Shown here in pieces: positions 1 through 64,000 of a DNA stretch of 64,000 bases. The stretch's first letter is position 1, and the number at the start of each line of letters is the position of its first letter. Below the pieces are notes generated by a model. That model saw nothing but the letters and a program-made list of their open reading frames with translations, made no database searches and was not told where the DNA came from. Source of the stretch: Verrucomicrobiota bacterium (GTDB lineage: Bacteria > Verrucomicrobiota > Verrucomicrobiia > Limisphaerales > UBA9464); the NCBI GenBank assembly GCA_947471985.1, contig CANIZL010000006.1, forward strand, positions 1-64,000, written 5' to 3'. The position numbers and the translations under genes were made by a program.

Positions 1-128
1 AGAAACTTCCGGCAATCGTGCAATTGACCGCCCAGTTTATCCGGGCGCTGCGCAACGGAATTATCCGCGCTCTGCGCTGGACGGCCGCCCTGAGCCACTT
101 CCGCATTGCAATGAAAGCTTACCTGTGA
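1..128 (+). CDS. 3' end of an unidentified protein (partial)
   Basis: The frame starting at base 3 is open for 41 codons to a TGA at 126-128. Its composition is protein-like, with alternating hydrophobic and basic residues and the ending HFRIAMKAYL. The upstream part lies outside the window. It converges on a glycosyltransferase fragment on the other strand whose recognisable homology stops around base 145, so the two meet at an apparent rearrangement joint. A transposase C-terminus would fit that position, but no family motif is left to prove it. Confidence 0.35.
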   Translation, partial: KLPAIVQLTAQFIRALRNGIIRALRWTAALSHFRIAMKAYL

Positions 129-144
129 AACTAGACAGACACCG

Positions 145-341
145 TTGCGCCGCACCGGCACCCCGCCGATGCTTTCCGAGCGCTGGCGGGCCAGTGCCAT
201 CGAGGTGAGGATCTCCGGCCGGGCTCCGGCGCGCTGTTGCTGGCGGGCGATTTCCAGGACCACCGTTTCCGTGCCGCCCCATTCCTCCGCCACGAACCGT
301 CGCGGGACGTGGACGATGCAATTCTGAGGGGCGTTGCTCAT
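145..341 (-). pseudogene. Glycosyltransferase family 4, N-terminal fragment only
   Basis: An ATG at 341-339 begins a frame reading MSNAPQNCIVHVPRRFVAEE and then WGGTETV. This is the typical start of a GT4 glycosyltransferase N-terminal Rossmann domain: beta strand, then the G-G-T-E loop that contacts the acceptor. The homology runs about 66 residues to GGVPVRR and is lost near base 145. The frame stays open to the window edge, but the residues after that point look random. The start is 16 bases after the stop of the FkbM gene, so it was the third gene of that operon. It is truncated by a rearrangement or insertion and should be non-functional unless the break is an assembly error. Confidence 0.6.
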
Positions 342-357
342 GAGTGCGGAGGGAAAA

Positions 358-1119
358 TCACGGGCGCAAAAAGAGAAAAGTGCCGCCCTCTTCGCGTTCG
401 ACCCGGAAGCCGAGGTTCACCAGGTCGGCGACAATTCGATAGGTCTTCGCATGGCCGATGAACCCCGGGTGCAGTTCGACGATGATCTTGCGGATACTGG
501 CCGGAACCTCCTGGAAGTTCACAAACTGTTCCGCCCCCTCGATGTCCATGATCAGCACCGTGGGCACATACGCGAGATCCCGCACCAGACTGGCCAGTGA
601 TTTCGAGGCCACGCGCACCGTGCGACCGCTGTTCGCGCCGGCGACCAGCGAGTTTTCCCAGAACTCATTGCCGATATTGAGCGTGACCTCACCGTCCTCG
701 GCCGCGAGCGCCACGTTCCACACTTCCGGGGTGCGGCCGTTGAGGGCGTAATTCTTTTTCAGCAGTGCCACGGTGTTGGGATTCGCCTCCACGGTGGTAT
801 AGTGGGTAATGCCCAGCCGGTTCTGGCAGAACAGGCCGACGAAACCGATGGCCCCGCCAACTTCGAGCACTGCATCGTCACGGGTCAGAAACTCCTGCGC
901 GAGGGTCCGCTCCTGCACCTCATAGCGTCCGAGCAGAAGATTGTTCTTCATCCAGGGAGAGAGGGAGGAGACATCCAATTGAACGCCCTCGAGCGTGACG
1001 GATTGAACGCGCGGCAGGGTGAATTTGAACTTCCAGCGGGTGCGAAAATCTTCCCAGAGCTGGTAAATCAACGTCCGCTTGAAGAGGGCGGGGCGAGGGG
1101 CAGTGGCGGTCAGGCTCAT
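358..1119 (-). CDS. FkbM family SAM-dependent methyltransferase
   Basis: The 253-residue protein carries the FkbM methyltransferase domain in its C-terminal two thirds. VLEVGGAIGFVGLF is a variant of the SAM-binding glycine loop, VEANP follows at the second strand, and LIMDIEGAE is the family's catalytic-strand motif. FkbM enzymes O-methylate sugars or other small molecules. Between the alkaline-phosphatase-like gene (17 bases upstream) and a glycosyltransferase fragment (16 bases downstream), it most likely methylates a polysaccharide residue. No signal peptide or membrane segment is seen, so it should be cytoplasmic. The fold is certain; the substrate is inferred from the neighbours. Confidence 0.88.
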   Translation of the reverse strand: MSLTATAPRPALFKRTLIYQLWEDFRTRWKFKFTLPRVQSVTLEGVQLDVSSLSPWMKNNLLLGRYEVQERTLAQEFLTRDDAVLEVGGAIGFVGLFCQNRLGITHYTTVEANPNTVALLKKNYALNGRTPEVWNVALAAEDGEVTLNIGNEFWENSLVAGANSGRTVRVASKSLASLVRDLAYVPTVLIMDIEGAEQFVNFQEVPASIRKIIVELHPGFIGHAKTYRIVADLVNLGFRVEREEGGTFLFLRP

Positions 1120-1135
1120 GCTAGAATCGGTTTGA

Positions 1136-2428
1136 TTATTGGGTGTTGCGTTCCTTGACCAGCAACGCGGTTCGTTTCATCAAATCGCCAATGTGCGGGA
1201 TGGCGGTGAGTTCCCCGGGGATTTCCGGCTGATTGGTCAGCAACGTGGCGTAGCTGTGTTTGTCGTTGGGATGATAACCGTGCATGGCGCGAATCGGTCG
1301 CTCGCCCATGTGGCTCGGCACAATGAGCACGCCTTCCTGCACCAGGAAGATCACTTCGCCGAAATAACGGTCGGGAAACAAGGTGCGCATGCGCTCGAGT
1401 TCGTCATCCGGGAGGATCCGACCCTCCGGAACGCGTCCCAGCTCGGCGGTGATCAGGTCGCGGGCCCGGGAATTGAAGAACCAGAAGCGCGCCATGGTGG
1501 AGTCATAGACCACGGCATAGTCCACCGCCATGGTGAGCGGCAGCGCTTCAATACGTGCCATCAGGTTGAGATGCACATCGCAATTCGCCATGCCGTGATC
1601 GCTGAAGACATAGAGTTGTACGTCCTCATACTTTTCACGCGCGGCCGTCAGCAGCTGTTGGAGCCACTGTTCGTACGTGCGCAATTTCGCCGGAATTTCC
1701 GGGGAATCATTGCCCACGCGATGCAGGAGTCCGTCGAGGCCCGGCCAGTACAGGAAGGCAAAATCCAGGTTTCCTTCGCCCAGTTGGGCGATGAGTTCGT
1801 CCCGGTTCTGTTCCTCCGTCTGGGCCGGATCACTGACGAAGTAGGGCGTTTTTTGCGCGACCAGAAGATCAAAAATGTTCCCCCCGCGATTCATGCCGGC
1901 GGGTTGAAGCGGACTCTTCTTCTCCGTGAAATCGTAGTTGTGGATGTGGTGGAACGGAATGTTGTAGAGATCGAAGTAGCCGCGGAAATTGAGGCGATTC
2001 TTGACCCATTTGGTGAGCCAGCGACGAAAGATGCGCCGACTCGTCAGGGCCTTTGGCAACCAACGCAGCGAGCGCAGCGCCCGGAACGGGGAATTCTTGG
2101 GATCGTGGACAAAATAGCACCAATTGCGGTGCTCGTCCGGCCAGTGGCCTGAGACGATGGACGGCACGCAGGTGGAACTATAACCAAAAACACTGTCCAG
2201 CCGCTTACGCTTGGGCGCGAAATCCTGGCCGAAGGAATCGTTCTTCAGGATCTCCCAACCCATCGCGTCAATCATCACAAAAAGACCCAGCACCGGCTTG
2301 CGTCCCGGCCGCGGAACGGGACCCGCACCCGGTGATGCATTGCGCGTGCAATGTTGCAAGGTCGGCGAACCAGCCGTCGTCGGCGCGGCGGACGGCTCGG
2401 TCGAAAGCGTAACTGTAGCTGATTTCAT
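1136..2428 (-). CDS. Alkaline phosphatase superfamily (type I phosphodiesterase) protein
   Basis: This 430-residue protein belongs to the alkaline phosphatase / nucleotide pyrophosphatase metal-dependent hydrolase superfamily. VMIDAMGW supplies the first metal-binding aspartate. YSSTCVPSIVSGHWP resembles the nucleophile strand, with Thr or Ser as candidate. SDHGMANCDVH provides the Asp-His metal pair, and AMHGYHP the last histidine. The first ~45 residues look unstructured and are rich in Ala, Pro and Thr, so a later GTG start just before VLGLFVMID is possible. There is no obvious signal peptide. It heads an operon with the FkbM gene, which points to processing of sugar phosphates or phosphorylated polysaccharide, but no specific substrate is evident. 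A sigma-54 type promoter lies about 75 bases upstream. Confidence 0.82.
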   Translation of the reverse strand: MKSATVTLSTEPSAAPTTAGSPTLQHCTRNASPGAGPVPRPGRKPVLGLFVMIDAMGWEILKNDSFGQDFAPKRKRLDSVFGYSSTCVPSIVSGHWPDEHRNWCYFVHDPKNSPFRALRSLRWLPKALTSRRIFRRWLTKWVKNRLNFRGYFDLYNIPFHHIHNYDFTEKKSPLQPAGMNRGGNIFDLLVAQKTPYFVSDPAQTEEQNRDELIAQLGEGNLDFAFLYWPGLDGLLHRVGNDSPEIPAKLRTYEQWLQQLLTAAREKYEDVQLYVFSDHGMANCDVHLNLMARIEALPLTMAVDYAVVYDSTMARFWFFNSRARDLITAELGRVPEGRILPDDELERMRTLFPDRYFGEVIFLVQEGVLIVPSHMGERPIRAMHGYHPNDKHSYATLLTNQPEIPGELTAIPHIGDLMKRTALLVKERNTQ

Positions 2429-2502
2429 AGCTTATTGTGGCATTCATGACCGCTGGAACCGGCGGTTCCGAATGGGTCAACGAACATTGCAACTCAGTTA
2501 TC

Positions 2503-2519
2503 TGCAGATGTCGTGCCAG
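2503..2519 (-). promoter_or_regulatory. Sigma-54 (-24/-12) promoter of the phosphatase-FkbM operon
   Basis: On the minus strand the sequence reads TGGCACG-ACAT-CTGCA, with GG at 2517-2516 and GC at 2505-2504 separated by exactly 10 bases, as sigma-54 promoters require. Transcription would start near 2492, giving a leader of about 64 bases before the start at 2428. It is one of four such sites near polysaccharide genes here. Regulation by the activator encoded at 18,081-19,487 is inferred. The rest of the 324-base gap (2,429-2,752) holds no gene that I can support. Confidence 0.65.
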
Positions 2520-2752
2520 CCGCCGAAGGGGGACGGCTGCAAGGGTGCCAGGCTCGCTATTACGCCCCCCCGGCGGCTGCGGGTGGGGCCGGGGCGGTAC
2601 GCCCAGGGGAGGGGCGGGGAGGTGGGTGGCCCGGTCGGGGAAGGGAATATCCGACCCGCGGCCGGCATGGAGGAAGTGGTCGGCAACCGCGGGTCAGTCT
2701 CCGCATTTCACCGGGAGCCTTCGATCAGGCTTCAGCTGGGGAGTCGCAGCGG

Positions 2753-3151
2753 TTAGCCGCATTCAGTGAGGGGACCCGGTTCGGATGCCAGGATCACGCG
2801 TCGCGCCTCGGCGGCCAGTGCGCTCGGACTGAAGGGCTTGGTCAGGTACAGTGCCGCTCCGGAGGCCTCGGCGGTTTCGCGGGCGATCGATTGTCCGCGC
2901 GACGTGAGCATGATGACCGGTATGCCGGCGGTGGCCGGAGCCGCCTTCAATTGTTGCAGCGCGGTGAGGCCATCCATCTCCGGCATGGTGACGTCCATCA
3001 CGATCAGGGCGGGCAGTTCGCGCGCGGCGGATTCGAGGGCCTCGCGTCCATTGCGCGCCGTCAGAATCTCGTAGCCGCCTTTCTTCAGACTAAGCTCGGT
3101 GATCCGCAACATGTGCGGCTCGTCATCGACGATGAGGATTCTTTTAACCAT
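2753..3151 (-). CDS. Single-domain response regulator (CheY-like receiver)
   Basis: The protein is a lone receiver domain of about 132 residues. RILIVDDEP supplies the acidic pocket, LIVMDVTMPEMDG the phospho-acceptor aspartate, MLTSRG the conserved Ser/Thr region and LTKPF the lysine. There is no output domain, so it must act by protein contact or phosphotransfer. The ATG at 3151 is preferred over one 24 bases upstream because it gives MVKRILIVDDEP and avoids running into the preceding SpoIIE gene (stop at 3159). It is the last gene of the STAS / SpoIIE / receiver set, which suggests that it relays phosphorylation into the partner-switching module. Confidence 0.9.
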   Translation of the reverse strand: MVKRILIVDDEPHMLRITELSLKKGGYEILTARNGREALESAARELPALIVMDVTMPEMDGLTALQQLKAAPATAGIPVIMLTSRGQSIARETAEASGAALYLTKPFSPSALAAEARRVILASEPGPLTECG

Positions 3152-3158
3152 GGGAGAT

Positions 3159-4970
3159 CTATTTGTTGGCGACAATGACGATGAAGACCGTGTCGTCGGC
3201 CGCTGGAGCGTTTTGCTCGAAGGACTGGAGTAAGCGGACCAAACGGCTCTTGGTGGCTTCGTTGGATTCCCCCCGGCGCGTCGCGCTGGCGAGTTCAGCC
3301 TTGATGGCCTCCAACCCGAGCAGGTCGCCTTGGGGATTGCGCGCCTCCATCAAGCCGTCGGTAAACATCAGGGCGTGCCCGTCCGCATAACTTTGTCGGG
3401 CTTCGGAGAAGGTTGGATCGGCGTCGATGCCCAGCGGCGGGCCTCCGGCGGAAACCTCGATTACGGCCCCGGTGGGACGGGCGATGAGGAGGGGCGGATG
3501 ACCGGCACTCGCGACGCAGATTTCGCCCTTTTCGCAGTCGAGGAACGCAATCTGCGCGGTGATGAACATCTCGGCCTGGTCGAGTTCCTGGAAGAGATTT
3601 TGATTGAGCCAGGCGAGGTACTCGCCGGGTCGCGCGGCCAAATCCCGGCGCGCCCGCAGCAGACTGCGAAACATGAACGCGAAGAGCGCGGCGGGCAGTC
3701 CCTTGCCCATGACGTCGGCCACCACCAGCAGCAGGTTGCCTTTCCCGACGGGGTAGACGTCGAAGTAGTCGCCGCCAATGGCCCGGGCGCTGCGATAGTA
3801 GCAGCTCAAGGATGCCTGGGGGATCGACACCAGTTCCTTGGGAAGCAGGGCTTGCTGGAGGTTGGCGGCAATTTCCAGATCGCGCGTGTTGAGTCGGGCG
3901 CGCACCTGGGCCTCCTGGAGTTGTCGGTTGCGGGTTTGCAAGCCGAGGAAGTCCCCAAAGGTTTGAATGACGTTGACCTCACCCGCCTGGAAGGGGCGCT
4001 TGCCGTCTCTGCGACCAATGCTCAGCACACCCATCAGCCGGTCGTTGACGAAGAGCGGATGGGCGAGCCCGCAACCGCCGGCCGCGAAGTGAAGGAGTGG
4101 GTCGTGGGCGGCGAGCGGAGCACTGGTTTCAATCCAGACGTCACTCCGCCGCAGGGCCGCCTGCGCTTCGACGAATGCCCCATGCGGGGAATCCAGCAGC
4201 AACTGAATCGGTCCGCTCTGCCATTCCGGCGAGGAGGATGAGGCCATTCGCAGCGTCTCCACGCCGGAATCCCGGAGCCGCAGGACAAACCAGTCGGCCT
4301 CCACCACGGCTAGCAACTCACCGAGCCAGCGGGGAACAAAATCCCCCGCCTCATCGTCTCGTTGCAATTCGGCCGTGAATCGGAATATGGCGGAAAGACT
4401 TTCGTAGGACGACGCGAGTTCCTCCGTCATCAAATCGAGCGTATGCCGCGCTTCCTGCAGCTCCTGATCCACCCTATCGGGTGGCGGTGAAGCGGGTGTT
4501 GCGGGTACTGCGGGTACTGCGGGTACTGCGGGTACTGCGGCCTCCGCGGGAGCGCGTCGTTTGCGCAGAATCAGGCAATTCACTCCGCGCCCGCGCAGGT
4601 ACTGGGATTCGTCGGTCAGGGCCTGAATGAGGAACACGCCGCGGCCGGATTCACTGTCGTCCGGCGGAAGTTCCGCCTTGTCGGGCCAATCAAAGCCGGG
4701 GGTGTGGTCCGTGATGCGAACTTCCATCCACTCCTCGGAGGCGACGAGATCGACCCGGATCGCGATGGTCCGCGCCTCCGGGCGGCAATACTTCACTGCG
4801 TTGTTGGACGCCTCCGCCAGGGCGAGTTCCCATCCGTCAATTTCGAGCGCCGGCAGGCCGGCGCGGGCAAAAAACTCCCGCGCCTGCTGGCAGAGTTCCA
4901 CCACCGCCGGCAGTTCGCAGGGTATCTCACGCGTGCAGGTTTCGCCGAGGATCGGGGGAATCGCCTGCAT
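3159..4970 (-). CDS. SpoIIE-type PP2C phosphatase fused to an RsbW-like ATPase domain and GAF domain
   Basis: From the ATG at 4970 the protein has about 603 residues. Residues ~10-135 form an RsbW-like HATPase (anti-sigma kinase) domain, with ELALAEASNNAVKY as its N box and SGRGVFLI as its glycine loop. A Pro-Ala-Val linker and a coiled coil follow, then a GAF-like domain (~205-360), then a SpoIIE/PP2C phosphatase (~390-600) with GGDYFDVY, VADVMGKG, SAGHPP, FTDGLMEA and ADDT supplying the metal aspartates. One protein could thus both phosphorylate and dephosphorylate a STAS antagonist, such as the one encoded just upstream at 5,207-5,512. A longer frame to 5120 exists, but its extra residues are low-complexity and unlike the family. 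It acts in the cytoplasm; its input is unknown. Confidence 0.9.
   Translation of the reverse strand: MQAIPPILGETCTREIPCELPAVVELCQQAREFFARAGLPALEIDGWELALAEASNNAVKYCRPEARTIAIRVDLVASEEWMEVRITDHTPGFDWPDKAELPPDDSESGRGVFLIQALTDESQYLRGRGVNCLILRKRRAPAEAAVPAVPAVPAVPATPASPPPDRVDQELQEARHTLDLMTEELASSYESLSAIFRFTAELQRDDEAGDFVPRWLGELLAVVEADWFVLRLRDSGVETLRMASSSSPEWQSGPIQLLLDSPHGAFVEAQAALRRSDVWIETSAPLAAHDPLLHFAAGGCGLAHPLFVNDRLMGVLSIGRRDGKRPFQAGEVNVIQTFGDFLGLQTRNRQLQEAQVRARLNTRDLEIAANLQQALLPKELVSIPQASLSCYYRSARAIGGDYFDVYPVGKGNLLLVVADVMGKGLPAALFAFMFRSLLRARRDLAARPGEYLAWLNQNLFQELDQAEMFITAQIAFLDCEKGEICVASAGHPPLLIARPTGAVIEVSAGGPPLGIDADPTFSEARQSYADGHALMFTDGLMEARNPQGDLLGLEAIKAELASATRRGESNEATKSRLVRLLQSFEQNAPAADDTVFIVIVANK
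4492..4541. repeat. 9-bp tandem repeat (GCGGGTACT) inside the SpoIIE gene
   Basis: Four perfect head-to-tail copies of GCGGGTACT span 4501-4536. They are preceded by one degenerate copy at 4492-4500 and followed by a partial one. They encode a Pro-Ala-Val repeat in the flexible linker between the ATPase and GAF parts. Gain or loss of units stays in frame, so only linker length would change. Confidence 0.9.
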
Positions 4971-5206
4971 ATCAGTAGGAATTGAGGGTGCCCGGTGAAT
5001 CCGGATCTCGTGGCGGGAACCGGTTTGCCTCCCGTCGAGCAGGCGCGCTCCACCGCATCCACTCCGCCCGCAACGGAAGGGCCGCCGGCCGGCGAATCCC
5101 CACGAGGTCGCCACCGCCACCCAGGGAGGGAGGGCAGGTCGCGATATGCGGGAGGAAAGCGGCCGTGATCATGAGGGTTTCGCTGAGTGTCTTCCTCGGA
5201 ACGGAA

Positions 5207-5512
5207 TCAACTGGTTTTGACGATTTCGAAAACGCGATGCAGCCGGGTCAGTTCGAGAATCTGCTGAACTGAGGGCGTGGGATTGATGATTCGAACACCG
5301 CCGCCCCGCGTGCTCATCGTCTTGTTCCGGGCGATGAGGGCGCCCAAACCACTGCTGTCGACGAGGCGGGTTTGCGAGAGGTCCACGTCGATGGTGGTGA
5401 TCTCGGTGCGCAACGCCGCACGGGCGTCATCCCGCATTGCCCCACTGTTGCTGGCATTCAGTTCACTGATGTCACTCAAGGCGAGTGTCTTGTCCCGGTA
5501 TTGAATTTTCAT
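5207..5512 (-). CDS. STAS domain anti-anti-sigma factor
   Basis: This 101-residue protein is a single STAS domain of the SpoIIAA/RsbV type. The phosphorylation loop VDSSGLGALIARN carries the conserved serine, and TRLHRVFEI is the family's C-terminal helix region. Unphosphorylated, such proteins bind the anti-sigma kinase; the downstream SpoIIE fusion (start 4970) should phosphorylate or dephosphorylate it. The 236-base gap to the SpoIIE start shows no other gene, and no sigma factor is encoded nearby, so the final target is unknown. Confidence 0.9.
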   Translation of the reverse strand: MKIQYRDKTLALSDISELNASNSGAMRDDARAALRTEITTIDVDLSQTRLVDSSGLGALIARNKTMSTRGGGVRIINPTPSVQQILELTRLHRVFEIVKTS

Positions 5513-5590
5513 GGTTCAATGGCATTTCTGATGGTCACGGGAATATGGGGGGTGAACGGTGGATTTGCAGGAGGTTTTCTCGGCCACCGT

Positions 5591-6415
5591 TCAGGATGGG
5601 CTCTGCGTCCCCGGCATCGGTCGGGGGGCTGGCGGGGAACTTTTGAACGGCAATTGACGCCCGAGAAAGCGCACGGCGCTCCGGAGCCCGTCCACCAATT
5701 TGGACTCGCTCTGGACCGGGCCGAGCAGAAAGCAGTCGGTTACTTCCGTCAGTGAACCGGTCCCGAGATGCAACAGCCGGTTGCCCCAGGCGAACGAGTC
5801 GCGCAGTTCGGTGAAGGCACCGACATAGGTCTGCGGACCCACCACGCTCCCGACAATTTCAGCGCCACCGTCAATGTAGCTGCCGTCTTCGATGATCGAG
5901 CCCGGACCCACGGTGGCCTTCGGGCCGATAAAGACGTTGGCCCCGATCCAGCACGGGCCGATCAGAGTTGCGTCCCCGGCGACCTGGGTGCGATGGCCGA
6001 CAAAAACCCCGGGAGCGACTTCGCGCATGCCAACGCGTTGTGCGGCCACCACGGGAAGGAGTGCCAGTTGGGCGGCGTACCAGTCGCGATAACTTCCCCA
6101 CAAGGGCTGCTGCGGCAGTTGCGGCAGCGCGTTCAGTTTGACCACCCGTGCGTCGGACCACTCGCCGGCCGGCGGGGCATCCTGGCTGAAAACAATTTTA
6201 ATACCCCAGGCCTCGCCCTGGCCGACGACCTGGCGAATTTCCTCCACGGGTTCGGTACCCTCGATGCGCACGCGTTTCGCACCTTCGGCGGCCAACCCGG
6301 CGAGGGCGTGCTCCAGGACCGTCTGACCCAAAAAGGGAACGAGCACCAAGGGCCGTTGGTTTGCCAGAGCGGGAACGGCTGAAACCTCGACGGGGCACTG
6401 CAGGATTACGTTCAT
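5591..6415 (-). CDS. Left-handed beta-helix (hexapeptide) nucleotidyltransferase-like protein
   Basis: The ATG at 6415 gives 274 residues starting MNVILQCPVEVSAVPALANQ. The first ~130 residues resemble a reduced nucleotidyltransferase domain (RPLVLVPFLGQTVLEHAL recalls the sugar-nucleotide pyrophosphorylase core) but lack the usual glycine-rich LAGGxGTR loop. From ~150, imperfect hexapeptide repeats (GVFVGHRTQVAGDATLIGP, then IGANVFIGPKATVGPGSII) form a left-handed beta-helix like GlmU. The missing nucleotide loop argues against plain pyrophosphorylase activity; an acyltransferase or scaffold role is possible. It follows the sugar transferase by four bases, so it probably helps make the same repeat unit. 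Confidence 0.7.
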   Translation of the reverse strand: MNVILQCPVEVSAVPALANQRPLVLVPFLGQTVLEHALAGLAAEGAKRVRIEGTEPVEEIRQVVGQGEAWGIKIVFSQDAPPAGEWSDARVVKLNALPQLPQQPLWGSYRDWYAAQLALLPVVAAQRVGMREVAPGVFVGHRTQVAGDATLIGPCWIGANVFIGPKATVGPGSIIEDGSYIDGGAEIVGSVVGPQTYVGAFTELRDSFAWGNRLLHLGTGSLTEVTDCFLLGPVQSESKLVDGLRSAVRFLGRQLPFKSSPPAPRPMPGTQSPS

Positions 6416-6419
6416 GCGT

Positions 6420-7172
6420 TCAAACTCCTTTGCCGAACAGCACGGCCGGCACGGTTTTGGCGAGTAACCAGATATCCATGGCGACGCTTTGGCTCTCGAT
6501 ATAGCGGACGTCGAGCCGGACCTGCTCGGGAAAATCAATGGAATTGCGGTCGCCGATCTCGAAGAGACCGCCGTGGCGTTCGCCGACCTGCCAGAGGCAG
6601 GTGATGCCGGGCTTGACCAAAAGACGTTGCCGGTCCGCGGGCGTATAGAGCGCCACTTCGCGGATCACCGGCGGGCGCGGGCCGACGAGGGACATGTCGC
6701 CGCAAAGCACGTTCCAGAATTGCGGCAGTTCGTCGAGGGACGATTTGCGGAGGAATCGGCCGATGCGCGTGATGCGCGGGTCGTCCTTCATTTTGAAGGT
6801 TACGCCCGAGGCTTTTTCATTTTTGGCGAGGAGGTCCGCCAACCGGGCCTCGGCGTCCACGCACATGGAGCGGAACTTGAGCATTTTGAATTCGCGACCC
6901 ATCCGGCCAATGCGGGTCTGGCGGAAGAACGCCGGACCGCCGTCGAGTTTTACCAGAATCGAGAGGACGACAAACACCGGGGCGAGCAGCAGCAGCGCGA
7001 TCACACTGCCGACAATGTCCAGCACGCGCTTGGCGAACAAGGTGGTGTTCACCACCACGGACCAACTCAGGCGCTTCCAACGCATGCGGGCGGTCATCCG
7101 CGCGCGTCCCCAGGGAGACTGCGCGGCGAGCAGGCGCTTCATGGAAAGTTCGTTGATTTCCTCCGGGGTCAT
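6420..7172 (-). CDS. Undecaprenyl-phosphate sugar-1-phosphate transferase (initiating transferase)
   Basis: The ATG at 7172 overlaps the preceding kinase stop as ATGA and gives 250 residues. After a short basic N-terminus there is one strong hydrophobic segment (VLDIVGSVIALLLLAPVFVV). The bacterial sugar transferase core follows: FFRQTRIGRMGREF, KMLKFRSM, SSLDELPQFWNVL and SLVGPRP. Enzymes of this family (PssY/WcaJ core) transfer a hexose-1-phosphate to undecaprenyl phosphate and start repeat-unit synthesis on the inner membrane. The multi-span N-terminal and CoA-binding-like domains of WcaJ are absent, so this is the short monotopic form. The longer upstream frame covers the kinase gene and is a shadow. 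Confidence 0.93.
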   Translation of the reverse strand: MTPEEINELSMKRLLAAQSPWGRARMTARMRWKRLSWSVVVNTTLFAKRVLDIVGSVIALLLLAPVFVVLSILVKLDGGPAFFRQTRIGRMGREFKMLKFRSMCVDAEARLADLLAKNEKASGVTFKMKDDPRITRIGRFLRKSSLDELPQFWNVLCGDMSLVGPRPPVIREVALYTPADRQRLLVKPGITCLWQVGERHGGLFEIGDRNSIDFPEQVRLDVRYIESQSVAMDIWLLAKTVPAVLFGKGV

Positions 7173-7792
7173 AAGGGTGATTTCTGGAGTAGAAGTTTTT
7201 GGCAGCGCTGACGCAGTTCCGCCACGTCCGCGGCCGGGCTCGGCGATCCAACGACCAGGTCCGCGTGGCGAATCTGACCGGTTACAAATCGATTGTGCAT
7301 CGGCGCCACATGGTTTTCGAGCTGCGTCCAGATGGACGCGACGGAACGTCCGCGCTCGCACCGGTCCCGGGCGAGGCGGCGTTCGAAGCGAAGTTTCTCG
7401 GGGCAGTCGACAAATACGGAGAGGCTGTAGAGGCGGCGCAACTCCGCCCGCCGCATCAGCCAGAGTCCATCCAACACCACCAGACGACACGGCCGCCAGC
7501 GTTTTGTTTCGGCCCGACGGGTGTGCGTGTCGAAATCATAGACCGGCACGTCGGTGGTTTCACCCCGTTGAATGCAGGTGAGAGTGCGGCGGAAGAGGGG
7601 CCAGTCGATGGCTTGGGGATGATCAAAATTGGCTTCGCTCCGCTCCGCCGGCGTTCGCTGCGACAGGTCTTGATAAAAATCATCCAGCGATAGCCGCCCG
7701 GCGTCCGGACCGCACTCCTCCACCAAGCGTTCAGCGAGCCAGGTTTTGCCTGAACCGCTGCCGCCCGCGATGGCCAGGAGGTGAACCTTCAT
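7169..7792 (-). CDS. Uridine kinase / phosphoribulokinase-like P-loop kinase
   Basis: The 207-residue protein has the P-loop GGSGSGKTWLAERL at residues 10-23, the SLDDFYQD segment typical of uridine kinases, FDHPQAIDWPLF and VYDFDTHTR in the substrate region, and VVLDGLWLM as the second acidic strand. Uridine kinases phosphorylate uridine to UMP. In a polysaccharide operon it could feed UDP-sugar pools or phosphorylate another substrate, but nothing here proves a shift in specificity. It lies between the GT4 gene (one base apart) and the sugar transferase (ATGA overlap), so it is transcribed with them. Confidence 0.85.
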   Translation of the reverse strand: MKVHLLAIAGGSGSGKTWLAERLVEECGPDAGRLSLDDFYQDLSQRTPAERSEANFDHPQAIDWPLFRRTLTCIQRGETTDVPVYDFDTHTRRAETKRWRPCRLVVLDGLWLMRRAELRRLYSLSVFVDCPEKLRFERRLARDRCERGRSVASIWTQLENHVAPMHNRFVTGQIRHADLVVGSPSPAADVAELRQRCQKLLLQKSPL

Positions 7793-7793
7793 C

Positions 7794-8993
7794 TTAGTTC
7801 CGTAAGGCTTGCTGTTCCCGAATCACACCTTGGAACATCGTTTCGAGGTCGCCGATGTACCCGTTGAAATCATAGCGTTCGCTGACCAGTTGCAGTCCGT
7901 TTTCGCCCAACTGCCGGGCGAGGGGTTTGTTGGTGAGCAGTTCCTTCAACCGCGCCGCAAACTTCGGGCGATCCATCCAGGGCACCAGATATCCGTTATG
8001 GCCGTCCAGCAGCCAATCCTTGATGCCCCCGGCATCGAAGGCCACGACCGGCAGCGCGTACCGCATCACTTCGAGACCGATCGTGGCGATCGGCTCGGGC
8101 CAGAGCGAACTGAGCGCCACCGCGCTGCATTCCCGATAGTAGGTCTTGAGTTCCTCCTGCGGAATAAAGCCCTTGAATTTGACCCGGTCGGCGAGCCCGA
8201 GCTTCTGGCTGAGCGCCTCGCAATACTCCCGGTGATTGCCATCGCCGAGAATCACACACTCAAATTTCGTGTCGAGCAGGGCGAGGGATTCCAGCAACAC
8301 ATCCACGCCCTTGCCGCGGATGATTTGCCCGGCGTACATGATGAGGTTGCGATCACTGAAACTGCTGCGCAGATTCGGGTCGCCCATGCGCGGCACGGGC
8401 GCATGGATCTCGATGCGGTTGCCATCAAAGCCATTGTTTAACAGTTCATCGCGCATGTACCGGGTTACGACCACCATGCGATGGAAGCGGCGATTCAAGG
8501 CCACTTCGCGCTTCTTGTCCGAGTAGCTCACCCACTTGAGCGGGAAACCGCCGTTGTGATTGCGGGCCACCGAGGCGAGGCAGGAAAAGACGCAATGCGG
8601 GCCGACGGCCCGGGTGCAGATTTCGCGGCTGAAATAGTCATACTTGTAGCTGCGCATGCAGTAGATGTCGTGGTCATGCACCATGCGTACGAGCGGCACG
8701 CCGCTTTCCACCAACGCCTCAATGACGTTCAGATCCGCCATCTTGTGGACGTAAATCACGTCCGGCCCGAATTCTTTCAGCGCCGCCCGTGCAACGTCTG
8801 CATTGTCTTTGCATTGCAACGGGAACCGATTCGGGAAGGTCGTGTTCCACGCCGGTTCGTTCTTCCCGGTCGACGGTCCGTGCAGGATCCCGAGAGAATG
8901 GCCCCGCAAACCCAGCTCCGTTGCCGTAATATGGGCGTTTGCCTCCGCGCCCGCCAGCGCTCCAAACCGTTCGTGGACGAATAGAATCTTCAT
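7794..8993 (-). CDS. Glycosyltransferase family 4
   Basis: The ATG at 8993 gives 399 residues beginning MKILFVHERFGALAGAEANA, the standard GT4 N-terminal strand and glycine loop. The C-terminal domain has LIMYAGQIIRGKGVDVLLES (nucleotide-sugar binding) and EPIATIGLEVMRYALPVVAF, the E-x7-E motif of retaining GT-B enzymes. YNxx-type signal or membrane segments are lacking, so it is cytoplasmic or peripheral. It is the first gene of a four-gene operon (GT4, kinase, sugar transferase, beta-helix protein) and sits 26 bases downstream of the predicted start of a sigma-54 promoter. The longer upstream frame is not homologous and overlaps that promoter. Confidence 0.92.
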   Translation of the reverse strand: MKILFVHERFGALAGAEANAHITATELGLRGHSLGILHGPSTGKNEPAWNTTFPNRFPLQCKDNADVARAALKEFGPDVIYVHKMADLNVIEALVESGVPLVRMVHDHDIYCMRSYKYDYFSREICTRAVGPHCVFSCLASVARNHNGGFPLKWVSYSDKKREVALNRRFHRMVVVTRYMRDELLNNGFDGNRIEIHAPVPRMGDPNLRSSFSDRNLIMYAGQIIRGKGVDVLLESLALLDTKFECVILGDGNHREYCEALSQKLGLADRVKFKGFIPQEELKTYYRECSAVALSSLWPEPIATIGLEVMRYALPVVAFDAGGIKDWLLDGHNGYLVPWMDRPKFAARLKELLTNKPLARQLGENGLQLVSERYDFNGYIGDLETMFQGVIREQQALRN

Positions 8994-9030
8994 ATTTTGC
9001 AATGGCGCGTAGGCGCTGCGATCAAAGTCC

Positions 9031-9046
9031 GCAAACGGCGTGCCAA
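9031..9046 (-). promoter_or_regulatory. Sigma-54 (-24/-12) promoter of the GT4/sugar-transferase operon
   Basis: On the minus strand this reads TTGGCACG-CCGT-TTGC, essentially the sigma-54 consensus, with 10 bases between GG (9044-9043) and GC (9032-9031). The start would be near 9019, giving a leader of about 26 bases before the ATG at 8993. It is the best-placed of the four candidate sigma-54 sites. Confidence 0.8.
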
Positions 9047-9071
9047 GTTGGCTGCGGAGGGGAAGGTCCCG

Positions 9072-9092
9072 GTTGGGCCACGATGGCCCAAC
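9072..9092. other. Perfect inverted repeat upstream of the sigma-54 promoter
   Basis: GTTGGGCCA and TGGCCCAAC are perfect inverted arms around a 3-base CGA spacer. The element sits 15 bases after the kinase stop codon (9107) and ~26 bases upstream of the -24 element. There is no T-run after it on the minus strand, so it could be a factor-dependent terminator of the kinase gene or an operator-like site; the sequence alone does not decide. Confidence 0.5.
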
Positions 9093-9106
9093 CCGCGGGG
9101 AGGGGA

Positions 9107-11204
9107 TCAAACCGAACCGGTGAGGGCCTGTTTGAGTTGGCCCAGGGCGGGCGGATTCCGGAGCAGGGCATCCAGACCGTTGGTCAGGAGCCGTTCGCGA
9201 TCCGGGCTGATTTCCTCGTCGGCCAAACCGATCAAGCGGAGCGGCTGCGACGCTGCCAACCCGCCCGCCTTCTCACGTTGGCGGATCGTGGCAACCAACG
9301 CGCCGCCCTCCATGTCATTCAGTTGCAGGTCGAACAGGACGGCTTCGTAAGGCTGCTCCTCCAGCCGGGTCAGGACTTCTTGTCCCGACCCCACGGCCTC
9401 GCCGTGGCAGCCGAGCTTCTCGAGCGCGAGCAGGGAGAGCCGGCTGTTGAGGTTGTGATTGCGGGCGACCAGCACGCGCGGAGCGGTGGGTGTTGCCGCA
9501 ACCCCGGTATGGACCGATTCCGCGACGACCGTCAGAGGGATTTCAAACCAGAACGTCGAGCCCTTTCCTTCGTCGCTCGTCACCCCCATCGTCCCCCCCA
9601 ACAGTTCCACCAGCCGCCGCGAAATCACCAGCCCCAGGCCCGTTCCGCCATGACGCCTGGTGGTGGAGGAGTCCAATTGCTGAAACGGCTGGAAAAGCAG
9701 GGTCTGCTTGTCCGTCGGAATGCCAGCGCCGGTGTCGATAATCTCAAACCGCAGCCGAACCCGGCCGGACAGCTTTTCCTCCAGACGGATGTGGACCACC
9801 ACCGAACCCGCCGCGGTGAATTTCAAGCCGTTGCTGACGAGGTTGAGCAGGATTTGCCGCAGCCGGCCGGCATCGCCCCGCAATCGGACCGGCACCGTTG
9901 CATCGCACTCCGCCCGCAGGGTCACGGGTTTGCCGTGACCGGATTTGGCGAACATCACCACGACCGCCTCCACGAGCGGGCGCACTTCAAAGTCCTCCTC
10001 CGCCAGCACCATTCGCCCTGCCTCAATCTTCGCGAGATCGAGAATGTCGTTGATGATGCCGAGCAATGCCTTGCCGCTGTGGCTGATAATGTTGGCCAGT
10101 TCCCGCTGCTGCGCATTCAAGCGGGATTGCTGCAACATTTCCGTCATCCCGAGGATCCCGTTCATGGGGGTGCGGATCTCGTGACTCATGGTGGCGAGGA
10201 AGTCGCTCTTGGCGCGGTTGGCCTGCTGCGCCTCCGCGGCGTGGTCCTGGGCCCGGGCCAGACTGTCCTTCAGCTTTTGGTAGGCGATGAAGAGGGAGAG
10301 GAACAGAAACACCACCAGGGACGCGCCGTTCGAGCGCGATTTGATCCCGCCAATACGTCGCTTCCTCGTCGAGTCCGAAGGACACCGACGCCAAATGGTT
10401 CGGCAGATTCAGGGGTACGAATCCCGAAACCCATTCCCCCCAGCGATCCTGATAGTTCTCGATGGCTTGCATGTGCTCCGAAAGTGAACGCTTCAATCCG
10501 TCCGAGGCCTCTGCGTACACCTGGCCGGGCGGGGAATAATCCTTCGAGGTGGGAGGCTCGGAATCGGCCAGGATGATGACGTCCTTCCCGCGCTGCCGGC
10601 AGAGATACGTGAAGCGGTTATGGGGAATCGCTTCGTGCAACTCCGTGAGCTTTCGCTTGAGGCGCTGATATTCGGGCAACTGCGTATCGCTCTCGGTTCC
10701 GGGCAAGGCGGCGAGGCCTTCGGTGCTGATGGCCACCGCCCCAAGCTGCGCGCGGGTCAACAGTTCCGCGCGCAGGAGGGCGTCCCGTTTGCGCGTTTGC
10801 AGCTCGGTGATCGTGAATCCACAAGCCACCAGGGCGGCAAAGAGGAAAAGCAGCCATCGGGTGTCCCGGCTCCGGGAGGGCGGCCCCTTGCCGGAGGCTT
10901 CACCAGTCCGCGGGGCCCACCCGCAGGCCCAGACCAGGATTCCCGTGTGGCCGATCGCTTGGGCCCACAGCAGCAAGGCCAGCCAGCTGCGGCTCAGCCC
11001 CCAACGCCCGGGATCCCACCCGGTCAGAGCCCCGGAAATCAGCACCCCGGCCAGGAGCAGGCCGGCGACGCGCAGCGCGCGGGAGTTTATCGCATGGGTC
11101 GATGGCCAACCGCCGAAGCGCACCAAAACGAAAAACAAGGGCCAGATCAATCCACCGTAGAGCAGCAGAAAGTCGAGCTTGCCGGTAAACGTTGGCTCAA
11201 GCAT
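9107..11204 (-). pseudogene. Hybrid sensor histidine kinase, interrupted by a frameshift
   Basis: Two adjoining frames together encode one kinase. The first (from ATG 11204) has several membrane segments, an extracytoplasmic sensor region and DEEATYWRDQIALERR. It then runs into nonsense after about base 10,320, where the second frame picks up with ASLVVFLFLSLFIAYQKLKD (a membrane helix), the HisKA box [19 protein letters not shown], a HATPase domain (LVSNGLKF, GTGLGLVISRRLVELLGG) and a degenerate receiver. The join lies at about 10,315-10,345, in a GC-rich stretch, so either a true one-base indel or a sequencing error is possible. The receiver keeps an aspartate (AVLFDLQLNDMEG) but has RNHN where the acidic pair should be. 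It is downstream of the HNOBA kinase, seven bases apart. Confidence 0.8.
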
Positions 11205-11210
11205 GGGGCC

Positions 11211-14200
11211 TCAGCTCGGCATTTTCGCGATCCAGGCCGCCAGCGAGATTCGCGCGGCGTAGGCCACATCCGGAATCTGCGTCATCGTCTTCTTTAGCTT
11301 CTCTTCCGCCTGGTCCCGGGCGGCGTTTTCCAGCTCCAGTGCAATCGCGTGCAATTGCCCCAGTCCCAGCGATTGCGAGATTCCCTGCAGGGAATGGGCA
11401 TGCCGCATCAGTTCCGGCACGGCTCCTTCCCCGGACAGGCGCTGAAGCTGGGCCACCAGATTGGGCAGGTCGGATAAAAAATCCCCCGCGATGGTGCCAA
11501 CCGCTTCGTTGCCCAGATCACTGCAAAGTTGCTCCAGGCGCGTTGTGTCGAGGGCTGGGCTCGAGGTCATGGTGCTCGGCGCCTTGGCCGGCGGTGCCGG
11601 TCGGGACGAGACGTTCCGATGCAACGCCGCTTCCAGCTGCGGCATCGTAAAGGGTTTGGTGACGTAACCGTCCATGCCCGCCGCCAGACAGCGTTCGCGG
11701 TCACCCTTCAAGGCATTCGCCGTGAGGGCGATGATGCGGGCGCGCTTGAGTGAGGGCGGCTGGCGCGCGGCTTCGCGGCGGCGGATCTCGCGGGTTGCTT
11801 CAAAACCATCCATCTCGGGCATCTGGCAGTCCATGAGGATCACGTCGTGGTCAATGCGCTCCCACGCCTCGATGGCTTCCAGTCCGTTACCCGCAAAATC
11901 CGCCCGATAACCCAATCCCTCCAACATGAACAGCGCCAGACGACGGTTGGTATCGTGATCCTCTGCGACGAGGATGCGGAGTGGTCGGCTCGCCTCCCAT
12001 TGGATCGGCTGGCCTGATGATTCCGCCGCCGCGGCCGAGGGCTCCGAATCAAAACCTTCGGAGCCGGTCGCCGACGCCTCCGCCACGGCAACTTCGAGTT
12101 CGAACCAAAAAAGGGAACCCTGACCGAGGGTGCTCTCCACGCCGATCTTTCCCCCCAGCAATTCCACAATCCGTTTCGAAATGGCCAGTCCCAAGCCGGT
12201 GCCGCCGCGCCGCCGCGAAGAACTGCTGTCCACCTGCGTGAAGGGTTGAAAGAGGCGGTCGATATTGGCCGGGGTCATGCCGATGCCGGTGTCCTGGACC
12301 TCAAAGCGCAGACGAACCAAGTTCGCCGCCGCTCCCCGGCTTTGCACCCGGATGGCGACCCCGCCGTGGTCCGTGAACTTGATGGCGTTCCCCACGAGAT
12401 TCACCAACACCTGACGCAGGCGACCGTCATCGCTCCGCAGCGTATCGGGGGTGCCGGGGGCCACCTCGGCAGTCAGTGCGATACCGCTGGCGCCGACCCG
12501 CGGGCGCAGCAGCAGGACCACGTCATCGATGAGCCGGCGGAGACTGAAGACCTCCTCCTCCAGCTGAAATTGTCCGCCGGCCTCAATCTTGGAGAAATCG
12601 AGGATGTCATTGATGATTTCGATCAACGCCTCACCACTGGTGGCCACGGAGCGGGCGAACTCCTTCTGCCGGTCGTCGAGGGGCGTCTCCAGGAGCAAAT
12701 TGGTCATGCCCAGAACGGCGTTCATGGGTGTGCGGATCTCGTGGCTCATGACCGCGAGGAATTCGCTCTTGGCGCGGCTCGCCTTTTCGGCGGCCTCCTT
12801 GGCCCGCAATAGTTCGCTCGCCACCCGCTTTCGTTCGGTGATGTCCGACGCCACCCCCAGATACCCGGTCACCTTCTTGCGTTCATCGAACAACGCCGTC
12901 ACGGACAACAAAATGGGAAAGCGGCTGCCATCTTTCCGGATGTAGGTCCATTCGCGTTCGTCCGGTTTGCCCAATTCCGCCTTGGCCATGAACGCAGCGA
13001 ATCCGGGTTCAATGGGGCGACCCAATTCCTGGGTGAGTTCGGCGGCTAGCGCGGCGACTTCGGCCCCGTCATGGAAGAGGGCCGGCGTTACCTTGCCCAC
13101 GATTTCTTCGGGTGCGTAGCCCAGCATGCGCTCGGCGCCGGCGTTGAACGTTTGAACCGTTCCATCCGGCGTGGCGGATATGATCGAGTAGTTGGAGCTT
13201 TCGAGAATGGCTTGCTGGAGGCGGTTGGTTTCGCGCAAGGACTCCTCCGCTTCGCAGCGCATGATGAAGTCCCCAATATGACTGCCGATGGATGCGAACG
13301 TATGCAATAGGGCGTCGTCCGGTTCCTCAATGTTGCGGCTGAAAAATTCCAGCACTCCCCATACACCGCCGCGGACGAGCACCGGAAAGGCAAAGGCACC
13401 GCGCAATCCCACCTGGCTGGCGATATCGCCGCGCGGAAAATCGATGGCCTTGGCAACGTCCGGAATCCAGCGCGGCCGGCCCGTGCTCCAGACACGGCCG
13501 GGCAAGCCTACCTCGCGCGGGAACTCCAGGGTGCGGCTGGCGGTGATAAATTCCGGGACTCGAACCGCGATGGGATGCCAGACCTCCGAGAATTGCAGTC
13601 GTTCACCAGCAACGCGCCAAACCTGGCCCACCTGCCAGGCCCGTTGTTCACAGATCGCCTGCAAAATCCGGGGCAATGCCGTCGTGAGATTGTGGGATTC
13701 GGCCAGGATCCGGGAGACCTCCAACTTCATGGCCAGGCTGTTTTGAGCGGCCCGGCGCTCGGTGATATCCGTCTGGATGGCCATGAAGTTGGTGACCTGG
13801 CCGGCCTCGTCACGAATGGGCTGCACTTCGATGGAGAGCCAATAGCTGCGGCCATTCTTGCCGTAATTCAGGATCTCCTCGCTGAAGCTCTCACCCTTCC
13901 GGAGTCGTTCGCGAATGCGCCGGGACGTTTCGCTATCCGTGCCCCGGCCCTGCAGGACGGAACCGGGTTTCCGGCCCATCATTTCGTCGAGCCCGTAACC
14001 GGTGAGGCGCGTGAAACCTTCATTCACCCAGACGGTTTTGCCCTCGGCGTCCGTGAGCACCACCGCATTGTCGGTGTGGGCGGCGATAAGGGCGAGTTTG
14101 CGGGTTTCCGCCGCTTGCTGGCGCAACAGTTCGTTCGCGGCCCGCAGGTCGGCCCGCTGGGTCGTCAGCTTGGCCGCCAGCTTCTTCGCGTCCGCCAGGG

Positions 14201-14642
14201 CCATTTTGCTCGCTTGAAAGACCTGGAGCATGTCCACCACGGGATCATGCAGCGCGAAGTCCTCGAACCCCAACCCCCGCTCGGTAATCTCCGCTGTGTC
14301 ATGGAACCACGGCGAGCCGAGGAACAACAGTGTGTCTTCGCCGGGCAGGAGCATGAACTCCCCTCGTAGCTGCAGTTTCGTGGCCCGATGCTCCAGCAGG
14401 AAAAAACGGAGCATGTGCTCCCGCACCCACTCCAGGCTCAAGGGCCCCTCCGGCCGGAGGGATCGGAAAATCAGGGCGAGATCCGCGCCGGGTTGCACAT
14501 CGGGACAAATCCGTCGCAACGTCGAACCGGCCTGGATCAGCTTGAGCTCGCGGTCCAGCGCGAGGTGAAACGGAAAGGCCGCGGCGAATTGGGCCGGAGG
14601 CAGACCAATGGTCGAAATGGCTGGCGGACCCGCCGGGTTCAT
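11211..14642 (-). CDS. HNOBA-domain hybrid histidine kinase (H-NOX partner)
   Basis: This 1,143-residue multidomain kinase starts with an H-NOX-associated HNOBA domain (~20-150; FPFHLALDRELKLIQAGSTL, then LRGEFMLLPGEDTLLFLGSP). A coiled coil, a PAS domain (~190-300), a GAF domain (~310-460) and a second PAS domain (~470-600) follow. Then come HisKA ([19 protein letters not shown]), HATPase ([29 protein letters not shown]), a canonical receiver (LVAEDHDTN, LMDCQMPEMDG, VTKPF) and a C-terminal HPt domain (RHAHSLQGISQSLG with the phospho-histidine). No membrane segment is seen, so it is cytoplasmic. Its start overlaps the H-NOX stop as ATGA. It should read haem-bound nitric oxide through the H-NOX protein and pass phosphate through receiver and HPt to an unlinked or nearby regulator. 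Confidence 0.93.
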   Translation of the reverse strand: MNPAGPPAISTIGLPPAQFAAAFPFHLALDRELKLIQAGSTLRRICPDVQPGADLALIFRSLRPEGPLSLEWVREHMLRFFLLEHRATKLQLRGEFMLLPGEDTLLFLGSPWFHDTAEITERGLGFEDFALHDPVVDMLQVFQASKMALADAKKLAAKLTTQRADLRAANELLRQQAAETRKLALIAAHTDNAVVLTDAEGKTVWVNEGFTRLTGYGLDEMMGRKPGSVLQGRGTDSETSRRIRERLRKGESFSEEILNYGKNGRSYWLSIEVQPIRDEAGQVTNFMAIQTDITERRAAQNSLAMKLEVSRILAESHNLTTALPRILQAICEQRAWQVGQVWRVAGERLQFSEVWHPIAVRVPEFITASRTLEFPREVGLPGRVWSTGRPRWIPDVAKAIDFPRGDIASQVGLRGAFAFPVLVRGGVWGVLEFFSRNIEEPDDALLHTFASIGSHIGDFIMRCEAEESLRETNRLQQAILESSNYSIISATPDGTVQTFNAGAERMLGYAPEEIVGKVTPALFHDGAEVAALAAELTQELGRPIEPGFAAFMAKAELGKPDEREWTYIRKDGSRFPILLSVTALFDERKKVTGYLGVASDITERKRVASELLRAKEAAEKASRAKSEFLAVMSHEIRTPMNAVLGMTNLLLETPLDDRQKEFARSVATSGEALIEIINDILDFSKIEAGGQFQLEEEVFSLRRLIDDVVLLLRPRVGASGIALTAEVAPGTPDTLRSDDGRLRQVLVNLVGNAIKFTDHGGVAIRVQSRGAAANLVRLRFEVQDTGIGMTPANIDRLFQPFTQVDSSSSRRRGGTGLGLAISKRIVELLGGKIGVESTLGQGSLFWFELEVAVAEASATGSEGFDSEPSAAAAESSGQPIQWEASRPLRILVAEDHDTNRRLALFMLEGLGYRADFAGNGLEAIEAWERIDHDVILMDCQMPEMDGFEATREIRRREAARQPPSLKRARIIALTANALKGDRERCLAAGMDGYVTKPFTMPQLEAALHRNVSSRPAPPAKAPSTMTSSPALDTTRLEQLCSDLGNEAVGTIAGDFLSDLPNLVAQLQRLSGEGAVPELMRHAHSLQGISQSLGLGQLHAIALELENAARDQAEEKLKKTMTQIPDVAYAARISLAAWIAKMPS

Positions 14643-15199
14643 GAGGTCGGAGTGGATGTCCAGGTTACGTCAAACACGTCGTGGTCCGCGCCGTCGGTCT
14701 TGGCTTCCATCAGGCGCACGGTTACCGGCGTTTGAAACATTTTGCCCAGCCCCTGCATCAGCCCAACGACAAAAGACGACAGGCCCTGTCGATGGGAAAA
14801 GTAGTGCAATTTCAAGGACCGGTCGGTGAAGTCGCTGCATTCAAAGCGGGGCGGTTGCAGCTTCGGAAAAATCATGGCCACGCGGGAATGGAAGTTCGGC
14901 AGATTCTTGAGGAACTCCGGCAGCGTCTTGCCGGCCGCTTTCATGAGCCCCCCGTAGCCTTCCTGCGCCGTGTGCAGGACCCAGTGTTCCCCGAAGCCGA
15001 TGAGGATCTTTTCCGCCGGCACCTGAAGCACCTCGCTGGCGGCGCCGACCAGATTGTAGGTGATGTCGTCCGAGTAACTTTCGTTGCTCATGAAGACGTC
15101 CACGTCCACCCCGGCCTTAGCCTTGATTTTTTCCCACACGGGTTCGCCATGATGCATGACGACCATTTCCTCCACCGCTTTGTTTACCATGCCATACAT
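14639..15199 (-). CDS. H-NOX haem nitric-oxide/oxygen binding protein
   Basis: The 186-residue protein is a full-length stand-alone H-NOX (HNOB) domain. It begins MYGMVNKAVEEMV, as the family does. His104 (LPNFHSRVAMIFP) is the proximal haem ligand. Tyr133, Ser135 and Arg137 (YFSHR) make the Y-x-S-x-R motif that holds the haem propionates. Bacterial H-NOX proteins bind NO, and some bind O2, and inhibit or activate a partner kinase or cyclase. The partner here is the translationally coupled HNOBA kinase. Upstream, 23 bases away, is the GT4 gene of the polysaccharide operon, so H-NOX may be co-transcribed with it. The NO-only or O2-binding type cannot be settled by eye. Confidence 0.96.
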   Translation of the reverse strand: MYGMVNKAVEEMVVMHHGEPVWEKIKAKAGVDVDVFMSNESYSDDITYNLVGAASEVLQVPAEKILIGFGEHWVLHTAQEGYGGLMKAAGKTLPEFLKNLPNFHSRVAMIFPKLQPPRFECSDFTDRSLKLHYFSHRQGLSSFVVGLMQGLGKMFQTPVTVRLMEAKTDGADHDVFDVTWTSTPTS

Positions 15200-15222
15200 A
15201 ATTTAAAATCCGGTCCGTGTTT

Positions 15223-16653
15223 TCACGGTACTATCGCCTGATGAGCCGGCGGCGCGCAATCGCGCGCGGCAACTTCCGCGGGCGGGCGGAATCCCAGGGG
15301 CGTTCCCCAGTCCGGCTTCGTCGGACGGCGGCCCCGCACCCAATCGTAAACATCCAACATCTGCCGGGCTTTCGCCTCCCAGGTAAAGTTCTCAAAAACA
15401 TGTTCCTGCGCGCGCTCGCTCATCGCCCGGAGTTCATTCGGTGCGGCACTGACCTGCGCGAAACACTCGGCGAGCTTCCGCACAATTTCCGTCCGCGCAC
15501 TCATCGGCACGACAAATCCGGTCCCGGGCGGCACGAGTTCCGCCGGACCGGCGTAGTTGAGGATTACCGGCACGAGGCCGAGCGCCATCGCCTCCAGCAC
15601 CACGCCGCCGCCAAATTCGCGCACGCTGGGAAAACCAAAGACCTGCGATCGGCGAAGGCGCTCCGCCAGGTGCTCGTGCTTCACCCAGCCGGGGAATTCA
15701 ACCGCCCCGGCAATCCCCAGGTCGGCCGCGAGCTTCCGGAGCTTGGGAAGTTCCGGCCCGTCCCCGATGATGTCGAGTTGCAGACGCCCCGCCTGCGCCA
15801 GCGGCGCGGCGGCCTCGATCAGCATGTCGACCCCTTTGAGCGGCACAAGCCGGCCCACGAAAGCCACCCGCAGCGGTCCGCTGGGGTCGGGGCGTAGATG
15901 GCGGGGAAAACGCTCGGCATCGATGGCGTTCTCCGGCAGAAAGACACATTTGTCCCGATAGACCTCGGGCATTTCCTGCAAGGCGAACTGGGCGCCGACG
16001 AGCAGCGCCGCGGCATCCCGTCGCGTCTTATGAAAGCCCGGCATGAGTTTGTAGGCATTGCGGAAGCGGCTGAGCCATTCGCGTTCGGCATTGCGCAGGT
16101 GCGCGAATTCCTTGGGCCAGGGCACCCCGCCGTTGAGCGGCCCCAGCACGAAGGGCACGCCGGCCCGCCGACACCGCGTGGCGAGCAGACTCGGCGTCAC
16201 CGGAGTGTTGGGCGTGATGCGATGCACCACATCGAACTCGCCGCTCTGGATGCGGGCGCCAAATAGCTTCCAGACCCGTCGCTCAAAAGCCGGATACGCC
16301 AGCGTCGCCAGCGCCGAGTAGGTACTCCAGCCGAGGGACGTCCCACCGCGCAGGACCTTCGCCACGTTCCACGCCAGGCCCTGCCAACGTCGGTTGTTGA
16401 TGGGGGTGAATTTCATCCCCTCGATGCCCGCCGCCTCGATGTCCGGTTGATTGCGCATCTCGGACACCAGATGGACATCCGCGACCTGGGCCAGCGCGCG
16501 GCTGAAGCTCCAGCCGATCAGGGCCACGCTCGTGAGTTTGGGATTGGCCGATTCGGCCACCAGCAGCACGCGCGGGCGCCGCGGTTGACCGGTGTTAATA
16601 CCCGCTTCGCTGCTCCGGGAGTTCGCGGCGGCAAGATTGGGTGTTGAAGTCAT
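15223..16653 (-). CDS. Glycosyltransferase family 4
   Basis: The ATG at 16653 gives 476 residues beginning MTSTPNLAAANSRSSEAGIN. A ~25-residue polar leader precedes the first Rossmann strand (RPRVLLVAESANPKLTSVAL). The GT4 C-terminal domain shows LRVAFVGRLVPLKGVDMLIE, LDIIGDGPELPKL and FGFPSVREFGGGVVLEAMAL with the E-x7-E motif. The frame continues upstream for 109 codons, but that part is antisense to the O-antigen ligase gene. Its stop at 15223 is 23 bases before the H-NOX start, and its start is two bases after the upstream stop codon. A role in assembling the same surface polysaccharide is inferred. Confidence 0.92.
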   Translation of the reverse strand: MTSTPNLAAANSRSSEAGINTGQPRRPRVLLVAESANPKLTSVALIGWSFSRALAQVADVHLVSEMRNQPDIEAAGIEGMKFTPINNRRWQGLAWNVAKVLRGGTSLGWSTYSALATLAYPAFERRVWKLFGARIQSGEFDVVHRITPNTPVTPSLLATRCRRAGVPFVLGPLNGGVPWPKEFAHLRNAEREWLSRFRNAYKLMPGFHKTRRDAAALLVGAQFALQEMPEVYRDKCVFLPENAIDAERFPRHLRPDPSGPLRVAFVGRLVPLKGVDMLIEAAAPLAQAGRLQLDIIGDGPELPKLRKLAADLGIAGAVEFPGWVKHEHLAERLRRSQVFGFPSVREFGGGVVLEAMALGLVPVILNYAGPAELVPPGTGFVVPMSARTEIVRKLAECFAQVSAAPNELRAMSERAQEHVFENFTWEAKARQMLDVYDWVRGRRPTKPDWGTPLGFRPPAEVAARDCAPPAHQAIVP

Positions 16654-16655
16654 GG

Positions 16656-18074
16656 TCAGGCGAAGGCCGGGGCGGCGGCGGTGTAAGTGGAGATCCGATT
16701 CAGGGGCGTCGTCGGAGGAGAACGCCGCATGGCTTCCACGCGAGCCATGAAGCCGGCAAATATGAGCCACGCGGACATATTCTTGGTCTGACTCAGGCAA
16801 CGTTCCACCGTGCAATGCAGATAGGTCAACGCCAGCGCGACGAGCACGCCGCCGATGAAATAGCCGAGCGGCGTGTCCCAATATCGAAAGAGCCCGCGGG
16901 CCGCCCACCAGAGCGTCAGTAGCAGAAAGGCGATGTAGCTGACAAACCCCTGGTAACCCGTTTCCGACAGCAACAGCCAATAGAGGCTCTCGGTCAGCGG
17001 GCCCGCCTCGTAGTTTTCGTCAATGATGCGGAAGCCGCGGCTCGCGTCCCAATCCATCAGGATGGCGACGTACTTCGGGTTCGGCAGGCTGTTGGCGACG
17101 CCGAAGTTGTTCCAGCCGATGCCAAGCGGCGAATCGTGCAGCATGGCTTTGGACTGGCGATTGAGGATCGGTCGCAGGTCCTCCTCGTTTTCGCGCGAGG
17201 AATCCTCGTTGATACGCGCCATCAGGGAATCCAGCGCAAAGATGCCCGCGATTACGGCCGCGATGGCCCCGATTCCGGCGATGGTGAATTTCTTGAACGA
17301 CACCCCGCGCAGAAACGCGAATCCGGTCACGGCCACCGATCCGAGGACGAACGCCGCCAGTCCGCCCCGCGAAACCGCCAGGAGAATCATTAATGCCGTG
17401 GCGCCGATGGCGCCGATGGCGAGGAACGTATCGCGACGATTGATCTTCGGTGAGAAGGCCGCCGCCAGCAGCGGAATGGCGAAGAGGTAGGCCCACATGC
17501 ACATCGGATTCTGGTGCTCAAACCAGCCATGCACCTGCCAGCGGCCTTCCAGGAAGCGCAGTTTGAGACACACCAGGGTCTGCACGATGAGCGAGCCGGC
17601 GAGTGTGCGCAGCACCCACCGCAGGTCTTCGTCGTCGCGGAAGGCGTGAAAAGCGCCCACAAAAATCAGGACGGCCGAAGTGAACTTCCACGCGGCCATG
17701 AGGGCATAGACGCGGTTGCCCGCCGGAATCAACGAGAGGCAGCTCAGGGCACAGTAGAGCAGGTAGAGCCACAGCCCCGGCGGCACCCGTCGGAATCCGG
17801 GCGGCTGTTTGATGAACGAGCAGACCGTCAGGGCAATGCCGAGCACCACGATGAGCGAGAATTCAAAACCCTTGGTGTGGCCCCGGTAGAGCTCCACGGA
17901 ATTGACCATCAGGGTGAGCTTGCTGGGAAACCACGAGGTCATGAAGACCATCAGGCAGAGCGTCGTTCGTTCGGCGACCCGATTCCGGGCCAACGCCTGG
18001 CCCAGCAGCGGCGCCATCGCGAAATAGGCCGCGAGAACGATCGCGAGCTTCAGGATTTCCTTCGCGAAAGCCAT
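16656..18074 (-). CDS. O-antigen ligase / Wzy-like polysaccharide polymerase
   Basis: The 472-residue protein is hydrophobic throughout, with about ten to twelve predicted membrane spans. It has the Wzy_C/RfaL arrangement: a hydrophobic N-terminal half, a large periplasmic loop (~275-345, with SLMARINEDSSRENEEDLRP and SPLGIGWNNFG), and two to three final spans. HDSPLGIGWNNF matches the conserved loop of O-antigen ligase family proteins. It would polymerise repeat units or ligate a glycan at the periplasmic face of the inner membrane. It lies six bases after the sigma-54 activator gene and two bases before the GT4 gene, so the three form one transcription unit. Confidence 0.88.
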   Translation of the reverse strand: MAFAKEILKLAIVLAAYFAMAPLLGQALARNRVAERTTLCLMVFMTSWFPSKLTLMVNSVELYRGHTKGFEFSLIVVLGIALTVCSFIKQPPGFRRVPPGLWLYLLYCALSCLSLIPAGNRVYALMAAWKFTSAVLIFVGAFHAFRDDEDLRWVLRTLAGSLIVQTLVCLKLRFLEGRWQVHGWFEHQNPMCMWAYLFAIPLLAAAFSPKINRRDTFLAIGAIGATALMILLAVSRGGLAAFVLGSVAVTGFAFLRGVSFKKFTIAGIGAIAAVIAGIFALDSLMARINEDSSRENEEDLRPILNRQSKAMLHDSPLGIGWNNFGVANSLPNPKYVAILMDWDASRGFRIIDENYEAGPLTESLYWLLLSETGYQGFVSYIAFLLLTLWWAARGLFRYWDTPLGYFIGGVLVALALTYLHCTVERCLSQTKNMSAWLIFAGFMARVEAMRRSPPTTPLNRISTYTAAAPAFA

Positions 18075-18080
18075 ACCCGG

Positions 18081-19487
18081 TCAGTCGAGCTTGCCGGCTT
18101 TGCGCCAGCGCCAGAGCGTGGAGGTATTGATGCCGAGCTGGCCCGCCACCCAGCTGTAATTGTCGTCGCTCTCGCCCAGGAGCTTCTTCGCCATCGCCAG
18201 CTTCTGTTTCGTGTTGGGCAGGGAGGAACCGAAGTTTGCCGGGGCGGCGGGCGCGGTGGTGCCGCGGGGCGACGTGATCGAGTCCGGGGCGGCGACGTCA
18301 CTCAGTGTGGGCAGGGCCGACAGACCGGGTGGGAGGGTGATGGATTTCGACTGCCGATTCTCGGGCATGTCCCACCAGGGAGCGCGGAGAATCGGGCCGT
18401 CGAAGAGCAGCACCATGCGGTCGATGGTGCTCTTCAATTCGCGCACGTTACCCGGCCAGGTGTACTGATGGAACCGGGTGATGAGCGCCGGCTCGAGCAT
18501 TTCAAAGTTTTTGCCGAAGCGCTCGTTGGCGTTTTGCAGGAACGCCATGGCCAGCTCGGCGATATCCTCCGGTCGTGCGCGCAAGGGCGGCACCTGTAGA
18601 ATAAGCTCGGCGAGCCGGTAGAAGAGGTCCGCGCGAAAGCGACCCTCGGCGATTTCATTGTCGAGGTTGCGGTTGGTCGCGGAGACCACCCGGACCCGGA
18701 CGTGGTATTCCGAGTCACCACCGACCCGGCGGGCTTTCCGGGTTTCCAGAAAGCGCAGGAGTTTCGGCTGCACGCCGATTTCCATTTCGCCGATTTCATC
18801 GAGGAACAGCGTGCCGCCGTTGGCCTGCTCGACGAGACCGGGACGCGATTTGAGGGCGCCGGTAAAAGCCCCTTTTTCCACACCGAACAATTCCGCCTCC
18901 AGCAGATCCTTGGGAATCGCCGCGCAGTTGAGGGCGATGAACGGGCCGTCGGGGCCGGCCTTGTGCAACGCCGAAGCCACCCGCTCCTTGCCCACGCCGG
19001 ACTCGCCCTGGATCAGCACACACACATCGGTCGGCCCGAGCCGGTCAATGGTCTGTTGCAGGCGCTGAATCGCATCCGAGCGCCCGAGGAGGACGTCACT
19101 CGCCGTCAACGGCCGGCCACCGTAGAGTTGCAGCCACAGCTTCTGGTCTTCGGCCACAGCGGTCATCGCCTGCCTCCAACGGTCATCGGAATCTTCGAGC
19201 GAAAGCACATCTTGCGCCCCATCCCGCATACTTCGTGCCACATCGTGCGTGTTCGGTTTGCCCAGCCACACAATGTAGGCACGATTCGCCCGGGCGAATT
19301 GCACGCGCTCCTTCGACCAGGTGTCCGCATCCATGGCTTGCAAGGGCACTAAATACACCACTTGCCGGGTGGCGTGGGTCAGCTCGGTAACATTGTGGTC
19401 GGAGAAGGTGCGATGAGCCCAACCCAGGCGCTTAAAAAGCCCAGCTGGCAAGCATTCAAACTCGGAGGGATAAAGGATAGTTATCAT
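18081..19487 (-). CDS. Sigma-54-dependent transcriptional activator with degenerate receiver
   Basis: From the ATG at 19487 the protein has 468 residues. The AAA+ domain holds Walker A GESGVGKE, the sigma-54 contact loop EKGAFTGA, Walker B GGTLFLDEIGEM and the R-finger region FRADLFYRLAE. The C-terminus is a Fis-type helix-turn-helix (WVAGQLGINTSTLWRWRKAG). The N-terminal ~115 residues look like a receiver that has lost its phospho-acceptor: the expected L-D-L-R-M-P strand reads YLVPLQAMD. Control by ligand or partner rather than phosphorylation is therefore likely. It heads the operon with the O-antigen ligase and GT4, and is divergent from the GT2 gene. Upstream residues in the open frame have no family support. 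Confidence 0.93.
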   Translation of the reverse strand: MITILYPSEFECLPAGLFKRLGWAHRTFSDHNVTELTHATRQVVYLVPLQAMDADTWSKERVQFARANRAYIVWLGKPNTHDVARSMRDGAQDVLSLEDSDDRWRQAMTAVAEDQKLWLQLYGGRPLTASDVLLGRSDAIQRLQQTIDRLGPTDVCVLIQGESGVGKERVASALHKAGPDGPFIALNCAAIPKDLLEAELFGVEKGAFTGALKSRPGLVEQANGGTLFLDEIGEMEIGVQPKLLRFLETRKARRVGGDSEYHVRVRVVSATNRNLDNEIAEGRFRADLFYRLAELILQVPPLRARPEDIAELAMAFLQNANERFGKNFEMLEPALITRFHQYTWPGNVRELKSTIDRMVLLFDGPILRAPWWDMPENRQSKSITLPPGLSALPTLSDVAAPDSITSPRGTTAPAAPANFGSSLPNTKQKLAMAKKLLGESDDNYSWVAGQLGINTSTLWRWRKAGKLD

Positions 19488-19490
19488 GCG

Positions 19491-19532
19491 ATTGCAATGC
19501 GATTGTATTGCCCGATCCTTCCATTGCAATGG
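19491..19532. promoter_or_regulatory. Paired ATTGCAAT palindromes at the activator promoter region
   Basis: ATTGCAAT occurs at 19491-19498 and again at 19523-19530 inside the larger palindrome CCATTGCAATGG (19521-19532), with a related ATTGTATT between them. They lie immediately before the activator start and 100-140 bases upstream of the divergent sigma-54 promoter, the usual place for enhancer sites. The same word occurs at 20836-20843, 20 bases before another sigma-54 promoter. Binding by the adjacent activator is a guess. Confidence 0.4.
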
Positions 19533-19629
19533 CAAATGGGGGATGAAAAGTGGGTCCCAAGTTTGGCTAATTGTGGGCGATTCCGGTAGGACGGGGCTCC
19601 AAGGGCGGTGGCTCGCGGGATTCACGAAC

Positions 19630-19644
19630 TGGCACGGTCCCTGC
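19630..19644 (+). promoter_or_regulatory. Sigma-54 (-24/-12) promoter of the GT2 gene
   Basis: TGGCACG-GTCC-CTGC on the plus strand has GG and GC 10 bases apart. The predicted start is near 19656, leaving a leader of ~147 bases before the GT2 start at 19803. The element lies in the 315-base divergent region beside the sigma-54 activator gene; no other gene is visible in that gap. Confidence 0.7.
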
Positions 19645-19802
19645 GGAAGGATTTTTAAGATGAGATATCACCGACTGCCGGCACCGGCCCCGGGCAGGCC
19701 GGGGCGCGCCGGACGGAAACATTCCCGGGGCGCGCGCCCGCTGGGATTGGCCCCGACCACCTTGCGCGGTGAACCTCGTGCCGGTTCTCCCTCTCATCGG
19801 GT

Positions 19803-20633
19803 ATGAAGACATCGAACGAGACCGCCTCCACCGAAAAGGCCCGGCCGAGCGTCGGCGTGGTGATTCGCTACCGGAATTCCGTCGCCACCCTGCCGGCGGT
19901 GCTCGCTGCGTTGAAGCGACAAACGGTCCAACCGGACCTGATTGTCGGGGTCGACAACCAAAGCACCGATGCCTCCGCCGACATCCTGCGCGCGGCCGGG
20001 GCGAAGATCATCGAGTGGACCGAGGCTTATAGTCATCCCCGCGTGCTCAATTTCGCCCTGCGCCACTGTCCGACCGATCTCGTGCTAATTCTCAGTTCCC
20101 ACACGGTTCTGGAATCACCCGACGGGATGGAGCGATTGGTCGCCGCGCTGGCCGATCCGCGCACCGCCTGTGCGAGTGCGAAATGGGATGACGATCCGTT
20201 CTACAGTGACGCCATTGATTGGCCGGAATTGCAGACCAAGGGCCTGAAGTTTTGTTCCATTTACTCCAACAGCATGGGCCTGCTTCGTCGGTCGCTGTGG
20301 GAACAAGTCCCCTTCGATGATGCGCTGCCGACGATGGAGGACAGTGGCTGGGCGTTGGAACAGGTCCGGCGCGGTCATCGCTGTCGGCGGCTCGACGTGC
20401 CGTTCAGCTATCAACGCAGTGGCCAGACGCGCGACTTCATTTTCGCGGCCGTGACTTTTCGGCTGGCGGCGCGGCACGGACTCCAGGTCACATGGCTGGG
20501 CGTGGTGGCGACCCTGCGCCTGTTGTGGAAGCTTCGCTTGGGCAAATCGTCGGACCGGGTGGCCCGCAATTCCCCGGACGTGGTGAGTGCGCGTGCCCGC
20601 CTTTTCGCCCGCTGGTTTTGGCGGCTGGCGTAG
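19803..20633 (+). CDS. Glycosyltransferase family 2
   Basis: The 276-residue protein begins with a short polar leader and then the GT-A core: VGVVIRYRNSVATLPAVL, LIVGVDNQSTDASADIL and LNFALRHCPTDLVLILSSHT, where the usual DxD is replaced by SSH. MEDSGWALEQVRRGHRC matches the ED/W region of GT2 acceptor motifs. The missing DxD is unusual for a metal-dependent GT2, so activity or metal use may differ. It is single in its unit, divergent from the sigma-54 activator, and preceded by a sigma-54 promoter. Polysaccharide synthesis is inferred from its position. Confidence 0.85.
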   Translation: MKTSNETASTEKARPSVGVVIRYRNSVATLPAVLAALKRQTVQPDLIVGVDNQSTDASADILRAAGAKIIEWTEAYSHPRVLNFALRHCPTDLVLILSSHTVLESPDGMERLVAALADPRTACASAKWDDDPFYSDAIDWPELQTKGLKFCSIYSNSMGLLRRSLWEQVPFDDALPTMEDSGWALEQVRRGHRCRRLDVPFSYQRSGQTRDFIFAAVTFRLAARHGLQVTWLGVVATLRLLWKLRLGKSSDRVARNSPDVVSARARLFARWFWRLA

Positions 20634-20732
20634 GTCGCTCATTGCTCATCCCAATCTGAAGCCCGGGATTAATTGATCCGGGGATCGCCGGTGGCGTACG
20701 ACGCCTAGCGACGGCTCGCGATGTCGATTTCC

Positions 20733-20822
20733 GAAGCGCCAAAGGTGCGGAATTTCCTAGCCCAACCTAACGGGCAGGGGGCCGATCGGCGTGGTTCCTG
20801 GGTTGTGGACCCTTGGGGGGAT
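20733..20822. repeat. Intergenic repeat, copy A
   Basis: The sequence GAAGCGCCAAAGGTGCGG at 20733 begins a copy of a repeat also found at 23980, 24646 and 24908. It is followed by TTCCTAGCCCAACC and an imperfect GCCC...GGGC hairpin. It shows no coding frame. It sits between the GT2 gene and a sigma-54 promoter in a 630-base gap that otherwise has no gene I can support. Confidence 0.6.
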
Positions 20823-20860
20823 TGACCTGCCCGACATTGCAATTGCCACCCCGATTGCAC

Positions 20861-20876
20861 TTGGCACGACGATTGC
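20861..20876 (+). promoter_or_regulatory. Sigma-54 (-24/-12) promoter upstream of the cysteine hydrolase gene
   Basis: TTGGCACG-ACGA-TTGC is a near-perfect consensus with exactly 10 bases between GG (20863-20864) and GC (20875-20876). The next plus-strand gene starts at 21264, leaving a long leader (~375 bases) with no convincing ORF, so the transcript may carry an untranslated regulatory RNA or a small unrecognised gene. An ATTGCAAT word lies ~20 bases upstream. Confidence 0.75.
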
Positions 20877-21263
20877 AAACGCAAGTTGCCCGCGCGAGTG
20901 CGCGAGTGTCGATATGAGATTTCAAATTGCCTGGAAACGGTTCGAAGCGTCGCAGGGCGCGGCGTCCAAGGCGCCTAATTATCAAGCCAGAGTGGGGTTC
21001 GGTCGCGGTACGTCGACCCACTCCCCTACGTTCCGACTCCCGGAAAGAAGCCGACGATTCAGAACCGTGCTTTGCATTTGCGATGCCTGTTGCGCTGCAC
21101 GTGCAATGCGTTCGTTGGAGCAGCCATGCGCTTCCAAGCTTTCCACCGCACCGGACCGATCCGCCCGGCCCTCGGTCGGATGGCGGCTCTCCGGACACGC
21201 GTTTTCACTCAACTAACCACCAATTCACCCCCCCAAAAAAAAGATCCCAAGCTCCGCACAACT

Positions 21264-21875
21264 ATGAATCCTAACACAACAGCCGTCATCCTGGTCGGTT
21301 ATCAAAACGACTACTTCGCCGCGAACGGCATCCTCCGCGGCGTGGTGGAGGAACCCCATCGCGTCGACAGCGTGCTCGCCAACACGCTGGCCTTCCTCCG
21401 CGCGATGGCTCCGACGCCGATGACCCTCATCGCAACCCCCATCGTCCTGGAACCGGATTACCGGGCCCTGGCGAATTCGGTGGGCATCCTGGATACCATC
21501 AAGTCCTCCGGCGCCTTCAAGGCGGGCACGACCGGCGCGGAGAATATTCCGGAACTGGCCGCCTTTGGCGACCGCATCACGTACGTCAAAGGCAAGGTCG
21601 GGTTCAATGCCTTCTCCAACACGGAACTGGATCGCGTTTTGCAGGACCGGGGCATCAAAGACGTCCTCGTGGCCGGAATGGTGACCTCGCTGTGCATTGA
21701 TTCCACCGGCCGGGCGGCCTACGAGCGCGGCTATAGCGTCAAGATCCTCTCGGATTGCACGTCGGCTCGCACACCGGCCGAACAGGATTTCTTCTGCCAG
21801 AACATCTTCCCGCTCTACGGCGGCGTGCTGGACCACCAACAGGCCATCGAGCAACTCTCGACCGCGGTGGCGTGA
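21264..21875 (+). CDS. Isochorismatase-like cysteine hydrolase, signalling-associated type
   Basis: The ATG at 21264 gives 203 residues of the isochorismatase-like cysteine hydrolase fold. The nucleophile is the Cys in AGMVTSLCIDSTGRAAYERG, and the lysine is in VKGKVGFNAFSNTELD. The catalytic Asp of the usual D-M-Q-N-D-F strand is replaced by Gly (ILVGYQNDYF), so the classic Asp-Lys-Cys triad is incomplete. I recall homologues with this GYQNDYF variant beside hybrid kinases, as here, which suggests a sensory or binding role. The stop is 13 bases before the GTG of the hybrid kinase gene, so the two are co-expressed, perhaps from the sigma-54 promoter at 20861. Confidence 0.85.
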   Translation: MNPNTTAVILVGYQNDYFAANGILRGVVEEPHRVDSVLANTLAFLRAMAPTPMTLIATPIVLEPDYRALANSVGILDTIKSSGAFKAGTTGAENIPELAAFGDRITYVKGKVGFNAFSNTELDRVLQDRGIKDVLVAGMVTSLCIDSTGRAAYERGYSVKILSDCTSARTPAEQDFFCQNIFPLYGGVLDHQQAIEQLSTAVA

Positions 21876-21888
21876 TTTCCGGATCGCC

Positions 21889-23877
21889 GTGCCCAACGAC
21901 CTCAACAGCAACAGGCAGGCCGGGCTGCTCGCCACCGACTTACATGTCGAGGCGACCTACCGGTTGACCGAGGCCTTGGTCGCTTCCGAGAACCGGATGC
22001 GACGCAGGATCGAACTGCTGTCGGAGATCGTCTTTGAGACGGATCCGCAGGGCTGCCTGGTCTTTTTGAACAACGCCTGGTTGAAGGCATTGGGCCACTC
22101 GATCGATAAATGCATTGGCCGGGTCCTGTCCGAGTTTGTGCTCGGTGAGGATCAGCCAGTTCTGGAAATGACCCTGCGCGGGCTGGCCGCATCGACCGCG
22201 GCGGCTCGGCCGCGAATCCGCTTGCGGCGTGCGGACGGCGGGATCGCCTGGATGGAGATTTCGGCCGCCCAACTGGCCGCTGGCGGTGTGGTGGGGGCGA
22301 TGCATGACGTGACGGCCGAGCGGCACGCGCAGGATGAACTCGCCAAGCTGTCCCTCGTTGCGAGCTATACCGACAACCTCGTCATCATCACCGACCGCGA
22401 CGGCCGAACCGAGTGGGTCAACCAAGCCTTCACTAAACGGACGGGGTACACCCTCGACGAAATGCTCGGTCGCAAGCCGGGCGAGATCCTTCAAGGACCC
22501 GACACCGATCGGGCGACCGTGGCCCAAATCGGGGCGCATTTGGCCCAAGGCCTTTCCTTCAAGGCCGAATTGCTCAACTACACCCGCTCCCGCGAGCCCT
22601 ATTGGGTGACGTTTCAAATCTCCCCCATCCGTGACGCGGCCGGCCGGGTTGAGCGGTTTGTCTCGATTCAGTCCGATTCCAGCGAGATGCGCCGCACCCA
22701 GCGGGAACTCCAGGCCGCGAAGGAACACGCCGAGCACATGGCCCTGCAGGCCCAGGCCGCGAGCCGGGCCAAGAGCGAGTTTCTCGCCACCATGAGCCAC
22801 GAGATCCGCACCCCCATGAACGGGATTCTGGGGATGACGGAATTGTTGCTCCAGACCCCGTTACACGGCCACCAGCGCGAATTGACCGAAACGGTCTCGC
22901 ACAGTGGTCAGGCACTGCTGCGCATCATTAACGACATCCTTGATTTCTCCAAGATCGAGGCCGGCCACCTCAAGTTGACTGAGGAGCCCTTCGAGCTGCG
23001 CCCGCTGGTCGAGGGCGTTGTGTCGCTTCTGGTGCAGTCGGGCCACGGCAAACCGGTGACCCTTCAAGCCGCGTGCGATGCCGGCGCTTCCGTCCGACTC
23101 CGCGGTGACGCTGGCCGGCTTCGCCAGGTGTTGCTCAACCTGGTGGGCAACGGATTGAAGTTCACCAGCGCCGGCTCGGTGGTTACGCGCATCCGCTCGC
23201 TGGAGACTCGGGATCACCAGGTTCGCCTTCGTTTTGAGGTGACCGACACCGGCATCGGGATCGCGCCGGATAAGATCGCGTTGCTCTTCCAACCGTTCCA
23301 GCAAGTGGATTCGTCCCCCGCTCGCCGTCATGCAGGAACGGGCTTGGGCCTGGCGATATCGCGGCGTCTGGTGGACATCATGGGCGGAAAAATGGGGGTG
23401 GAGAGCGAGCCCGGAAAAGGTTCGACCTTCTGGTTCGAACTCACCCTGCCGATCGTCGCCACGTCCGCCAACGAAGCGGGGGAATTGCCGTTGACGGGAT
23501 TGCGGGTATTGGTGGCGCAAAATAACGACCTCAACCGTCGGCTCTCGTTGCTCTCGCTGGAAAAACTGGGTTGCCGCGCGGACACCGTCGGGTCGGGACG
23601 CGAGGTGTTGGAGCTGCTCGAAAAGCAGCCCTACGAAGTGGTCCTCTTCGATGAGCGATTGGCCGACATGGACGGCCACGTTCTGGCGGTCGCCGTCCGC
23701 CGCTGGGAGCAATCCGGGAGCAACCCGCTTCGGCGTCCGGTGCGATTGCTGGCGCTGACCACCGGAGAAAATTCCGAGGACGGCGGGCCGGGTGTGGCCC
23801 GTGAAATCGACGCCACCCTCAAGACACCGGTGCCCCTCTCGATTCTCCGACAAGCGCTGCTCGGAGGTCAGCCCTGA
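21889..23877 (+). CDS. PAS-PAS hybrid sensor histidine kinase with degenerate receiver
   Basis: The GTG at 21889 gives about 662 residues; the longer frame upstream only overlaps the hydrolase gene. Two PAS domains (~25-140 and ~150-270, the second with [15 protein letters not shown]) precede HisKA ([19 protein letters not shown]), HATPase ([29 protein letters not shown]) and a C-terminal receiver-like domain. That receiver has VAQNND instead of the acidic pair, but keeps [13 protein letters not shown] and a lysine (ATLKTP). No membrane segments are seen. The kinase core closely resembles the frameshifted kinase at 9,107-11,204, which suggests a duplication. With the preceding hydrolase it probably senses a cytoplasmic signal. 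Confidence 0.9.
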
Positions 23878-23979
23878 ACTGCGCATTCGTGGCGCGGAGT
23901 GGTACCAAGGTCTTGTCGGTATGGGGCAATCGACCAATCTACCGCCGACGTGTTTGATGTGTCACGACGCTCGTCTCCA

Positions 23980-24125
23980 AAGCGCCAACGGTGCGGCATT
24001 TCTTAGCCCAGCCCAGCGGGCTGGGTCGCGGGCCCACGTGTTCTCTGCGCCCCAACGAGGAGCGACAGGGTGTGGGATCGCCGGTGACTTCAATGACCGA
24101 GTCCCGTCCCTTCAGGCCGGAGCCA
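23980..24125. repeat. Intergenic repeat, copy B
   Basis: The copy begins AAGCGCCAACGGTGCGGCAT and contains a perfect hairpin (CCCAGCCC-AGC-GGGCTGGG, 24007-24025). It continues to CGTCCCTTCAGGCCGGAG, a word shared with copy C at 24768-24785. It has no plausible coding frame. It lies between the kinase gene and the broken toxin gene, in a 354-base gap. Confidence 0.7.
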
Positions 24126-24231
24126 GATGTCGGCAACTCGCACTCCGGGGCGAGAGCGGGAACCTCCAGCAAAACGGCGGGCTAAACCGAACTGCCAGTT
24201 CACCCCAGTGTGCGACCCGCTCAGACCGCCC

Positions 24232-24324
24232 CTAAGGGATGTTCTCCCCTTTCAATTCAAAATGGGGAGCCGCCGCCAACAGGCGCGCGTCGTTCGAGAA
24301 GGTACTGGTGTCGAAATAGAGCAT
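24232..24324 (-). pseudogene. PIN-domain toxin remnant with the middle deleted
   Basis: The ATG at 24324 directly follows the antitoxin stop (TAA-ATG). The frame is only 30 codons: MLYFDTSTFSN, then DARLLAAAPHFELKGENIP and a stop. The first seven residues match the N-terminal strand of PIN (VapC-type) ribonucleases, with the first catalytic Asp. The remainder matches the C-terminal SNDxxLLAAAPHFGL region of the same family. About 100 residues between, with the other catalytic acids, are missing without a frameshift. The toxin cannot be an active nuclease. Confidence 0.8.
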
Positions 24325-24585
24325 TTAAATCCGGTCCTCCCGGTCGTCGGAGATGAGTTGGGTGACGTCCGTTCCCTGACCCGTCTTGCCGGTTGCGTCC
24401 AATCGCGCGAAGGCCGCGGACGGTTTACGTGCCGCAAAGTACGGCACGCTGCCTTCCTCGGTCTCCGGCACGATCCGGGCCACCGCGCGCCCGTTGTCCG
24501 TGACGAGGATCTGGCCGTGGAGGGCGGCTTCGCGGACCCATTCACCCGTCTTGGCGTGCAGCTCGCGGATGGTGATCGTCTTCAT
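24325..24585 (-). CDS. Phd/YefM-type antitoxin
   Basis: The 86-residue protein begins MKTITIRELHAKTGEWVREA and continues LVTDNGRAVARIVP, the DNA-binding N-terminal fold of Phd/YefM antitoxins, with a polar C-terminal tail that normally wraps the toxin. Its stop abuts the start of the deleted PIN toxin. It is thus an intact antitoxin left without a working partner. It could still repress its own promoter, or neutralise a toxin encoded elsewhere. Confidence 0.9.
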   Translation of the reverse strand: MKTITIRELHAKTGEWVREAALHGQILVTDNGRAVARIVPETEEGSVPYFAARKPSAAFARLDATGKTGQGTDVTQLISDDREDRI

Positions 24586-24645
24586 GTGTCACGTTGTGAC
24601 ACTTTCACGCACGACGTCAATCGAGCGCGCGAGTTTTGCAGAATC

Positions 24646-24860
24646 GAAGCGCCAAAGGTGCGGCAAGCCCCATCCCATCCGGCAGGGTCCAGGCCCCGTA
24701 GAATGCTGGCGCCCCAACGGGTAGCGATAGGGCGTGGTCACACCGTGGGTATTCGACGCATTTATCCCGTCCCTTCAGGCCGGAGATGATGGGGCGAGAT
24801 CATCCAGGGCGCTGCCCTGGGCTAAGATGTCGCGGCCCGTTGGGCCTGAGGCGGTGCGGC
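24646..24860. repeat. Intergenic repeat, copy C (composite, with inverted part)
   Basis: GAAGCGCCAAAGGTGCGGCA opens the copy, and CGTCCCTTCAGGCCGGAG is shared with copy B. From 24804 a perfect hairpin (CCAGGGC-GCT-GCCCTGG) leads into GGGCTAAGATGTCGC and GGCCCGTTGGGCC, and the copy ends near GGTGCGG. The end looks like an inverted partner of the start, so this may be two head-to-head units. No gene is visible in the 387-base gap it occupies. Confidence 0.65.
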
Positions 24861-24907
24861 GTTTGAGGATGCGAGTGGGCTTGGGGGGGGGCGCGAAGCC
24901 GTAATTC

Positions 24908-24940
24908 GAAGCGCCAAGGGTGAGGCCTACTACCTTCTTT
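24908..24940. repeat. Intergenic repeat, copy D (partial)
   Basis: GAAGCGCCAAGGGTGAGG repeats the opening word of copies A-C and then diverges, ending next to the stop of the NERD gene at 24973. It is a short or decayed copy. Confidence 0.45.
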
Positions 24941-24972
24941 GAAAGCGGTTCCACCCGTAGCGCAGCTTCGAC

Positions 24973-26121
24973 CTATTTCACCGTGGCCTGGCAATTCCGA
25001 CACAGAACCCGTCCGCCGAAACGCTTGGAGTTGAAGCGGCAAAAGGCCACGACCTTGTGCTCCACGCCCTCACTGCATCCCGCACACCGGGCGGCGATCA
25101 TCGCCGGGACGGGTGCCGGTGCCGCGGAAATGGGCGGGCTTGCTGCCGGCGACACCGGGGCGGGTTGATCTTGGGTGCGCGTCCGGCCAGCGGGTTTTTG
25201 GCAACCGCGACAGAGGAGCTTGCCGCCGAACTTGCCGGGGAATTTTCGGCAATACTCCGCCTCGGCGCCCGAGAGCGGTCCGTGGCAGCTCTCGCAGGTT
25301 TTGGGTGCGGCGGGCGTTGCTTGGACCGGTGCTGCCGCCGGTGGTGAGACCGGCGCCGGCATGGGCTTCGGTGCCGGTGCCAGGGTCGGATTTGGCGTCG
25401 GATTTGGCGCCGGATTTGGCGCCGGATTTGGATTTGCCCGGGCCGACGCAGGAACGCGTGCGGGGGCATGAAACGCCAGGAGCTGGGCGGCAAAAGCTTG
25501 CAAGGTTTCGGCACTGATCAGCTTGAACACCTCCATTCCTATCGCGGGTTCGGCTTGGAGCTTTTTGACAAACGAATCCATGCGGTGCACCCGCACGTCG
25601 GCCGGATAGTTGCCCATGATGGAACAGGTGGGTTGCACCAACACGATATTTACGAACTTGGGCGGAATGGGGAATCCCAGTTTCTTCGGAGTCAGTTGGC
25701 GATCCTTGATGAGTTGTTCCAAGACCAGGATATGGCGATCATTTTGATCCACCGGCGACGGAATACCTTCCCAATGATTGAAATTGATCCGTTCCCATCC
25801 GCCGTTGGCGTACCGGATCTTGGAGCGGAAGCTTTTGCTCTCGACGACGTTGATCTGAAGGTATCGATCGATGATGAGGTGGTCGATTTGGGCCACGCGT
25901 CCCCGCCATTCCAAGCGCAGATCATGAATGACGGCCCAATTGGGGGTCGATTTGAGATGGAAATCGATATGATACGCGGCTTCGTCCTCGCCCCGGGCCC
26001 CGGCTTTGACGAAGGCGATGTCCTTTGCGGCTCGATCCCGAAGCAGGCCGGACGAGGAGTTCAGGGTTTCCTCCAATTGCTGCAGTCGCCCGTCGAGCGA
26101 GTCCCGTTCCTTAAGGATCAT
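24973..26121 (-). CDS. NERD-domain protein with Pro-rich linker and two zinc-ribbon-like modules
   Basis: The ATG at 26121 gives 382 residues. Residues ~35-155 form a NERD (nuclease-related) domain: GARGEDEAAYHI, IDHLIIDRYLQINVVESKSF and GWERINFNHW. A Pro/Asn-rich repetitive linker follows, then two CxxC...CxxC modules (CESCHGPLSGAE...CRGCQ and CAGCSEGVEH...CRNCQ), each with FGGRVLC or FGGKLLC before its second pair. NERD domains resemble Holliday-junction resolvase or restriction-type nucleases, but the cellular role is unclear. Zinc ribbons suggest nucleic-acid or protein binding. Its 3' end touches repeat copy D. Confidence 0.8.
   Translation of the reverse strand: MILKERDSLDGRLQQLEETLNSSSGLLRDRAAKDIAFVKAGARGEDEAAYHIDFHLKSTPNWAVIHDLRLEWRGRVAQIDHLIIDRYLQINVVESKSFRSKIRYANGGWERINFNHWEGIPSPVDQNDRHILVLEQLIKDRQLTPKKLGFPIPPKFVNIVLVQPTCSIMGNYPADVRVHRMDSFVKKLQAEPAIGMEVFKLISAETLQAFAAQLLAFHAPARVPASARANPNPAPNPAPNPTPNPTLAPAPKPMPAPVSPPAAAPVQATPAAPKTCESCHGPLSGAEAEYCRKFPGKFGGKLLCRGCQKPAGRTRTQDQPAPVSPAASPPISAAPAPVPAMIAARCAGCSEGVEHKVVAFCRFNSKRFGGRVLCRNCQATVK
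25388..25435. repeat. 12-bp tandem repeat encoding the Pro-Asn linker
   Basis: Three full copies of a 12-base unit (GGATTTGGCGCC, one with a T) are followed by a partial copy. On the coding strand they give alternating Asn-Pro-Ala/Thr-Pro. Length change here would only lengthen or shorten the linker of the NERD protein. Confidence 0.8.
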
Positions 26122-26287
26122 AAGTTTTGATTTAATTCCCTGTGGATGAGTCGCTTGAATACGGCCCATCGGCGCACTTTGCAAGGGTATCCGGTGACTG
26201 GATCCGCCGGGACGGTGAAAATCTGTCCGTTCCGGCCGGAGTTGCTGGGCGGGTGACGCCATCCTGGGTGATGCCCCGGACGGGGTT

Positions 26288-26965
26288 TTATTTATTACGC
26301 TGTTCGATAATTCTGCCGGCGCCGATGCCTCCGGCGAGACAGAGGACGATGACGGCGGCGGCGATCAACCAATTGTCCCATTCGTGCCGGGAGCTTGATG
26401 CGGTATTAAGGACTACCTCAGGCCCCGAATTTTCAGGGGCATAAATTCGGGGAGCGCTGGCTTTTTTCATAGGCGCCGGTCGAATGCTCACCCCGCTAGC
26501 GAGGGGTGCGGTTGGACCGGGGTTAGCCGAGGGCTGAGCGGTTTCGATCCGTGCTGGCGGGGCGCGGGGCGCTTGTGGCTTCGGATCCCGGACAGTCCCT
26601 GGTGGATCGACGGTTAAGAGGAACGGCTTGGGGCTGGTCAAGGACCAACCGGCATAACGCTCCCATCTTGGGATGTTAAATCCGCCTTCTTCTCGGGGTC
26701 TCAGCGTGTAGAAAAAGGAACTGACCAAAGGCGCTTCGTCGGACCGGGTAAGTTCGACTTCAATACCTGAAATTACGGGCACAGGTGGCGCGACTACCTC
26801 GCCGTAATTCTGAAATGTGACGGTCAGTATGGCTGACTCGCCCAAGGAAATCCTCTTCGGATCCAAGCTGGTGCGAACAATCCCTTGGCTGTGTGCACGA
26901 AGGTGCAGCAGAAGCAGGAGTAGCAAGGCAATCAGCCGGGTTCCTCGGTGAATGCCAGTTTTCAT
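26288..26965 (-). CDS. BatD-like membrane-anchored protein
   Basis: The 225-residue protein starts with a clear signal peptide (basic MKTGIHRGTR, then nine leucines, cut near AHS-QG). An Ig-like segment follows (RTSLDPKRISLGESAILTVT), then a Pro-rich spacer and a C-terminal membrane helix (~196-215) ending in basic residues. The signal, the SLGESAILTV segment and the tail anchor resemble the N-terminal part of BatD oxygen-tolerance proteins, but it is far shorter than BatD and no BatA/BatB genes are near. The assignment is tentative; a periplasmic anchored protein is sure. Confidence 0.6.
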   Translation of the reverse strand: MKTGIHRGTRLIALLLLLLLHLRAHSQGIVRTSLDPKRISLGESAILTVTFQNYGEVVAPPVPVISGIEVELTRSDEAPLVSSFFYTLRPREEGGFNIPRWERYAGWSLTSPKPFLLTVDPPGTVRDPKPQAPRAPPARIETAQPSANPGPTAPLASGVSIRPAPMKKASAPRIYAPENSGPEVVLNTASSSRHEWDNWLIAAAVIVLCLAGGIGAGRIIEQRNK

Positions 26966-27589
26966 AAGTGGATCTAATTACCTCACGTGGAGTTGGTTGT
27001 CGAGCGATTCGCTGCGGGCGAATTCGATGGAGAGCCACTTCCTGCCCTGCCGATTTTGCCGCTCGCGAAAGCGACTATCGCAACGATTGCGATCGACACC
27101 GTCGGGGCGTTGTCGAGGCGAACCATGCCGGGAATTTTACTTCGCCGGTGCCACCTTCACGAATGGGCGGGCGGTGGGGACGATGAGCGGGCGCGCGGGC
27201 GAGCAATTTTCGGTGAAACGCTCAGATCGGGACAGCCAGGCACGCATCCGGTGGTCGCAGATGGGGTGCTTCTGTCCGGATCCCAGTGGCGCGTGGAAAC
27301 GGGCGAGATTCGGGAACGGGACCTGCAAACGGGCGATTCCTCGGGGATCTCGAGGGCCTTTACCACCCAGGTGGAGCGGCGCACCATCGGAATCAGTACC
27401 ACCGTTGCCGGCGACTTCGACGGGGCGCGCTGGGGGCTGGTGGTCCACCAAGCGGAAACTCAGCACCGCGGAGGCTTACACCCTGCGGTGTCGCGTGGAT
27501 CCGGGGGAAGATCCAGCGCCGCCTGCGGCGCTGGTGTTTTTTGAATCAGCAGTGACGATGGCCGGTGATACGGCGGCGGGAACCTGAGT
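26966..27589. other. 624-base region without a confident gene
   Basis: Several open frames cover this GC-rich stretch but none shows a family motif. Two overlapping plus-strand frames have protein-like pieces (TIGISTTVAGDFDGARWGL in one, AEAYTLRCRVDPGEDPAPPA in the other). They could be one decayed gene broken by a frameshift near 27,450, but this is weak. Confidence 0.35.
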
Positions 27590-27808
27590 TTACGGCGTCG
27601 CTGCCTTTTTGAAGAGCTTCAGTGAATTCTTGGCAACGCGTTGGTGGTTCCAGAGTCGGTACATTGATAAAACTTTATCGACCCCGACTTCCCGCATGAA
27701 GGGAAGAATATCGATACGGGGTACATTTTGCTTGGTCGCTTTGCCTTCCTTGGAGGTGTATTCGACGCGGTAGTTTTCTGAGTTCGGGGCAGGGGGAGGT
27801 GTGTTCAT
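27590..27808 (-). CDS. Small orphan protein (72 residues)
   Basis: The ATG at 27808 gives MNTPPPAPNSENYRVEYTSK and so on, a polar start followed by a basic, helical C-terminal half (VDKVLSMYRLWNHQRVAKNS). I recognise no family. Codon use is less GC-biased than in the neighbours, and the composition (Lys, Asn, Tyr) is unlike a shadow frame, which supports it as a real gene. The upstream extension of the frame is arbitrary. It has no neighbours on the same strand within 275 bases other than tRNA-Arg. Confidence 0.55.
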   Translation of the reverse strand: MNTPPPAPNSENYRVEYTSKEGKATKQNVPRIDILPFMREVGVDKVLSMYRLWNHQRVAKNSLKLFKKAATP

Positions 27809-27991
27809 GTTTTGGATTTTGTGAAATGGTCTTAAATAGGCCGAAAAGTGGGCAAAGAATTGCTGTCTCTGGGCGATCTTCATCAGCAACCCGGAGGGCC
27901 ACTGTCGCCGAATGGACGCAAGTGTTGTTCGGTCGGTCACTGCCAGACCGACTGCAAAAGCCTGAGGCTCATTTGGGATTTTGGTAGAAAT

Positions 27992-28006
27992 CTCGGTTTA
28001 ACCGAG
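27992..28006 (-). terminator. Hairpin terminator after tRNA-Arg
   Basis: CTCGGTT and AACCGAG form a perfect 7-base stem around one base. On the minus strand it lies 8 bases after the tRNA CCA end and is followed by ATTTCT, a weak T-rich tail. It is the likely tRNA terminator. Confidence 0.6.
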
Positions 28007-28014
28007 GAAGAAGC

Positions 28015-28091
28015 TGGTGCACCCGCCAGGAGTTGAACCTGGAACCTGCTGATCCGTAGTCAGCCGCTCTATCCAATTGAGCTACGGGTGC
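28015..28091 (-). tRNA. tRNA-Arg (anticodon ACG)
   Basis: The minus strand folds as a 77-base tRNA. The acceptor stem GCACCCG pairs with CGGGTGC and CCA is encoded. The D arm starts AGCTCAATTGGATAGAGC. The anticodon stem GCTGA/TCAGC encloses CTACGGA with anticodon ACG, and the T arm contains GGTTCAACTCC. The ACG arginine tRNA is normally modified to inosine at position 34 and reads CGU, CGC and CGA. Confidence 0.97.
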
Positions 28092-28274
28092 TCCGAGCGG
28101 CGATAGTACGGATACCACTCAAACCGGCAAGGAAATGTTTGGGACTCTCGCTCGCTCAGGCTCCGCGTTCAGGCGGTGGGTCCGGATGACAATTGGGGCG
28201 TTTCTCGGGCGTTTACGCCGCAACACGGGGAGGCGCGTCGGAGACACGCGGTCCGGTTCCCTCCTTGGCGGGGA

Positions 28275-28307
28275 TAAAAAAAGTCCGGCACGGGGAACGT
28301 GCCGGAC
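28275..28307 (-). terminator. Rho-independent terminator of the DUF1080 lipoprotein gene
   Basis: A perfect 10-base stem (GTCCGGCACG / CGTGCCGGAC, 28283-28307) around a 5-base loop is followed on the minus strand by a run of seven T. It is a textbook intrinsic terminator, 57 bases downstream of the stop at 28365. Confidence 0.93.
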
Positions 28308-28364
28308 GGCAGGGGACGATCGCACGGATCGTCGAAAGGGAACGGAAGGGCAGGCGCGTCCGCC

Positions 28365-29069
28365 TTACAGCTTCTTCACGCGGATGTTCTTGTAGAGCAC
28401 CACGGACTTCGGATCGTGCGCCTGCAAGGCAAACGTGCCTTCGTTCAGCTTGCGCTCGAAATCCTTGCCGGCTTTGCGACCCGCTTCCTCGGTGAAGTCG
28501 TTCACCAGCTTGTCGTTCAGGTAAATTTTGACGTTGTTGCCCTTCACCACCACGCGGTGCGTGTACCATTCGTTGTCCTTCACGATGCCCTTGATGACGT
28601 CTTCCTTCACGTCCTGCACCGAGTACACGCTGCCTGACTTGCGCCAGTCACCCTGGGTCTGGTTGACCTGCGTTTCGTAACCACCCCACGGCCAACCGGT
28701 GTCGAGATACTTCGTGTGGATGTAAACGCCGCCGTTGGAGCCGGGCTCCGTCTTGATCTCCAGCTTCAGATCGAAGTCCTTGAACGGCGCCAGCGGTCCG
28801 TTGTAGAAGCAGTGTGAACGATCGCCGCAGGCCCGCAGGGCGCCGTTGACGATGCTCCAGGCCTTCGGGTTTTCGTTGACCCGCCAGTTGGTCCAGTCGC
28901 CGTCAAAAATGACGGTGTAGCCTTCGGCGTCGACCTTGCCGGACGGCGTCGCCACCGTCGTGGGCGCGGGCTTGGTGGCGCTGGCCGGAGCCTTGGATTC
29001 GGTGGTTTTGACATTGACGCAACCCGTGACCAGGGCCGCGGCGGCGAGGAAGGAGAGTGTGTATTTCAT
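28365..29069 (-). CDS. DUF1080 (3-keto-disaccharide hydrolase domain) lipoprotein
   Basis: The 234-residue protein has a lipoprotein signal (AAAALVTGC, lipidated Cys17), a low-complexity Ala/Thr/Pro spacer and a DUF1080 domain from ~45. That domain is a concanavalin-like jelly roll with YTVIFDGDWTNWRVNE, DFDLKLEIKTEPGSNGGVYI, GWPWGGYETQVN and LNDKLVNDF. DUF1080 proteins are abundant in Planctomycetota and Verrucomicrobiota, and some cleave 3-keto-glycosides. Lipidation places it in the envelope. It is a single-gene unit with its own strong terminator. Substrate is not evident. Confidence 0.88.
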   Translation of the reverse strand: MKYTLSFLAAAALVTGCVNVKTTESKAPASATKPAPTTVATPSGKVDAEGYTVIFDGDWTNWRVNENPKAWSIVNGALRACGDRSHCFYNGPLAPFKDFDLKLEIKTEPGSNGGVYIHTKYLDTGWPWGGYETQVNQTQGDWRKSGSVYSVQDVKEDVIKGIVKDNEWYTHRVVVKGNNVKIYLNDKLVNDFTEEAGRKAGKDFERKLNEGTFALQAHDPKSVVLYKNIRVKKL

Positions 29070-29182
29070 TTGCGTGACAAACCGCAGAATGGCGGAAATC
29101 CGAATTGTGAAAACGGAAAACTGGCGATAAAGCGGTCCGCCACGGCCGTCCCCCGCCTCCGCGGGCCGGTGCGAACGGGGCG

Positions 29183-29647
29183 TCAGAGCCAGTCCCAGCG
29201 GTCAAAGGTGGCCGCCTGTCCAGCGGGTAACTCATTCGAATCCAGGATGTTCCAGACCGTGGCCGCATGGATGCGGAAGCGTCGACCGGTGCGCGAAACC
29301 CGGATGCCGGCGTAATTTGCGATGAATCCCTGGCTCGTTACCTGGGCCATCAGCCGGGCGCGTTCGTCCCGTTCCGGGGCCTCGGCCGTCAGGCGCGAGG
29401 GGGTGCGGGTGAAGTCGTCCCAGGACATATCCCATTGGGCCAGCGCGGTGCGGTTGCCGAAGTTGAGGATGGGATCGGCCTGGGTGCCGTGGGAGACCAG
29501 AATGGCGGGGCTTTCCCAAGCCACCCGCGCCCAGTCCGCCGGTGCGACCCCCGGAAACAGCGCGCGACCGGTCCAGCGAAGGTGGCTCCGAGCCAGACGA
29601 TCGATGTGCTCCGTGAGCCATCGGGGGTCGGCGGGAAAGTCGTGCAT
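29183..29647 (-). CDS. MEKHLA domain-containing protein
   Basis: This 154-residue protein is nearly all MEKHLA domain, a PAS-like fold: LARSHLRWTGRALFP, ILVSHGTQADPILNFGN, SRLTAEAPERDERARL, GIRVSRTGRRFRI, ATVWNILDS and a C-terminal GQAATFDRWDWL. The family is often found as a stand-alone sensor-like protein of unknown function in plants and bacteria. No signal peptide is seen. It is divergent from the MsrP gene. Confidence 0.9.
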   Translation of the reverse strand: MHDFPADPRWLTEHIDRLARSHLRWTGRALFPGVAPADWARVAWESPAILVSHGTQADPILNFGNRTALAQWDMSWDDFTRTPSRLTAEAPERDERARLMAQVTSQGFIANYAGIRVSRTGRRFRIHAATVWNILDSNELPAGQAATFDRWDWL

Positions 29648-29723
29648 GGGCAGGAAATCGGCTCCGGCGCATTAATTCGCAATTTTCCATGCAAGGAAAA
29701 TGCTTCCCGCGCATCTTATCCCC

Positions 29724-30719
29724 ATGGCCAATCTGCTACTGCGTCCGTCCTGGTATCTTCCGGAGTCCGCCATCACCCCGCGGGCGGAGTATCAACGTCG
29801 TCGCGAATTCCTGCGCCAATTGGGCCTCAGCGGGGCCGGGTTGCTGGCCGCCACTCTGACCGGCTGCGGCAAGGAAACGACGCCCGCGGCGGCCCTCGTT
29901 CCGGCAACGGCCGGGGCGGCGACGGCGGCGGCGGCAGCAGCGGCGACGGGATTGTATCCGGCCAAGCGCAATCCGGAGTTTGATCCCAAGGTGGCCTTGT
30001 CGAATTCCGACGAGGTTTACACCTACAACAACTTCTACGAGTTCTCCACCACCAAGAGCCGGGTGCACAAACTCGTGGGCAAGTTCACCACGGATCCGTG
30101 GTCGATCCACATCGGGGGCCTGTGCGAAAATGAAATGACCCTCAGCGCGGCGGAGTTGATCGGCCTGTTCCCGCTGGAGGAGCGGGTGTATCGCTTCCGG
30201 TGCGTGGAGGCCTGGGCCATGACGGTGCCGTGGACGGGTTTTCCGTTGGCGAAATTGATCGAGAAGGCGCGGCCGAAGTCGGAGGCGAAGTTTGTGAAAT
30301 TCACCACGGCGATGCGCCCGGATCAAATGCCCGGTATCGCCACGCTGGGTGAGTACCCGTGGCCGTACACCGAGGGATTGCGCATGGATGAGGCACGGCA
30401 TCCGCTCACGCTGCTGGCGACCGGTCTCTATGGCGAACCGTTGAAGAAGCAGAACGGGGCGCCGTTGCGGATCGTGGTGCCGTGGAAATACGGGTACAAA
30501 TCCATCAAGAGCCTGGTGCGCATCGACTTCGTCGCGCAGCAGCCGGCCACGCTCTGGGAAACGCTGAATCCCGTCGAATATCCCTTCGAATCCAACGTGG
30601 ATCCGGGCAAGCCGCATCCGCGCTGGAGCCAGGCCTCCGAACGCGTTCTCGGCAATGGCGAGTCGGTCCGGACGCTCAAGTACAACGGCTACGCCGACGC
30701 CGTCGCCAAGCTGTACTGA
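29724..30719 (+). CDS. msrP: MsrP-like (YedY) molybdopterin protein-methionine-sulfoxide reductase
   Basis: Starting at ATG 29724 the protein has 331 residues and begins MANLLLRPSWYLPESAITPR as MsrP does. A twin-arginine export signal follows (RRREFLRQLGLSGAGLLA). The molybdopterin-ligating Cys is in FRCVEAWAMTVPWTGFPL. GLYGEPLKKQNGAPLRIVVPWKYGYKSIKS is the conserved C-terminal half (given here only as landmark residues). MsrP reduces methionine sulfoxide in periplasmic proteins, with electrons from the haem membrane subunit MsrQ, which is not encoded nearby. A start 24 bases upstream is possible but adds residues not typical of the family. Confidence 0.93.
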   Translation: MANLLLRPSWYLPESAITPRAEYQRRREFLRQLGLSGAGLLAATLTGCGKETTPAAALVPATAGAATAAAAAAATGLYPAKRNPEFDPKVALSNSDEVYTYNNFYEFSTTKSRVHKLVGKFTTDPWSIHIGGLCENEMTLSAAELIGLFPLEERVYRFRCVEAWAMTVPWTGFPLAKLIEKARPKSEAKFVKFTTAMRPDQMPGIATLGEYPWPYTEGLRMDEARHPLTLLATGLYGEPLKKQNGAPLRIVVPWKYGYKSIKSLVRIDFVAQQPATLWETLNPVEYPFESNVDPGKPHPRWSQASERVLGNGESVRTLKYNGYADAVAKLY

Positions 30720-30795
30720 AATTTGAGCGGGCGGGGCGGCGGCGCACCGGCTCTCGGTCTGGGCCGGGAGCAAATCTCCGGCCGCGGGCCAGCGA

Positions 30796-31236
30796 TTACT
30801 GATCGCCGCTGATGCAGGAGCGCTTCTCGTCGGCGTCGATGTAATCCGCGAACGTCTGGATGTCGTCACGGTGGCTGAGTCCGGACTGTTCCTTGCGCAT
30901 CTTCAACCGCGCCAGGAGTTCGGGATCGCCCTCGGACCCATACGTCAGCACCCAGCGATTGAAGCTCTCGCGTTTGGCGGCATTCACGTGGCGGCGCACC
31001 CAGTCGCAGACTTCGCCGTCCGTGACCGTGCCTTTGACCATTTCGATGAATGGGGCGGATTCCAGACCGGCGGCCACCAACCACTGCGCATCGAAGCCGC
31101 GCACGGCGAAGTTTTGCTGGTAGTCGGCGTGCAGGCGGCCGGCGAGGTGCAGGCGGATCTTGTCCACGAACCGGGGCAGGTAGGCCCAGCCGGCCATGGT
31201 TTCCTTCGGCGAACGGGGGTAGATGGGGTCGCTCAT
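30796..31236 (-). CDS. DUF5069 family protein
   Basis: The ATG at 31236 gives 146 residues: MSDPIYPRSPKETMAGWAYL, then PRFVDKIRLHLAGRL, DAQWLVAAGLESAPFIEMV and GEVCDWVRRHV, which are landmarks of the DUF5069 family common in Verrucomicrobiota and relatives. The function is unknown, and there is no signal peptide or transmembrane segment. The longer upstream frame is GC-rich shadow. It is 94 bases downstream of the methyltransferase gene on the same strand. Confidence 0.85.
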   Translation of the reverse strand: MSDPIYPRSPKETMAGWAYLPRFVDKIRLHLAGRLHADYQQNFAVRGFDAQWLVAAGLESAPFIEMVKGTVTDGEVCDWVRRHVNAAKRESFNRWVLTYGSEGDPELLARLKMRKEQSGLSHRDDIQTFADYIDADEKRSCISGDQ

Positions 31237-31330
31237 TTCTTTGGGAGGCAAAATTGATTCACGCGGTGCGGATGTCCAAGGGACTCCTGGGGGGGATCGG
31301 AGCGGAAAAACTCGCCACGGTGGCCCGGCG

Positions 31331-32092
31331 TCACCGCCGGGACACGGAATAAAAGCCGCTGGCCCAACGGGCGAAGGGTGAGTGGCACCACAGCCAATCC
31401 GCCGGCCGACACAGGCGCAGCGGCCAGCTCGGCCCATTGCGCAGGATGAACAGGGCGGGGATCAGGGTGAGATCGATGTAGCCCAGATGGACCTGACCGA
31501 AACCGGCGGCGCGGAGTTCGTCTTCGAGTTCGTCGGGGGAAATCTCCCGTTCGTCGGGCGAATGGTATTTGTGGTAGTTTTTGCCGATCGTACGCCGTCC
31601 CAACCACCGCAGGGCACCGTGCGCGTTGGGATCCTGGGTGTAAAAGAAGCCGCCCGGCGCCAGGGCCCGGCAGGCGGTGCCGAGAATTCCGGGGAGATCG
31701 GCCGGACGCAGGTGATGCAGGAAGGCGAGACAGACGACGGCATCGAAGCCCGTGCTCCACTCCAATTCTGCGAGCGGCTGGCAGCGGAAATCGACATTGT
31801 TCACGCCAGCGACGGCCATTTGGCGGCGGGCCAGGTCGATGGCCTGGGGGGAGATGTCCAGCGCGGTCAAGTGACCGACGTGGGGGGCCAGGGCGATTTC
31901 GAACTGACCGTCCCCGCAACCCAGGCTGAGGACCCGCCCGAGTTTCTTGCCGCCGGCAACGCGGAGAATGTTGTGCACCTCGCGGTCGATCCGGAGGCGC
32001 CAGCCCAATTCGTTGTAGGCGCGGCTTTGATAGTATTTATCAAAAAAAGCCACTTCATCCGCTTCCACCTGCGCCCGGGTGCGTTCGCTCAT
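31331..32092 (-). CDS. Class I SAM-dependent methyltransferase
   Basis: About 253 residues from MSERTRAQVE; a start three codons earlier is also possible. It is a class I methyltransferase with VLSLGCGDGQFEIALA (motif I), LTALDISPQAIDLARR (motif II), FDAVVCLAFLHHL (motif IV) and LAPGGFFYTQDPNA (motif V). The C-terminal ~80 residues carry a hydrophobic stretch (YIDLTLIPALFILRNGPSW) that may bind membranes or lipid-linked substrate. It is followed by DUF5069 and preceded, 73 bases upstream, by the GT39-like protein on the same strand. Substrate unknown. Confidence 0.87.
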   Translation of the reverse strand: MSERTRAQVEADEVAFFDKYYQSRAYNELGWRLRIDREVHNILRVAGGKKLGRVLSLGCGDGQFEIALAPHVGHLTALDISPQAIDLARRQMAVAGVNNVDFRCQPLAELEWSTGFDAVVCLAFLHHLRPADLPGILGTACRALAPGGFFYTQDPNAHGALRWLGRRTIGKNYHKYHSPDEREISPDELEDELRAAGFGQVHLGYIDLTLIPALFILRNGPSWPLRLCRPADWLWCHSPFARWASGFYSVSRR

Positions 32093-32164
32093 CGTTTCCA
32101 CATTAGGCGGAGGAGTTTCCGCTCGTCGAACGGGAGATTTCCGCGGCGTCGGTGTGCGCGGGGT

Positions 32165-34045
32165 TCAAGGGAGTTCGATGAGGGCATACGGAACACCGGG
32201 CTGACCGAAACGGAAAACGAAAGGAACGAGCGCGCGCACGTGGCCCCCACGCTCGGCGGCCCAGCGTTGCAGGGCGGCGGGTTGATCCGGCTCCGTGATG
32301 GCCGACGTCACCACCCAATGAAGCCCGGTGCGGTGGAGGCTTTCGCGGTCCACCTGCGGCGGGAGCAGGGCGATGCGACGGCGGCTGGGCGGCCAGGCGA
32401 GTTCGGCTTCACCGGGGGAATCGTGGGCCCAGCCGATGGGCTCGCCGGGCGGCACGATTTGTTCAAACGCGCCGAGTTGCCGGCCAAATCCGGTTTGAAA
32501 TCCCAAGGCATCGCCCAGTCGATGAAGACCGCCGATTCGGCCGAGCGGGGGCGCTTGCAGCAGGGCGGGCGGGCAGAGGAGGGGGCGATGCCGCAGGGTC
32601 GCCACGAAACCCACGCCAGCCAGCAACACCGCGAGGCTGGCGCCCCGCCACCAGCGTCGACGGGGAAGATTCGCGGCCCCGACGCGGAGCAGCGCGGGCA
32701 GCAGCAACAGGGGATAGTACGCCGCGAAATAGCGGGCGAGTTCCAGAAACCCGATGCGCGAAAGCACCACGCCCGCGGCCAGCCACGTGCCGATCGCCAG
32801 GCACCAACCGATGGACCGGCCGGCCGTTCGGGTCGCCCCGGAGTCCGCGATGCCGCCCCGTCCGCGGCCCGCCCAGAAGGTGGCGAACACCCACAGCACC
32901 GGCGCGCAGCCGAGACCGGCGCATTGCTCGCCGATTTGGGCGTAGAGCCGGCCGGGGAGATCGAAGCCCTGGAACCACGGGGCGATCGGTCCACTCACCC
33001 AGCGTTCGGCGACCGCGTTCCAGGCGTCGGTGCCCGGCGTGATGGGCAATTGCAGATTCTGCACGAGCAGGAAGGGCAACTGAATGACCATGGCAAACCA
33101 CGGATGGGCGGGTTTCCAACGTTCGTTGGCCCAGGCGGGCGTGCCGGTCCAGCCCCCGGTATGCACGATGTTGGCGAGCAGGAGTGGTCCGGTGGAAATC
33201 AGAAAACCCAACCCCAGCAGTCCAACGGTGCGCAGCGGGTAACCGCGCAGAACGCTGAGCAGGGCGGTGCGGGCGGGCCACAAGGCCAGGACCCACGGCA
33301 GCAGCAGGGGCAGGTTGGTCTGCTTCGTGTTGGTCAGCAATGCGGCCGATACCAGGCTCCAGGCCAGCGTGCCGGCGCGTTGGGTACGACCGAACGTGAG
33401 CGCCGTGTCGAGGGCCGCGAGGAAGTAGACCGCCGCAAAGGCATCACTGGCGGTGCTGCCCGCCTGGCCGACAAAACACCAACCGGACGCCACCACCCAC
33501 ATGGCCGTGCGCGCCACGGCGCCGGTGACGCCGGCCTGGCGGAAGACCCGGAACAGCAAGCCGGGGAGCAGCAGGAAGGACAGCAGGTTGGGGAGCGCGA
33601 GGGCGCGGTCCGGCCAGCCCCAGGCGGCCAACGGCAACCAGTGCAGTTCCAATCCGAAGGCGATGCTGTTCAAGCGCCAACGTTCCGTCTCCAACCAGTG
33701 CCATCGCCCGGCCTGCAACCATTGAATGACCCGGGGCAGCCGATACCAAAGGGTGTCGATGTTGGTGGGCGGAAAGACGAGGGCGCCGAAGGCCACCAGT
33801 CCGACCAATCCGGCGAAGACCGCGGGGAGTCCGCGGCGATAGCGACGCACGCGGATTTGCGGGAGCGACCACTGGATCCAGCCGGCGGCGGTGCTGGCCG
33901 CGAGGAAAACCGCGAGAAACAGGCTCCAACCCCAGCCATTCAGGGCGCCGACGGCACTGAGTCCGCCGGTGGCGAGGGCACAGCCGGCCGACCAGGCGAG
34001 CCAGAGGCGCACCCAGGGCGAGATCTCTTCAGAACTGCGAATCAT
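32165..34045 (-). CDS. Polytopic membrane glycosyltransferase-like protein (GT39/GT83 type)
   Basis: The ATG at 34045 gives 626 residues with about 10-12 membrane spans, starting with two near 15-55. An early periplasmic loop has VFPPTNIDTLWYRLPRVIQW; the N-x-D-x-L-x-Y-x-x-P pattern is the acidic first-loop motif of GT-C enzymes such as dolichol/undecaprenyl-phosphate mannosyltransferases. HWLPLAAWGWPDRALALPNL and ARYFAAYYPLLLL are further typical segments. The protein should transfer a sugar from a lipid carrier at the outer face of the membrane. It is divergent from the cytochrome operon. Confidence 0.75.
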   Translation of the reverse strand: MIRSSEEISPWVRLWLAWSAGCALATGGLSAVGALNGWGWSLFLAVFLAASTAAGWIQWSLPQIRVRRYRRGLPAVFAGLVGLVAFGALVFPPTNIDTLWYRLPRVIQWLQAGRWHWLETERWRLNSIAFGLELHWLPLAAWGWPDRALALPNLLSFLLLPGLLFRVFRQAGVTGAVARTAMWVVASGWCFVGQAGSTASDAFAAVYFLAALDTALTFGRTQRAGTLAWSLVSAALLTNTKQTNLPLLLPWVLALWPARTALLSVLRGYPLRTVGLLGLGFLISTGPLLLANIVHTGGWTGTPAWANERWKPAHPWFAMVIQLPFLLVQNLQLPITPGTDAWNAVAERWVSGPIAPWFQGFDLPGRLYAQIGEQCAGLGCAPVLWVFATFWAGRGRGGIADSGATRTAGRSIGWCLAIGTWLAAGVVLSRIGFLELARYFAAYYPLLLLPALLRVGAANLPRRRWWRGASLAVLLAGVGFVATLRHRPLLCPPALLQAPPLGRIGGLHRLGDALGFQTGFGRQLGAFEQIVPPGEPIGWAHDSPGEAELAWPPSRRRIALLPPQVDRESLHRTGLHWVVTSAITEPDQPAALQRWAAERGGHVRALVPFVFRFGQPGVPYALIELP

Positions 34046-34231
34046 ATCCGGAGTGCGGGCACCGTAGCGGCCGGCGGGCCGGTGAACAGCGAAGCCGTGG
34101 CACACGTAATTTGGTGGCCGGCCCCGGCATTGGCCCGGGATGCCCCGCGCCTCGACGGGGTGGGGAATGAAATTTCCGATTGGTCGACGACGCGATGGTA
34201 TGGCAGCGTGAGGGCGAATTTCATCACGGGC

Positions 34232-36148
34232 ATGTTTCGCCAATCCTCACTCCCGTTTCGCGCCGCACTGCTGGCCGCTTGCTTCGCGGTCCCGGCATGG
34301 TCCGTGGCCGCGATCGATCGGGGTGCCGCCCTCGCGGCCGGACAGGCCGTGCTGGATAAGCATTGCGTGAAGTGTCACGGGCCGTTGGAACAGAAGGAAG
34401 GGCTCGAACTCGACACCGTGGAGGCCGCACTGAAAGGCAGCCGCGAAGGTCCGGTGCTGGTGCCGGGTCATCCGGAAAAGAGCAAACTGGTGGACGCCCT
34501 GGCCGCAGCGGCGGATCCGCACATGCCGCCGAAGAAGCAACTCAGCGACGGGGAGATCGATGCCCTGCGGGCGTGGGTGGTGGCGCTCGGGCAGGCAGCG
34601 GCCGAAGCCCCGGCTGCCACGGCCACCGCGGCCCGACCCGCCTTGACCGGTCCCCTACCGGACGAGCCCACGGCGGCCATCGATTTCGCGGTCGCCGCCG
34701 GTTGGACCCAACGCGGCGTGACACCGGCGCCGCGGTGCGATGACTTGACCTTCCTGCGCCGCATTTATCTGGACCTGGCTGGCCGCATTCCCACGCCAGC
34801 GGAGGTCAGTGCGTTTCAAGCGGAGGCCGCCAGCGACAAACGCACCCGGTTGGTGGATCAACTGCTCGCCAGCGAGGATTATCCCCGCACGTTTCGTGAG
34901 ACTTGGGACACGTTGCTGATGGGGCGGCACACGGGGCGCCGCGAGCAACGTCGTCGCGACAACGGTTGGTTCGCGTATCTCGAGGATGTTTTTCGGAAGA
35001 ATCGGCCGTGGAACGACGTGGTGGCGGAGTTGATCACCGCGCGGCCGTCGACGCCGGAGACCCGCGGGGCGCTGTGGTTTCTTTACGAACGTAAAAACGA
35101 ATACCAGCAACTCGCCGAGGCCATCGCCCCGGTGATTTACGGCACGAAAGTGGATTGCGCCCAGTGCCACGACCATCCGCTGTCGCGCGAGATCAAGCAG
35201 GCGCATTACTGGGCGCTCGTGGCCGCGTTTAATCGCAGCAAGAACGTGGAGGGCGGCACGCCGGCGGTGGGCGAATCGGCCATCGGCGGATTCATCAATT
35301 TCACCAACCTTAAAAAGGAATCGCAGCCCGCGGTGGTGTCGCTGTTGAACGGACGGGTGATTCCCGAGACCCGTCCGGCGGCCGACGTCAAGGAGACGGA
35401 CGCGCCGGAGGGATACGTCGATGGCGCCGCGGCGGTGAAGGTGCCGAAGTTTTCCCGGCGCGGGGAATTGGCGAAAGCCGCCACGGAGGGGAATCCGCTG
35501 CTGGCGCGTTCGTTTGTGAACCACACGTGGGCGATCCTGCTGGGCCGCGGGCTGGTGCATCCGGTGGACGAGATGAATTCCAAGCATCCGCCCAGTCACC
35601 CGGAGCTGCTGGACTGGCTGGCGGCGGATTTCGCGGCGCATCATTATGATATCCGTCGATTGATCCGGGCCGTGGTATTGAGCCGGGTGTATCAACTGGC
35701 GCCACCCCGCGGGGCGGATCGACCGGTGCCGGAAGCCTTTGCGGCGGCGGCGGAGAAGCCGTTGCGGGCTGAGATCCTGGCGCGGGCGGCGGGCATTGCC
35801 AGTGGTCGGACCGAGGAGGATCCGCGGTTGCGCCAGGCGATGATCGAAGCTTTTCCGGACGTGTTGCCGCGGGTGACGCGGGCGACCATTCAGCAGGCGA
35901 TGCTGCTGGCGAACAACGATCTGCTGGCGGGATTGTTTCGTCCCGGCACCAACGCCGTGCCCCTGGCCGTTCCCGCCGAGCGCCGGGTGCAGGACGCCTT
36001 TCAGCGCGCCTTGATCCGCGCGCCGGACGCCGAGGAACTGGCGCAGGGCGTGGCGTTTCTGAACCGTCGGCCGACGGAACCCGAGGCAGCCTACGGACAA
36101 TTGCTCTGGGCTTTGGTTGCCGGTCCGGAGTTTCTGATAAATCGTTGA
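34232..36148 (+). CDS. Planctomycete-type cytochrome C with DUF1549 and DUF1553 domains
   Basis: The ATG at 34232 gives 638 residues with a signal peptide (cut near AWSVAA). An N-terminal PSCyt1 cytochrome domain (HCVKCHGPLEQKEGLELD) has a single CxxCH haem site. A DUF1549 domain follows (FLRRIYLDLAGRIPTPAEV, with a second CxxCH in DCAQCHDHPLS), then a DUF1553 domain (LARSFVNHTWAILLGRGLV, MNSKHPPSHPELLDWLAADF). Such secreted multi-domain proteins come in operons with DUF1501 proteins and are thought to help oxidise complex sugars, though this is not proven. The 950 codons open upstream are antisense to the GT39 and methyltransferase genes. Confidence 0.92.
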   Translation: MFRQSSLPFRAALLAACFAVPAWSVAAIDRGAALAAGQAVLDKHCVKCHGPLEQKEGLELDTVEAALKGSREGPVLVPGHPEKSKLVDALAAAADPHMPPKKQLSDGEIDALRAWVVALGQAAAEAPAATATAARPALTGPLPDEPTAAIDFAVAAGWTQRGVTPAPRCDDLTFLRRIYLDLAGRIPTPAEVSAFQAEAASDKRTRLVDQLLASEDYPRTFRETWDTLLMGRHTGRREQRRRDNGWFAYLEDVFRKNRPWNDVVAELITARPSTPETRGALWFLYERKNEYQQLAEAIAPVIYGTKVDCAQCHDHPLSREIKQAHYWALVAAFNRSKNVEGGTPAVGESAIGGFINFTNLKKESQPAVVSLLNGRVIPETRPAADVKETDAPEGYVDGAAAVKVPKFSRRGELAKAATEGNPLLARSFVNHTWAILLGRGLVHPVDEMNSKHPPSHPELLDWLAADFAAHHYDIRRLIRAVVLSRVYQLAPPRGADRPVPEAFAAAAEKPLRAEILARAAGIASGRTEEDPRLRQAMIEAFPDVLPRVTRATIQQAMLLANNDLLAGLFRPGTNAVPLAVPAERRVQDAFQRALIRAPDAEELAQGVAFLNRRPTEPEAAYGQLLWALVAGPEFLINR

Positions 36149-36220
36149 ACCCATGAACACAGGCCGGACCAGAAACAGGATGCCGGGTGGGGCGAAGAAT
36201 CTTCGCCGCGGGAGGATTTC

Positions 36221-37543
36221 ATGAAACCGACTCCGTCGCGCCCGGGCGCCTGTTGGCCGGACGAACATCGGCTGCATCGGCGGCTGTTTCTCAAGGGCCT
36301 GACGGCCTCCGGAGCCGCAGCGGTCACGAGTTTCAGCGGCCTCTTCACGAATCCCGCGTTCGCCGCGGCCACCCGCAAGGCGAACAAACGCGTGCTGCTG
36401 CTGTTCCTGTGCGGCGCGCCGAGCCAGTTCGAAACCTGGGATCCCAAGCCCGGCCGTCCCACCAGTGGACCGTTCGGTAGCATTCCCACGTCGATTCCGG
36501 GCGTGCATTTTTCCTCGTTGATGCCGCGGTGCGCCCGGATCGCGCACCAACTGAACATCGTCCGCTGCATGCACACGGCGCAGACGGAGCACTTGCAGGC
36601 GATCAATCTGCTCACGCGCGGGAATCCCGACCGGGCCGGCTTCACGCGGCCCACACTGGGATCGGTGGTGTCGTCGGCGATCGGCCAGCTCGACACCCGC
36701 ATTCCGAATTTCGTTCTCCTGGATGCGAATCCGGAGGGCAACGAGTTCAAGGAATATAAGGCGAGCGATCTCGCCGGCTGGCTGGGGCCGGAGCATCAAC
36801 CGGTGCGGCTCGGGGGCAGTTACACGCAGTTGGGACGCGCGGCCGATGCGCTTTCGACGGATCGCGAGGAGCGGGACGCATTGCGTCGGTATTTTGCGCG
36901 CAAGTTTGAACGGGAATCGCGCAGCCCCGTGGCCGCGGCGCAGAATGCGGCGTTTGAAAAAGTTAAGGGCCTCATGGCCAGCGCGGATCTTTTCGATCTG
37001 GCCCGGCTGCCCGAATCGGAGCGGCTGCGGTACGGACCGGGGCTGTTCGGGCTGCACACCTTGATGGCGCGGAACCTGATCGAAAATGGCGCCCCGTTCG
37101 TGATGGTGGCCAATGGCATGCCGTGGGATAACCACGTGTTCCAACATGAGATCCATCAGATGCTGGTGCCGGAGCTGGATCGGGTGCTGGACTGTCTGGT
37201 CACGGATTTGCAGGATCGTGGACTGCTGGAGCACACGCTGGTGGTGGCGATGGGTGAGTTCGGCCGCACGCCGTGGTTGAACACCTCGCGGGGCCGCGAT
37301 CATTACCCGAACGCGTGGAGTATGATGATGACCGGTTGCGGCCTGAAACGCGGCGTCGTGGTGGGCGGGACGGATGCCGACGGGGTGGATCCCGACGGTC
37401 GGTCCTACAACGAACAGAATCTGTTTGCGACGATTTTCACCGCGCTGGGCATTGATCCGTATGCGGAATTTGAGTTGAGCGGATTCCCCACGTTTCATCG
37501 CGTGGAGGATCGGGCGGAGACGATCCGGGAGGTGCTCGCATGA
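36221..37543 (+). CDS. DUF1501 secreted protein (sulfatase-like)
   Basis: The 440-residue protein has a twin-arginine-like leader (HRRLFLKGLTASGAAAVTSF) and the DUF1501 core: VLLLFLCGAPSQFETWDPKP, TRPTLGSVVSSAIGQ, MPWDNHVFQHE and LVVAMGEFGRTPWLN, then RGRDHYPNAWS. The core has the alkaline phosphatase/sulfatase fold with metal-binding Asp and His residues. It is 72 bases after the cytochrome gene and overlaps the WD40 gene by ATGA, so the three are co-transcribed. Family members act in the periplasm or outside; substrate unknown. Confidence 0.92.
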   Translation: MKPTPSRPGACWPDEHRLHRRLFLKGLTASGAAAVTSFSGLFTNPAFAAATRKANKRVLLLFLCGAPSQFETWDPKPGRPTSGPFGSIPTSIPGVHFSSLMPRCARIAHQLNIVRCMHTAQTEHLQAINLLTRGNPDRAGFTRPTLGSVVSSAIGQLDTRIPNFVLLDANPEGNEFKEYKASDLAGWLGPEHQPVRLGGSYTQLGRAADALSTDREERDALRRYFARKFERESRSPVAAAQNAAFEKVKGLMASADLFDLARLPESERLRYGPGLFGLHTLMARNLIENGAPFVMVANGMPWDNHVFQHEIHQMLVPELDRVLDCLVTDLQDRGLLEHTLVVAMGEFGRTPWLNTSRGRDHYPNAWSMMMTGCGLKRGVVVGGTDADGVDPDGRSYNEQNLFATIFTALGIDPYAEFELSGFPTFHRVEDRAETIREVLA

Positions 37544-38604
37544 AGCTGGAGACGACGAAGACGCTGAAGCTGCCGACGGGAGTTCTGGGCCTGACGGGCA
37601 CGCGGGACGGCGCGCGACTCTACGCCGCGTGCATGGATGGCGGGGTGCATGAAATCGAAGTCGCCTCCGGCGAAATCACGCGCTTTGCCGGGGGGCATCA
37701 GAGCTATGCCTCCGGATGCGTGCTGTTGCCGGACGGCCAGACGCTCATTTCGGGCGGGTACGACGGTCGCTTGCTGTGGCACGACGTGGCGAAGCGGAGT
37801 TTGATCCGCGCGGTGGCCGCGCATAATTTTTGGTCGTGGCAACTCGCGGTGTCGGCCGATGGCCGGCGCGTGGCGAGCGGCAGCGGACAATATTTGGTCG
37901 GGGGCGAAAAATACGAACCGGCGCCGGCGACCGGGGCCACGGTGAAGGTGTTCGACGCGGTGACCGGCGAGTTGACGCACGCGTTGGTGCACGGGCCGCC
38001 GGTGCAATCGGTGGCCTTCAGTCCCTCGGGCCAATATCTCGCGGCCGGCAACCTGATGGGGGACGTGGCGATTTGGGATTTGCCGACCGGACGCCAGGTG
38101 GCGGCGTTCAAGACCACCGAGTTCACCTGCTGGGGCATCATCAAGAGCCCGCACTATATCGGGGGCATCTATGGCCTCACTTTCTCGCCCGACGGAGAAA
38201 GTCTGCTGGTGTGCGGCATGGGGCCGATGGCGGATCCGATGGCGGGCAACGGCAAGATGACCTGGCAACGTTGGGTCTGGCGCGAAACCCCGGCGACCTT
38301 GCTGGGACAAATCCGGGACGGCGAGCACGGCACCGGGTTGATGGAAGCCATTCAGTTTTCGCCCGACGGGAAAGCGTTTGTCATGGCGGGACGTCAGGCG
38401 CAGGGGACGTGGAATGCCGCGGTTTTCGGCGCGGAGGAAGGTCGACTGCTGGCTTCGCTGGATACGAAATCGCGGGTCACCCGCAGTTTTTTTGCCGCGG
38501 ACGGCGGCACGCTGTTCCTCGGCGCGACGGTGGGGCAGGGCCCGCGCAAAGAGGGAAAATGGCCGGAATACGGCCGTATCCACGTGGTCGCGGTGCGGGC
38601 TTAA
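37540..38604 (+). CDS. WD40-repeat protein of the cytochrome/DUF1501 operon
   Basis: This 354-residue protein has seven or so WD40-type blades: GVLGLTGTRDGARLYAACMD, TLISGGYDGRLLWHDVAK, SVAFSPSGQYLAAGNLMGD, LTFSPDGESLLVCGMG and IQFSPDGKAFVMAGRQ. There is no signal peptide, which is odd beside two secreted partners, so export may be unusual or it may act in the cytoplasm. WD40 proteins often close PSCyt/DUF1501 operons in Planctomycetota and Verrucomicrobiota. Its start overlaps the DUF1501 stop as ATGA. Confidence 0.87.
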   Translation: MKLETTKTLKLPTGVLGLTGTRDGARLYAACMDGGVHEIEVASGEITRFAGGHQSYASGCVLLPDGQTLISGGYDGRLLWHDVAKRSLIRAVAAHNFWSWQLAVSADGRRVASGSGQYLVGGEKYEPAPATGATVKVFDAVTGELTHALVHGPPVQSVAFSPSGQYLAAGNLMGDVAIWDLPTGRQVAAFKTTEFTCWGIIKSPHYIGGIYGLTFSPDGESLLVCGMGPMADPMAGNGKMTWQRWVWRETPATLLGQIRDGEHGTGLMEAIQFSPDGKAFVMAGRQAQGTWNAAVFGAEEGRLLASLDTKSRVTRSFFAADGGTLFLGATVGQGPRKEGKWPEYGRIHVVAVRA

Positions 38605-38773
38605 GCGCGCGGACGCGGGCAGCGAGCGAAGGGCCGCGGCATTCTACGCGCAATTCCGGTCCGGCATTAGTCAACCCCGGGTGAGTTGAGGGGCGGATGC
38701 CTGATATCTTGGGGCCAAATTTCATGATACCCTTTGCCATTTTCACGCCCGCAACCCAGCCTTTTTACCTCGA

Positions 38774-41700
38774 ATGAAAACCTTCAAGGTAGTTTGGTGG
38801 TACCTGTTGCTGATCGTCGGAGGGAATTTGTCGCCGGCTTGGTCGGCCGATCCTTCAACCTGCACGCCCACGCTCCCGGCGGTCACCAAGACCTGGACCG
38901 GTGCGGCGGACACCAACTGGCAAAATCCCGGCAATTGGAATCCGGTCGGCGTTCCGGGAGCGGAGGATCACGTCCTCATTGCGGGAGCCACCGATGCCAC
39001 CGTGGTTTTGAACGGGGGCATTACCGTGGCGTCGCTGCAGTTGGGGGCCGATTCAGGTGCGGCGACCCAGACGCTGGTGTCGCCGGGTCATAGCTTCACG
39101 TTTGGTACCCTGGGATGGGTTCGGCGTCGTGGTGTGCTGCAATGGGACGGCGGCGAACTGCGCGGACGCCTGCAGGTCAGCGGTCAGGTCAACTGGACCA
39201 CGGGTCGCATTCGCGGCGGCGTGCAGGTGTGCGAAACCGGCCTGCTGACGCTCTCGACCGGCGGTGGCAAGAGCCTGTCCTCGGACAGCGATGCGGATCC
39301 GGCTTTCATTGATAATTACGGAACGACCCGTTGGTCCGGCGCCACGGTGACGGCTTGGGCTGGTGCCCAGATGACGAATCGCGGCACCTGGCAGCTGACC
39401 GGCGACGGGGTCTGGGTGGATTACTGCTGCGGCGGTGGCTTTTCCCGTTTTGTGAATTACGGGACCTTGAGTCGCACGGGCAGTCCCGCGATGGCGCAGT
39501 TCAGTCGGTCCACCTTTGAAAACTACGGCGTGGTGGATGCCACTTCGGGTCCCTTGGAGTTTCCCTCGGGCGGCACGTGGCAGGGTGGCGGGCGGATCAC
39601 GGGCTTGGCGGGGGTGCGGGTGACGGCTGGCGATCACTATTTCAACGGCCTGATCACACTGGACGGCAAGCTGGAACTGGCGGGAGGCAACTATCGCGCT
39701 TCCGGCCGGTTCAGTGGTGCCGTGCCGCTGGCGTGGACGGGAGGTCGCCTGTTTAACGCGATGACCCTCGAGCCGTCCAGCCGGTTGGAAATTCGGGGTG
39801 ACGCGGGCAAGGGTTTTAGCTCGGACAACAGCGAGGATCCCGCGTCCATTACGAACCGCGGCACGGTGGTCTGGACCGGCGGTGGGATTTCCGGTTGGGC
39901 GGGGGCGCAAATTCAGAATTTGGGGATGTGGCGCCTGGAAAGCGCGGGAACCTGGTTCGACTATTGTTGCGGCGGCGCCGGGCCGTCGTTTGTGAATCGA
40001 GGCACGCTGATCAAGGCGGGCGATACCAATGCCACGGCGTTTGCCCGGGTGACCTTTCAAAATCTGGCCACGGTGCGGGCGGAGAGCGGTCCGCTGGTTT
40101 TCCCCGTGCATAGTCAGTGGATGGAGGGCTGTGAGATTACGGGCGACGGCGGGGTGCAGTTGGTGTCCGGCGACCATTATTTCGAGGGCCTGCTGAAGCT
40201 CAACGGACGGCTTGAGTTGAATGGCGGCAACTATCGCCATCAGGCCCGCTTCACTGGCCCGGTGCCGTTGAAATGGAATGCCGGTCGCTTTTTCGACGGT
40301 CTGACGGTGGAGCCGTCGGGTCGGTTGGAATTGCGCAGTGACGCGGTGAAGCAACTTAGTTCGGACAACAGCGAAAACCCGGCGGTGATCACGAACCGGG
40401 GCACCGTGGTGTGGTATGCCGGACTAATGCAGTGCTGGGCGGGCGCGCAGATGCAGAATCTGGCCAGTTGGCGTCTGGAAGGCAGCGGATACTGGACCGA
40501 CTATTGCTGTGGCGGCGCTGGACCGCTGTTTGTGAATCGCGGCACTCTGACCAAGGCGGGAGACACCAACGCGACGTACTTCGCCCGGGTGACTTTCCAG
40601 AATTACACGAAGGTGGTGGCGGAGAGCGGTCCACTCCTGTTTCCCGTCCATAGCCAGTGGATGGATGGCAGTGAGTTATCCGGGGCCGGCGGGGTGCAGC
40701 TCGTGGGTGGTGAACATTATTTCGAAGGGGTGTTGAATGTGAACGGCCCGTTTGAGCTGAACGGGGGCAATTACCGGCACCAGCCTCGCTTCACCGGATC
40801 GGAGCCGGTGATCTGGAATGCTGGGCGATTTTTCAACAGTCTCACCATCGAGCCGGCCGGTCGCCTGGAGATGCGCACCGACGCGGCGAAACAGATCAGT
40901 TCCGACAGCAACGAAAACCCGACGACGATCACGAACCGCGGGACGGTGGTGTGGTATGCCGGACAAATGCAGGGGTGGTCCGGCGCGTTGATTCAGAATT
41001 TGGGCACCTGGCGATTGGAAGGCGCGGGGACTTGGATGGATTACTGCTGCGGCGGGAACTGGCCCAGTTTTTACAATCAGGGAAATCTGACCAAAACGGC
41101 GGATACGAATGATATTCAGTTTGCGCGGGTGGTCTTTCAAAATCGCGGGAGCGTCAATGTCCTGTCCGGGGGCCTGCAGTTTGGGGCGCACAGCGACTGG
41201 CAACCCGGGAGTCGGGTGAATGGTGCCGGCGGCATTCAGCTCACCGGTGGCGATCATTACATTACCGGTCTGCTCACCCTCAATGGCCCGTTCGCCCTCG
41301 CGGGCGGCCGATTGTTGGGCGACGGACATATCACCGGCCCGGTGCCCCTGACGTTGCGCAGCGGGCGTATCCAAACCGCGCTCACCATCGAGCCGGAAGG
41401 ACGCATGATCATTCAAGCGCCGGGGATCTCCTTCAGCTCGGACGTCAATGAGAACCCGGCTGCCATCACCAATCGCGGGACGGTGAACTGGCTCAGCGGT
41501 GGGATTTCGGCCTGGAGCGGCGCCCGGGTCGTCAATCGCGGCCAGTGGCATTGGAACGGCGGCGATACGACCTTTGATTTCTGCTGCGGTGGCAATTGGC
41601 CGTCCTTCGACAACTCGGGTGAAATCTTCCGCGATGGCACCGGGACGGCCTATCTGAGCCGGACCATTTTCACGTCGCCGGGAATGGTGCACGTGCAGTC

Positions 41701-44700
41701 CGGCGATCTTGAAGTACAGAATTTGGCCCTGACCGGGACGTCGGTGTTTGATTTTTCCCCGTCCACATTTGGCACGCTGGCGACGCTGCCGCAGTTCCGG
41801 GTGCGCGATGGTTTCCAATTGGATGGCACCGTCGCGATCACGCTGCCGCCCGCGATGGCCCTCGAACAAGGTCAGTCGTTTCCGCTGATCACGGGTGGGA
41901 CCCGTTCCGGCCTGTTCGCGGTCGAGGAATTCCCGGTGCTGCCGGATGGCAACTCGCTGTCGTCGTCGTATCAGAACAATGCGGTACGGGCGCAGGTCAC
42001 GGAGCCCTGTCTGGCGAATGGATTGATTGGCTGGTGGCCGGGCGAAGGCAGCGCGTCGGATGTCACCGGCCGGCATCCGGGCACGCTGGTCAACGGCGCG
42101 ACTTATGCCCCGGGGTTGAATGGCAAGGCGTTCGCGCTCGACGGACAGAGTGCCTACGTGTCGCTCGGAAGCTGGTCACCGGGTTTCTCTTGGACCTTGG
42201 AGGCATGGGCCCAGGCGTCCGCCCTCCCCGCGGGCCGGCATACGGTGCTGGGCAGTGCCGGGGGTTGTTTGGATTGGGGCTTGGTGCTGCAGGAGGGGCA
42301 GTGGGGGATGATGTTGCGACCGCCTGGTGGCTGCACGTCTTCGCTCCTGACTGGCACCAACGCGGTGGTGGGTGAGTGGTACCATCTGGCGGGCACGTAC
42401 GATGGCCAGCAGGTCCGTTTTTATCTGAACGGCGTGTTCATCGCCGCCACGGCGGCCGACCCGAACTATGTTGGTTACACGGGCGAGGCGCGGATCGGGG
42501 GCGAGCCCTGTTGCGGTAACTTCTTCGGTGGGCTCGTGGACGAACCCGCCATTTATGATCATGCGCTCAAGCCGACGGAAATCGCCGCGTTGTTCCAAGC
42601 CGGGGCCAAAGGCCGCTGCGCGCAGTATCGGCTCGGTGTTTTGCGCTTCTCGCCCACGGGACCGATCCGCACCAATGTCGCCCGGATCGACGTCCGCTTC
42701 AATCAGCCGGTTCGTTCCGACAGTTTCACGGCCGCCGATCTCCAGATCTTCACGCCGTCCGGTCTCCTGCCCGCCGCGGGAATCACGGTGACGCCGGACG
42801 CGGCCCTGGATCAACGCTCCTTTGTGGTGACCTTCGCCGCGCAGAGCGCGCCTGGGGCCTATCGGGTCGTGGTCGGACCCGAGGTCCTGGACTCCGCCGG
42901 CAATCCCATGGCGCAGGCGTACGAAGCCACGTTCACCATCGACGCCACCGGACCGCGGGTGATTTCCCTGGCGCCGAACTCCCCGGCGACGAATCGCGTG
43001 GACGCCTTGGACGTCACGTTCGATGCCCCGCTGAATCTGGCGACGCTGCAGTCCACCGATTTGATTTTGACGGGCCTGCAGGTTCCGTCGGTGGGCGCGC
43101 CGGTGGCTTTGAGCAATGCCGTTTACCGCTTCCCGCTCTCCGCGCCTTTGGCAGCGGGCAGTTACACGGTGGCGGTCGGACCCGACCTGGCGGATCCGGC
43201 GGGCAACCTGATGGATCAGAATCTCAACGGCACGGGTGGCGAGACGAATGACGTCTTCACCGCCACGCTGGAAGTGCGGGCGGCGGATCTGCAGGTGTTG
43301 TCGCTGGTGCCGCCGTCGGTGGCGTTGCTGGGTGATGCCGTGCCGGTGGTGCTGACGATCACCAATGCGGGCACTGCGTATGCTGTCGGCCCGTGGCAGA
43401 ATTCCGTGCTGCTGGCAGATAACGCGGCGGGCACGGGCGCGATCACTTTGGGCTCGTTTGTCTTCAATGGCAGCCTGGCGCCCAAGTCCTCCCTGGTGAT
43501 GACGCAGCAGATTTTGCTGCCGGCCACCGCGATCGGTCCGCGCTGGTTGGGGGTGACCTTGGACACGCAGCAGCAGGTGATCGAAACGGTGCGTAACAAC
43601 AACACGCGTTTCGCATCGACCTCGATCGCCATCAGTGCCGCGGATCTGACCGTGAGTGCGATCACGGCGGCGGATGCGGGAGTTTTCGGACAGAACTTCA
43701 CCGTGCGCTTCACCGTGAAGAACGTCGGCACGGCCGCCACGCTGGCGCCGTGGGTGGATCAGATCTTTCTGAGTCCGCAGGCCGGCTCGCTTTCCGGTGC
43801 GACCTTGCTGACCGCGGTGGCGTCCAGTCCGCTGGCGGCGGGCGCGAGCTACACGCGAACCAACGTGCTCACACTGCCCCTGGCGGAAGCCGTGGCGCCC
43901 GGAGCCTATTTTCTCGTCGTGGTGGCGGATGCGGCGAATGCGCAATCCGAAGCACTCGAGACCAACAACGTCGCGTCCCGGCCGCTCGCCCTCACGCTGC
44001 CGCCGTTGCCGGATCTGGTGGTGCTGGATGTACAGGCGCCGGCGTTCGCCGTGCCGGGCGGCAATCTTGAGGTTACCTGGGCGATCAAGAATCAGGGGAA
44101 CCTCATCGCCACGGGACCGTGGCGGGAATCGCTCAATCTTTCGAATCTCAACGGGAATCTGACCCTGCTCGGCGATCTCGTGGTGTCCAATGCCCTGGCG
44201 CCGGGTGCCACGCTGTTCCATACGCGGGTGCTGCCCCTGCCCGAGGGCCTGCCGGCGGGCGCCTCGCAATTGGTCGTTTCCGTGGATGCCGATCGGACGG
44301 TCATTGAATCGAACGAAAACAACAATGCGGGATCGCCACCGAAGGCGGTTTCCATTCCGGCCAACCTGAGTCTGACGCTGGCCACGACGGACGTGCGGGA
44401 GGACGCCCCGGCGTTCGTGGGTACGCTGACGCGCAACAGCGATGTGCGGGTGCCGCTGACGGTGACGCTCAGCAACAGTGCTCCGGCGCAATTGATCACC
44501 CCGGCCACGGTGCTGATCCCGGTCGGGCAGACGACCGTCACCTTCCCGTTGCAGGCCGTGGCGGATAAAGTGACGGATGGCGATCAGGCGGTCCGGTTGG
44601 AGGCCCGGGCGACGGATCATTTCGGTTCCGCGGCGGTGATCGTGGTCCGCGATGTGGATCTGCCGCTGCTCACGCTCTCCCTGGCCACCAATCGGGTGCG

Positions 44701-47700
44701 CGAAGGCTTCACGGTTTCGGTCACGGCGCAACGCGCCGGATCGACGAACGCAGAATTGCCTGTGTTCCTGGAAAGCGGTGCGCCGGGCCGGATTCTGCTC
44801 GCGTCGCAGGTGACGATTCCCGCGGGGCAGCGCTCCGTTTCGTTTGCCGCCATTGCGTCCGACAACGTCCGGATCGAGCCGCCCGTGGACGTGACCCTGA
44901 CCGCGGTCGCCCCCGGCTACGCACCGGCCCAAACGAACGTGCTGGTCATGGATGACGACCTGCCGGCGGTGCGGCTGACCGTCGCCTCGACCAACATCAG
45001 TGAAGGCGGCGGCCCGCAGGCCACGGTGGGCACGGTGACGCGCTTCGGGCCCGTCACCCGGCCGGTAAACCTGGCGCTGGAAAGTTCGCTGCCGGGCACC
45101 TTGATGCTCCCCGCCACGGTGACCATCGCCGCTGGGCGGACCAACTTCACGTTCCCGATCGCCGCGAAGGATGACGCCCTCGTTAATGGCTCCCGGACCG
45201 CGGAGCTGCGGGTGTTTGTGCTGGAGACCGGATCCCTCAACATCGTCGCCGAGGGCGAGGGTGTGGACGTCACGGTGCTCGACAACGACGGCCCCACTCT
45301 CGGGCTGAAACTGGATCGCGACCTGATTCGTGAAGGCGTGGTGGGCGGTGTCGTGGGTACGGTGTCCCGGAACACGGCGACCAACTCCCCACTGGTGGTG
45401 ACGCTGACGAGCAGTGATCTGACGGAAGCGAAAGGCCTGGCGACGGTGACGATTCCTGCGGGACAGACCTCCGCCACCTTTGCGATCGATTCGCTGACCG
45501 ATGGCACGCAGGATGGCAACCAAGCCGTGACGTTCACCGTCGCGGCGACGGATTTCACTTCCGCCTCCGCCGGTCTGGTGGTCTCCGACATCGACTTGCC
45601 GGACTTGGTGGTGACGCGATTGACCGGTCCCGCCAACGGTGAGACGGACGCGCTGGTGAGCAGCAGTTACCGGGTGGAGAACCGGGGCGTCACACCGGCG
45701 AAGGGCCCCTTCCTCACGCGCTTGTATCTGAGTGACGATCCGCTGGTCGGCGGCGACACGCTGATCGGGCAGTACTCGTATGCCGATTCGCTCGCGCCGG
45801 GACAGTTCTTTGAACAGACCCTGCAACACCGGTTGCCGAAGAGTTCGGGCACCTATCGTCTGATTGCCACGACCGACGCCGGAGAGGCGGTGGACGAAAT
45901 TCGCGAGGACAACAACACCACGGTGGCGGGGACGGTACTGCCGGTGGCGGCGGCCTACACGGCCACGGTGGAAACGGATGTGACTTCGGCCCTCGCCGGC
46001 ACGCCCATCGCCTTGCGCGGCGCGGCCCTGCGGCGCGACGGATCGATTGCCTCGTCGGTGCCGGTCTCCATTCACATCACGGTGCGCGGCTTCCGTCGCC
46101 TGGTGAATGTCATCGCCGACACGGCGGGTCGGTTTGTTGCCACGTTCACGCCCTTGCCGGGTGAAGCGGGACTTTATGAAATCGGTGCGGCGCATCCGGG
46201 GGAAGCCACGGCGCCGGTGCAGGATCGTTTCAGCATTCTCGGATTCCGGGCCGATCCGGGGTCCGACAGCCTCAGTCTCCGACCGGCGGAAACCAAGACG
46301 GGCGAGATTCGCCTGACCAACCTCAGCGATATCGCGCTGAACGGTCTCTCGGTGAACGTGCTCGGCGCGCCGCCGAATCTGGAGATTCGCGCCACCCTCA
46401 GCGGACCGGCGTTGCCCGGCTTCGGCGCTCGAACGTTGAATTACACGGTCACCGTGAAGGATGTCTCCGCCACGGTGGGATCGTTTGGTCTGCGGGTTAC
46501 CTCCTCGGAAGGGCCGAGTGTGGAGATCCCGGTGCAGTTCACGCTGGCCCTGCCGCAACCGCAATTGGTGGCGATTCCGGGCTTTCTCCAGGCCGGCATG
46601 GTCCGGGGCGGTCAGGCGAACGTGGAGTTCGATGTCGTGAATGTTGGTGGGGCGACCAGCAGTCCGGTGACGCTCTCGTTGCCGGATGTGCGTTGGTTGA
46701 GTCTGGCCACCACCAACACGCTCCCGCCGCTGGCTCCGGGCGCCACCAATCACGTGGCGCTGTTGCTGACCCCGTCCACGGATCTGGATCTCGGACCGTA
46801 CGACGGTGGTATCGCGCTGAACGGCACGGACGTGGCGCTGACGGTGCCGTTTCAGTTCATCGCCCAGTCGGATGCGTTCGCAGAACTGGTGCTGCGGTTT
46901 GAGGATGAATTCACGTACTACGGCGAAGGTGCGCCGACGGTGACCAATGCGGTGGTGACCATTCGGGATTCGGTCACCCAGCAGGTGGTGACCAACGGCG
47001 TGGCGGATGCCCGCGGGGAATTCCGCATGAAGGGTCTGCGCGAAGGCCACTACGTCGTGGAGTCCAACGCCGAGAAACACACGCCGGCGCAGGCGAATGT
47101 CAGCATCGTGGCCGGCACGACCAACCGCGTTTCGGCGTTCCTTTCCCGCGAACTGGTGGAATACGTCTGGTCGGTGGTACCGACGGAGATTGAGGACCGC
47201 ACGCACATCGTCATTGAGACGATTTTCGAAACCGTGGTTCCGGCCCCGGTGGTGACCATTGAACCGTCGTCCATCGACCTGGCGGAAATGGTGGGGGACG
47301 AGATGCAGGTGGATCTGGCCATCTCGAATCATGGCCTGATTGCCGCGCAGGATTTCCGGTTGGAATTTGATGCGCATCCGAATTTCACCTTCACGCCGCT
47401 GATTGAATCGCTGGGCACGTTGCCGGCGCAGAGTTCGTTTGTGGTGCCGCTCTTGATCAAGCGGGTGCCGGACGCCAGCGGGGCCAGCGGTACGGTGAGC
47501 TTTACCTCGATGGTCGGACGGCGCGCGGGCAAGGCCGCCGGGGCGGCGAACGCGCCGTGCTCGGGTGCCGGCCGCGGCATTCACACGCTGAAGTGCGGCA
47601 AGATCCAGACCTACGTCACGCCCATCACCCTGCGGAACGCGGGCAATTGCGGCGGCAGCAACAGCGGCAGCAATGCCGGCGGCGGTCCGGGCGGTGGCAG

Positions 47701-50700
47701 CAATTACGGTTATGGTTGCTGTGGCGGCGGTTCGGGGCCGGGTTCCGCTGCGCCCTTTGTCAGCAAACGCACCTTCAAACAGGATGAGAAATGCGATTGC
47801 TCCACGCAGGGATTCAAGGCGGAATGTTACGAGATCGGCGTCGGTTCCATCGGCGCCAAGGTGCCGCCGCAGTTGCTGCAAATCCCCGGGACAGGCATTC
47901 AGGGGAAGGCGGAGATCAAGCTCAATGGTTCCGCCAAATTGTGCAGTTGTTGCGAGGACGGTTCCGAAGGCTGGAAGCTGGAAGGTACAGCCAATGTCAG
48001 CGGCACCATCGGTCTCCGCTTCCCCATCGTGGGCGGTGACTTCAGTTACGAGTACGAGGAGGCTGGTCAGAAGTTCGGCATCACCGCGACGGCGGGCTGC
48101 TTCATCACCCCGGAAGTCTCCGTGAGTGGCGGCATCAAGGCCCAGACGGACTGCTTCTTCAAGAACCCCAAGTATTGCGCGAACTTCACCGCCGGTGGAT
48201 CGCTCGCCGGTACCTGCGAATTGGGCGGCGGTTACTCGGCAGGCACCATCGGGGGCGAAGCCAAGATCTCGGCGGGCATCAAGGGCGGCATCGAAATGTC
48301 CTACAGCAGCTGCGACGACGGCACCACGGAGTTCAAGATCTGCCGCACCGCGGTGACGGCCGAGATGGGCGCCGAGTTCACCTACAACGAACGCAGTGTC
48401 GGACCGAAGTGGAGCAAGGAATTGCTGCCCGAGGATTGTCATCAGTTGCGAAGCGCGGCGTTGTCCGAGGAATTCGCTGATGTGAAGCGGCAGGTCGATG
48501 AACTGGCCCAGCGCGCCTTCGAAGACTTCTTCCGGCAACAACCGCTGTTGGCGCAACGCGAAATCAGCCGGCGCTTCTTTGAGCGTCCCTCGGGAGCGGC
48601 CCCGGCCTCGGCCGATGGGGATGCCTTCCGGCTGGACTCGCCGTTTGGTCGCGCGCTGGCGACGATTGCGAATGAACTGGGGGTCTCGGTGACGCCCGCG
48701 ACCGTGGCCACGGCTCCGGCCGGTGGTCGCGCCACTGCGGGTGGCACGCCGCGCAAGCAGGCCGGGGGCGAAGTCTGCGCCCGCGTGAAGCTGCGCATCG
48801 ATCAGGACCTCATCCTGACCCGCAATGCTTTCAACGCGACCCTCGAACTCATCAACCGCGACCCGGTCAACGAGATTGAAGAAATCAATGTGAGCGTCGA
48901 AGTCTATGACGCCGCCGGCCATGCCGTCACCGATCGTTTCGGAATCCGTCCGCCGGTGCTGAAGAATCTCAGCGCCGTGGACGGCACGGGCGTGGTGGTG
49001 GCCAACAACTCCGGCAGCGCGTCCTTCATCCTCGTCCCCACGCGGGAAGCCGCTCCGGAAGTGGAAACCGAATATTTCGTGGGCGGCTTCCTCAGCTACC
49101 GCATCGGTGGCCAGGCGGCGGCCATTCCGTTGATCCCGGTGCCGATTCACGTGCGCCCGGATCCGCTCCTCGTGGTGCAGTATTTCCACGAGCGCGATGT
49201 CTTCAGCGATGATCCGTTCACCCGCGACATCAAGGAGCCCACCGTGCCCTACAACCTCGCCGTCATGGTCGCCAACCGCGGCAAGGGCGAGGCCCGCAAT
49301 GTGCGGATCGTCTCCAGCCAGCCGAAGATCGTGGAAAACGAAAAGGGTCTGGCGATCGACTTCAAGATCATCGGCACCCAGGTCGCCGGCCAGAGCGTGG
49401 ATCCCTCGCTCACGGTGAACTTCGGTCTCATCGGGGCGGACGAAATCAGCATCGGTCGCTGGTTGCTGACCTCCACGCTTCAGGGCCTGTTCGTCGATTA
49501 CAAGGCCACCTTCGAGCACCTCGACAGTCTGGGTAAGACCAACCTGTCGTTGGTGGATGCGGTCACCATTCACGAGATGATTCATCTCGTGCATGCCGAT
49601 CGGCAGTTTGACGACGCCAAGCCCGACTTCCTCGTCAACGACCGGATCGACAATGAGGACCTGCCGGACACGCTGTATTTGAGCAACGGCCAGACGAACC
49701 GGGTGACGACGCTGCGGCAGGCGACGCCCGGGGCGGCGGTCACGGCGGCGAGTCTCACGACCACGCTGCGCCTGAAGGACACGCCGGCCGGTTGGGTTTA
49801 TCTGCGTGTGCCGGAACCCACAGGTGGCCGGTTTGAGCTGACCCGCGTGGAGCGTCCGGATGGTTCCGCGGTCTTCCTGGGCACCAACGTGTGGGTGACG
49901 GATCGGACCTTCACCGGCGGGGCGAATCGTCCCAAGTATGAGTGGAATCTGCACCTGCTCGATTACGACACCGCGGGGACGTACACACTGTTCTACTCCG
50001 AACGGAGTGCGGCGGATGTCACCCCGCCGGTCAGTGCCGTGGCCCCGCTGCCGGCCAACAGCTTCTCCACCATTCCCGTGTTGTGGGATGGCGGTGACGA
50101 ACCCGGCGGCAGTGGCCTGGCGGGCTTTGATGTCTTTGTCTCGGAGAATGAGGGCGCCTTTGTGCCCTGGTTGCAGAACACCACCGCCCGCGGTGGCGTG
50201 TATCGCGGCCAACCGGGTCGGACGTATTCCTTCTATAGTGTGGCGGTCGACGTCGTGGGTAACCGCGAACCCGCCCCGCTCACGCCGGATGCGACGACCA
50301 CGGTCACCCGGGCCAATACGGCGCCGACGCTGACGCCGGCCACGACGGTGATCGACGAAGGTCAGACCTTGAATCTCGCCCTGGACGGCAAGGATGCCGA
50401 GGCTCCGCCGCAAACCCTGACGTGGAGTCTCGGAGCGGACGCGCCTCCCGGGGTGGAGATCAATCCGGTCACCGGTCGCTTGACCTGGTTGACCGGTGAA
50501 GGCACGGGACCGAGCACCAACACCTTCAAGGTGACCGTGCGCGACAACGGCACGCCGAGTTTGAGCGTGCAGACGAACATCACGGTGATCGTCCGGGAAG
50601 TGAATTCCGCGCCCACGCTGGAGCCGGTGGCGTCCTACATCATCAGCGAGGAACAGCTGCTGGTGGTGCCGTTCACGGCGGGCGACGGGGATCTGCCGCC

Positions 50701-51520
50701 GCAGAAACTGCAGTTCCGACTGCTGCCCGGTGCGGCGACGGGCGCCACCATGGATGCGCAAACCGGCCTCTTCCGCTGGCGGCCGAATCGGCTCCAGGGT
50801 CCCTCCACCAACACGTTCGTCGTGCAGGTGGCGGACAATGGCAATCCGGTGCTCACCGCCACGCGCGAGCTGGTGATTGTGGTGCGCGACACGCGCGGGG
50901 ATTTTGGGTTGGGGATCAGTTCCACCAACGTCTTCCGCGGCGACTCCGGTACGGTGATCCTGCAATTGAACTCGCCACTGGATCTCACCACGGTGAGCCT
51001 GCGGCTGGATCTGCCCGGCAACATTCTCACGAACCTGGCCCTCGTGCCGCTCGCTCCGGAACTGGCTTCGGCCACGCTCCTGCCGCGGGGCAGTGACCAG
51101 TATCAGGTGGAGTTCACGGCGGTCCCGGGGCTGACCCTGGCGGGCGATCTCACGCTGGCCCGACTCAACTTCGGCACGCCGGCGGGCACACTCTCCGGAG
51201 TGCAATCGCTGGTCCCCTCCGAGCTGCGCGCGCTGCGTCCGGATGGTTCGACGCTCAACAGCTCCCTGGCCGAAGTCGGCCGGGTGGTGGTGGTGGGGAA
51301 CCAACCGGTACTGCTCGCGGGACGCGACACCAACGCCGCCCCGGCCTTCACCCTCTTCGGGCGCCCGGGCGTGACCTATAAGGTGGAATCCACGCTCACT
51401 CTCGAGCCCGGCGCGATCTGGACGAAGGTGGTGAGTGTGCCGTTGACCACACCGTACGTCCTGGTGCGGGGTCTGACGTTCACACATCAGATCGAATGGT
51501 TCAGGGCCCGTCCGGAATAA
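38774..51520 (+). CDS. Giant secreted repeat protein (4,248 residues)
   Basis: A signal peptide (to ~25; ends SPAWSA) is followed by a beta-helix-like start (TKTWTGAADTNWQNPGNWNP). Five ~180-residue repeats with a conserved (D/F)YCCGG motif span nt ~39,270-41,750. By approximate nucleotide position come: LamG-like lectin domain 42,010-42,620; two Big_5-like domains 42,640-43,290; three CARDB domains to 44,350; four Calx-beta domains 44,360-45,600; CARDB 45,600-45,950; Ig/NEW3-like parts to 46,880; carboxypeptidase-regulatory-like 46,900-47,140; a Cys/Gly-rich zone 47,540-48,470; a domain with a HEMIH motif near 49,570; two cadherin/He_PIG-like domains 50,300-50,900; and a cohesin-like end. 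It is probably an extracellular adhesin or matrix protein. No sorting signal or C-terminal anchor is seen. It sits between two cytochrome/DUF1501 operons, 169 bases after the first. Confidence 0.92.
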   Translation: MKTFKVVWWYLLLIVGGNLSPAWSADPSTCTPTLPAVTKTWTGAADTNWQNPGNWNPVGVPGAEDHVLIAGATDATVVLNGGITVASLQLGADSGAATQTLVSPGHSFTFGTLGWVRRRGVLQWDGGELRGRLQVSGQVNWTTGRIRGGVQVCETGLLTLSTGGGKSLSSDSDADPAFIDNYGTTRWSGATVTAWAGAQMTNRGTWQLTGDGVWVDYCCGGGFSRFVNYGTLSRTGSPAMAQFSRSTFENYGVVDATSGPLEFPSGGTWQGGGRITGLAGVRVTAGDHYFNGLITLDGKLELAGGNYRASGRFSGAVPLAWTGGRLFNAMTLEPSSRLEIRGDAGKGFSSDNSEDPASITNRGTVVWTGGGISGWAGAQIQNLGMWRLESAGTWFDYCCGGAGPSFVNRGTLIKAGDTNATAFARVTFQNLATVRAESGPLVFPVHSQWMEGCEITGDGGVQLVSGDHYFEGLLKLNGRLELNGGNYRHQARFTGPVPLKWNAGRFFDGLTVEPSGRLELRSDAVKQLSSDNSENPAVITNRGTVVWYAGLMQCWAGAQMQNLASWRLEGSGYWTDYCCGGAGPLFVNRGTLTKAGDTNATYFARVTFQNYTKVVAESGPLLFPVHSQWMDGSELSGAGGVQLVGGEHYFEGVLNVNGPFELNGGNYRHQPRFTGSEPVIWNAGRFFNSLTIEPAGRLEMRTDAAKQISSDSNENPTTITNRGTVVWYAGQMQGWSGALIQNLGTWRLEGAGTWMDYCCGGNWPSFYNQGNLTKTADTNDIQFARVVFQNRGSVNVLSGGLQFGAHSDWQPGSRVNGAGGIQLTGGDHYITGLLTLNGPFALAGGRLLGDGHITGPVPLTLRSGRIQTALTIEPEGRMIIQAPGISFSSDVNENPAAITNRGTVNWLSGGISAWSGARVVNRGQWHWNGGDTTFDFCCGGNWPSFDNSGEIFRDGTGTAYLSRTIFTSPGMVHVQSGDLEVQNLALTGTSVFDFSPSTFGTLATLPQFRVRDGFQLDGTVAITLPPAMALEQGQSFPLITGGTRSGLFAVEEFPVLPDGNSLSSSYQNNAVRAQVTEPCLANGLIGWWPGEGSASDVTGRHPGTLVNGATYAPGLNGKAFALDGQSAYVSLGSWSPGFSWTLEAWAQASALPAGRHTVLGSAGGCLDWGLVLQEGQWGMMLRPPGGCTSSLLTGTNAVVGEWYHLAGTYDGQQVRFYLNGVFIAATAADPNYVGYTGEARIGGEPCCGNFFGGLVDEPAIYDHALKPTEIAALFQAGAKGRCAQYRLGVLRFSPTGPIRTNVARIDVRFNQPVRSDSFTAADLQIFTPSGLLPAAGITVTPDAALDQRSFVVTFAAQSAPGAYRVVVGPEVLDSAGNPMAQAYEATFTIDATGPRVISLAPNSPATNRVDALDVTFDAPLNLATLQSTDLILTGLQVPSVGAPVALSNAVYRFPLSAPLAAGSYTVAVGPDLADPAGNLMDQNLNGTGGETNDVFTATLEVRAADLQVLSLVPPSVALLGDAVPVVLTITNAGTAYAVGPWQNSVLLADNAAGTGAITLGSFVFNGSLAPKSSLVMTQQILLPATAIGPRWLGVTLDTQQQVIETVRNNNTRFASTSIAISAADLTVSAITAADAGVFGQNFTVRFTVKNVGTAATLAPWVDQIFLSPQAGSLSGATLLTAVASSPLAAGASYTRTNVLTLPLAEAVAPGAYFLVVVADAANAQSEALETNNVASRPLALTLPPLPDLVVLDVQAPAFAVPGGNLEVTWAIKNQGNLIATGPWRESLNLSNLNGNLTLLGDLVVSNALAPGATLFHTRVLPLPEGLPAGASQLVVSVDADRTVIESNENNNAGSPPKAVSIPANLSLTLATTDVREDAPAFVGTLTRNSDVRVPLTVTLSNSAPAQLITPATVLIPVGQTTVTFPLQAVADKVTDGDQAVRLEARATDHFGSAAVIVVRDVDLPLLTLSLATNRVREGFTVSVTAQRAGSTNAELPVFLESGAPGRILLASQVTIPAGQRSVSFAAIASDNVRIEPPVDVTLTAVAPGYAPAQTNVLVMDDDLPAVRLTVASTNISEGGGPQATVGTVTRFGPVTRPVNLALESSLPGTLMLPATVTIAAGRTNFTFPIAAKDDALVNGSRTAELRVFVLETGSLNIVAEGEGVDVTVLDNDGPTLGLKLDRDLIREGVVGGVVGTVSRNTATNSPLVVTLTSSDLTEAKGLATVTIPAGQTSATFAIDSLTDGTQDGNQAVTFTVAATDFTSASAGLVVSDIDLPDLVVTRLTGPANGETDALVSSSYRVENRGVTPAKGPFLTRLYLSDDPLVGGDTLIGQYSYADSLAPGQFFEQTLQHRLPKSSGTYRLIATTDAGEAVDEIREDNNTTVAGTVLPVAAAYTATVETDVTSALAGTPIALRGAALRRDGSIASSVPVSIHITVRGFRRLVNVIADTAGRFVATFTPLPGEAGLYEIGAAHPGEATAPVQDRFSILGFRADPGSDSLSLRPAETKTGEIRLTNLSDIALNGLSVNVLGAPPNLEIRATLSGPALPGFGARTLNYTVTVKDVSATVGSFGLRVTSSEGPSVEIPVQFTLALPQPQLVAIPGFLQAGMVRGGQANVEFDVVNVGGATSSPVTLSLPDVRWLSLATTNTLPPLAPGATNHVALLLTPSTDLDLGPYDGGIALNGTDVALTVPFQFIAQSDAFAELVLRFEDEFTYYGEGAPTVTNAVVTIRDSVTQQVVTNGVADARGEFRMKGLREGHYVVESNAEKHTPAQANVSIVAGTTNRVSAFLSRELVEYVWSVVPTEIEDRTHIVIETIFETVVPAPVVTIEPSSIDLAEMVGDEMQVDLAISNHGLIAAQDFRLEFDAHPNFTFTPLIESLGTLPAQSSFVVPLLIKRVPDASGASGTVSFTSMVGRRAGKAAGAANAPCSGAGRGIHTLKCGKIQTYVTPITLRNAGNCGGSNSGSNAGGGPGGGSNYGYGCCGGGSGPGSAAPFVSKRTFKQDEKCDCSTQGFKAECYEIGVGSIGAKVPPQLLQIPGTGIQGKAEIKLNGSAKLCSCCEDGSEGWKLEGTANVSGTIGLRFPIVGGDFSYEYEEAGQKFGITATAGCFITPEVSVSGGIKAQTDCFFKNPKYCANFTAGGSLAGTCELGGGYSAGTIGGEAKISAGIKGGIEMSYSSCDDGTTEFKICRTAVTAEMGAEFTYNERSVGPKWSKELLPEDCHQLRSAALSEEFADVKRQVDELAQRAFEDFFRQQPLLAQREISRRFFERPSGAAPASADGDAFRLDSPFGRALATIANELGVSVTPATVATAPAGGRATAGGTPRKQAGGEVCARVKLRIDQDLILTRNAFNATLELINRDPVNEIEEINVSVEVYDAAGHAVTDRFGIRPPVLKNLSAVDGTGVVVANNSGSASFILVPTREAAPEVETEYFVGGFLSYRIGGQAAAIPLIPVPIHVRPDPLLVVQYFHERDVFSDDPFTRDIKEPTVPYNLAVMVANRGKGEARNVRIVSSQPKIVENEKGLAIDFKIIGTQVAGQSVDPSLTVNFGLIGADEISIGRWLLTSTLQGLFVDYKATFEHLDSLGKTNLSLVDAVTIHEMIHLVHADRQFDDAKPDFLVNDRIDNEDLPDTLYLSNGQTNRVTTLRQATPGAAVTAASLTTTLRLKDTPAGWVYLRVPEPTGGRFELTRVERPDGSAVFLGTNVWVTDRTFTGGANRPKYEWNLHLLDYDTAGTYTLFYSERSAADVTPPVSAVAPLPANSFSTIPVLWDGGDEPGGSGLAGFDVFVSENEGAFVPWLQNTTARGGVYRGQPGRTYSFYSVAVDVVGNREPAPLTPDATTTVTRANTAPTLTPATTVIDEGQTLNLALDGKDAEAPPQTLTWSLGADAPPGVEINPVTGRLTWLTGEGTGPSTNTFKVTVRDNGTPSLSVQTNITVIVREVNSAPTLEPVASYIISEEQLLVVPFTAGDGDLPPQKLQFRLLPGAATGATMDAQTGLFRWRPNRLQGPSTNTFVVQVADNGNPVLTATRELVIVVRDTRGDFGLGISSTNVFRGDSGTVILQLNSPLDLTTVSLRLDLPGNILTNLALVPLAPELASATLLPRGSDQYQVEFTAVPGLTLAGDLTLARLNFGTPAGTLSGVQSLVPSELRALRPDGSTLNSSLAEVGRVVVVGNQPVLLAGRDTNAAPAFTLFGRPGVTYKVESTLTLEPGAIWTKVVSVPLTTPYVLVRGLTFTHQIEWFRARPE
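39270..41760 (+). repeat. Five tandem ~540-bp repeats inside the giant gene
   Basis: The units start near 39,277, 39,816, 40,357, 40,896 and 41,433, spaced 537-541 bases. Each begins with SSD(N/S)xExPxxITNRGTV-type residues and reaches W-x-D-Y-CCGG about 50 residues later, followed by a ~100-residue spacer ending in a GGVQLVSGDHYF-like strand. Units 2-4 are the closest at the DNA level, so unit duplication is recent compared with the outer units. The first and fifth are more divergent (GGGF and FDFCCGG). Confidence 0.85.
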
Positions 51521-51525
51521 GCGGG

Positions 51526-51558
51526 CGGATTCGGGGTTCCCTGCGGAACCCGGATCCG
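51526..51558 (+). terminator. Candidate terminator hairpin of the giant gene
   Basis: CGGATTCGGGGTTCC and GGAACCCGGATCCG can pair, with one bulge or mismatch, around CTGC just after the stop at 51520. There is no good T-run (TTATCG), so it may be a weak or attenuating terminator before the next operon (start 51578). Confidence 0.5.
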
Positions 51559-51577
51559 TTATCGTCGGTGAATCAGC

Positions 51578-54391
51578 ATGGCGAAAATTGTCACACCCGC
51601 TGGGTTGTCGCTGCCGGATCCGGGTTTTGCCCCGGATCCGGCGGTGGTGCGTCGGGCGTGGCGGTCGTGGGCCTTCGCGGTGGTGGCCGCGCCGTGTTTG
51701 TGGTGGGGCGGGGCGGGATGGGCGGCGGAGGCGGTGCCCAGTGCCGCCGTGGCCGGGAAATCGTCCGCCCCAGTAAAGGCGACGAGGGCCGCTGAGTCCC
51801 GCGAGGAGTGGGCCTTTCAACCACTCCGTCCGGTCACTCCGCCCCAGGTCGCCGGCGTCGCCACCGGGCATCCGCTGGATCGGTTCATCGACGCCCAACT
51901 GGCCGCTCAGGGTTTGCATCGTTCGCCGTCGGCGGATGCCCGGACACTGTGCCGTCGATTGTACTTCGATTTGATCGGTCTGCCGCCCTCTCCGGAACAG
52001 TCGGAGGCCTTTGAAGCGGCCCATGCGTTGGATCCGGCCGCGGCGGTGGCGCATCTGGCGGACCAACTCCTGGCGTCGCCCCAGTACGGCGAGCGCTGGG
52101 CCCGGCATTGGCTGGATGTGGTGCACTACGGCGACACCCACGGTTACGACAAGGACAAGCCGCGGCCGTACGCCTGGCCGTATCGCGATTATGTGATCCG
52201 GGCGTTTAACAGCGACAAACCCTATGCCCGGTTTCTCGAGGAACAGCTCGCCGGGGATGTGCTTTATCCGGGCGAATCGGACGGCATCGAAGCCCTGGGG
52301 TTCATCGCCGCGGGACCGTGGGATTTCATCGGACACGCGGAACTGCCGGAAAGCAAAACGGACGGCAAGGTGGCGCGGCACTTGGATCGGGATGACATGG
52401 TGGCGAACACCATGGGCACATTCGCGAGTGTCACGGTGCATTGTGCGCAGTGTCACGCGCACAAGTTCGATCCCATTTCGCAGGAGGATTATTACAGCCT
52501 GCAAGCCGTGTTCGCGGCGGTCGATCGGACGGAACGAAAGTACTATGCGGATCCGGCGTTGACCCGGCGGGCGGCGGAGTTGGAAGCCCGGCAACGTCAG
52601 TTGAAGCAGCGGCAGGACGCCCTGGATGCGCAGGCTGCGGCGGCGGCCGGCGAGGGGCTGAAAAAGCTCGACGCGGATATCGCGGCGGCGACGCGCCAGC
52701 CGGGCGGAAATCCCGGAGCGGAATTCGGCTACCACAGCGAAATCTCCCCCCAACCCAACCTGCTCAAATGGGTGCAGGTGGATCTCGGCCGCCGCGTCGC
52801 GCTCGACCGCGTGGTCCTGTGGCCGGCGTATGACGACTTCGCCAACATTGGTGCGGGCTTTGGTTTTCCCCTTCGGTATCAGGTGCAGGTCGGTGACGAT
52901 CCGGAATTCCGCGAGAGTGTCATTCTGTCGGGTGTGGCGGTGAACGACGATGCACCCAAACCAGGATTCCAACCGCAGGTGGTTCCGGCTTCGGAAGTAA
53001 CCGGGCGTTATGTGCGGGTGACGGTGATCAAGCTGGCCCCCCGGTCCGACGACTTCATTTTCGCCCTCGCGGAGCTGCAGGTATTCGATCAGGCGGGTAC
53101 GAATCACGCCCTGCATCGGCCGGTGACGGCGCAGGATTCCATCGAGGCGCCGCCGCGTTGGCAGAAGGCGAACCTGGTGGATGGTATTGTCCCCGCCCCA
53201 CCGAAGACGGGCGACGTGGCGGAAATGAAGCAGCGGCGGATGGCGCTCTGGAAGGAATCATTGTCCGCGGCGGCGCAGGCCGAGTGGGCCACCACCACGA
53301 ACGCTTTGGCCGGTGTCCGCGCGGAACTGGCAGCACTGCCTCCGCCGCGCATGGTGTATGCCGGCGGCGTGCACTCGGGCTCCGGTAATTTTGTCGGCAC
53401 CGGCGGCGCGGGGGGGCAGCCGCGGACCATTCACGTGCTGGCGCGCGGACAGGTGACCCAACCCGGCCAGAAGGTCGGACCCGGGGCGCTATCGGCTCTG
53501 GATTTTCGTTCGGCGCGTTTTGAACTGCCGGAGACCGCCACCGAAGGCGATCGCCGCGTGGCGTTGGCGCGCTGGCTGGTCGATCCCGCCAATCCGTTGA
53601 CCTGGCGCAGTATCGTCAACCGGGTGTGGCAGTATCATTTCGGCCGCGGATTGGTGGGCACGCCGAACGACTTCGGTCGCATGGGCGCCCGGCCGACGCA
53701 TCCGCAACTGCTGGACTGGCTGGCGACGGAGTTTCGCGACGGCGGCGGTTCATTGAAGCAATTGCACCGTCTGATCGTAACGAGTGCCACCTACCAACAA
53801 TCCGTGGGCACGGACGCCCGGGCGGAAAATCTGGATTCGGACAACACCTTTTTGTGGCGGCAGAATCGGCGCAAGCTGGAAGCCGAAGCGGTTCGCGACG
53901 CGGTGCTTCAGGTCAGCGGTAAGCTGGACCTGACCCCGGGCGGGCCGGGATGGCAGGACTTCGTCATCGAACATCCCGAGCACTCGCCGCACTACGAATA
54001 CGGCCTCGCGGATCCGGAGGATCGGCGCACCTGGCGGCGATCGATCTACCGCTTCATTGTGCGCTCGCAGACGCAACCCTGGATGACGGTGTTGGATTGC
54101 GCGGATCCCTCGATTCGGGTGGAGCGTCGCAATGAAAGCCAATCCCCGCTGCAGGCGCTCGCCTTGTTGAACAACGGATTCATGGTGGCGCAGGCCCGGC
54201 ATTTTGCCGAGCGCGTCCAGCGGGAGCGATCCACGCTGGAAGAGCAGGTTCGGTATGCTCATCGATTGGCGGTGGGCCGATCACCCCGGGACGCAGAGTA
54301 TTCCTCCCTGCTGGCCTTCGCCCAACAGCACGGCCTGCCGCAGTTGTGCCGGGTGTTGTTCAATCTCAGTGAATTCGCGTTTGTCGACTGA
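51578..54391 (+). CDS. DUF1549/DUF1553 protein with internal discoidin-like domain
   Basis: The 937-residue protein has a signal-anchor-like N-terminus (AVVAAPCLWWGGAGWAAEAV). A DUF1549 domain follows (LDRFIDAQLAAQGL, LCRRLYFDLIGLPPSPEQ, HCAQCHAHKFDPI with one CxxCH). A coiled coil and an F5/8-type discoidin-like insert (WVQVDLGRRVALDRVVLWPA, FALAELQVFD) lie at ~385-510. The DUF1553 domain comes last (WRSIVNRVWQYHFGRGLV, NDFGRMGARPTHPQLLDWLA). There is no PSCyt1 cytochrome domain, unlike the homologue at 34,232. A carbohydrate-binding insert suggests a glycan substrate. Its stop is six bases before the DUF1501 start. Confidence 0.9.
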   Translation: MAKIVTPAGLSLPDPGFAPDPAVVRRAWRSWAFAVVAAPCLWWGGAGWAAEAVPSAAVAGKSSAPVKATRAAESREEWAFQPLRPVTPPQVAGVATGHPLDRFIDAQLAAQGLHRSPSADARTLCRRLYFDLIGLPPSPEQSEAFEAAHALDPAAAVAHLADQLLASPQYGERWARHWLDVVHYGDTHGYDKDKPRPYAWPYRDYVIRAFNSDKPYARFLEEQLAGDVLYPGESDGIEALGFIAAGPWDFIGHAELPESKTDGKVARHLDRDDMVANTMGTFASVTVHCAQCHAHKFDPISQEDYYSLQAVFAAVDRTERKYYADPALTRRAAELEARQRQLKQRQDALDAQAAAAAGEGLKKLDADIAAATRQPGGNPGAEFGYHSEISPQPNLLKWVQVDLGRRVALDRVVLWPAYDDFANIGAGFGFPLRYQVQVGDDPEFRESVILSGVAVNDDAPKPGFQPQVVPASEVTGRYVRVTVIKLAPRSDDFIFALAELQVFDQAGTNHALHRPVTAQDSIEAPPRWQKANLVDGIVPAPPKTGDVAEMKQRRMALWKESLSAAAQAEWATTTNALAGVRAELAALPPPRMVYAGGVHSGSGNFVGTGGAGGQPRTIHVLARGQVTQPGQKVGPGALSALDFRSARFELPETATEGDRRVALARWLVDPANPLTWRSIVNRVWQYHFGRGLVGTPNDFGRMGARPTHPQLLDWLATEFRDGGGSLKQLHRLIVTSATYQQSVGTDARAENLDSDNTFLWRQNRRKLEAEAVRDAVLQVSGKLDLTPGGPGWQDFVIEHPEHSPHYEYGLADPEDRRTWRRSIYRFIVRSQTQPWMTVLDCADPSIRVERRNESQSPLQALALLNNGFMVAQARHFAERVQRERSTLEEQVRYAHRLAVGRSPRDAEYSSLLAFAQQHGLPQLCRVLFNLSEFAFVD

Positions 54392-54397
54392 CCGGCC

Positions 54398-55909
54398 ATG
54401 CATCCTTCCCCACCCGATTCCCCGTTTCATCGTGCGACCCGCGGGCGCTCTGCGCCGGTGTCGCGGCGGGATTTCCTGTGGCAATCCGGGGGCGGTCTGG
54501 GCGGACTCGCCCTGGCGTCGCTGATGCGGGGTTCGGCGGCGACACCCGATGCCGGCCGGTTTGGCGGTCACCTGCATCATCCGGCCAAGGCCAAGCGGGT
54601 CGTGCAGTTCTTCATGGCCGGGGCCGCGAGTCATCTCGACCTGTTTGATTTCAAGCCGGACCTGGTCAAATACGACGGGAAGCCCAGTGATTTCGGTGAA
54701 CCCGTGGAGGCCTTTCAGAATGGGCTGGGTCCGTGGTTGAAACCGGTCTGGGAGTTCCGTCCGTACGGTCAAACCGGCAAGCTGCTCGGGGAACCGGTGG
54801 CGCCGCTGGGGGCGGTGGTGGATGAACTCTCGTTCGTGCACAACCTCACCAGCATCTCGGGCGTCCATTCCAACGCCACGCTGCTGCAGAGCACCGGGTT
54901 TCAACTCCCCGGTTATCCCGGGGCGGGCTGCTGGGTCAGTTACGCGCTGGGCACGCTCAATGAGAATTTACCGACGTTTGTCGTGCTTCCCGATCACCGG
55001 GGATTTGCCTCGAACGGGGTGAAGAACTGGGACTCCGCTTTTCTGCCGTCGCAGCACAGCGGCACGATGATTTATCCCGGACGCGAGGATCCGATCAGTG
55101 ATCTTTTCCCGCATCGCTCGGCCAATTACGTCACCCCGCAGGGCGAGGTGGCGGCGCAGCGATTGCTGGCGGAGTTGAATCAGGGGCATGCGGCGGATCG
55201 GGCGGGCGATTCCCGGCTCGACGCGCGGATCCGCACCTACGAACTGGCCGCCCGCATGCAGCTGGCGGCCCCGGAGGCGCTGAATCTCCGGGCGGAACCG
55301 GAACATATCCTGAAGCTCTACGGCCTGGAGCGCGGTCCCCAGACGTGGCCCAAGGAAATCAACGACGCCGAGGAAGTGTTTCACTTTTCCCAGAAGTGTC
55401 TTGCCGCCCGCCGGTTGCTGGAGCGCGGGGTGCGGTTCGTGCAGGTCTGGAGCGGTAACGACAACAGCTTTCCGCGGCGGAACTGGGATTCCCACGAAAA
55501 CATCCGCCAGGATCACGGGCCGCTCGCGTACGGCATGGCGCGCGGGTGTGCGGCGTTCATTCAGGATCTCAAGCAACGCGGCTTGCTGGAGGATACCATC
55601 ATCCTCTGGACCACGGAATTCGGCCGCATGCCGTCGTCGCAGGGCGGCAAGGGGCGGGATCACAATCCATTTGTTTTCACCAACTGGCTGGCGGGCGGCG
55701 GCATCCGCCCCGGCGTCACGTACGGCGAAAGCGATCCCTGGGGTTACAAACCGTTGGATCGGACGAATCCCACCCGGGTGTACGACATCCACGCCACCAT
55801 CCTGCATTTGTTGGGACTCGACCACGAGCGGGTCACGGTCCGGCACAACGGTACGGATCGGCGGCTCACGGATGTGCATGGTCGCGTGATTCGGGAATTG
55901 CTGGCCTGA
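54398..55909 (+). CDS. DUF1501 secreted protein (sulfatase-like)
   Basis: The 503-residue protein has a twin-arginine leader (SRRDFLWQSGGGLGGLALAS) and the DUF1501 core: RVVQFFMAGAASHLDLFDFK, VHNLTSISGVHSNATLLQ, FVQVWSGNDNSFPRRNWDSH, IILWTTEFGRMPSSQ and GKGRDHNPFVFTNWLAGG. The Asp/His metal-site residues of the alkaline phosphatase fold are present. It is translated right after the DUF1549/DUF1553 gene (six-base gap), and the pair repeats the arrangement at 34,232-37,543 without a WD40 gene. Confidence 0.92.
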   Translation: MHPSPPDSPFHRATRGRSAPVSRRDFLWQSGGGLGGLALASLMRGSAATPDAGRFGGHLHHPAKAKRVVQFFMAGAASHLDLFDFKPDLVKYDGKPSDFGEPVEAFQNGLGPWLKPVWEFRPYGQTGKLLGEPVAPLGAVVDELSFVHNLTSISGVHSNATLLQSTGFQLPGYPGAGCWVSYALGTLNENLPTFVVLPDHRGFASNGVKNWDSAFLPSQHSGTMIYPGREDPISDLFPHRSANYVTPQGEVAAQRLLAELNQGHAADRAGDSRLDARIRTYELAARMQLAAPEALNLRAEPEHILKLYGLERGPQTWPKEINDAEEVFHFSQKCLAARRLLERGVRFVQVWSGNDNSFPRRNWDSHENIRQDHGPLAYGMARGCAAFIQDLKQRGLLEDTIILWTTEFGRMPSSQGGKGRDHNPFVFTNWLAGGGIRPGVTYGESDPWGYKPLDRTNPTRVYDIHATILHLLGLDHERVTVRHNGTDRRLTDVHGRVIRELLA

Positions 55910-56023
55910 AGCGGGGCCGGTGAAATTTCCGGCGACGTAAAACCTCTTCGCGGATCCGGTTTTGACCCTGAAGCTGGCGGGCCGGTGATTTCCGTCCGAA
56001 ACCGCCGCGCGTTCACCGTTCGC

Positions 56024-56797
56024 ATGATTGAACTGATTGATCTGGCCAAATCGTTTGGCGACCTCACCGCGGTGGCGGGCATTACGCTGACGGTGCCGCG
56101 GGGACAGCTCTTTTGCGTGCTCGGCCCCAATGCCGCCGGGAAGACCACGACCATCAAGCTGCTGGTGGGCCTGTTGCGGCCGAGTCGGGGATCGGCCCGG
56201 ATCGCGGGCTTTGATGTCCAGACCCAGCCCATGGAGGCGCGGCAACGGCTCGCCTACGTGCCCGACTTTCCGTTCCTGTACGACAAGCTCACACCGCTGG
56301 AATTTCTGCGCTTCACCGCCCAGCTCTACCAAATGCCGGAAAAGCGGATCGAGCCCGCCATCGGCGAAGTGGTGACCCGGTTTGGTCTCGAACGTTTCCT
56401 GCACCAGTCGATTGACTCGCTGTCGCACGGCACCCGTCAGCGGGTGGCCATTACCAGTGCGTTGCTGCATGAACCGGAGGTGTTCGTGATCGATGAACCG
56501 ATGGTGGGCCTGGACCCGCATCACGCCCGCGTGGTGAAGGACGTGTTGAAGGAACGGGCCGCCCGCGGGATGACGGTTTTTCTCAGTACCCATCAGATTT
56601 ACGTGGCCGAGGAACTGGCGGATCGCGTGGGCATCATTCATCGCGGCCGGCTGGTGGCCGTCGGGACGGCGGCGGAACTCCGGCGGCAGGCGGGCACGGA
56701 TGGCGCGCTGGAACGGGCCTTTTTGTCGCTGACCGAAGAGGAGCCCGACGCGCCGCCCGATCCGGACGGCGGCCTGCTTCCCACGCAATCCCGCTGA
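56024..56797 (+). CDS. ABC transporter ATP-binding protein
   Basis: The ATG at 56024 gives 257 residues (MIELIDLAKSFGDLTAVAGI). Walker A is GPNAAGKTT, the Q-loop region YVPDFPFLYDKLTPLEFL, the signature LSHGTRQR (a variant of LSGGQ) and Walker B VFVIDEPMVGLD, with the switch His in LSTHQIYVAEE. It belongs to the ABC-2/CcmA-type exporter group. The start 13 codons upstream in the same frame adds unrelated residues. The permease begins 11 bases after its stop. Confidence 0.93.
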   Translation: MIELIDLAKSFGDLTAVAGITLTVPRGQLFCVLGPNAAGKTTTIKLLVGLLRPSRGSARIAGFDVQTQPMEARQRLAYVPDFPFLYDKLTPLEFLRFTAQLYQMPEKRIEPAIGEVVTRFGLERFLHQSIDSLSHGTRQRVAITSALLHEPEVFVIDEPMVGLDPHHARVVKDVLKERAARGMTVFLSTHQIYVAEELADRVGIIHRGRLVAVGTAAELRRQAGTDGALERAFLSLTEEEPDAPPDPDGGLLPTQSR

Positions 56798-56807
56798 GCT
56801 TTTCGCC

Positions 56808-58532
56808 GTGGAATCCCCGCTCCGACTTCTTTTGCGCATCAGCCTGGTGGGTGCGTGGCGACGGCTCGGCTCCGTGCGACAGCAATCCAAATTGCTGGTG
56901 CTGTTCATCAGTGTTTTTCTGGTCGGCTACCTCGCCTTTTCCTACGGCTTGTTTCGGCTGGGACTGGGCTTCATCAATCGATTTCCCGGATTGGGCCCGC
57001 TGTTGGTGGAACGATTGTTGTTCCTGTTGTTCGCGTTTCTCTTCGCGCTGTTGCTGCTGTCGAATCTGGTCATTGCGTACACCAACCTGTTCCGCAATCG
57101 CGAGACGCAGTTTCTGCTGACGGCGCCGGTGCCGGTCCAGACGGTGTTTCGGTGGAAATGCCTCGAGAGCCTGGTGCTGGCCTCGTGGGCCTTCCTGTTT
57201 CTGATCGCACCCCTCCTGGTGGCTTACGGGCAGACGGTGCGCGTGGCGTGGCACTTTTATCCGGCGGTGGCTGTTTTGGTGGGCCTGTTCATCGTACTGC
57301 CGGGTGTCCTGGGGGCGACCGGCGCCATCTGGTTGGCCCGGTTTGTGGATCGACGCACGTTTCAGGTGCTGGTGGCCGTGGTTTTCGTGGGCGGAATCGG
57401 AGCGCTGTGGTGGAACCTGCGTCCGCCGCCGGCCGTTGACGAGGCGGCGGATGCGCGGGTGCTGAATGTGATCGACCGATTGCTCAACAACACCAGCCTG
57501 GCCCACGCGCCCTGGCTGCCGAGTTACTGGCTGAGTGCCAGCGTCGAGAATTGGGCGGAGGGTGCGCTGAGCACAGCCTTGTTCTTTGCCTTGGTGCTGC
57601 TCAGTCACGTGCTGTTTTTCGGTCTGCTGGCCTTCACGCAAACGGGGGCGGCGTTTGCGACGGCGGCCGATCTGGTGCAGAGCCGGGGCGGTCTGCTGGC
57701 CCACTGGACGTGGTGGCGGCGTCGCAGTGTCGCCACCGCCGGTGCGGCGCCGGGGTATCCGCCGGATGGACTCGATCGTGCGCTGTCGTGGCTGGGACTG
57801 CGACCCGCCACGCGGGCGCATGTCACCAAGGATCTGCGGCTGTTCTTTCGCGACACCACCCAGTGGGCCCAGACGGCGCTGCTCTTCGGGCTGCTGGCGG
57901 TTTACGTGTTGAATCTGCGGCAGTTCACGCGCCGGATGGATGTGCCCTTCTGGCTGAATGCCGTGTCCTTTCTCAACCTCGGGGCGTGCGCGTTGAATGT
58001 GGCGACCATCTCGACCCGCTTCGTCTTCCCGCAGTTTTCCCTCGAAGGCCGGCGGGTCTGGCTGGTGGGTCTCGCCCCACTGGGCTTGCCCCGGGTGCTG
58101 GCGTTGAAATTTCGGATTGCCGCCGGACTGGCCCTGCTGCTGGCGTTGCCGTTGCTGGTGTTGTCGACGCGGCTCCTGCAACTCGGCTGGTCGCGGACAG
58201 TCTTCTTCGCGGTCGCCATCACCTGCATGACCTTCACGCTCAACGGACTCGCCACGGGGCTGGGTGCTTTGTATCCGAATTTCCGTGAAACCAATCCTTC
58301 CAAAATCGTCAGCGGCTTTGGGGGCACGCTCACCCTCATCCTGAGTTTTGGGTACATTTTGGGCGGTGTGGTGGTGTTGGCGGTGGGTTCGCCGTGGAGT
58401 TGGCGGGGGGACGGCGGGTTCCTGGTGGGGCGGGCCGTGGTGTCGTGGTCGGTGTTTCTCCTGTTGAGCGCCCTGATGGGCATCGTCCCGTATCGCCTGG
58501 GGCAGCGACAGGTGGCGCGTCTGGAACTGTAA
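56808..58532 (+). CDS. ABC transporter permease-like large membrane protein
   Basis: A GTG start at 56808 gives 574 residues with about 12 hydrophobic spans, the first two at ~25-95 and others to the end. RNRETQFLLTAPVPVQTVFRWK is the cytoplasmic loop typical of large ABC-2-like permeases, and THVTKDLRLFFRDTTQWAQT the second half's counterpart, so it looks like a fusion of two permease halves. It pairs with the ATPase gene 11 bases upstream. The transported compound is unknown. The gene is GC-rich but has no frame problem. Confidence 0.85.
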   Translation: MESPLRLLLRISLVGAWRRLGSVRQQSKLLVLFISVFLVGYLAFSYGLFRLGLGFINRFPGLGPLLVERLLFLLFAFLFALLLLSNLVIAYTNLFRNRETQFLLTAPVPVQTVFRWKCLESLVLASWAFLFLIAPLLVAYGQTVRVAWHFYPAVAVLVGLFIVLPGVLGATGAIWLARFVDRRTFQVLVAVVFVGGIGALWWNLRPPPAVDEAADARVLNVIDRLLNNTSLAHAPWLPSYWLSASVENWAEGALSTALFFALVLLSHVLFFGLLAFTQTGAAFATAADLVQSRGGLLAHWTWWRRRSVATAGAAPGYPPDGLDRALSWLGLRPATRAHVTKDLRLFFRDTTQWAQTALLFGLLAVYVLNLRQFTRRMDVPFWLNAVSFLNLGACALNVATISTRFVFPQFSLEGRRVWLVGLAPLGLPRVLALKFRIAAGLALLLALPLLVLSTRLLQLGWSRTVFFAVAITCMTFTLNGLATGLGALYPNFRETNPSKIVSGFGGTLTLILSFGYILGGVVVLAVGSPWSWRGDGGFLVGRAVVSWSVFLLLSALMGIVPYRLGQRQVARLEL

Positions 58533-58588
58533 AATCACGGTTTCGGTTGAACCTTGGCCGAACGCCCTCACTCTTACGGGCGACGTAC

Positions 58589-59362
58589 ATGGCGATGTTA
58601 CAGGGGATCACCAGTGGATTGAACGGTCTCGGCGAGCTCATTTTGATGGCTGGCGAGGCGATTCGCTCCGTGCGGTATCGTCGTCCCAACTGGCATGACC
58701 TCCTGGTGCAGTTGCATTTTGTCGGGGTGAAGAGCCAGTCGGTGGTGCTGACCACGGGGGCGGCGACGGGCATGGTCTTGTGCGCCCAGACTTTCTTCCA
58801 GTTTCACAAGGTGAAGATGGACACGGCCACGGGCGCCGTGGTGAGCGTGGGCATGAGCAGCGAATTGGGTCCGGTGCTCGCGGCCTTGATGCTCACCGGC
58901 CGGGTGGGTGGCGCGATGGCGGCGGAGTTGGGTACGATGAAGGTCACGGAGCAGATCGATGCACTCCGCACATTGGCGACCCATCCGGTGGATTACCTCG
59001 TGGTACCCCGGCTGATGGCTCTGCTGCTGGCGGCGCCGCTGCTGACTGCGCAATCCGTGGTGATCGGAATTTTCGCCAGTTACCTGGTGGGCACGCGCCT
59101 GCTGGGTATCGATGGCGCGTATTACCTGGCCAACATGGTCAAGTTCACCAGTCCGCTCGATGTGGTCACCGGGCTGATCAAATCGCTAATGTTCGGTGGG
59201 ATCATCGCCCTGGTCAGCTGCTACAAAGGGCTCGATACGCGCGGTGGGGCGGAAGGCGTGGGGCGCGCCACCACGGAAGCCGTTGTGGTGTCGAGCATTG
59301 CCATCCTCATCAGCAATTTCTTCCTCACTTTGTTTCTCACCCGCTTGTTCAAGGGTGTGTGA
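58589..59362 (+). CDS. mlaE: MlaE-family lipid transport permease
   Basis: The ATG at 58589 gives 257 residues with MlaE landmarks: GVKSQSVVLTTGAATGMVL, the E-loop SELGPVLAALMLTGRVGGAM and GTMKVTEQIDALRTLATHP, VPRLMALLLAAPLL, LIKSLMFGGIIALVSCYKGL and GVGRATTEAVVVS. MlaE is the inner-membrane core of the MlaFEDB complex, which moves phospholipids between membranes. It is followed by MlaF and MlaD genes, which supports the call. An upstream extension of the frame overlaps the previous gene and is rejected. Confidence 0.95.
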   Translation: MAMLQGITSGLNGLGELILMAGEAIRSVRYRRPNWHDLLVQLHFVGVKSQSVVLTTGAATGMVLCAQTFFQFHKVKMDTATGAVVSVGMSSELGPVLAALMLTGRVGGAMAAELGTMKVTEQIDALRTLATHPVDYLVVPRLMALLLAAPLLTAQSVVIGIFASYLVGTRLLGIDGAYYLANMVKFTSPLDVVTGLIKSLMFGGIIALVSCYKGLDTRGGAEGVGRATTEAVVVSSIAILISNFFLTLFLTRLFKGV

Positions 59363-59401
59363 AAACGGTTCCCGCCACCGCCCATTCCCAGAGCCCCCGC
59401 C

Positions 59402-60148
59402 ATGATTGAAGTGCGCGATGTTCGGAAGAATTTCGGGACCCAGGAGGTGCTCCGGGGGGTGTCCCTGCGCATTGAAACCGGCGAGGCCGTGGTCATCATC
59501 GGCCGGTCGGGCGGTGGCAAGAGCATCCTGCTGAAGCATCTGATCGGACTGCTGCAGCCGGATGTGGGCGAGGTGCTGGTGGACGGACGGGATCTGGCGC
59601 ACCTGTCGGAGCGCGAATTGCTGAAGGTGCGGCGCAAGTTCGGCATGCTGTTCCAGGGCGCGGCACTGTTTGATTCCCAGACCGTCTACGAAAACGTCAG
59701 CTTCGTTCTGCGCCGCGAAGGCCGGCACACGAAGGGGGAGATCGATAAATTGGTGGCCGAGGCGCTGTCGATGGTGGAGCTGTCGGGCATCGAACAAAAG
59801 AAGCCCGCGGAACTCTCCGGCGGCATGCGCAAACGCGTCGGTCTCGCCCGCGCGATCGTTTATCGTCCGGAAATCCTGCTGTATGACGAACCTACCACCG
59901 GGTTGGATCCGGTGGCCGGTGACCGGATCGACAAGTTGATCCGCCGCGTGTGGGACAACTTGAACGTCACCAGCATTGCGGTCACTCACGACATGAAGAG
60001 CGCCCGGACGATCAGCAATCGCATCCTAATGTTGCACGAAGGACGGATCTACGCCGAAGGCCCGACGGCGAGCCTGCTGGCCTCCACCGATCCGGTGGTT
60101 TACAACTTTGTGAATGGCATCTCGCTGGATGCCACCGGTCACGCCTGA
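59402..60148 (+). CDS. mlaF: MlaF-family lipid transport ATPase
   Basis: The 248-residue ATPase starts 39 bases after mlaE. It has Walker A GRSGGGKS, the Q-loop region MLFQGAALFDSQTVYENVSF, the signature AELSGGMRKRVGLARA and Walker B ILLYDEPTTGLDPV, and the H-loop in VTHDMKSA. FQGAALFDSQTV is characteristic of MlaF. It powers lipid transport by the MlaE permease. Confidence 0.95.
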   Translation: MIEVRDVRKNFGTQEVLRGVSLRIETGEAVVIIGRSGGGKSILLKHLIGLLQPDVGEVLVDGRDLAHLSERELLKVRRKFGMLFQGAALFDSQTVYENVSFVLRREGRHTKGEIDKLVAEALSMVELSGIEQKKPAELSGGMRKRVGLARAIVYRPEILLYDEPTTGLDPVAGDRIDKLIRRVWDNLNVTSIAVTHDMKSARTISNRILMLHEGRIYAEGPTASLLASTDPVVYNFVNGISLDATGHA

Positions 60149-60178
60149 AGCCCCTGGCTCTTCCTCCCCACTCTGCTC

Positions 60179-61195
60179 ATGGAAAACTCCTCACTTGCCC
60201 GCAAGGTCGGCCTTTTTGGTTTCGTTGGCCTGCTGCTGATCGGCCTGCTCCTGGTGAACTTCAGCCGGGGCGCTGCGTTTTGGAAGCCCCGCTATGAGAT
60301 CACAGTCCGGGCGGAGGGTGTGGGGGGCTTGAAGCCTGGCGCCTTCATCATGATGTCCGGCGTCCCCATCGGAACCGTGAATCATCTCATCCTGAATGAC
60401 GACGGGCGCAAGGTGCTGATTGAATGTGCGATTGAGTCCCAGTACAAGATTCATGCGGATGCGAGATTCGAGATCGAGCAGAGCGGCTTTCTGGGGGATC
60501 AATTCGTCTCCGTCACCCCCCAGGCCAACCGCGCGCCGGAATTGCGAGATGGCGGCTCGGTGGATGCCGCCAAGCCCTTCAGCATGAGCGAGGCTTTGCG
60601 TAGCGCGGTCAGCCTCATGCAACGGTTGGAGGGCGCGGCGACCAAGCTCGATGGAGCGGTGGGGCGCATGGACAAGGGGATTTTCTCCGATGCCGTCATT
60701 GCCAACCTGACCAATACCATCGCCAATGCGCGGCGGGTCTCCGAGCGGGCGGACTCGGCCCTCCGCAGCGTGGAGCAACTCATCCAATCGAACACGCCGT
60801 TGATCGAAGGTTCCCTCAGCAACGTGCAGGCCTTTTCCGGACGCTTGAATGACTTCGCCGGCCGGATGGATGCCCTGACGGTGCAGATGAGCGGGGTGAT
60901 CTCCAACGCGGATACGGTGATCCTGAGCAACAAGGCGGATCTCCAGATCATTGTCTCCAACGTGAAAGGGGCGACGGCGGATCTGAAGGGCTTGTCCGGG
61001 GATCTCCAGAATGGGCGCGGCGTGGCGGGTGCACTCTTGAAGGATCCCGCGATGCAGGATCGGTTTCGGGATTTGATGGGGAATCTGACCGTGCTCTCCA
61101 GCAACCTCAGCGCCAACGGCATTTTTTGGAAACCGCGGACGGTCCGGGTGTTGACCAACGATCTGCGCCACCCGTCCCGCGGATTGCTGCGCTAG
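60179..61195 (+). CDS. MlaD-family MCE-domain protein
   Basis: The 338-residue protein has one N-terminal membrane helix (VGLFGFVGLLLIGLLLVNFS) and an MCE domain at ~38-125 (YEITVRAEGVGGLKPGAFIM, SGVPIGTVNHLIL, EIEQSGFLGDQFVSVTP). A long C-terminal coiled-coil/beta region follows (LSNVQAFSGRLNDFAG and repeated valine/serine rich segments). It should be the periplasmic lipid-binding ring subunit of the complex. The extended C-terminus is longer than in E. coli MlaD and more like Gram-negative substrate-bridging MCE proteins. MlaB and MlaC are not encoded next to it. Confidence 0.92.
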   Translation: MENSSLARKVGLFGFVGLLLIGLLLVNFSRGAAFWKPRYEITVRAEGVGGLKPGAFIMMSGVPIGTVNHLILNDDGRKVLIECAIESQYKIHADARFEIEQSGFLGDQFVSVTPQANRAPELRDGGSVDAAKPFSMSEALRSAVSLMQRLEGAATKLDGAVGRMDKGIFSDAVIANLTNTIANARRVSERADSALRSVEQLIQSNTPLIEGSLSNVQAFSGRLNDFAGRMDALTVQMSGVISNADTVILSNKADLQIIVSNVKGATADLKGLSGDLQNGRGVAGALLKDPAMQDRFRDLMGNLTVLSSNLSANGIFWKPRTVRVLTNDLRHPSRGLLR

Positions 61196-61263
61196 TCCGC
61201 GGCAACCGCCGCCGCCCATTACTTCGGTGCGCCAGCCGGGAAATCGCTGGCTAGTCTGTCCTC

Positions 61264-62031
61264 ATGTTACGCTTGGTGGAGAACCTCCTTCAACCCACGG
61301 GACTTCTTTGGGTCCTGCTTTGGGTGGCAGCGGTCGTGCTGTTTCGACGAGGCCAATACCGCTGGAGTTTCCTGTCCCTGGTGCTCGCGGCCGGGCTGTG
61401 GGGAGTGGGAGCAACGCCCTTGCCGGCGAAACTACTGGCGGACCTCGAACGTCCCTATGTGGCACTGGCGCGGAATCCCCCGGCGGCGGACGCCGTGGTC
61501 ATGCTGGGCGGCACGCACGACTATTCCCCGCGGACGTTGTTGCCGATGAATTTCGGCGGCAGCGTGGATCGGGTCACCACCGCCCTGGAGTTGATCCGGA
61601 CCGGCCGTGCCCGGGCCTTGGTGCTCGGCGGCGCGTACTACCGTTTGCGGGGCGAGGAACGACCCGATTCGGAACTGCTGGAGCAGTGGATGCGCGATTG
61701 GCATCTGCCCACCGGGGAATTGATCCGCCTGAGCACCTGCGCGAATACCCGGGACGAAGCCGAGCGGGTGGCGCGCCTGGTTCGGGAACGCGGCTGGCGC
61801 CGGGTGCTGCTTGTGAGCACCGCCTGCCACCTGCGCCGGGGCGAAGGGACCTTTCGGCGGATGGGCATCGACGTAATCCCCGTGGGGTGCGATTTTCAGG
61901 GGCTCGACGCCCTCGACAATCCCGACTCGCTCTGGCGGGTGATTCCGGAGGGTAACAACCTGAACTGGTTTCAATCTTGGTTTCACGAGGTCGTGGGCTG
62001 GTGGTGGTACCGCTTGAAAGGTTGGCTCTGA
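61264..62031 (+). CDS. YdcF/SanA-family (DUF218) membrane-associated protein
   Basis: The 255-residue protein has two N-terminal membrane helices (~14-30 and ~34-50) and a DUF218 domain: AVVMLGGTHDYSPRTL, ALELIRTGRARALVLGGAYY, TCANTRDEAERVARLVRER and RRVLLVSTACHLRRGEGTF. ElyC/SanA/YdcF proteins are linked to envelope biogenesis and vancomycin-barrier phenotypes, with unknown chemistry. The CxxN-like TCANTRDEA loop is a conserved feature. It is 68 bases after the MlaD gene and shares strand and theme with it. Confidence 0.87.
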   Translation: MLRLVENLLQPTGLLWVLLWVAAVVLFRRGQYRWSFLSLVLAAGLWGVGATPLPAKLLADLERPYVALARNPPAADAVVMLGGTHDYSPRTLLPMNFGGSVDRVTTALELIRTGRARALVLGGAYYRLRGEERPDSELLEQWMRDWHLPTGELIRLSTCANTRDEAERVARLVRERGWRRVLLVSTACHLRRGEGTFRRMGIDVIPVGCDFQGLDALDNPDSLWRVIPEGNNLNWFQSWFHEVVGWWWYRLKGWL

Positions 62032-62081
62032 TCCCTGTTTTCCCGTTGGCAAGGTGAGGAAACTGCGGCCAGCTTGCGATT

Positions 62082-63305
62082 GTGTCCGTCGTTACCGCCC
62101 AGGCTGCTGCCTTGAAGCGAACCGTGACGGTGCAGTGGCTGCATCAGGTCCATTTCACCGAGCATGTGTTCGCGTCCGGCAATTCGTTGCTACGTGACGT
62201 CCTGCTGCAGGGCGTCGAAGGCGCCGCGCGCTCGCGGGTCAAGGTGCTGGTGGTGGTCGACGAGGGTTTGAACCGGGCGCTCGCGCATCTTACGACCGAG
62301 ATCACTTCCTATTTTGCCGGTCACGCCGGTCAGTTGGAATTGGTTTGCCCGCCCGTCAGTTTGGAGGGCGGCGAAGTCGTGAAGAACGCGTACTTTCGGG
62401 TGTCGGAGGTGCATGCGTTGATCGAGCGGTATCACATCGACCGGCACAATTACGTGCTGGCGGTGGGCGGGGGAGCCTTGCTCGACATGGTGGGTTTGGC
62501 TGCGGCCACCGCGCATCGCGGGGTGCGTTTGGTGCGGTTGCCGACCACCACGCTGGCCCAGGATGATTCCGGCGTCGGGGTGAAGAACGGCATCAATGCC
62601 TTCGGGAAGAAGAATTTCATCGGCACCTTTGCGCCGCCGCATGCGGTCATCAATGACTTTGCCTTCCTCACGACACTGGGCGCGCGGGACAAACGCGCCG
62701 GATACGTCGAAGCGGTGAAGGTCGCCTGCATTCGCGACGCGGCGTTTTTTGGCGAACTCGAAGCGCAGGCCGCGGCGCTGGCCCGGTTTGAACCGGGGCC
62801 GATGAAACGGCTGATCCACCGGAGCGCCGAATTACATCTCAACCACATCACGACCAGTGGTGATGCGTTTGAGATGGGCAGCGCGCGGCCCCTCGATTTC
62901 GGACATTGGGCGGCGCACAAGCTGGAGCAACTGAGCGAATACCGCGTGCGGCACGGCGAGGCCGTGGCGATCGGTCTGGCGCTCGATACGCTGTATTCGG
63001 CCGAGCAGGGGTACCTGAGCGCGGCGGAGGCCGAACGGATCCTCAGCCTGATGGAGAACCTGGGCTTTGATCTTTACGTCCAGGAGTTGTTCCACTCCGA
63101 CACGGCCGGCCAGTTGCTGGTGCTCATGGGGCTGGAGGAATTTCGGGAGCATCTCGGCGGGGAGCTGACCATTACCCTGCTCCGGCGGATTGGCGAGGGC
63201 TTCGAAGTGCACGAAATGGATCCCCGGGTGGTGGAACGATGCATGCAGATGCTGCGTCGCCGGCACGAGGGCCGGGCCGGCAGCGTGACGCGGCTGATGG
63301 CGTGA
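62082..63305 (+). CDS. 3-dehydroquinate synthase family enzyme, EboD-like
   Basis: A GTG start at 62082 gives 407 residues of the sugar-phosphate cyclase fold. NAD-binding YVLAVGGGALLDMVGLAA, LPTTTLAQDDSGVGVKNGIN and FGKKNFIGTFAPPHAVINDF match the EboD group rather than AroB, and EAVKVACIRDA and HWAAHKLEQLSEYRVRHGEA carry the metal-binding Glu and His. EboD enzymes occur in ebo clusters of algae and bacteria with unknown products; no other ebo gene is in this window. True dehydroquinate synthase activity is possible but less likely. Confidence 0.85.
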   Translation: MSVVTAQAAALKRTVTVQWLHQVHFTEHVFASGNSLLRDVLLQGVEGAARSRVKVLVVVDEGLNRALAHLTTEITSYFAGHAGQLELVCPPVSLEGGEVVKNAYFRVSEVHALIERYHIDRHNYVLAVGGGALLDMVGLAAATAHRGVRLVRLPTTTLAQDDSGVGVKNGINAFGKKNFIGTFAPPHAVINDFAFLTTLGARDKRAGYVEAVKVACIRDAAFFGELEAQAAALARFEPGPMKRLIHRSAELHLNHITTSGDAFEMGSARPLDFGHWAAHKLEQLSEYRVRHGEAVAIGLALDTLYSAEQGYLSAAEAERILSLMENLGFDLYVQELFHSDTAGQLLVLMGLEEFREHLGGELTITLLRRIGEGFEVHEMDPRVVERCMQMLRRRHEGRAGSVTRLMA

Positions 63306-63341
63306 ACCGCTGTCGCTGACCGGGGCTGGCCGCCCGCCGGA

Positions 63342-63575
63342 TCAGTAATGCGGCGGTTTGGTGGTGGCGGCCTGCGGGCGATCCAGCTCCTGGTTATTTA
63401 CCGTCTCGTCCAATTGATCCAGGCGCTTTTGGAGTCGGGCCAGGGTTTTCGCCTGCGCCACGACCACCGAGTTCAGGGCGTCATAGTTCCGCTCCAGATG
63501 TGCCAGAGCGGCTTCGAGATCGGTCAGGCGGGCCGCTTCGGACGGGGTGCCACCGGGTTTCGTTTCAGATTTCAT
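63342..63575 (-). CDS. SlyX-family protein
   Basis: The ATG at 63575 gives 77 residues: a short polar leader and a coiled coil (LTDLEAALAHLERNYDALNS, then VVVAQAKTLARLQKRLDQLD) with the C-terminal PPHY ending of SlyX. The function of SlyX is unknown. Its start overlaps the DUF2007-like gene by 11 bases. The frame extends upstream, but only in the shadow of that gene. Confidence 0.85.
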   Translation of the reverse strand: MKSETKPGGTPSEAARLTDLEAALAHLERNYDALNSVVVAQAKTLARLQKRLDQLDETVNNQELDRPQAATTKPPHY

Positions 63576-63801
63576 CGCCGCGATCCGTGAAGAACAAGAG
63601 GTAGGCCCGATCGTAGTCCGCCGTTGGCACCAAGACCCGCACGTCGCGATCCAGATCGCCATCACCGGGCAGCGAGGGATCCACAAACTCACTGGTTGCC
63701 GCGATTCCGTGCTGTTCCAGCCAGCTTACCAGCAGGTCCGTTTTGATGAACGGACCCGTGAAGAATTCGCGGTGCGCGGCCGCGCCGTCGGGCGCGGTCA
63801 C
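63565..63801 (-). CDS. DUF2007-like (putative signal-transducing) protein
   Basis: This 78-residue protein reads AAHREFFTGPFIKTDLLVSW, then LEQHGIAATSEFVDPSLPGD and VRVLVPTADYDRAYLLFF, which resemble the ferredoxin-like DUF2007 fold (FxGPFxxTDLLxxWLExxGI). Function unknown. It overlaps the binding-protein stop by four bases upstream and SlyX downstream. Confidence 0.7.
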   Translation of the reverse strand: MTAPDGAAAHREFFTGPFIKTDLLVSWLEQHGIAATSEFVDPSLPGDGDLDRDVRVLVPTADYDRAYLLFFTDRGDEI

Positions 63802-64000
63802 GGGTTGATGGTTTCGAGGTAGCGGAATTTACCCTTCTCCACCTGGAGAATCACGGCCGCCTTCGAGGCGTTCCGTTCCGCATCGATGGTCGTGGCGCCG
63901 GTGACGCCATCGAAACCCTTGGTGGCGGCCAGGGCGGTCTTGAGCTTCGAGCCCTCCGTGCTGCCGGCGCGACGAATGCCGTCCGCGAGCACCATCATGG
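63798..64000 (-). CDS. Branched-chain amino-acid ABC transporter substrate-binding protein (3' end)
   Basis: The C-terminal ~67 residues of a Peripla_BP_6 protein: MMVLADGIRRAGSTEGSKLK, then TALAATKGFDGVTGATTIDA, ERNASKAAVILQVEKGKFRY and LETINP. FDGVTG and IDAERNAxKxAVILQ are standard in LivJ/LivK-type binding proteins. The start lies beyond the window. It is followed by the DUF2007-like gene with a four-base overlap. Confidence 0.88.
   Translation of the reverse strand, partial: MMVLADGIRRAGSTEGSKLKTALAATKGFDGVTGATTIDAERNASKAAVILQVEKGKFRYLETINP

Follow-up and report, generated by a model that had tools for sequence, protein, structure and literature searches.

Introduction

Adhesins of the EtpA, TpsA and filamentous-haemagglutinin type are secreted proteins that fold as a beta-helix of large repeated modules, and in EtpA the repeat modules work jointly as a lectin (PMC11463764). 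Vicinal disulfides, formed between two adjacent cysteines, are rare in solved structures; they can bind ligands, stabilise a structure or act as switches, and they can touch sugar rings, for example in arabinofuranosidase 1wd4 (PMC12102755). For vWF A2, a role of such pairs in sensing force is under discussion (PMC9210963).

Here we analysed a giant gene in a 64,000-nucleotide stretch of a Verrucomicrobiota genome (hereafter the window), whose product carries an adjacent cysteine pair (CC) in each of five large repeats. We know of no described repeat with a vicinal disulfide on the same face of every beta-helix unit, and a search of the literature on giant Verrucomicrobia adhesins or vicinal-cysteine adhesins returned nothing on the CC repeat.

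Results

Organization of the giant protein

Positions 38774-51520 of the plus strand form a single open frame with an ATG start, which encodes 4,248 residues. Complete homologues aligned over nearly their full length (~4,000-4,200 aa) with 42-45% identity. The features are as follows.

38774..51520, +, giant modular protein, probably secreted, 4,248 aa
38774..38848, +, putative Sec signal peptide, aa 1-25
38873..39169, +, N-terminal WTG...NW..G.P module, aa 34-132, leading into the beta-helix (from sequence)
39170..39709, +, predicted beta-helix unit 1, aa 133-312
39425..39430, +, Cys218-Cys219 of unit 1
39710..40249, +, predicted beta-helix unit 2, aa 313-492
39965..39970, +, Cys398-Cys399 of unit 2
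40250..40789, +, predicted beta-helix unit 3, aa 493-672
40505..40510, +, Cys578-Cys579 of unit 3
40790..41329, +, predicted beta-helix unit 4, aa 673-852
41045..41050, +, Cys758-Cys759 of unit 4
41330..41866, +, predicted beta-helix unit 5, aa 853-1031, second half diverged
41582..41587, +, Cys937-Cys938 of unit 5
42140..42586, +, LamG domain (Laminin_G_3), aa 1123-1271
42509..42514, +, Cys1246-Cys1247 of LamG, in EPCCGNFFGG
43271..47473, +, chassis block 1, aa 1500-2900, CARDB and Calx-beta-like domains, recurring in many of the order's giant proteins
47486..48778, +, cysteine-rich insert, aa 2905-3335, differing from one giant protein to another
48761..51511, +, chassis block 2, aa 3330-4246, in which conservation is highest (aa 3401-3600)

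Inspection of the N-terminus, MKTFKVVWWYLLLIVGGNLSPAWSADP, revealed a resemblance to a Sec signal peptide, and the homologues are similarly hydrophobic there. These N-termini make it probable that the 4,248-aa protein is exported, in line with the earlier note, which had called it secreted. No sorting domain was recognised in it. The WTG...NW..G.P module shared 37% identity with the N-terminus of another giant protein encoded in this genome. Downstream of the array, Pfam matches comprised LamG, Big_5, CARDB (four stretches) and RibLong, together with some weak matches. The protein has two further CC pairs (aa 2982 and aa 3059), which are unrelated to those of the repeats. The sequence HEMIH at aa 3600 was considered as a metalloprotease motif and ruled out, because homologues read HEMNR or HRMIH and the motif is not conserved.

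On the minus strand, a 3,646-aa open frame runs antisense to the gene (42176-53116), and one homologue (in genome G020) likewise has an antisense frame, of 3,724 aa. The antisense frame is probably a shadow of GC-rich codon use.

The repeat array and its cysteine pairs

The CC pairs of the array were spaced by 180, 180, 180 and 179 residues, which bore out the five ~180-residue repeats described in the earlier note. The position of the motif also stood, each being found ~30-40 residues past ITNRGTV or an equivalent segment; the residue order given there, (D/F)YCCGG, had to be corrected to D(Y/F)CCGG (four DYCCGG and one DFCCGG). Units 3 and 4 were 72% and 58% identical to unit 2, and units 1 and 5 were more distant. 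A DNA pattern with two copies of the motif occurred once in the window and in none of 100 shuffles.

Both cysteines were present in 41 of 41 units from eight arrays and one partial protein in seven genomes; these units were gathered by means of the CC motif itself, and an order-wide profile search gave no extra strong unit without CC. Six of ~180 columns were invariant among the 41 units, namely two Cys, two Asn and two Gly, and a Tyr preceded the pair in 40 of them. Units of one protein shared 40% identity on average, and units of different proteins ~35%. Cysteines were otherwise nearly absent: 82 of the 85 in the arrays belonged to CC pairs, with three stray ones in 7,339 residues. Single-Cys variants were found in 0 of the 41 units, as collected by the CC motif, and no His, Met or further Cys was conserved as a ligand beside the pair in these units. 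The Cys codons switched between TGC and TGT among units, indicating that selection acts on the protein.

Searches of Pfam, NCBIfam and PDB sequences gave no match past the cut-off for the repeat. When 15 two-unit stretches were scanned one by one for weak family matches, DUF6322 (PF19847) was hit in 5 of 15 (best E 3e-5) and Hyphal_reg_CWP (PF11765) in 4 of 15 (best E 4e-5), while PATR (PF12951) and TIGR02601 each appeared weakly in one or two members (E 0.0065 and 0.0036). The window repeat scored 18.6 bits against DUF6322, below the Pfam cut-off of 30.6; the weak match spanned the segment ahead of CC, and DUF6322 matched 0 of 38 relatives. As judged from these profiles, the repeat is covered by no named family, as the earlier note had supposed.

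Predicted fold of the array

Structure prediction, which the earlier note had suggested, was performed with AlphaFold2 on two units and 15 aligned rows. The model was an all-beta solenoid with pLDDT of 95.4 and pTM of 0.90, in which strand positions recurred at an offset of 180 residues. In a Foldseek search against the PDB, beta-helix proteins were listed but none with E below 0.001, and against viral models nothing fell below E = 0.001. VIA-align gave Z of 14-16 over 250-340 residues for Pam1 tailspike, a capybara-gut beta-helix, EtpA, UpaB, Ag43 and PL6 lyases. That the array forms a parallel beta-helix is well supported by the model, as a prediction. One unit would comprise about eight coils of ~22 residues each, with the Asn residues of the TNRGT, QNLG and VNRG turns placed at equivalent coil positions and CC preceding one such turn. 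Known beta-helices have an Asn ladder, to which the turn Asn of the unit can be likened. In the model, Y-C-C-G-G lies at a turn between two coils, where the invariant turn residues Asn and Gly adjoin it. Since eight to nine coils at ~4.8 A place successive CC pairs 38-43 A apart, a bond between units would be too far.

These likenesses have limits. EtpA (8vbb) was aligned with Z of 15.1, rmsd of 8.5 and 9% identity over 339 residues; compared with the EtpA/TpsA adhesins, with which it would share secretion, adhesion and a beta-helix of large repeated modules, the present protein has ~180-aa units with vicinal Cys on a CARDB/Calx-beta chassis. An N-terminal TPS (haemagglutination activity) domain, which would mark a TpsA protein, had no Pfam match up to E = 1. 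The autotransporter passengers Ag43 and UpaB share the beta-helix fold (Z ~15), with sequence matches (PATR, TIGR02601) that were not significant, and the C-terminal beta-barrel of classical autotransporters also had no Pfam match up to E = 1.

The LamG domain

The LamG domain matched the full length of the Laminin_G_3 profile (PF13385) with 79.9 bits against a cut-off of 27.6, and its CC pair lies at aa 1246-1247, so this part of the earlier note held. The closest structure to its model, which is of medium confidence (pLDDT 66) with the CC loop below 50 and not resolved, was AbnA domain 4 (5hon/5ho0; Z 16, 22-24% identity). AbnA domain 4 is a LamG-like carbohydrate-binding domain solved with an arabino-oligosaccharide. 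Among the seven LamG domains behind CC arrays, the CC pair was kept in five and replaced by TV or GG in the other two, and four other Cys were invariant in all seven. These four could pair together, which would leave the LamG CC, too, to pair with itself. A CCG-bearing LamG was also found in giant proteins where no CC repeat was seen. Because the repeat CC and the LamG CC each occur without the other, they are not inherited together, and the link that the earlier note drew between them falls away.

Distribution of the CC units and the wider repeat family

Arrays with the same CC were found in six more of 96 genomes searched; five belong to the family of the window's genome, and the sixth to a different family within the order. 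With a profile at E 1e-22, the CC array was seen only in the window's genome in a 387-genome sample of the phylum, and only in the window's genome and one other (G089) in a 384-genome sample of the class. A DNA pattern of two successive motifs, which demands one particular Tyr codon so that the scan is not exhaustive, matched only six Verrucomicrobia MAGs, apparently the six genomes just described, among one genome each of 84,980 species. Viral contigs gave no two-motif DNA match, and phages no match to the repeat. As far as found, proteins with CC arrays are confined to seven Verrucomicrobia genomes of one order.

A profile search with the repeat, also suggested in the earlier note, gave hits in 78 of 320 genomes from the order. 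Those outside the seven CC genomes were weaker (E 1e-11 to 1e-22), and the loci read lacked the CC motif, many having F-YN-x-TGG or similar in place of YCCGG. Such ~180-aa repeats, in giant proteins of the same order, resemble the CC units in unit length, Asn/Gly pattern and N-terminal place on the same chassis, but they are without vicinal Cys. When the 41 CC units were placed in one tree with 49 non-CC units, the latter retrieved with a profile made from CC units, all CC units fell on one side of one branch with SH-aLRT of 98, although the motif columns had been taken out before the tree was built. By their sequences, the CC units are a cysteine-marked clade of a wider, unnamed beta-helix repeat family, and the CC repeat is apparently of single origin. 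The repeat, which the earlier note had considered new-looking, is thus unnamed but not isolated. In four genomes (G020, G023, G027 and G031) the units clustered by position, which indicates an old array in these genomes; the window's units 1-4 instead clustered together, suggesting that they were later duplicated or homogenised. In the related repeats of one locus (L055, G176:C714), this loop held another kind of Cys pair (CDQ...YCxTP), possibly an independent disulfide at the same site.

The best-conserved 260 residues of the chassis (aa 3380-3640) were found in 83 of 313 genomes from the order, in up to seven copies per genome and with 45-83% identity among most matches; Pfam and NCBIfam gave nothing significant for this segment. 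Twelve giant chassis proteins, whose retrieved sequences measured 2.9-6.3 thousand aa and of which two came from the window's genome, shared aa ~1500-2900 and/or ~3330-4246 with roughly 38-53% identity, and diverged towards the N-terminus and again around aa 2900-3330. As the chassis is common and the N-terminal parts differ, the CC array represents one front end among several. The cysteine-rich insert (aa 2905-3335) constitutes a second variable region, whose Cys columns were nearly all kept in close homologues and replaced in many chassis relatives. On one contig (G023:C267) two giant chassis proteins lie close together (L063 and L071), one a partial sequence of 2,515 aa from the chassis end and the other, also partial, of 2,885 aa with a CC array; their proximity suggests local duplication.

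Genomic neighbourhood

The gene is flanked as follows.

31382-36148, upstream, PSCyt1/DUF1549/DUF1553 protein
36221-37543, upstream, DUF1501 protein
37540-38604, upstream, WD40 protein
51578-54391, downstream, DUF1549/1553 protein
54398-55909, downstream, DUF1501 protein

The genome of the window (G000, 6.4 Mb) contained 57 DUF1501 genes above the cut-off. A DUF1549/1553-DUF1501 pair was found upstream of the G020 homologue; apart from this case, the contigs of the other homologues, some of which are short, showed no homologue of the flanking genes. The neighbourhood gives no functional hint. No TpsB outer-membrane partner was found among ten neighbouring proteins scanned. The genome encodes VKOR and DsbA-family proteins, indicating that exported cysteines can be oxidised.

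Discussion

We tentatively favour, at somewhat less than even odds, that the protein is a surface adhesin in which a row of vicinal disulfides at a pitch of ~4 nm forms a multivalent, possibly glycan-binding face. The first ~1,030 residues would fold as a parallel beta-helix of five ~180-residue units, followed by the LamG domain and then by the long conserved CARDB/Calx-beta-like chassis, which would serve as stalk and anchor. After export, each CC pair would close on itself. We infer the vicinal disulfide, the one-face row and the adhesin role from several observations. Two adjacent Cys are conserved in every unit and the three stray Cys offer no other partners; a vicinal disulfide is most likely because the array has no other conserved Cys and the next CC is ~8 coils away. 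Because the strand pattern is the same after a shift of 180 residues, the disulfides should line up on one face at this pitch. They might then form small hydrophobic platforms for weak but multivalent binding to a repetitive surface, which would most likely be a polysaccharide. The analogy proposed is with 1wd4, where adjacent Cys form a hydrophobic element in contact with sugar (PMC12102755); that is a different protein with one pair, compared with an array of putative disulfides here. Glycan binding is possible because beta-helix lectins provide precedents and the best match of LamG is a carbohydrate-bound domain, and a glycan as the ligand is our guess by analogy. The fuller picture, in which every unit exposes its disulfide on the same face to give the tip of the giant protein a ruler-like row of identical ligand platforms that would bind glycans or respond to redox state or force, is possible but rather doubtful.

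The chief alternative is that the pair serves only as a structural lock of the turn, in which a vicinal disulfide or a tight CCGG turn stiffens a long loop or resists proteolysis, and the array is a stalk without binding by CC. The motif does sit in a turn beside invariant Asn and Gly, and relatives hold the loop with other residues (YN-x-TGG) or, in L055, with a different Cys pair (C-D...Y-C), as if fixing it sufficed. The many relatives without Cys argue that Cys is not needed for the fold, however, and retention in all 41 units suggests more than convenience, so that we consider such a lock fairly unlikely. The same isolation of the pair, whose sole intramolecular partner is the adjacent Cys, would also fit cross-links that tie neighbouring molecules into fibres or sheets, and the regular spacing would suit register-matched bundles; but two adjacent Cys per site would be unnecessary for this, and none of the units, gathered though they were by the CC motif, had a single Cys. 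We regard such cross-linking as quite improbable.

It is improbable, too, that the pairs serve as a reversible redox or force switch, cycling between dithiol and disulfide, or as a site that binds a soft metal, for instance Cu or Hg. Vicinal disulfides are able to act as switches (PMC12102755) and figure in the force-sensor discussion for vWF A2 (PMC9210963), but an exported protein is expected to be oxidised in a genome having VKOR and DsbA-family proteins, and a metal would find no conserved His, Met or extra Cys ligand beside the pair. As for the earlier note's argument that the flanking cytochrome/DUF1501 genes form a glycan-capture operon with this gene, the flanks are as it described and the G020 homologue also has such a pair upstream. 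With DUF1501 genes so numerous in the genome and the flanks otherwise not kept in homologues (on contigs that are partly short), the argument loses its basis, and we consider this operon very improbable.

These findings bear on two wider matters. A CC pair in every unit, apparently of single origin, would offer a clean test of vicinal pairs as sugar-binding platforms. The shared chassis, in turn, points to a large unannotated family in a little-studied order, consisting of probable surface proteins of 3-7 thousand residues that combine this chassis with front ends that vary.
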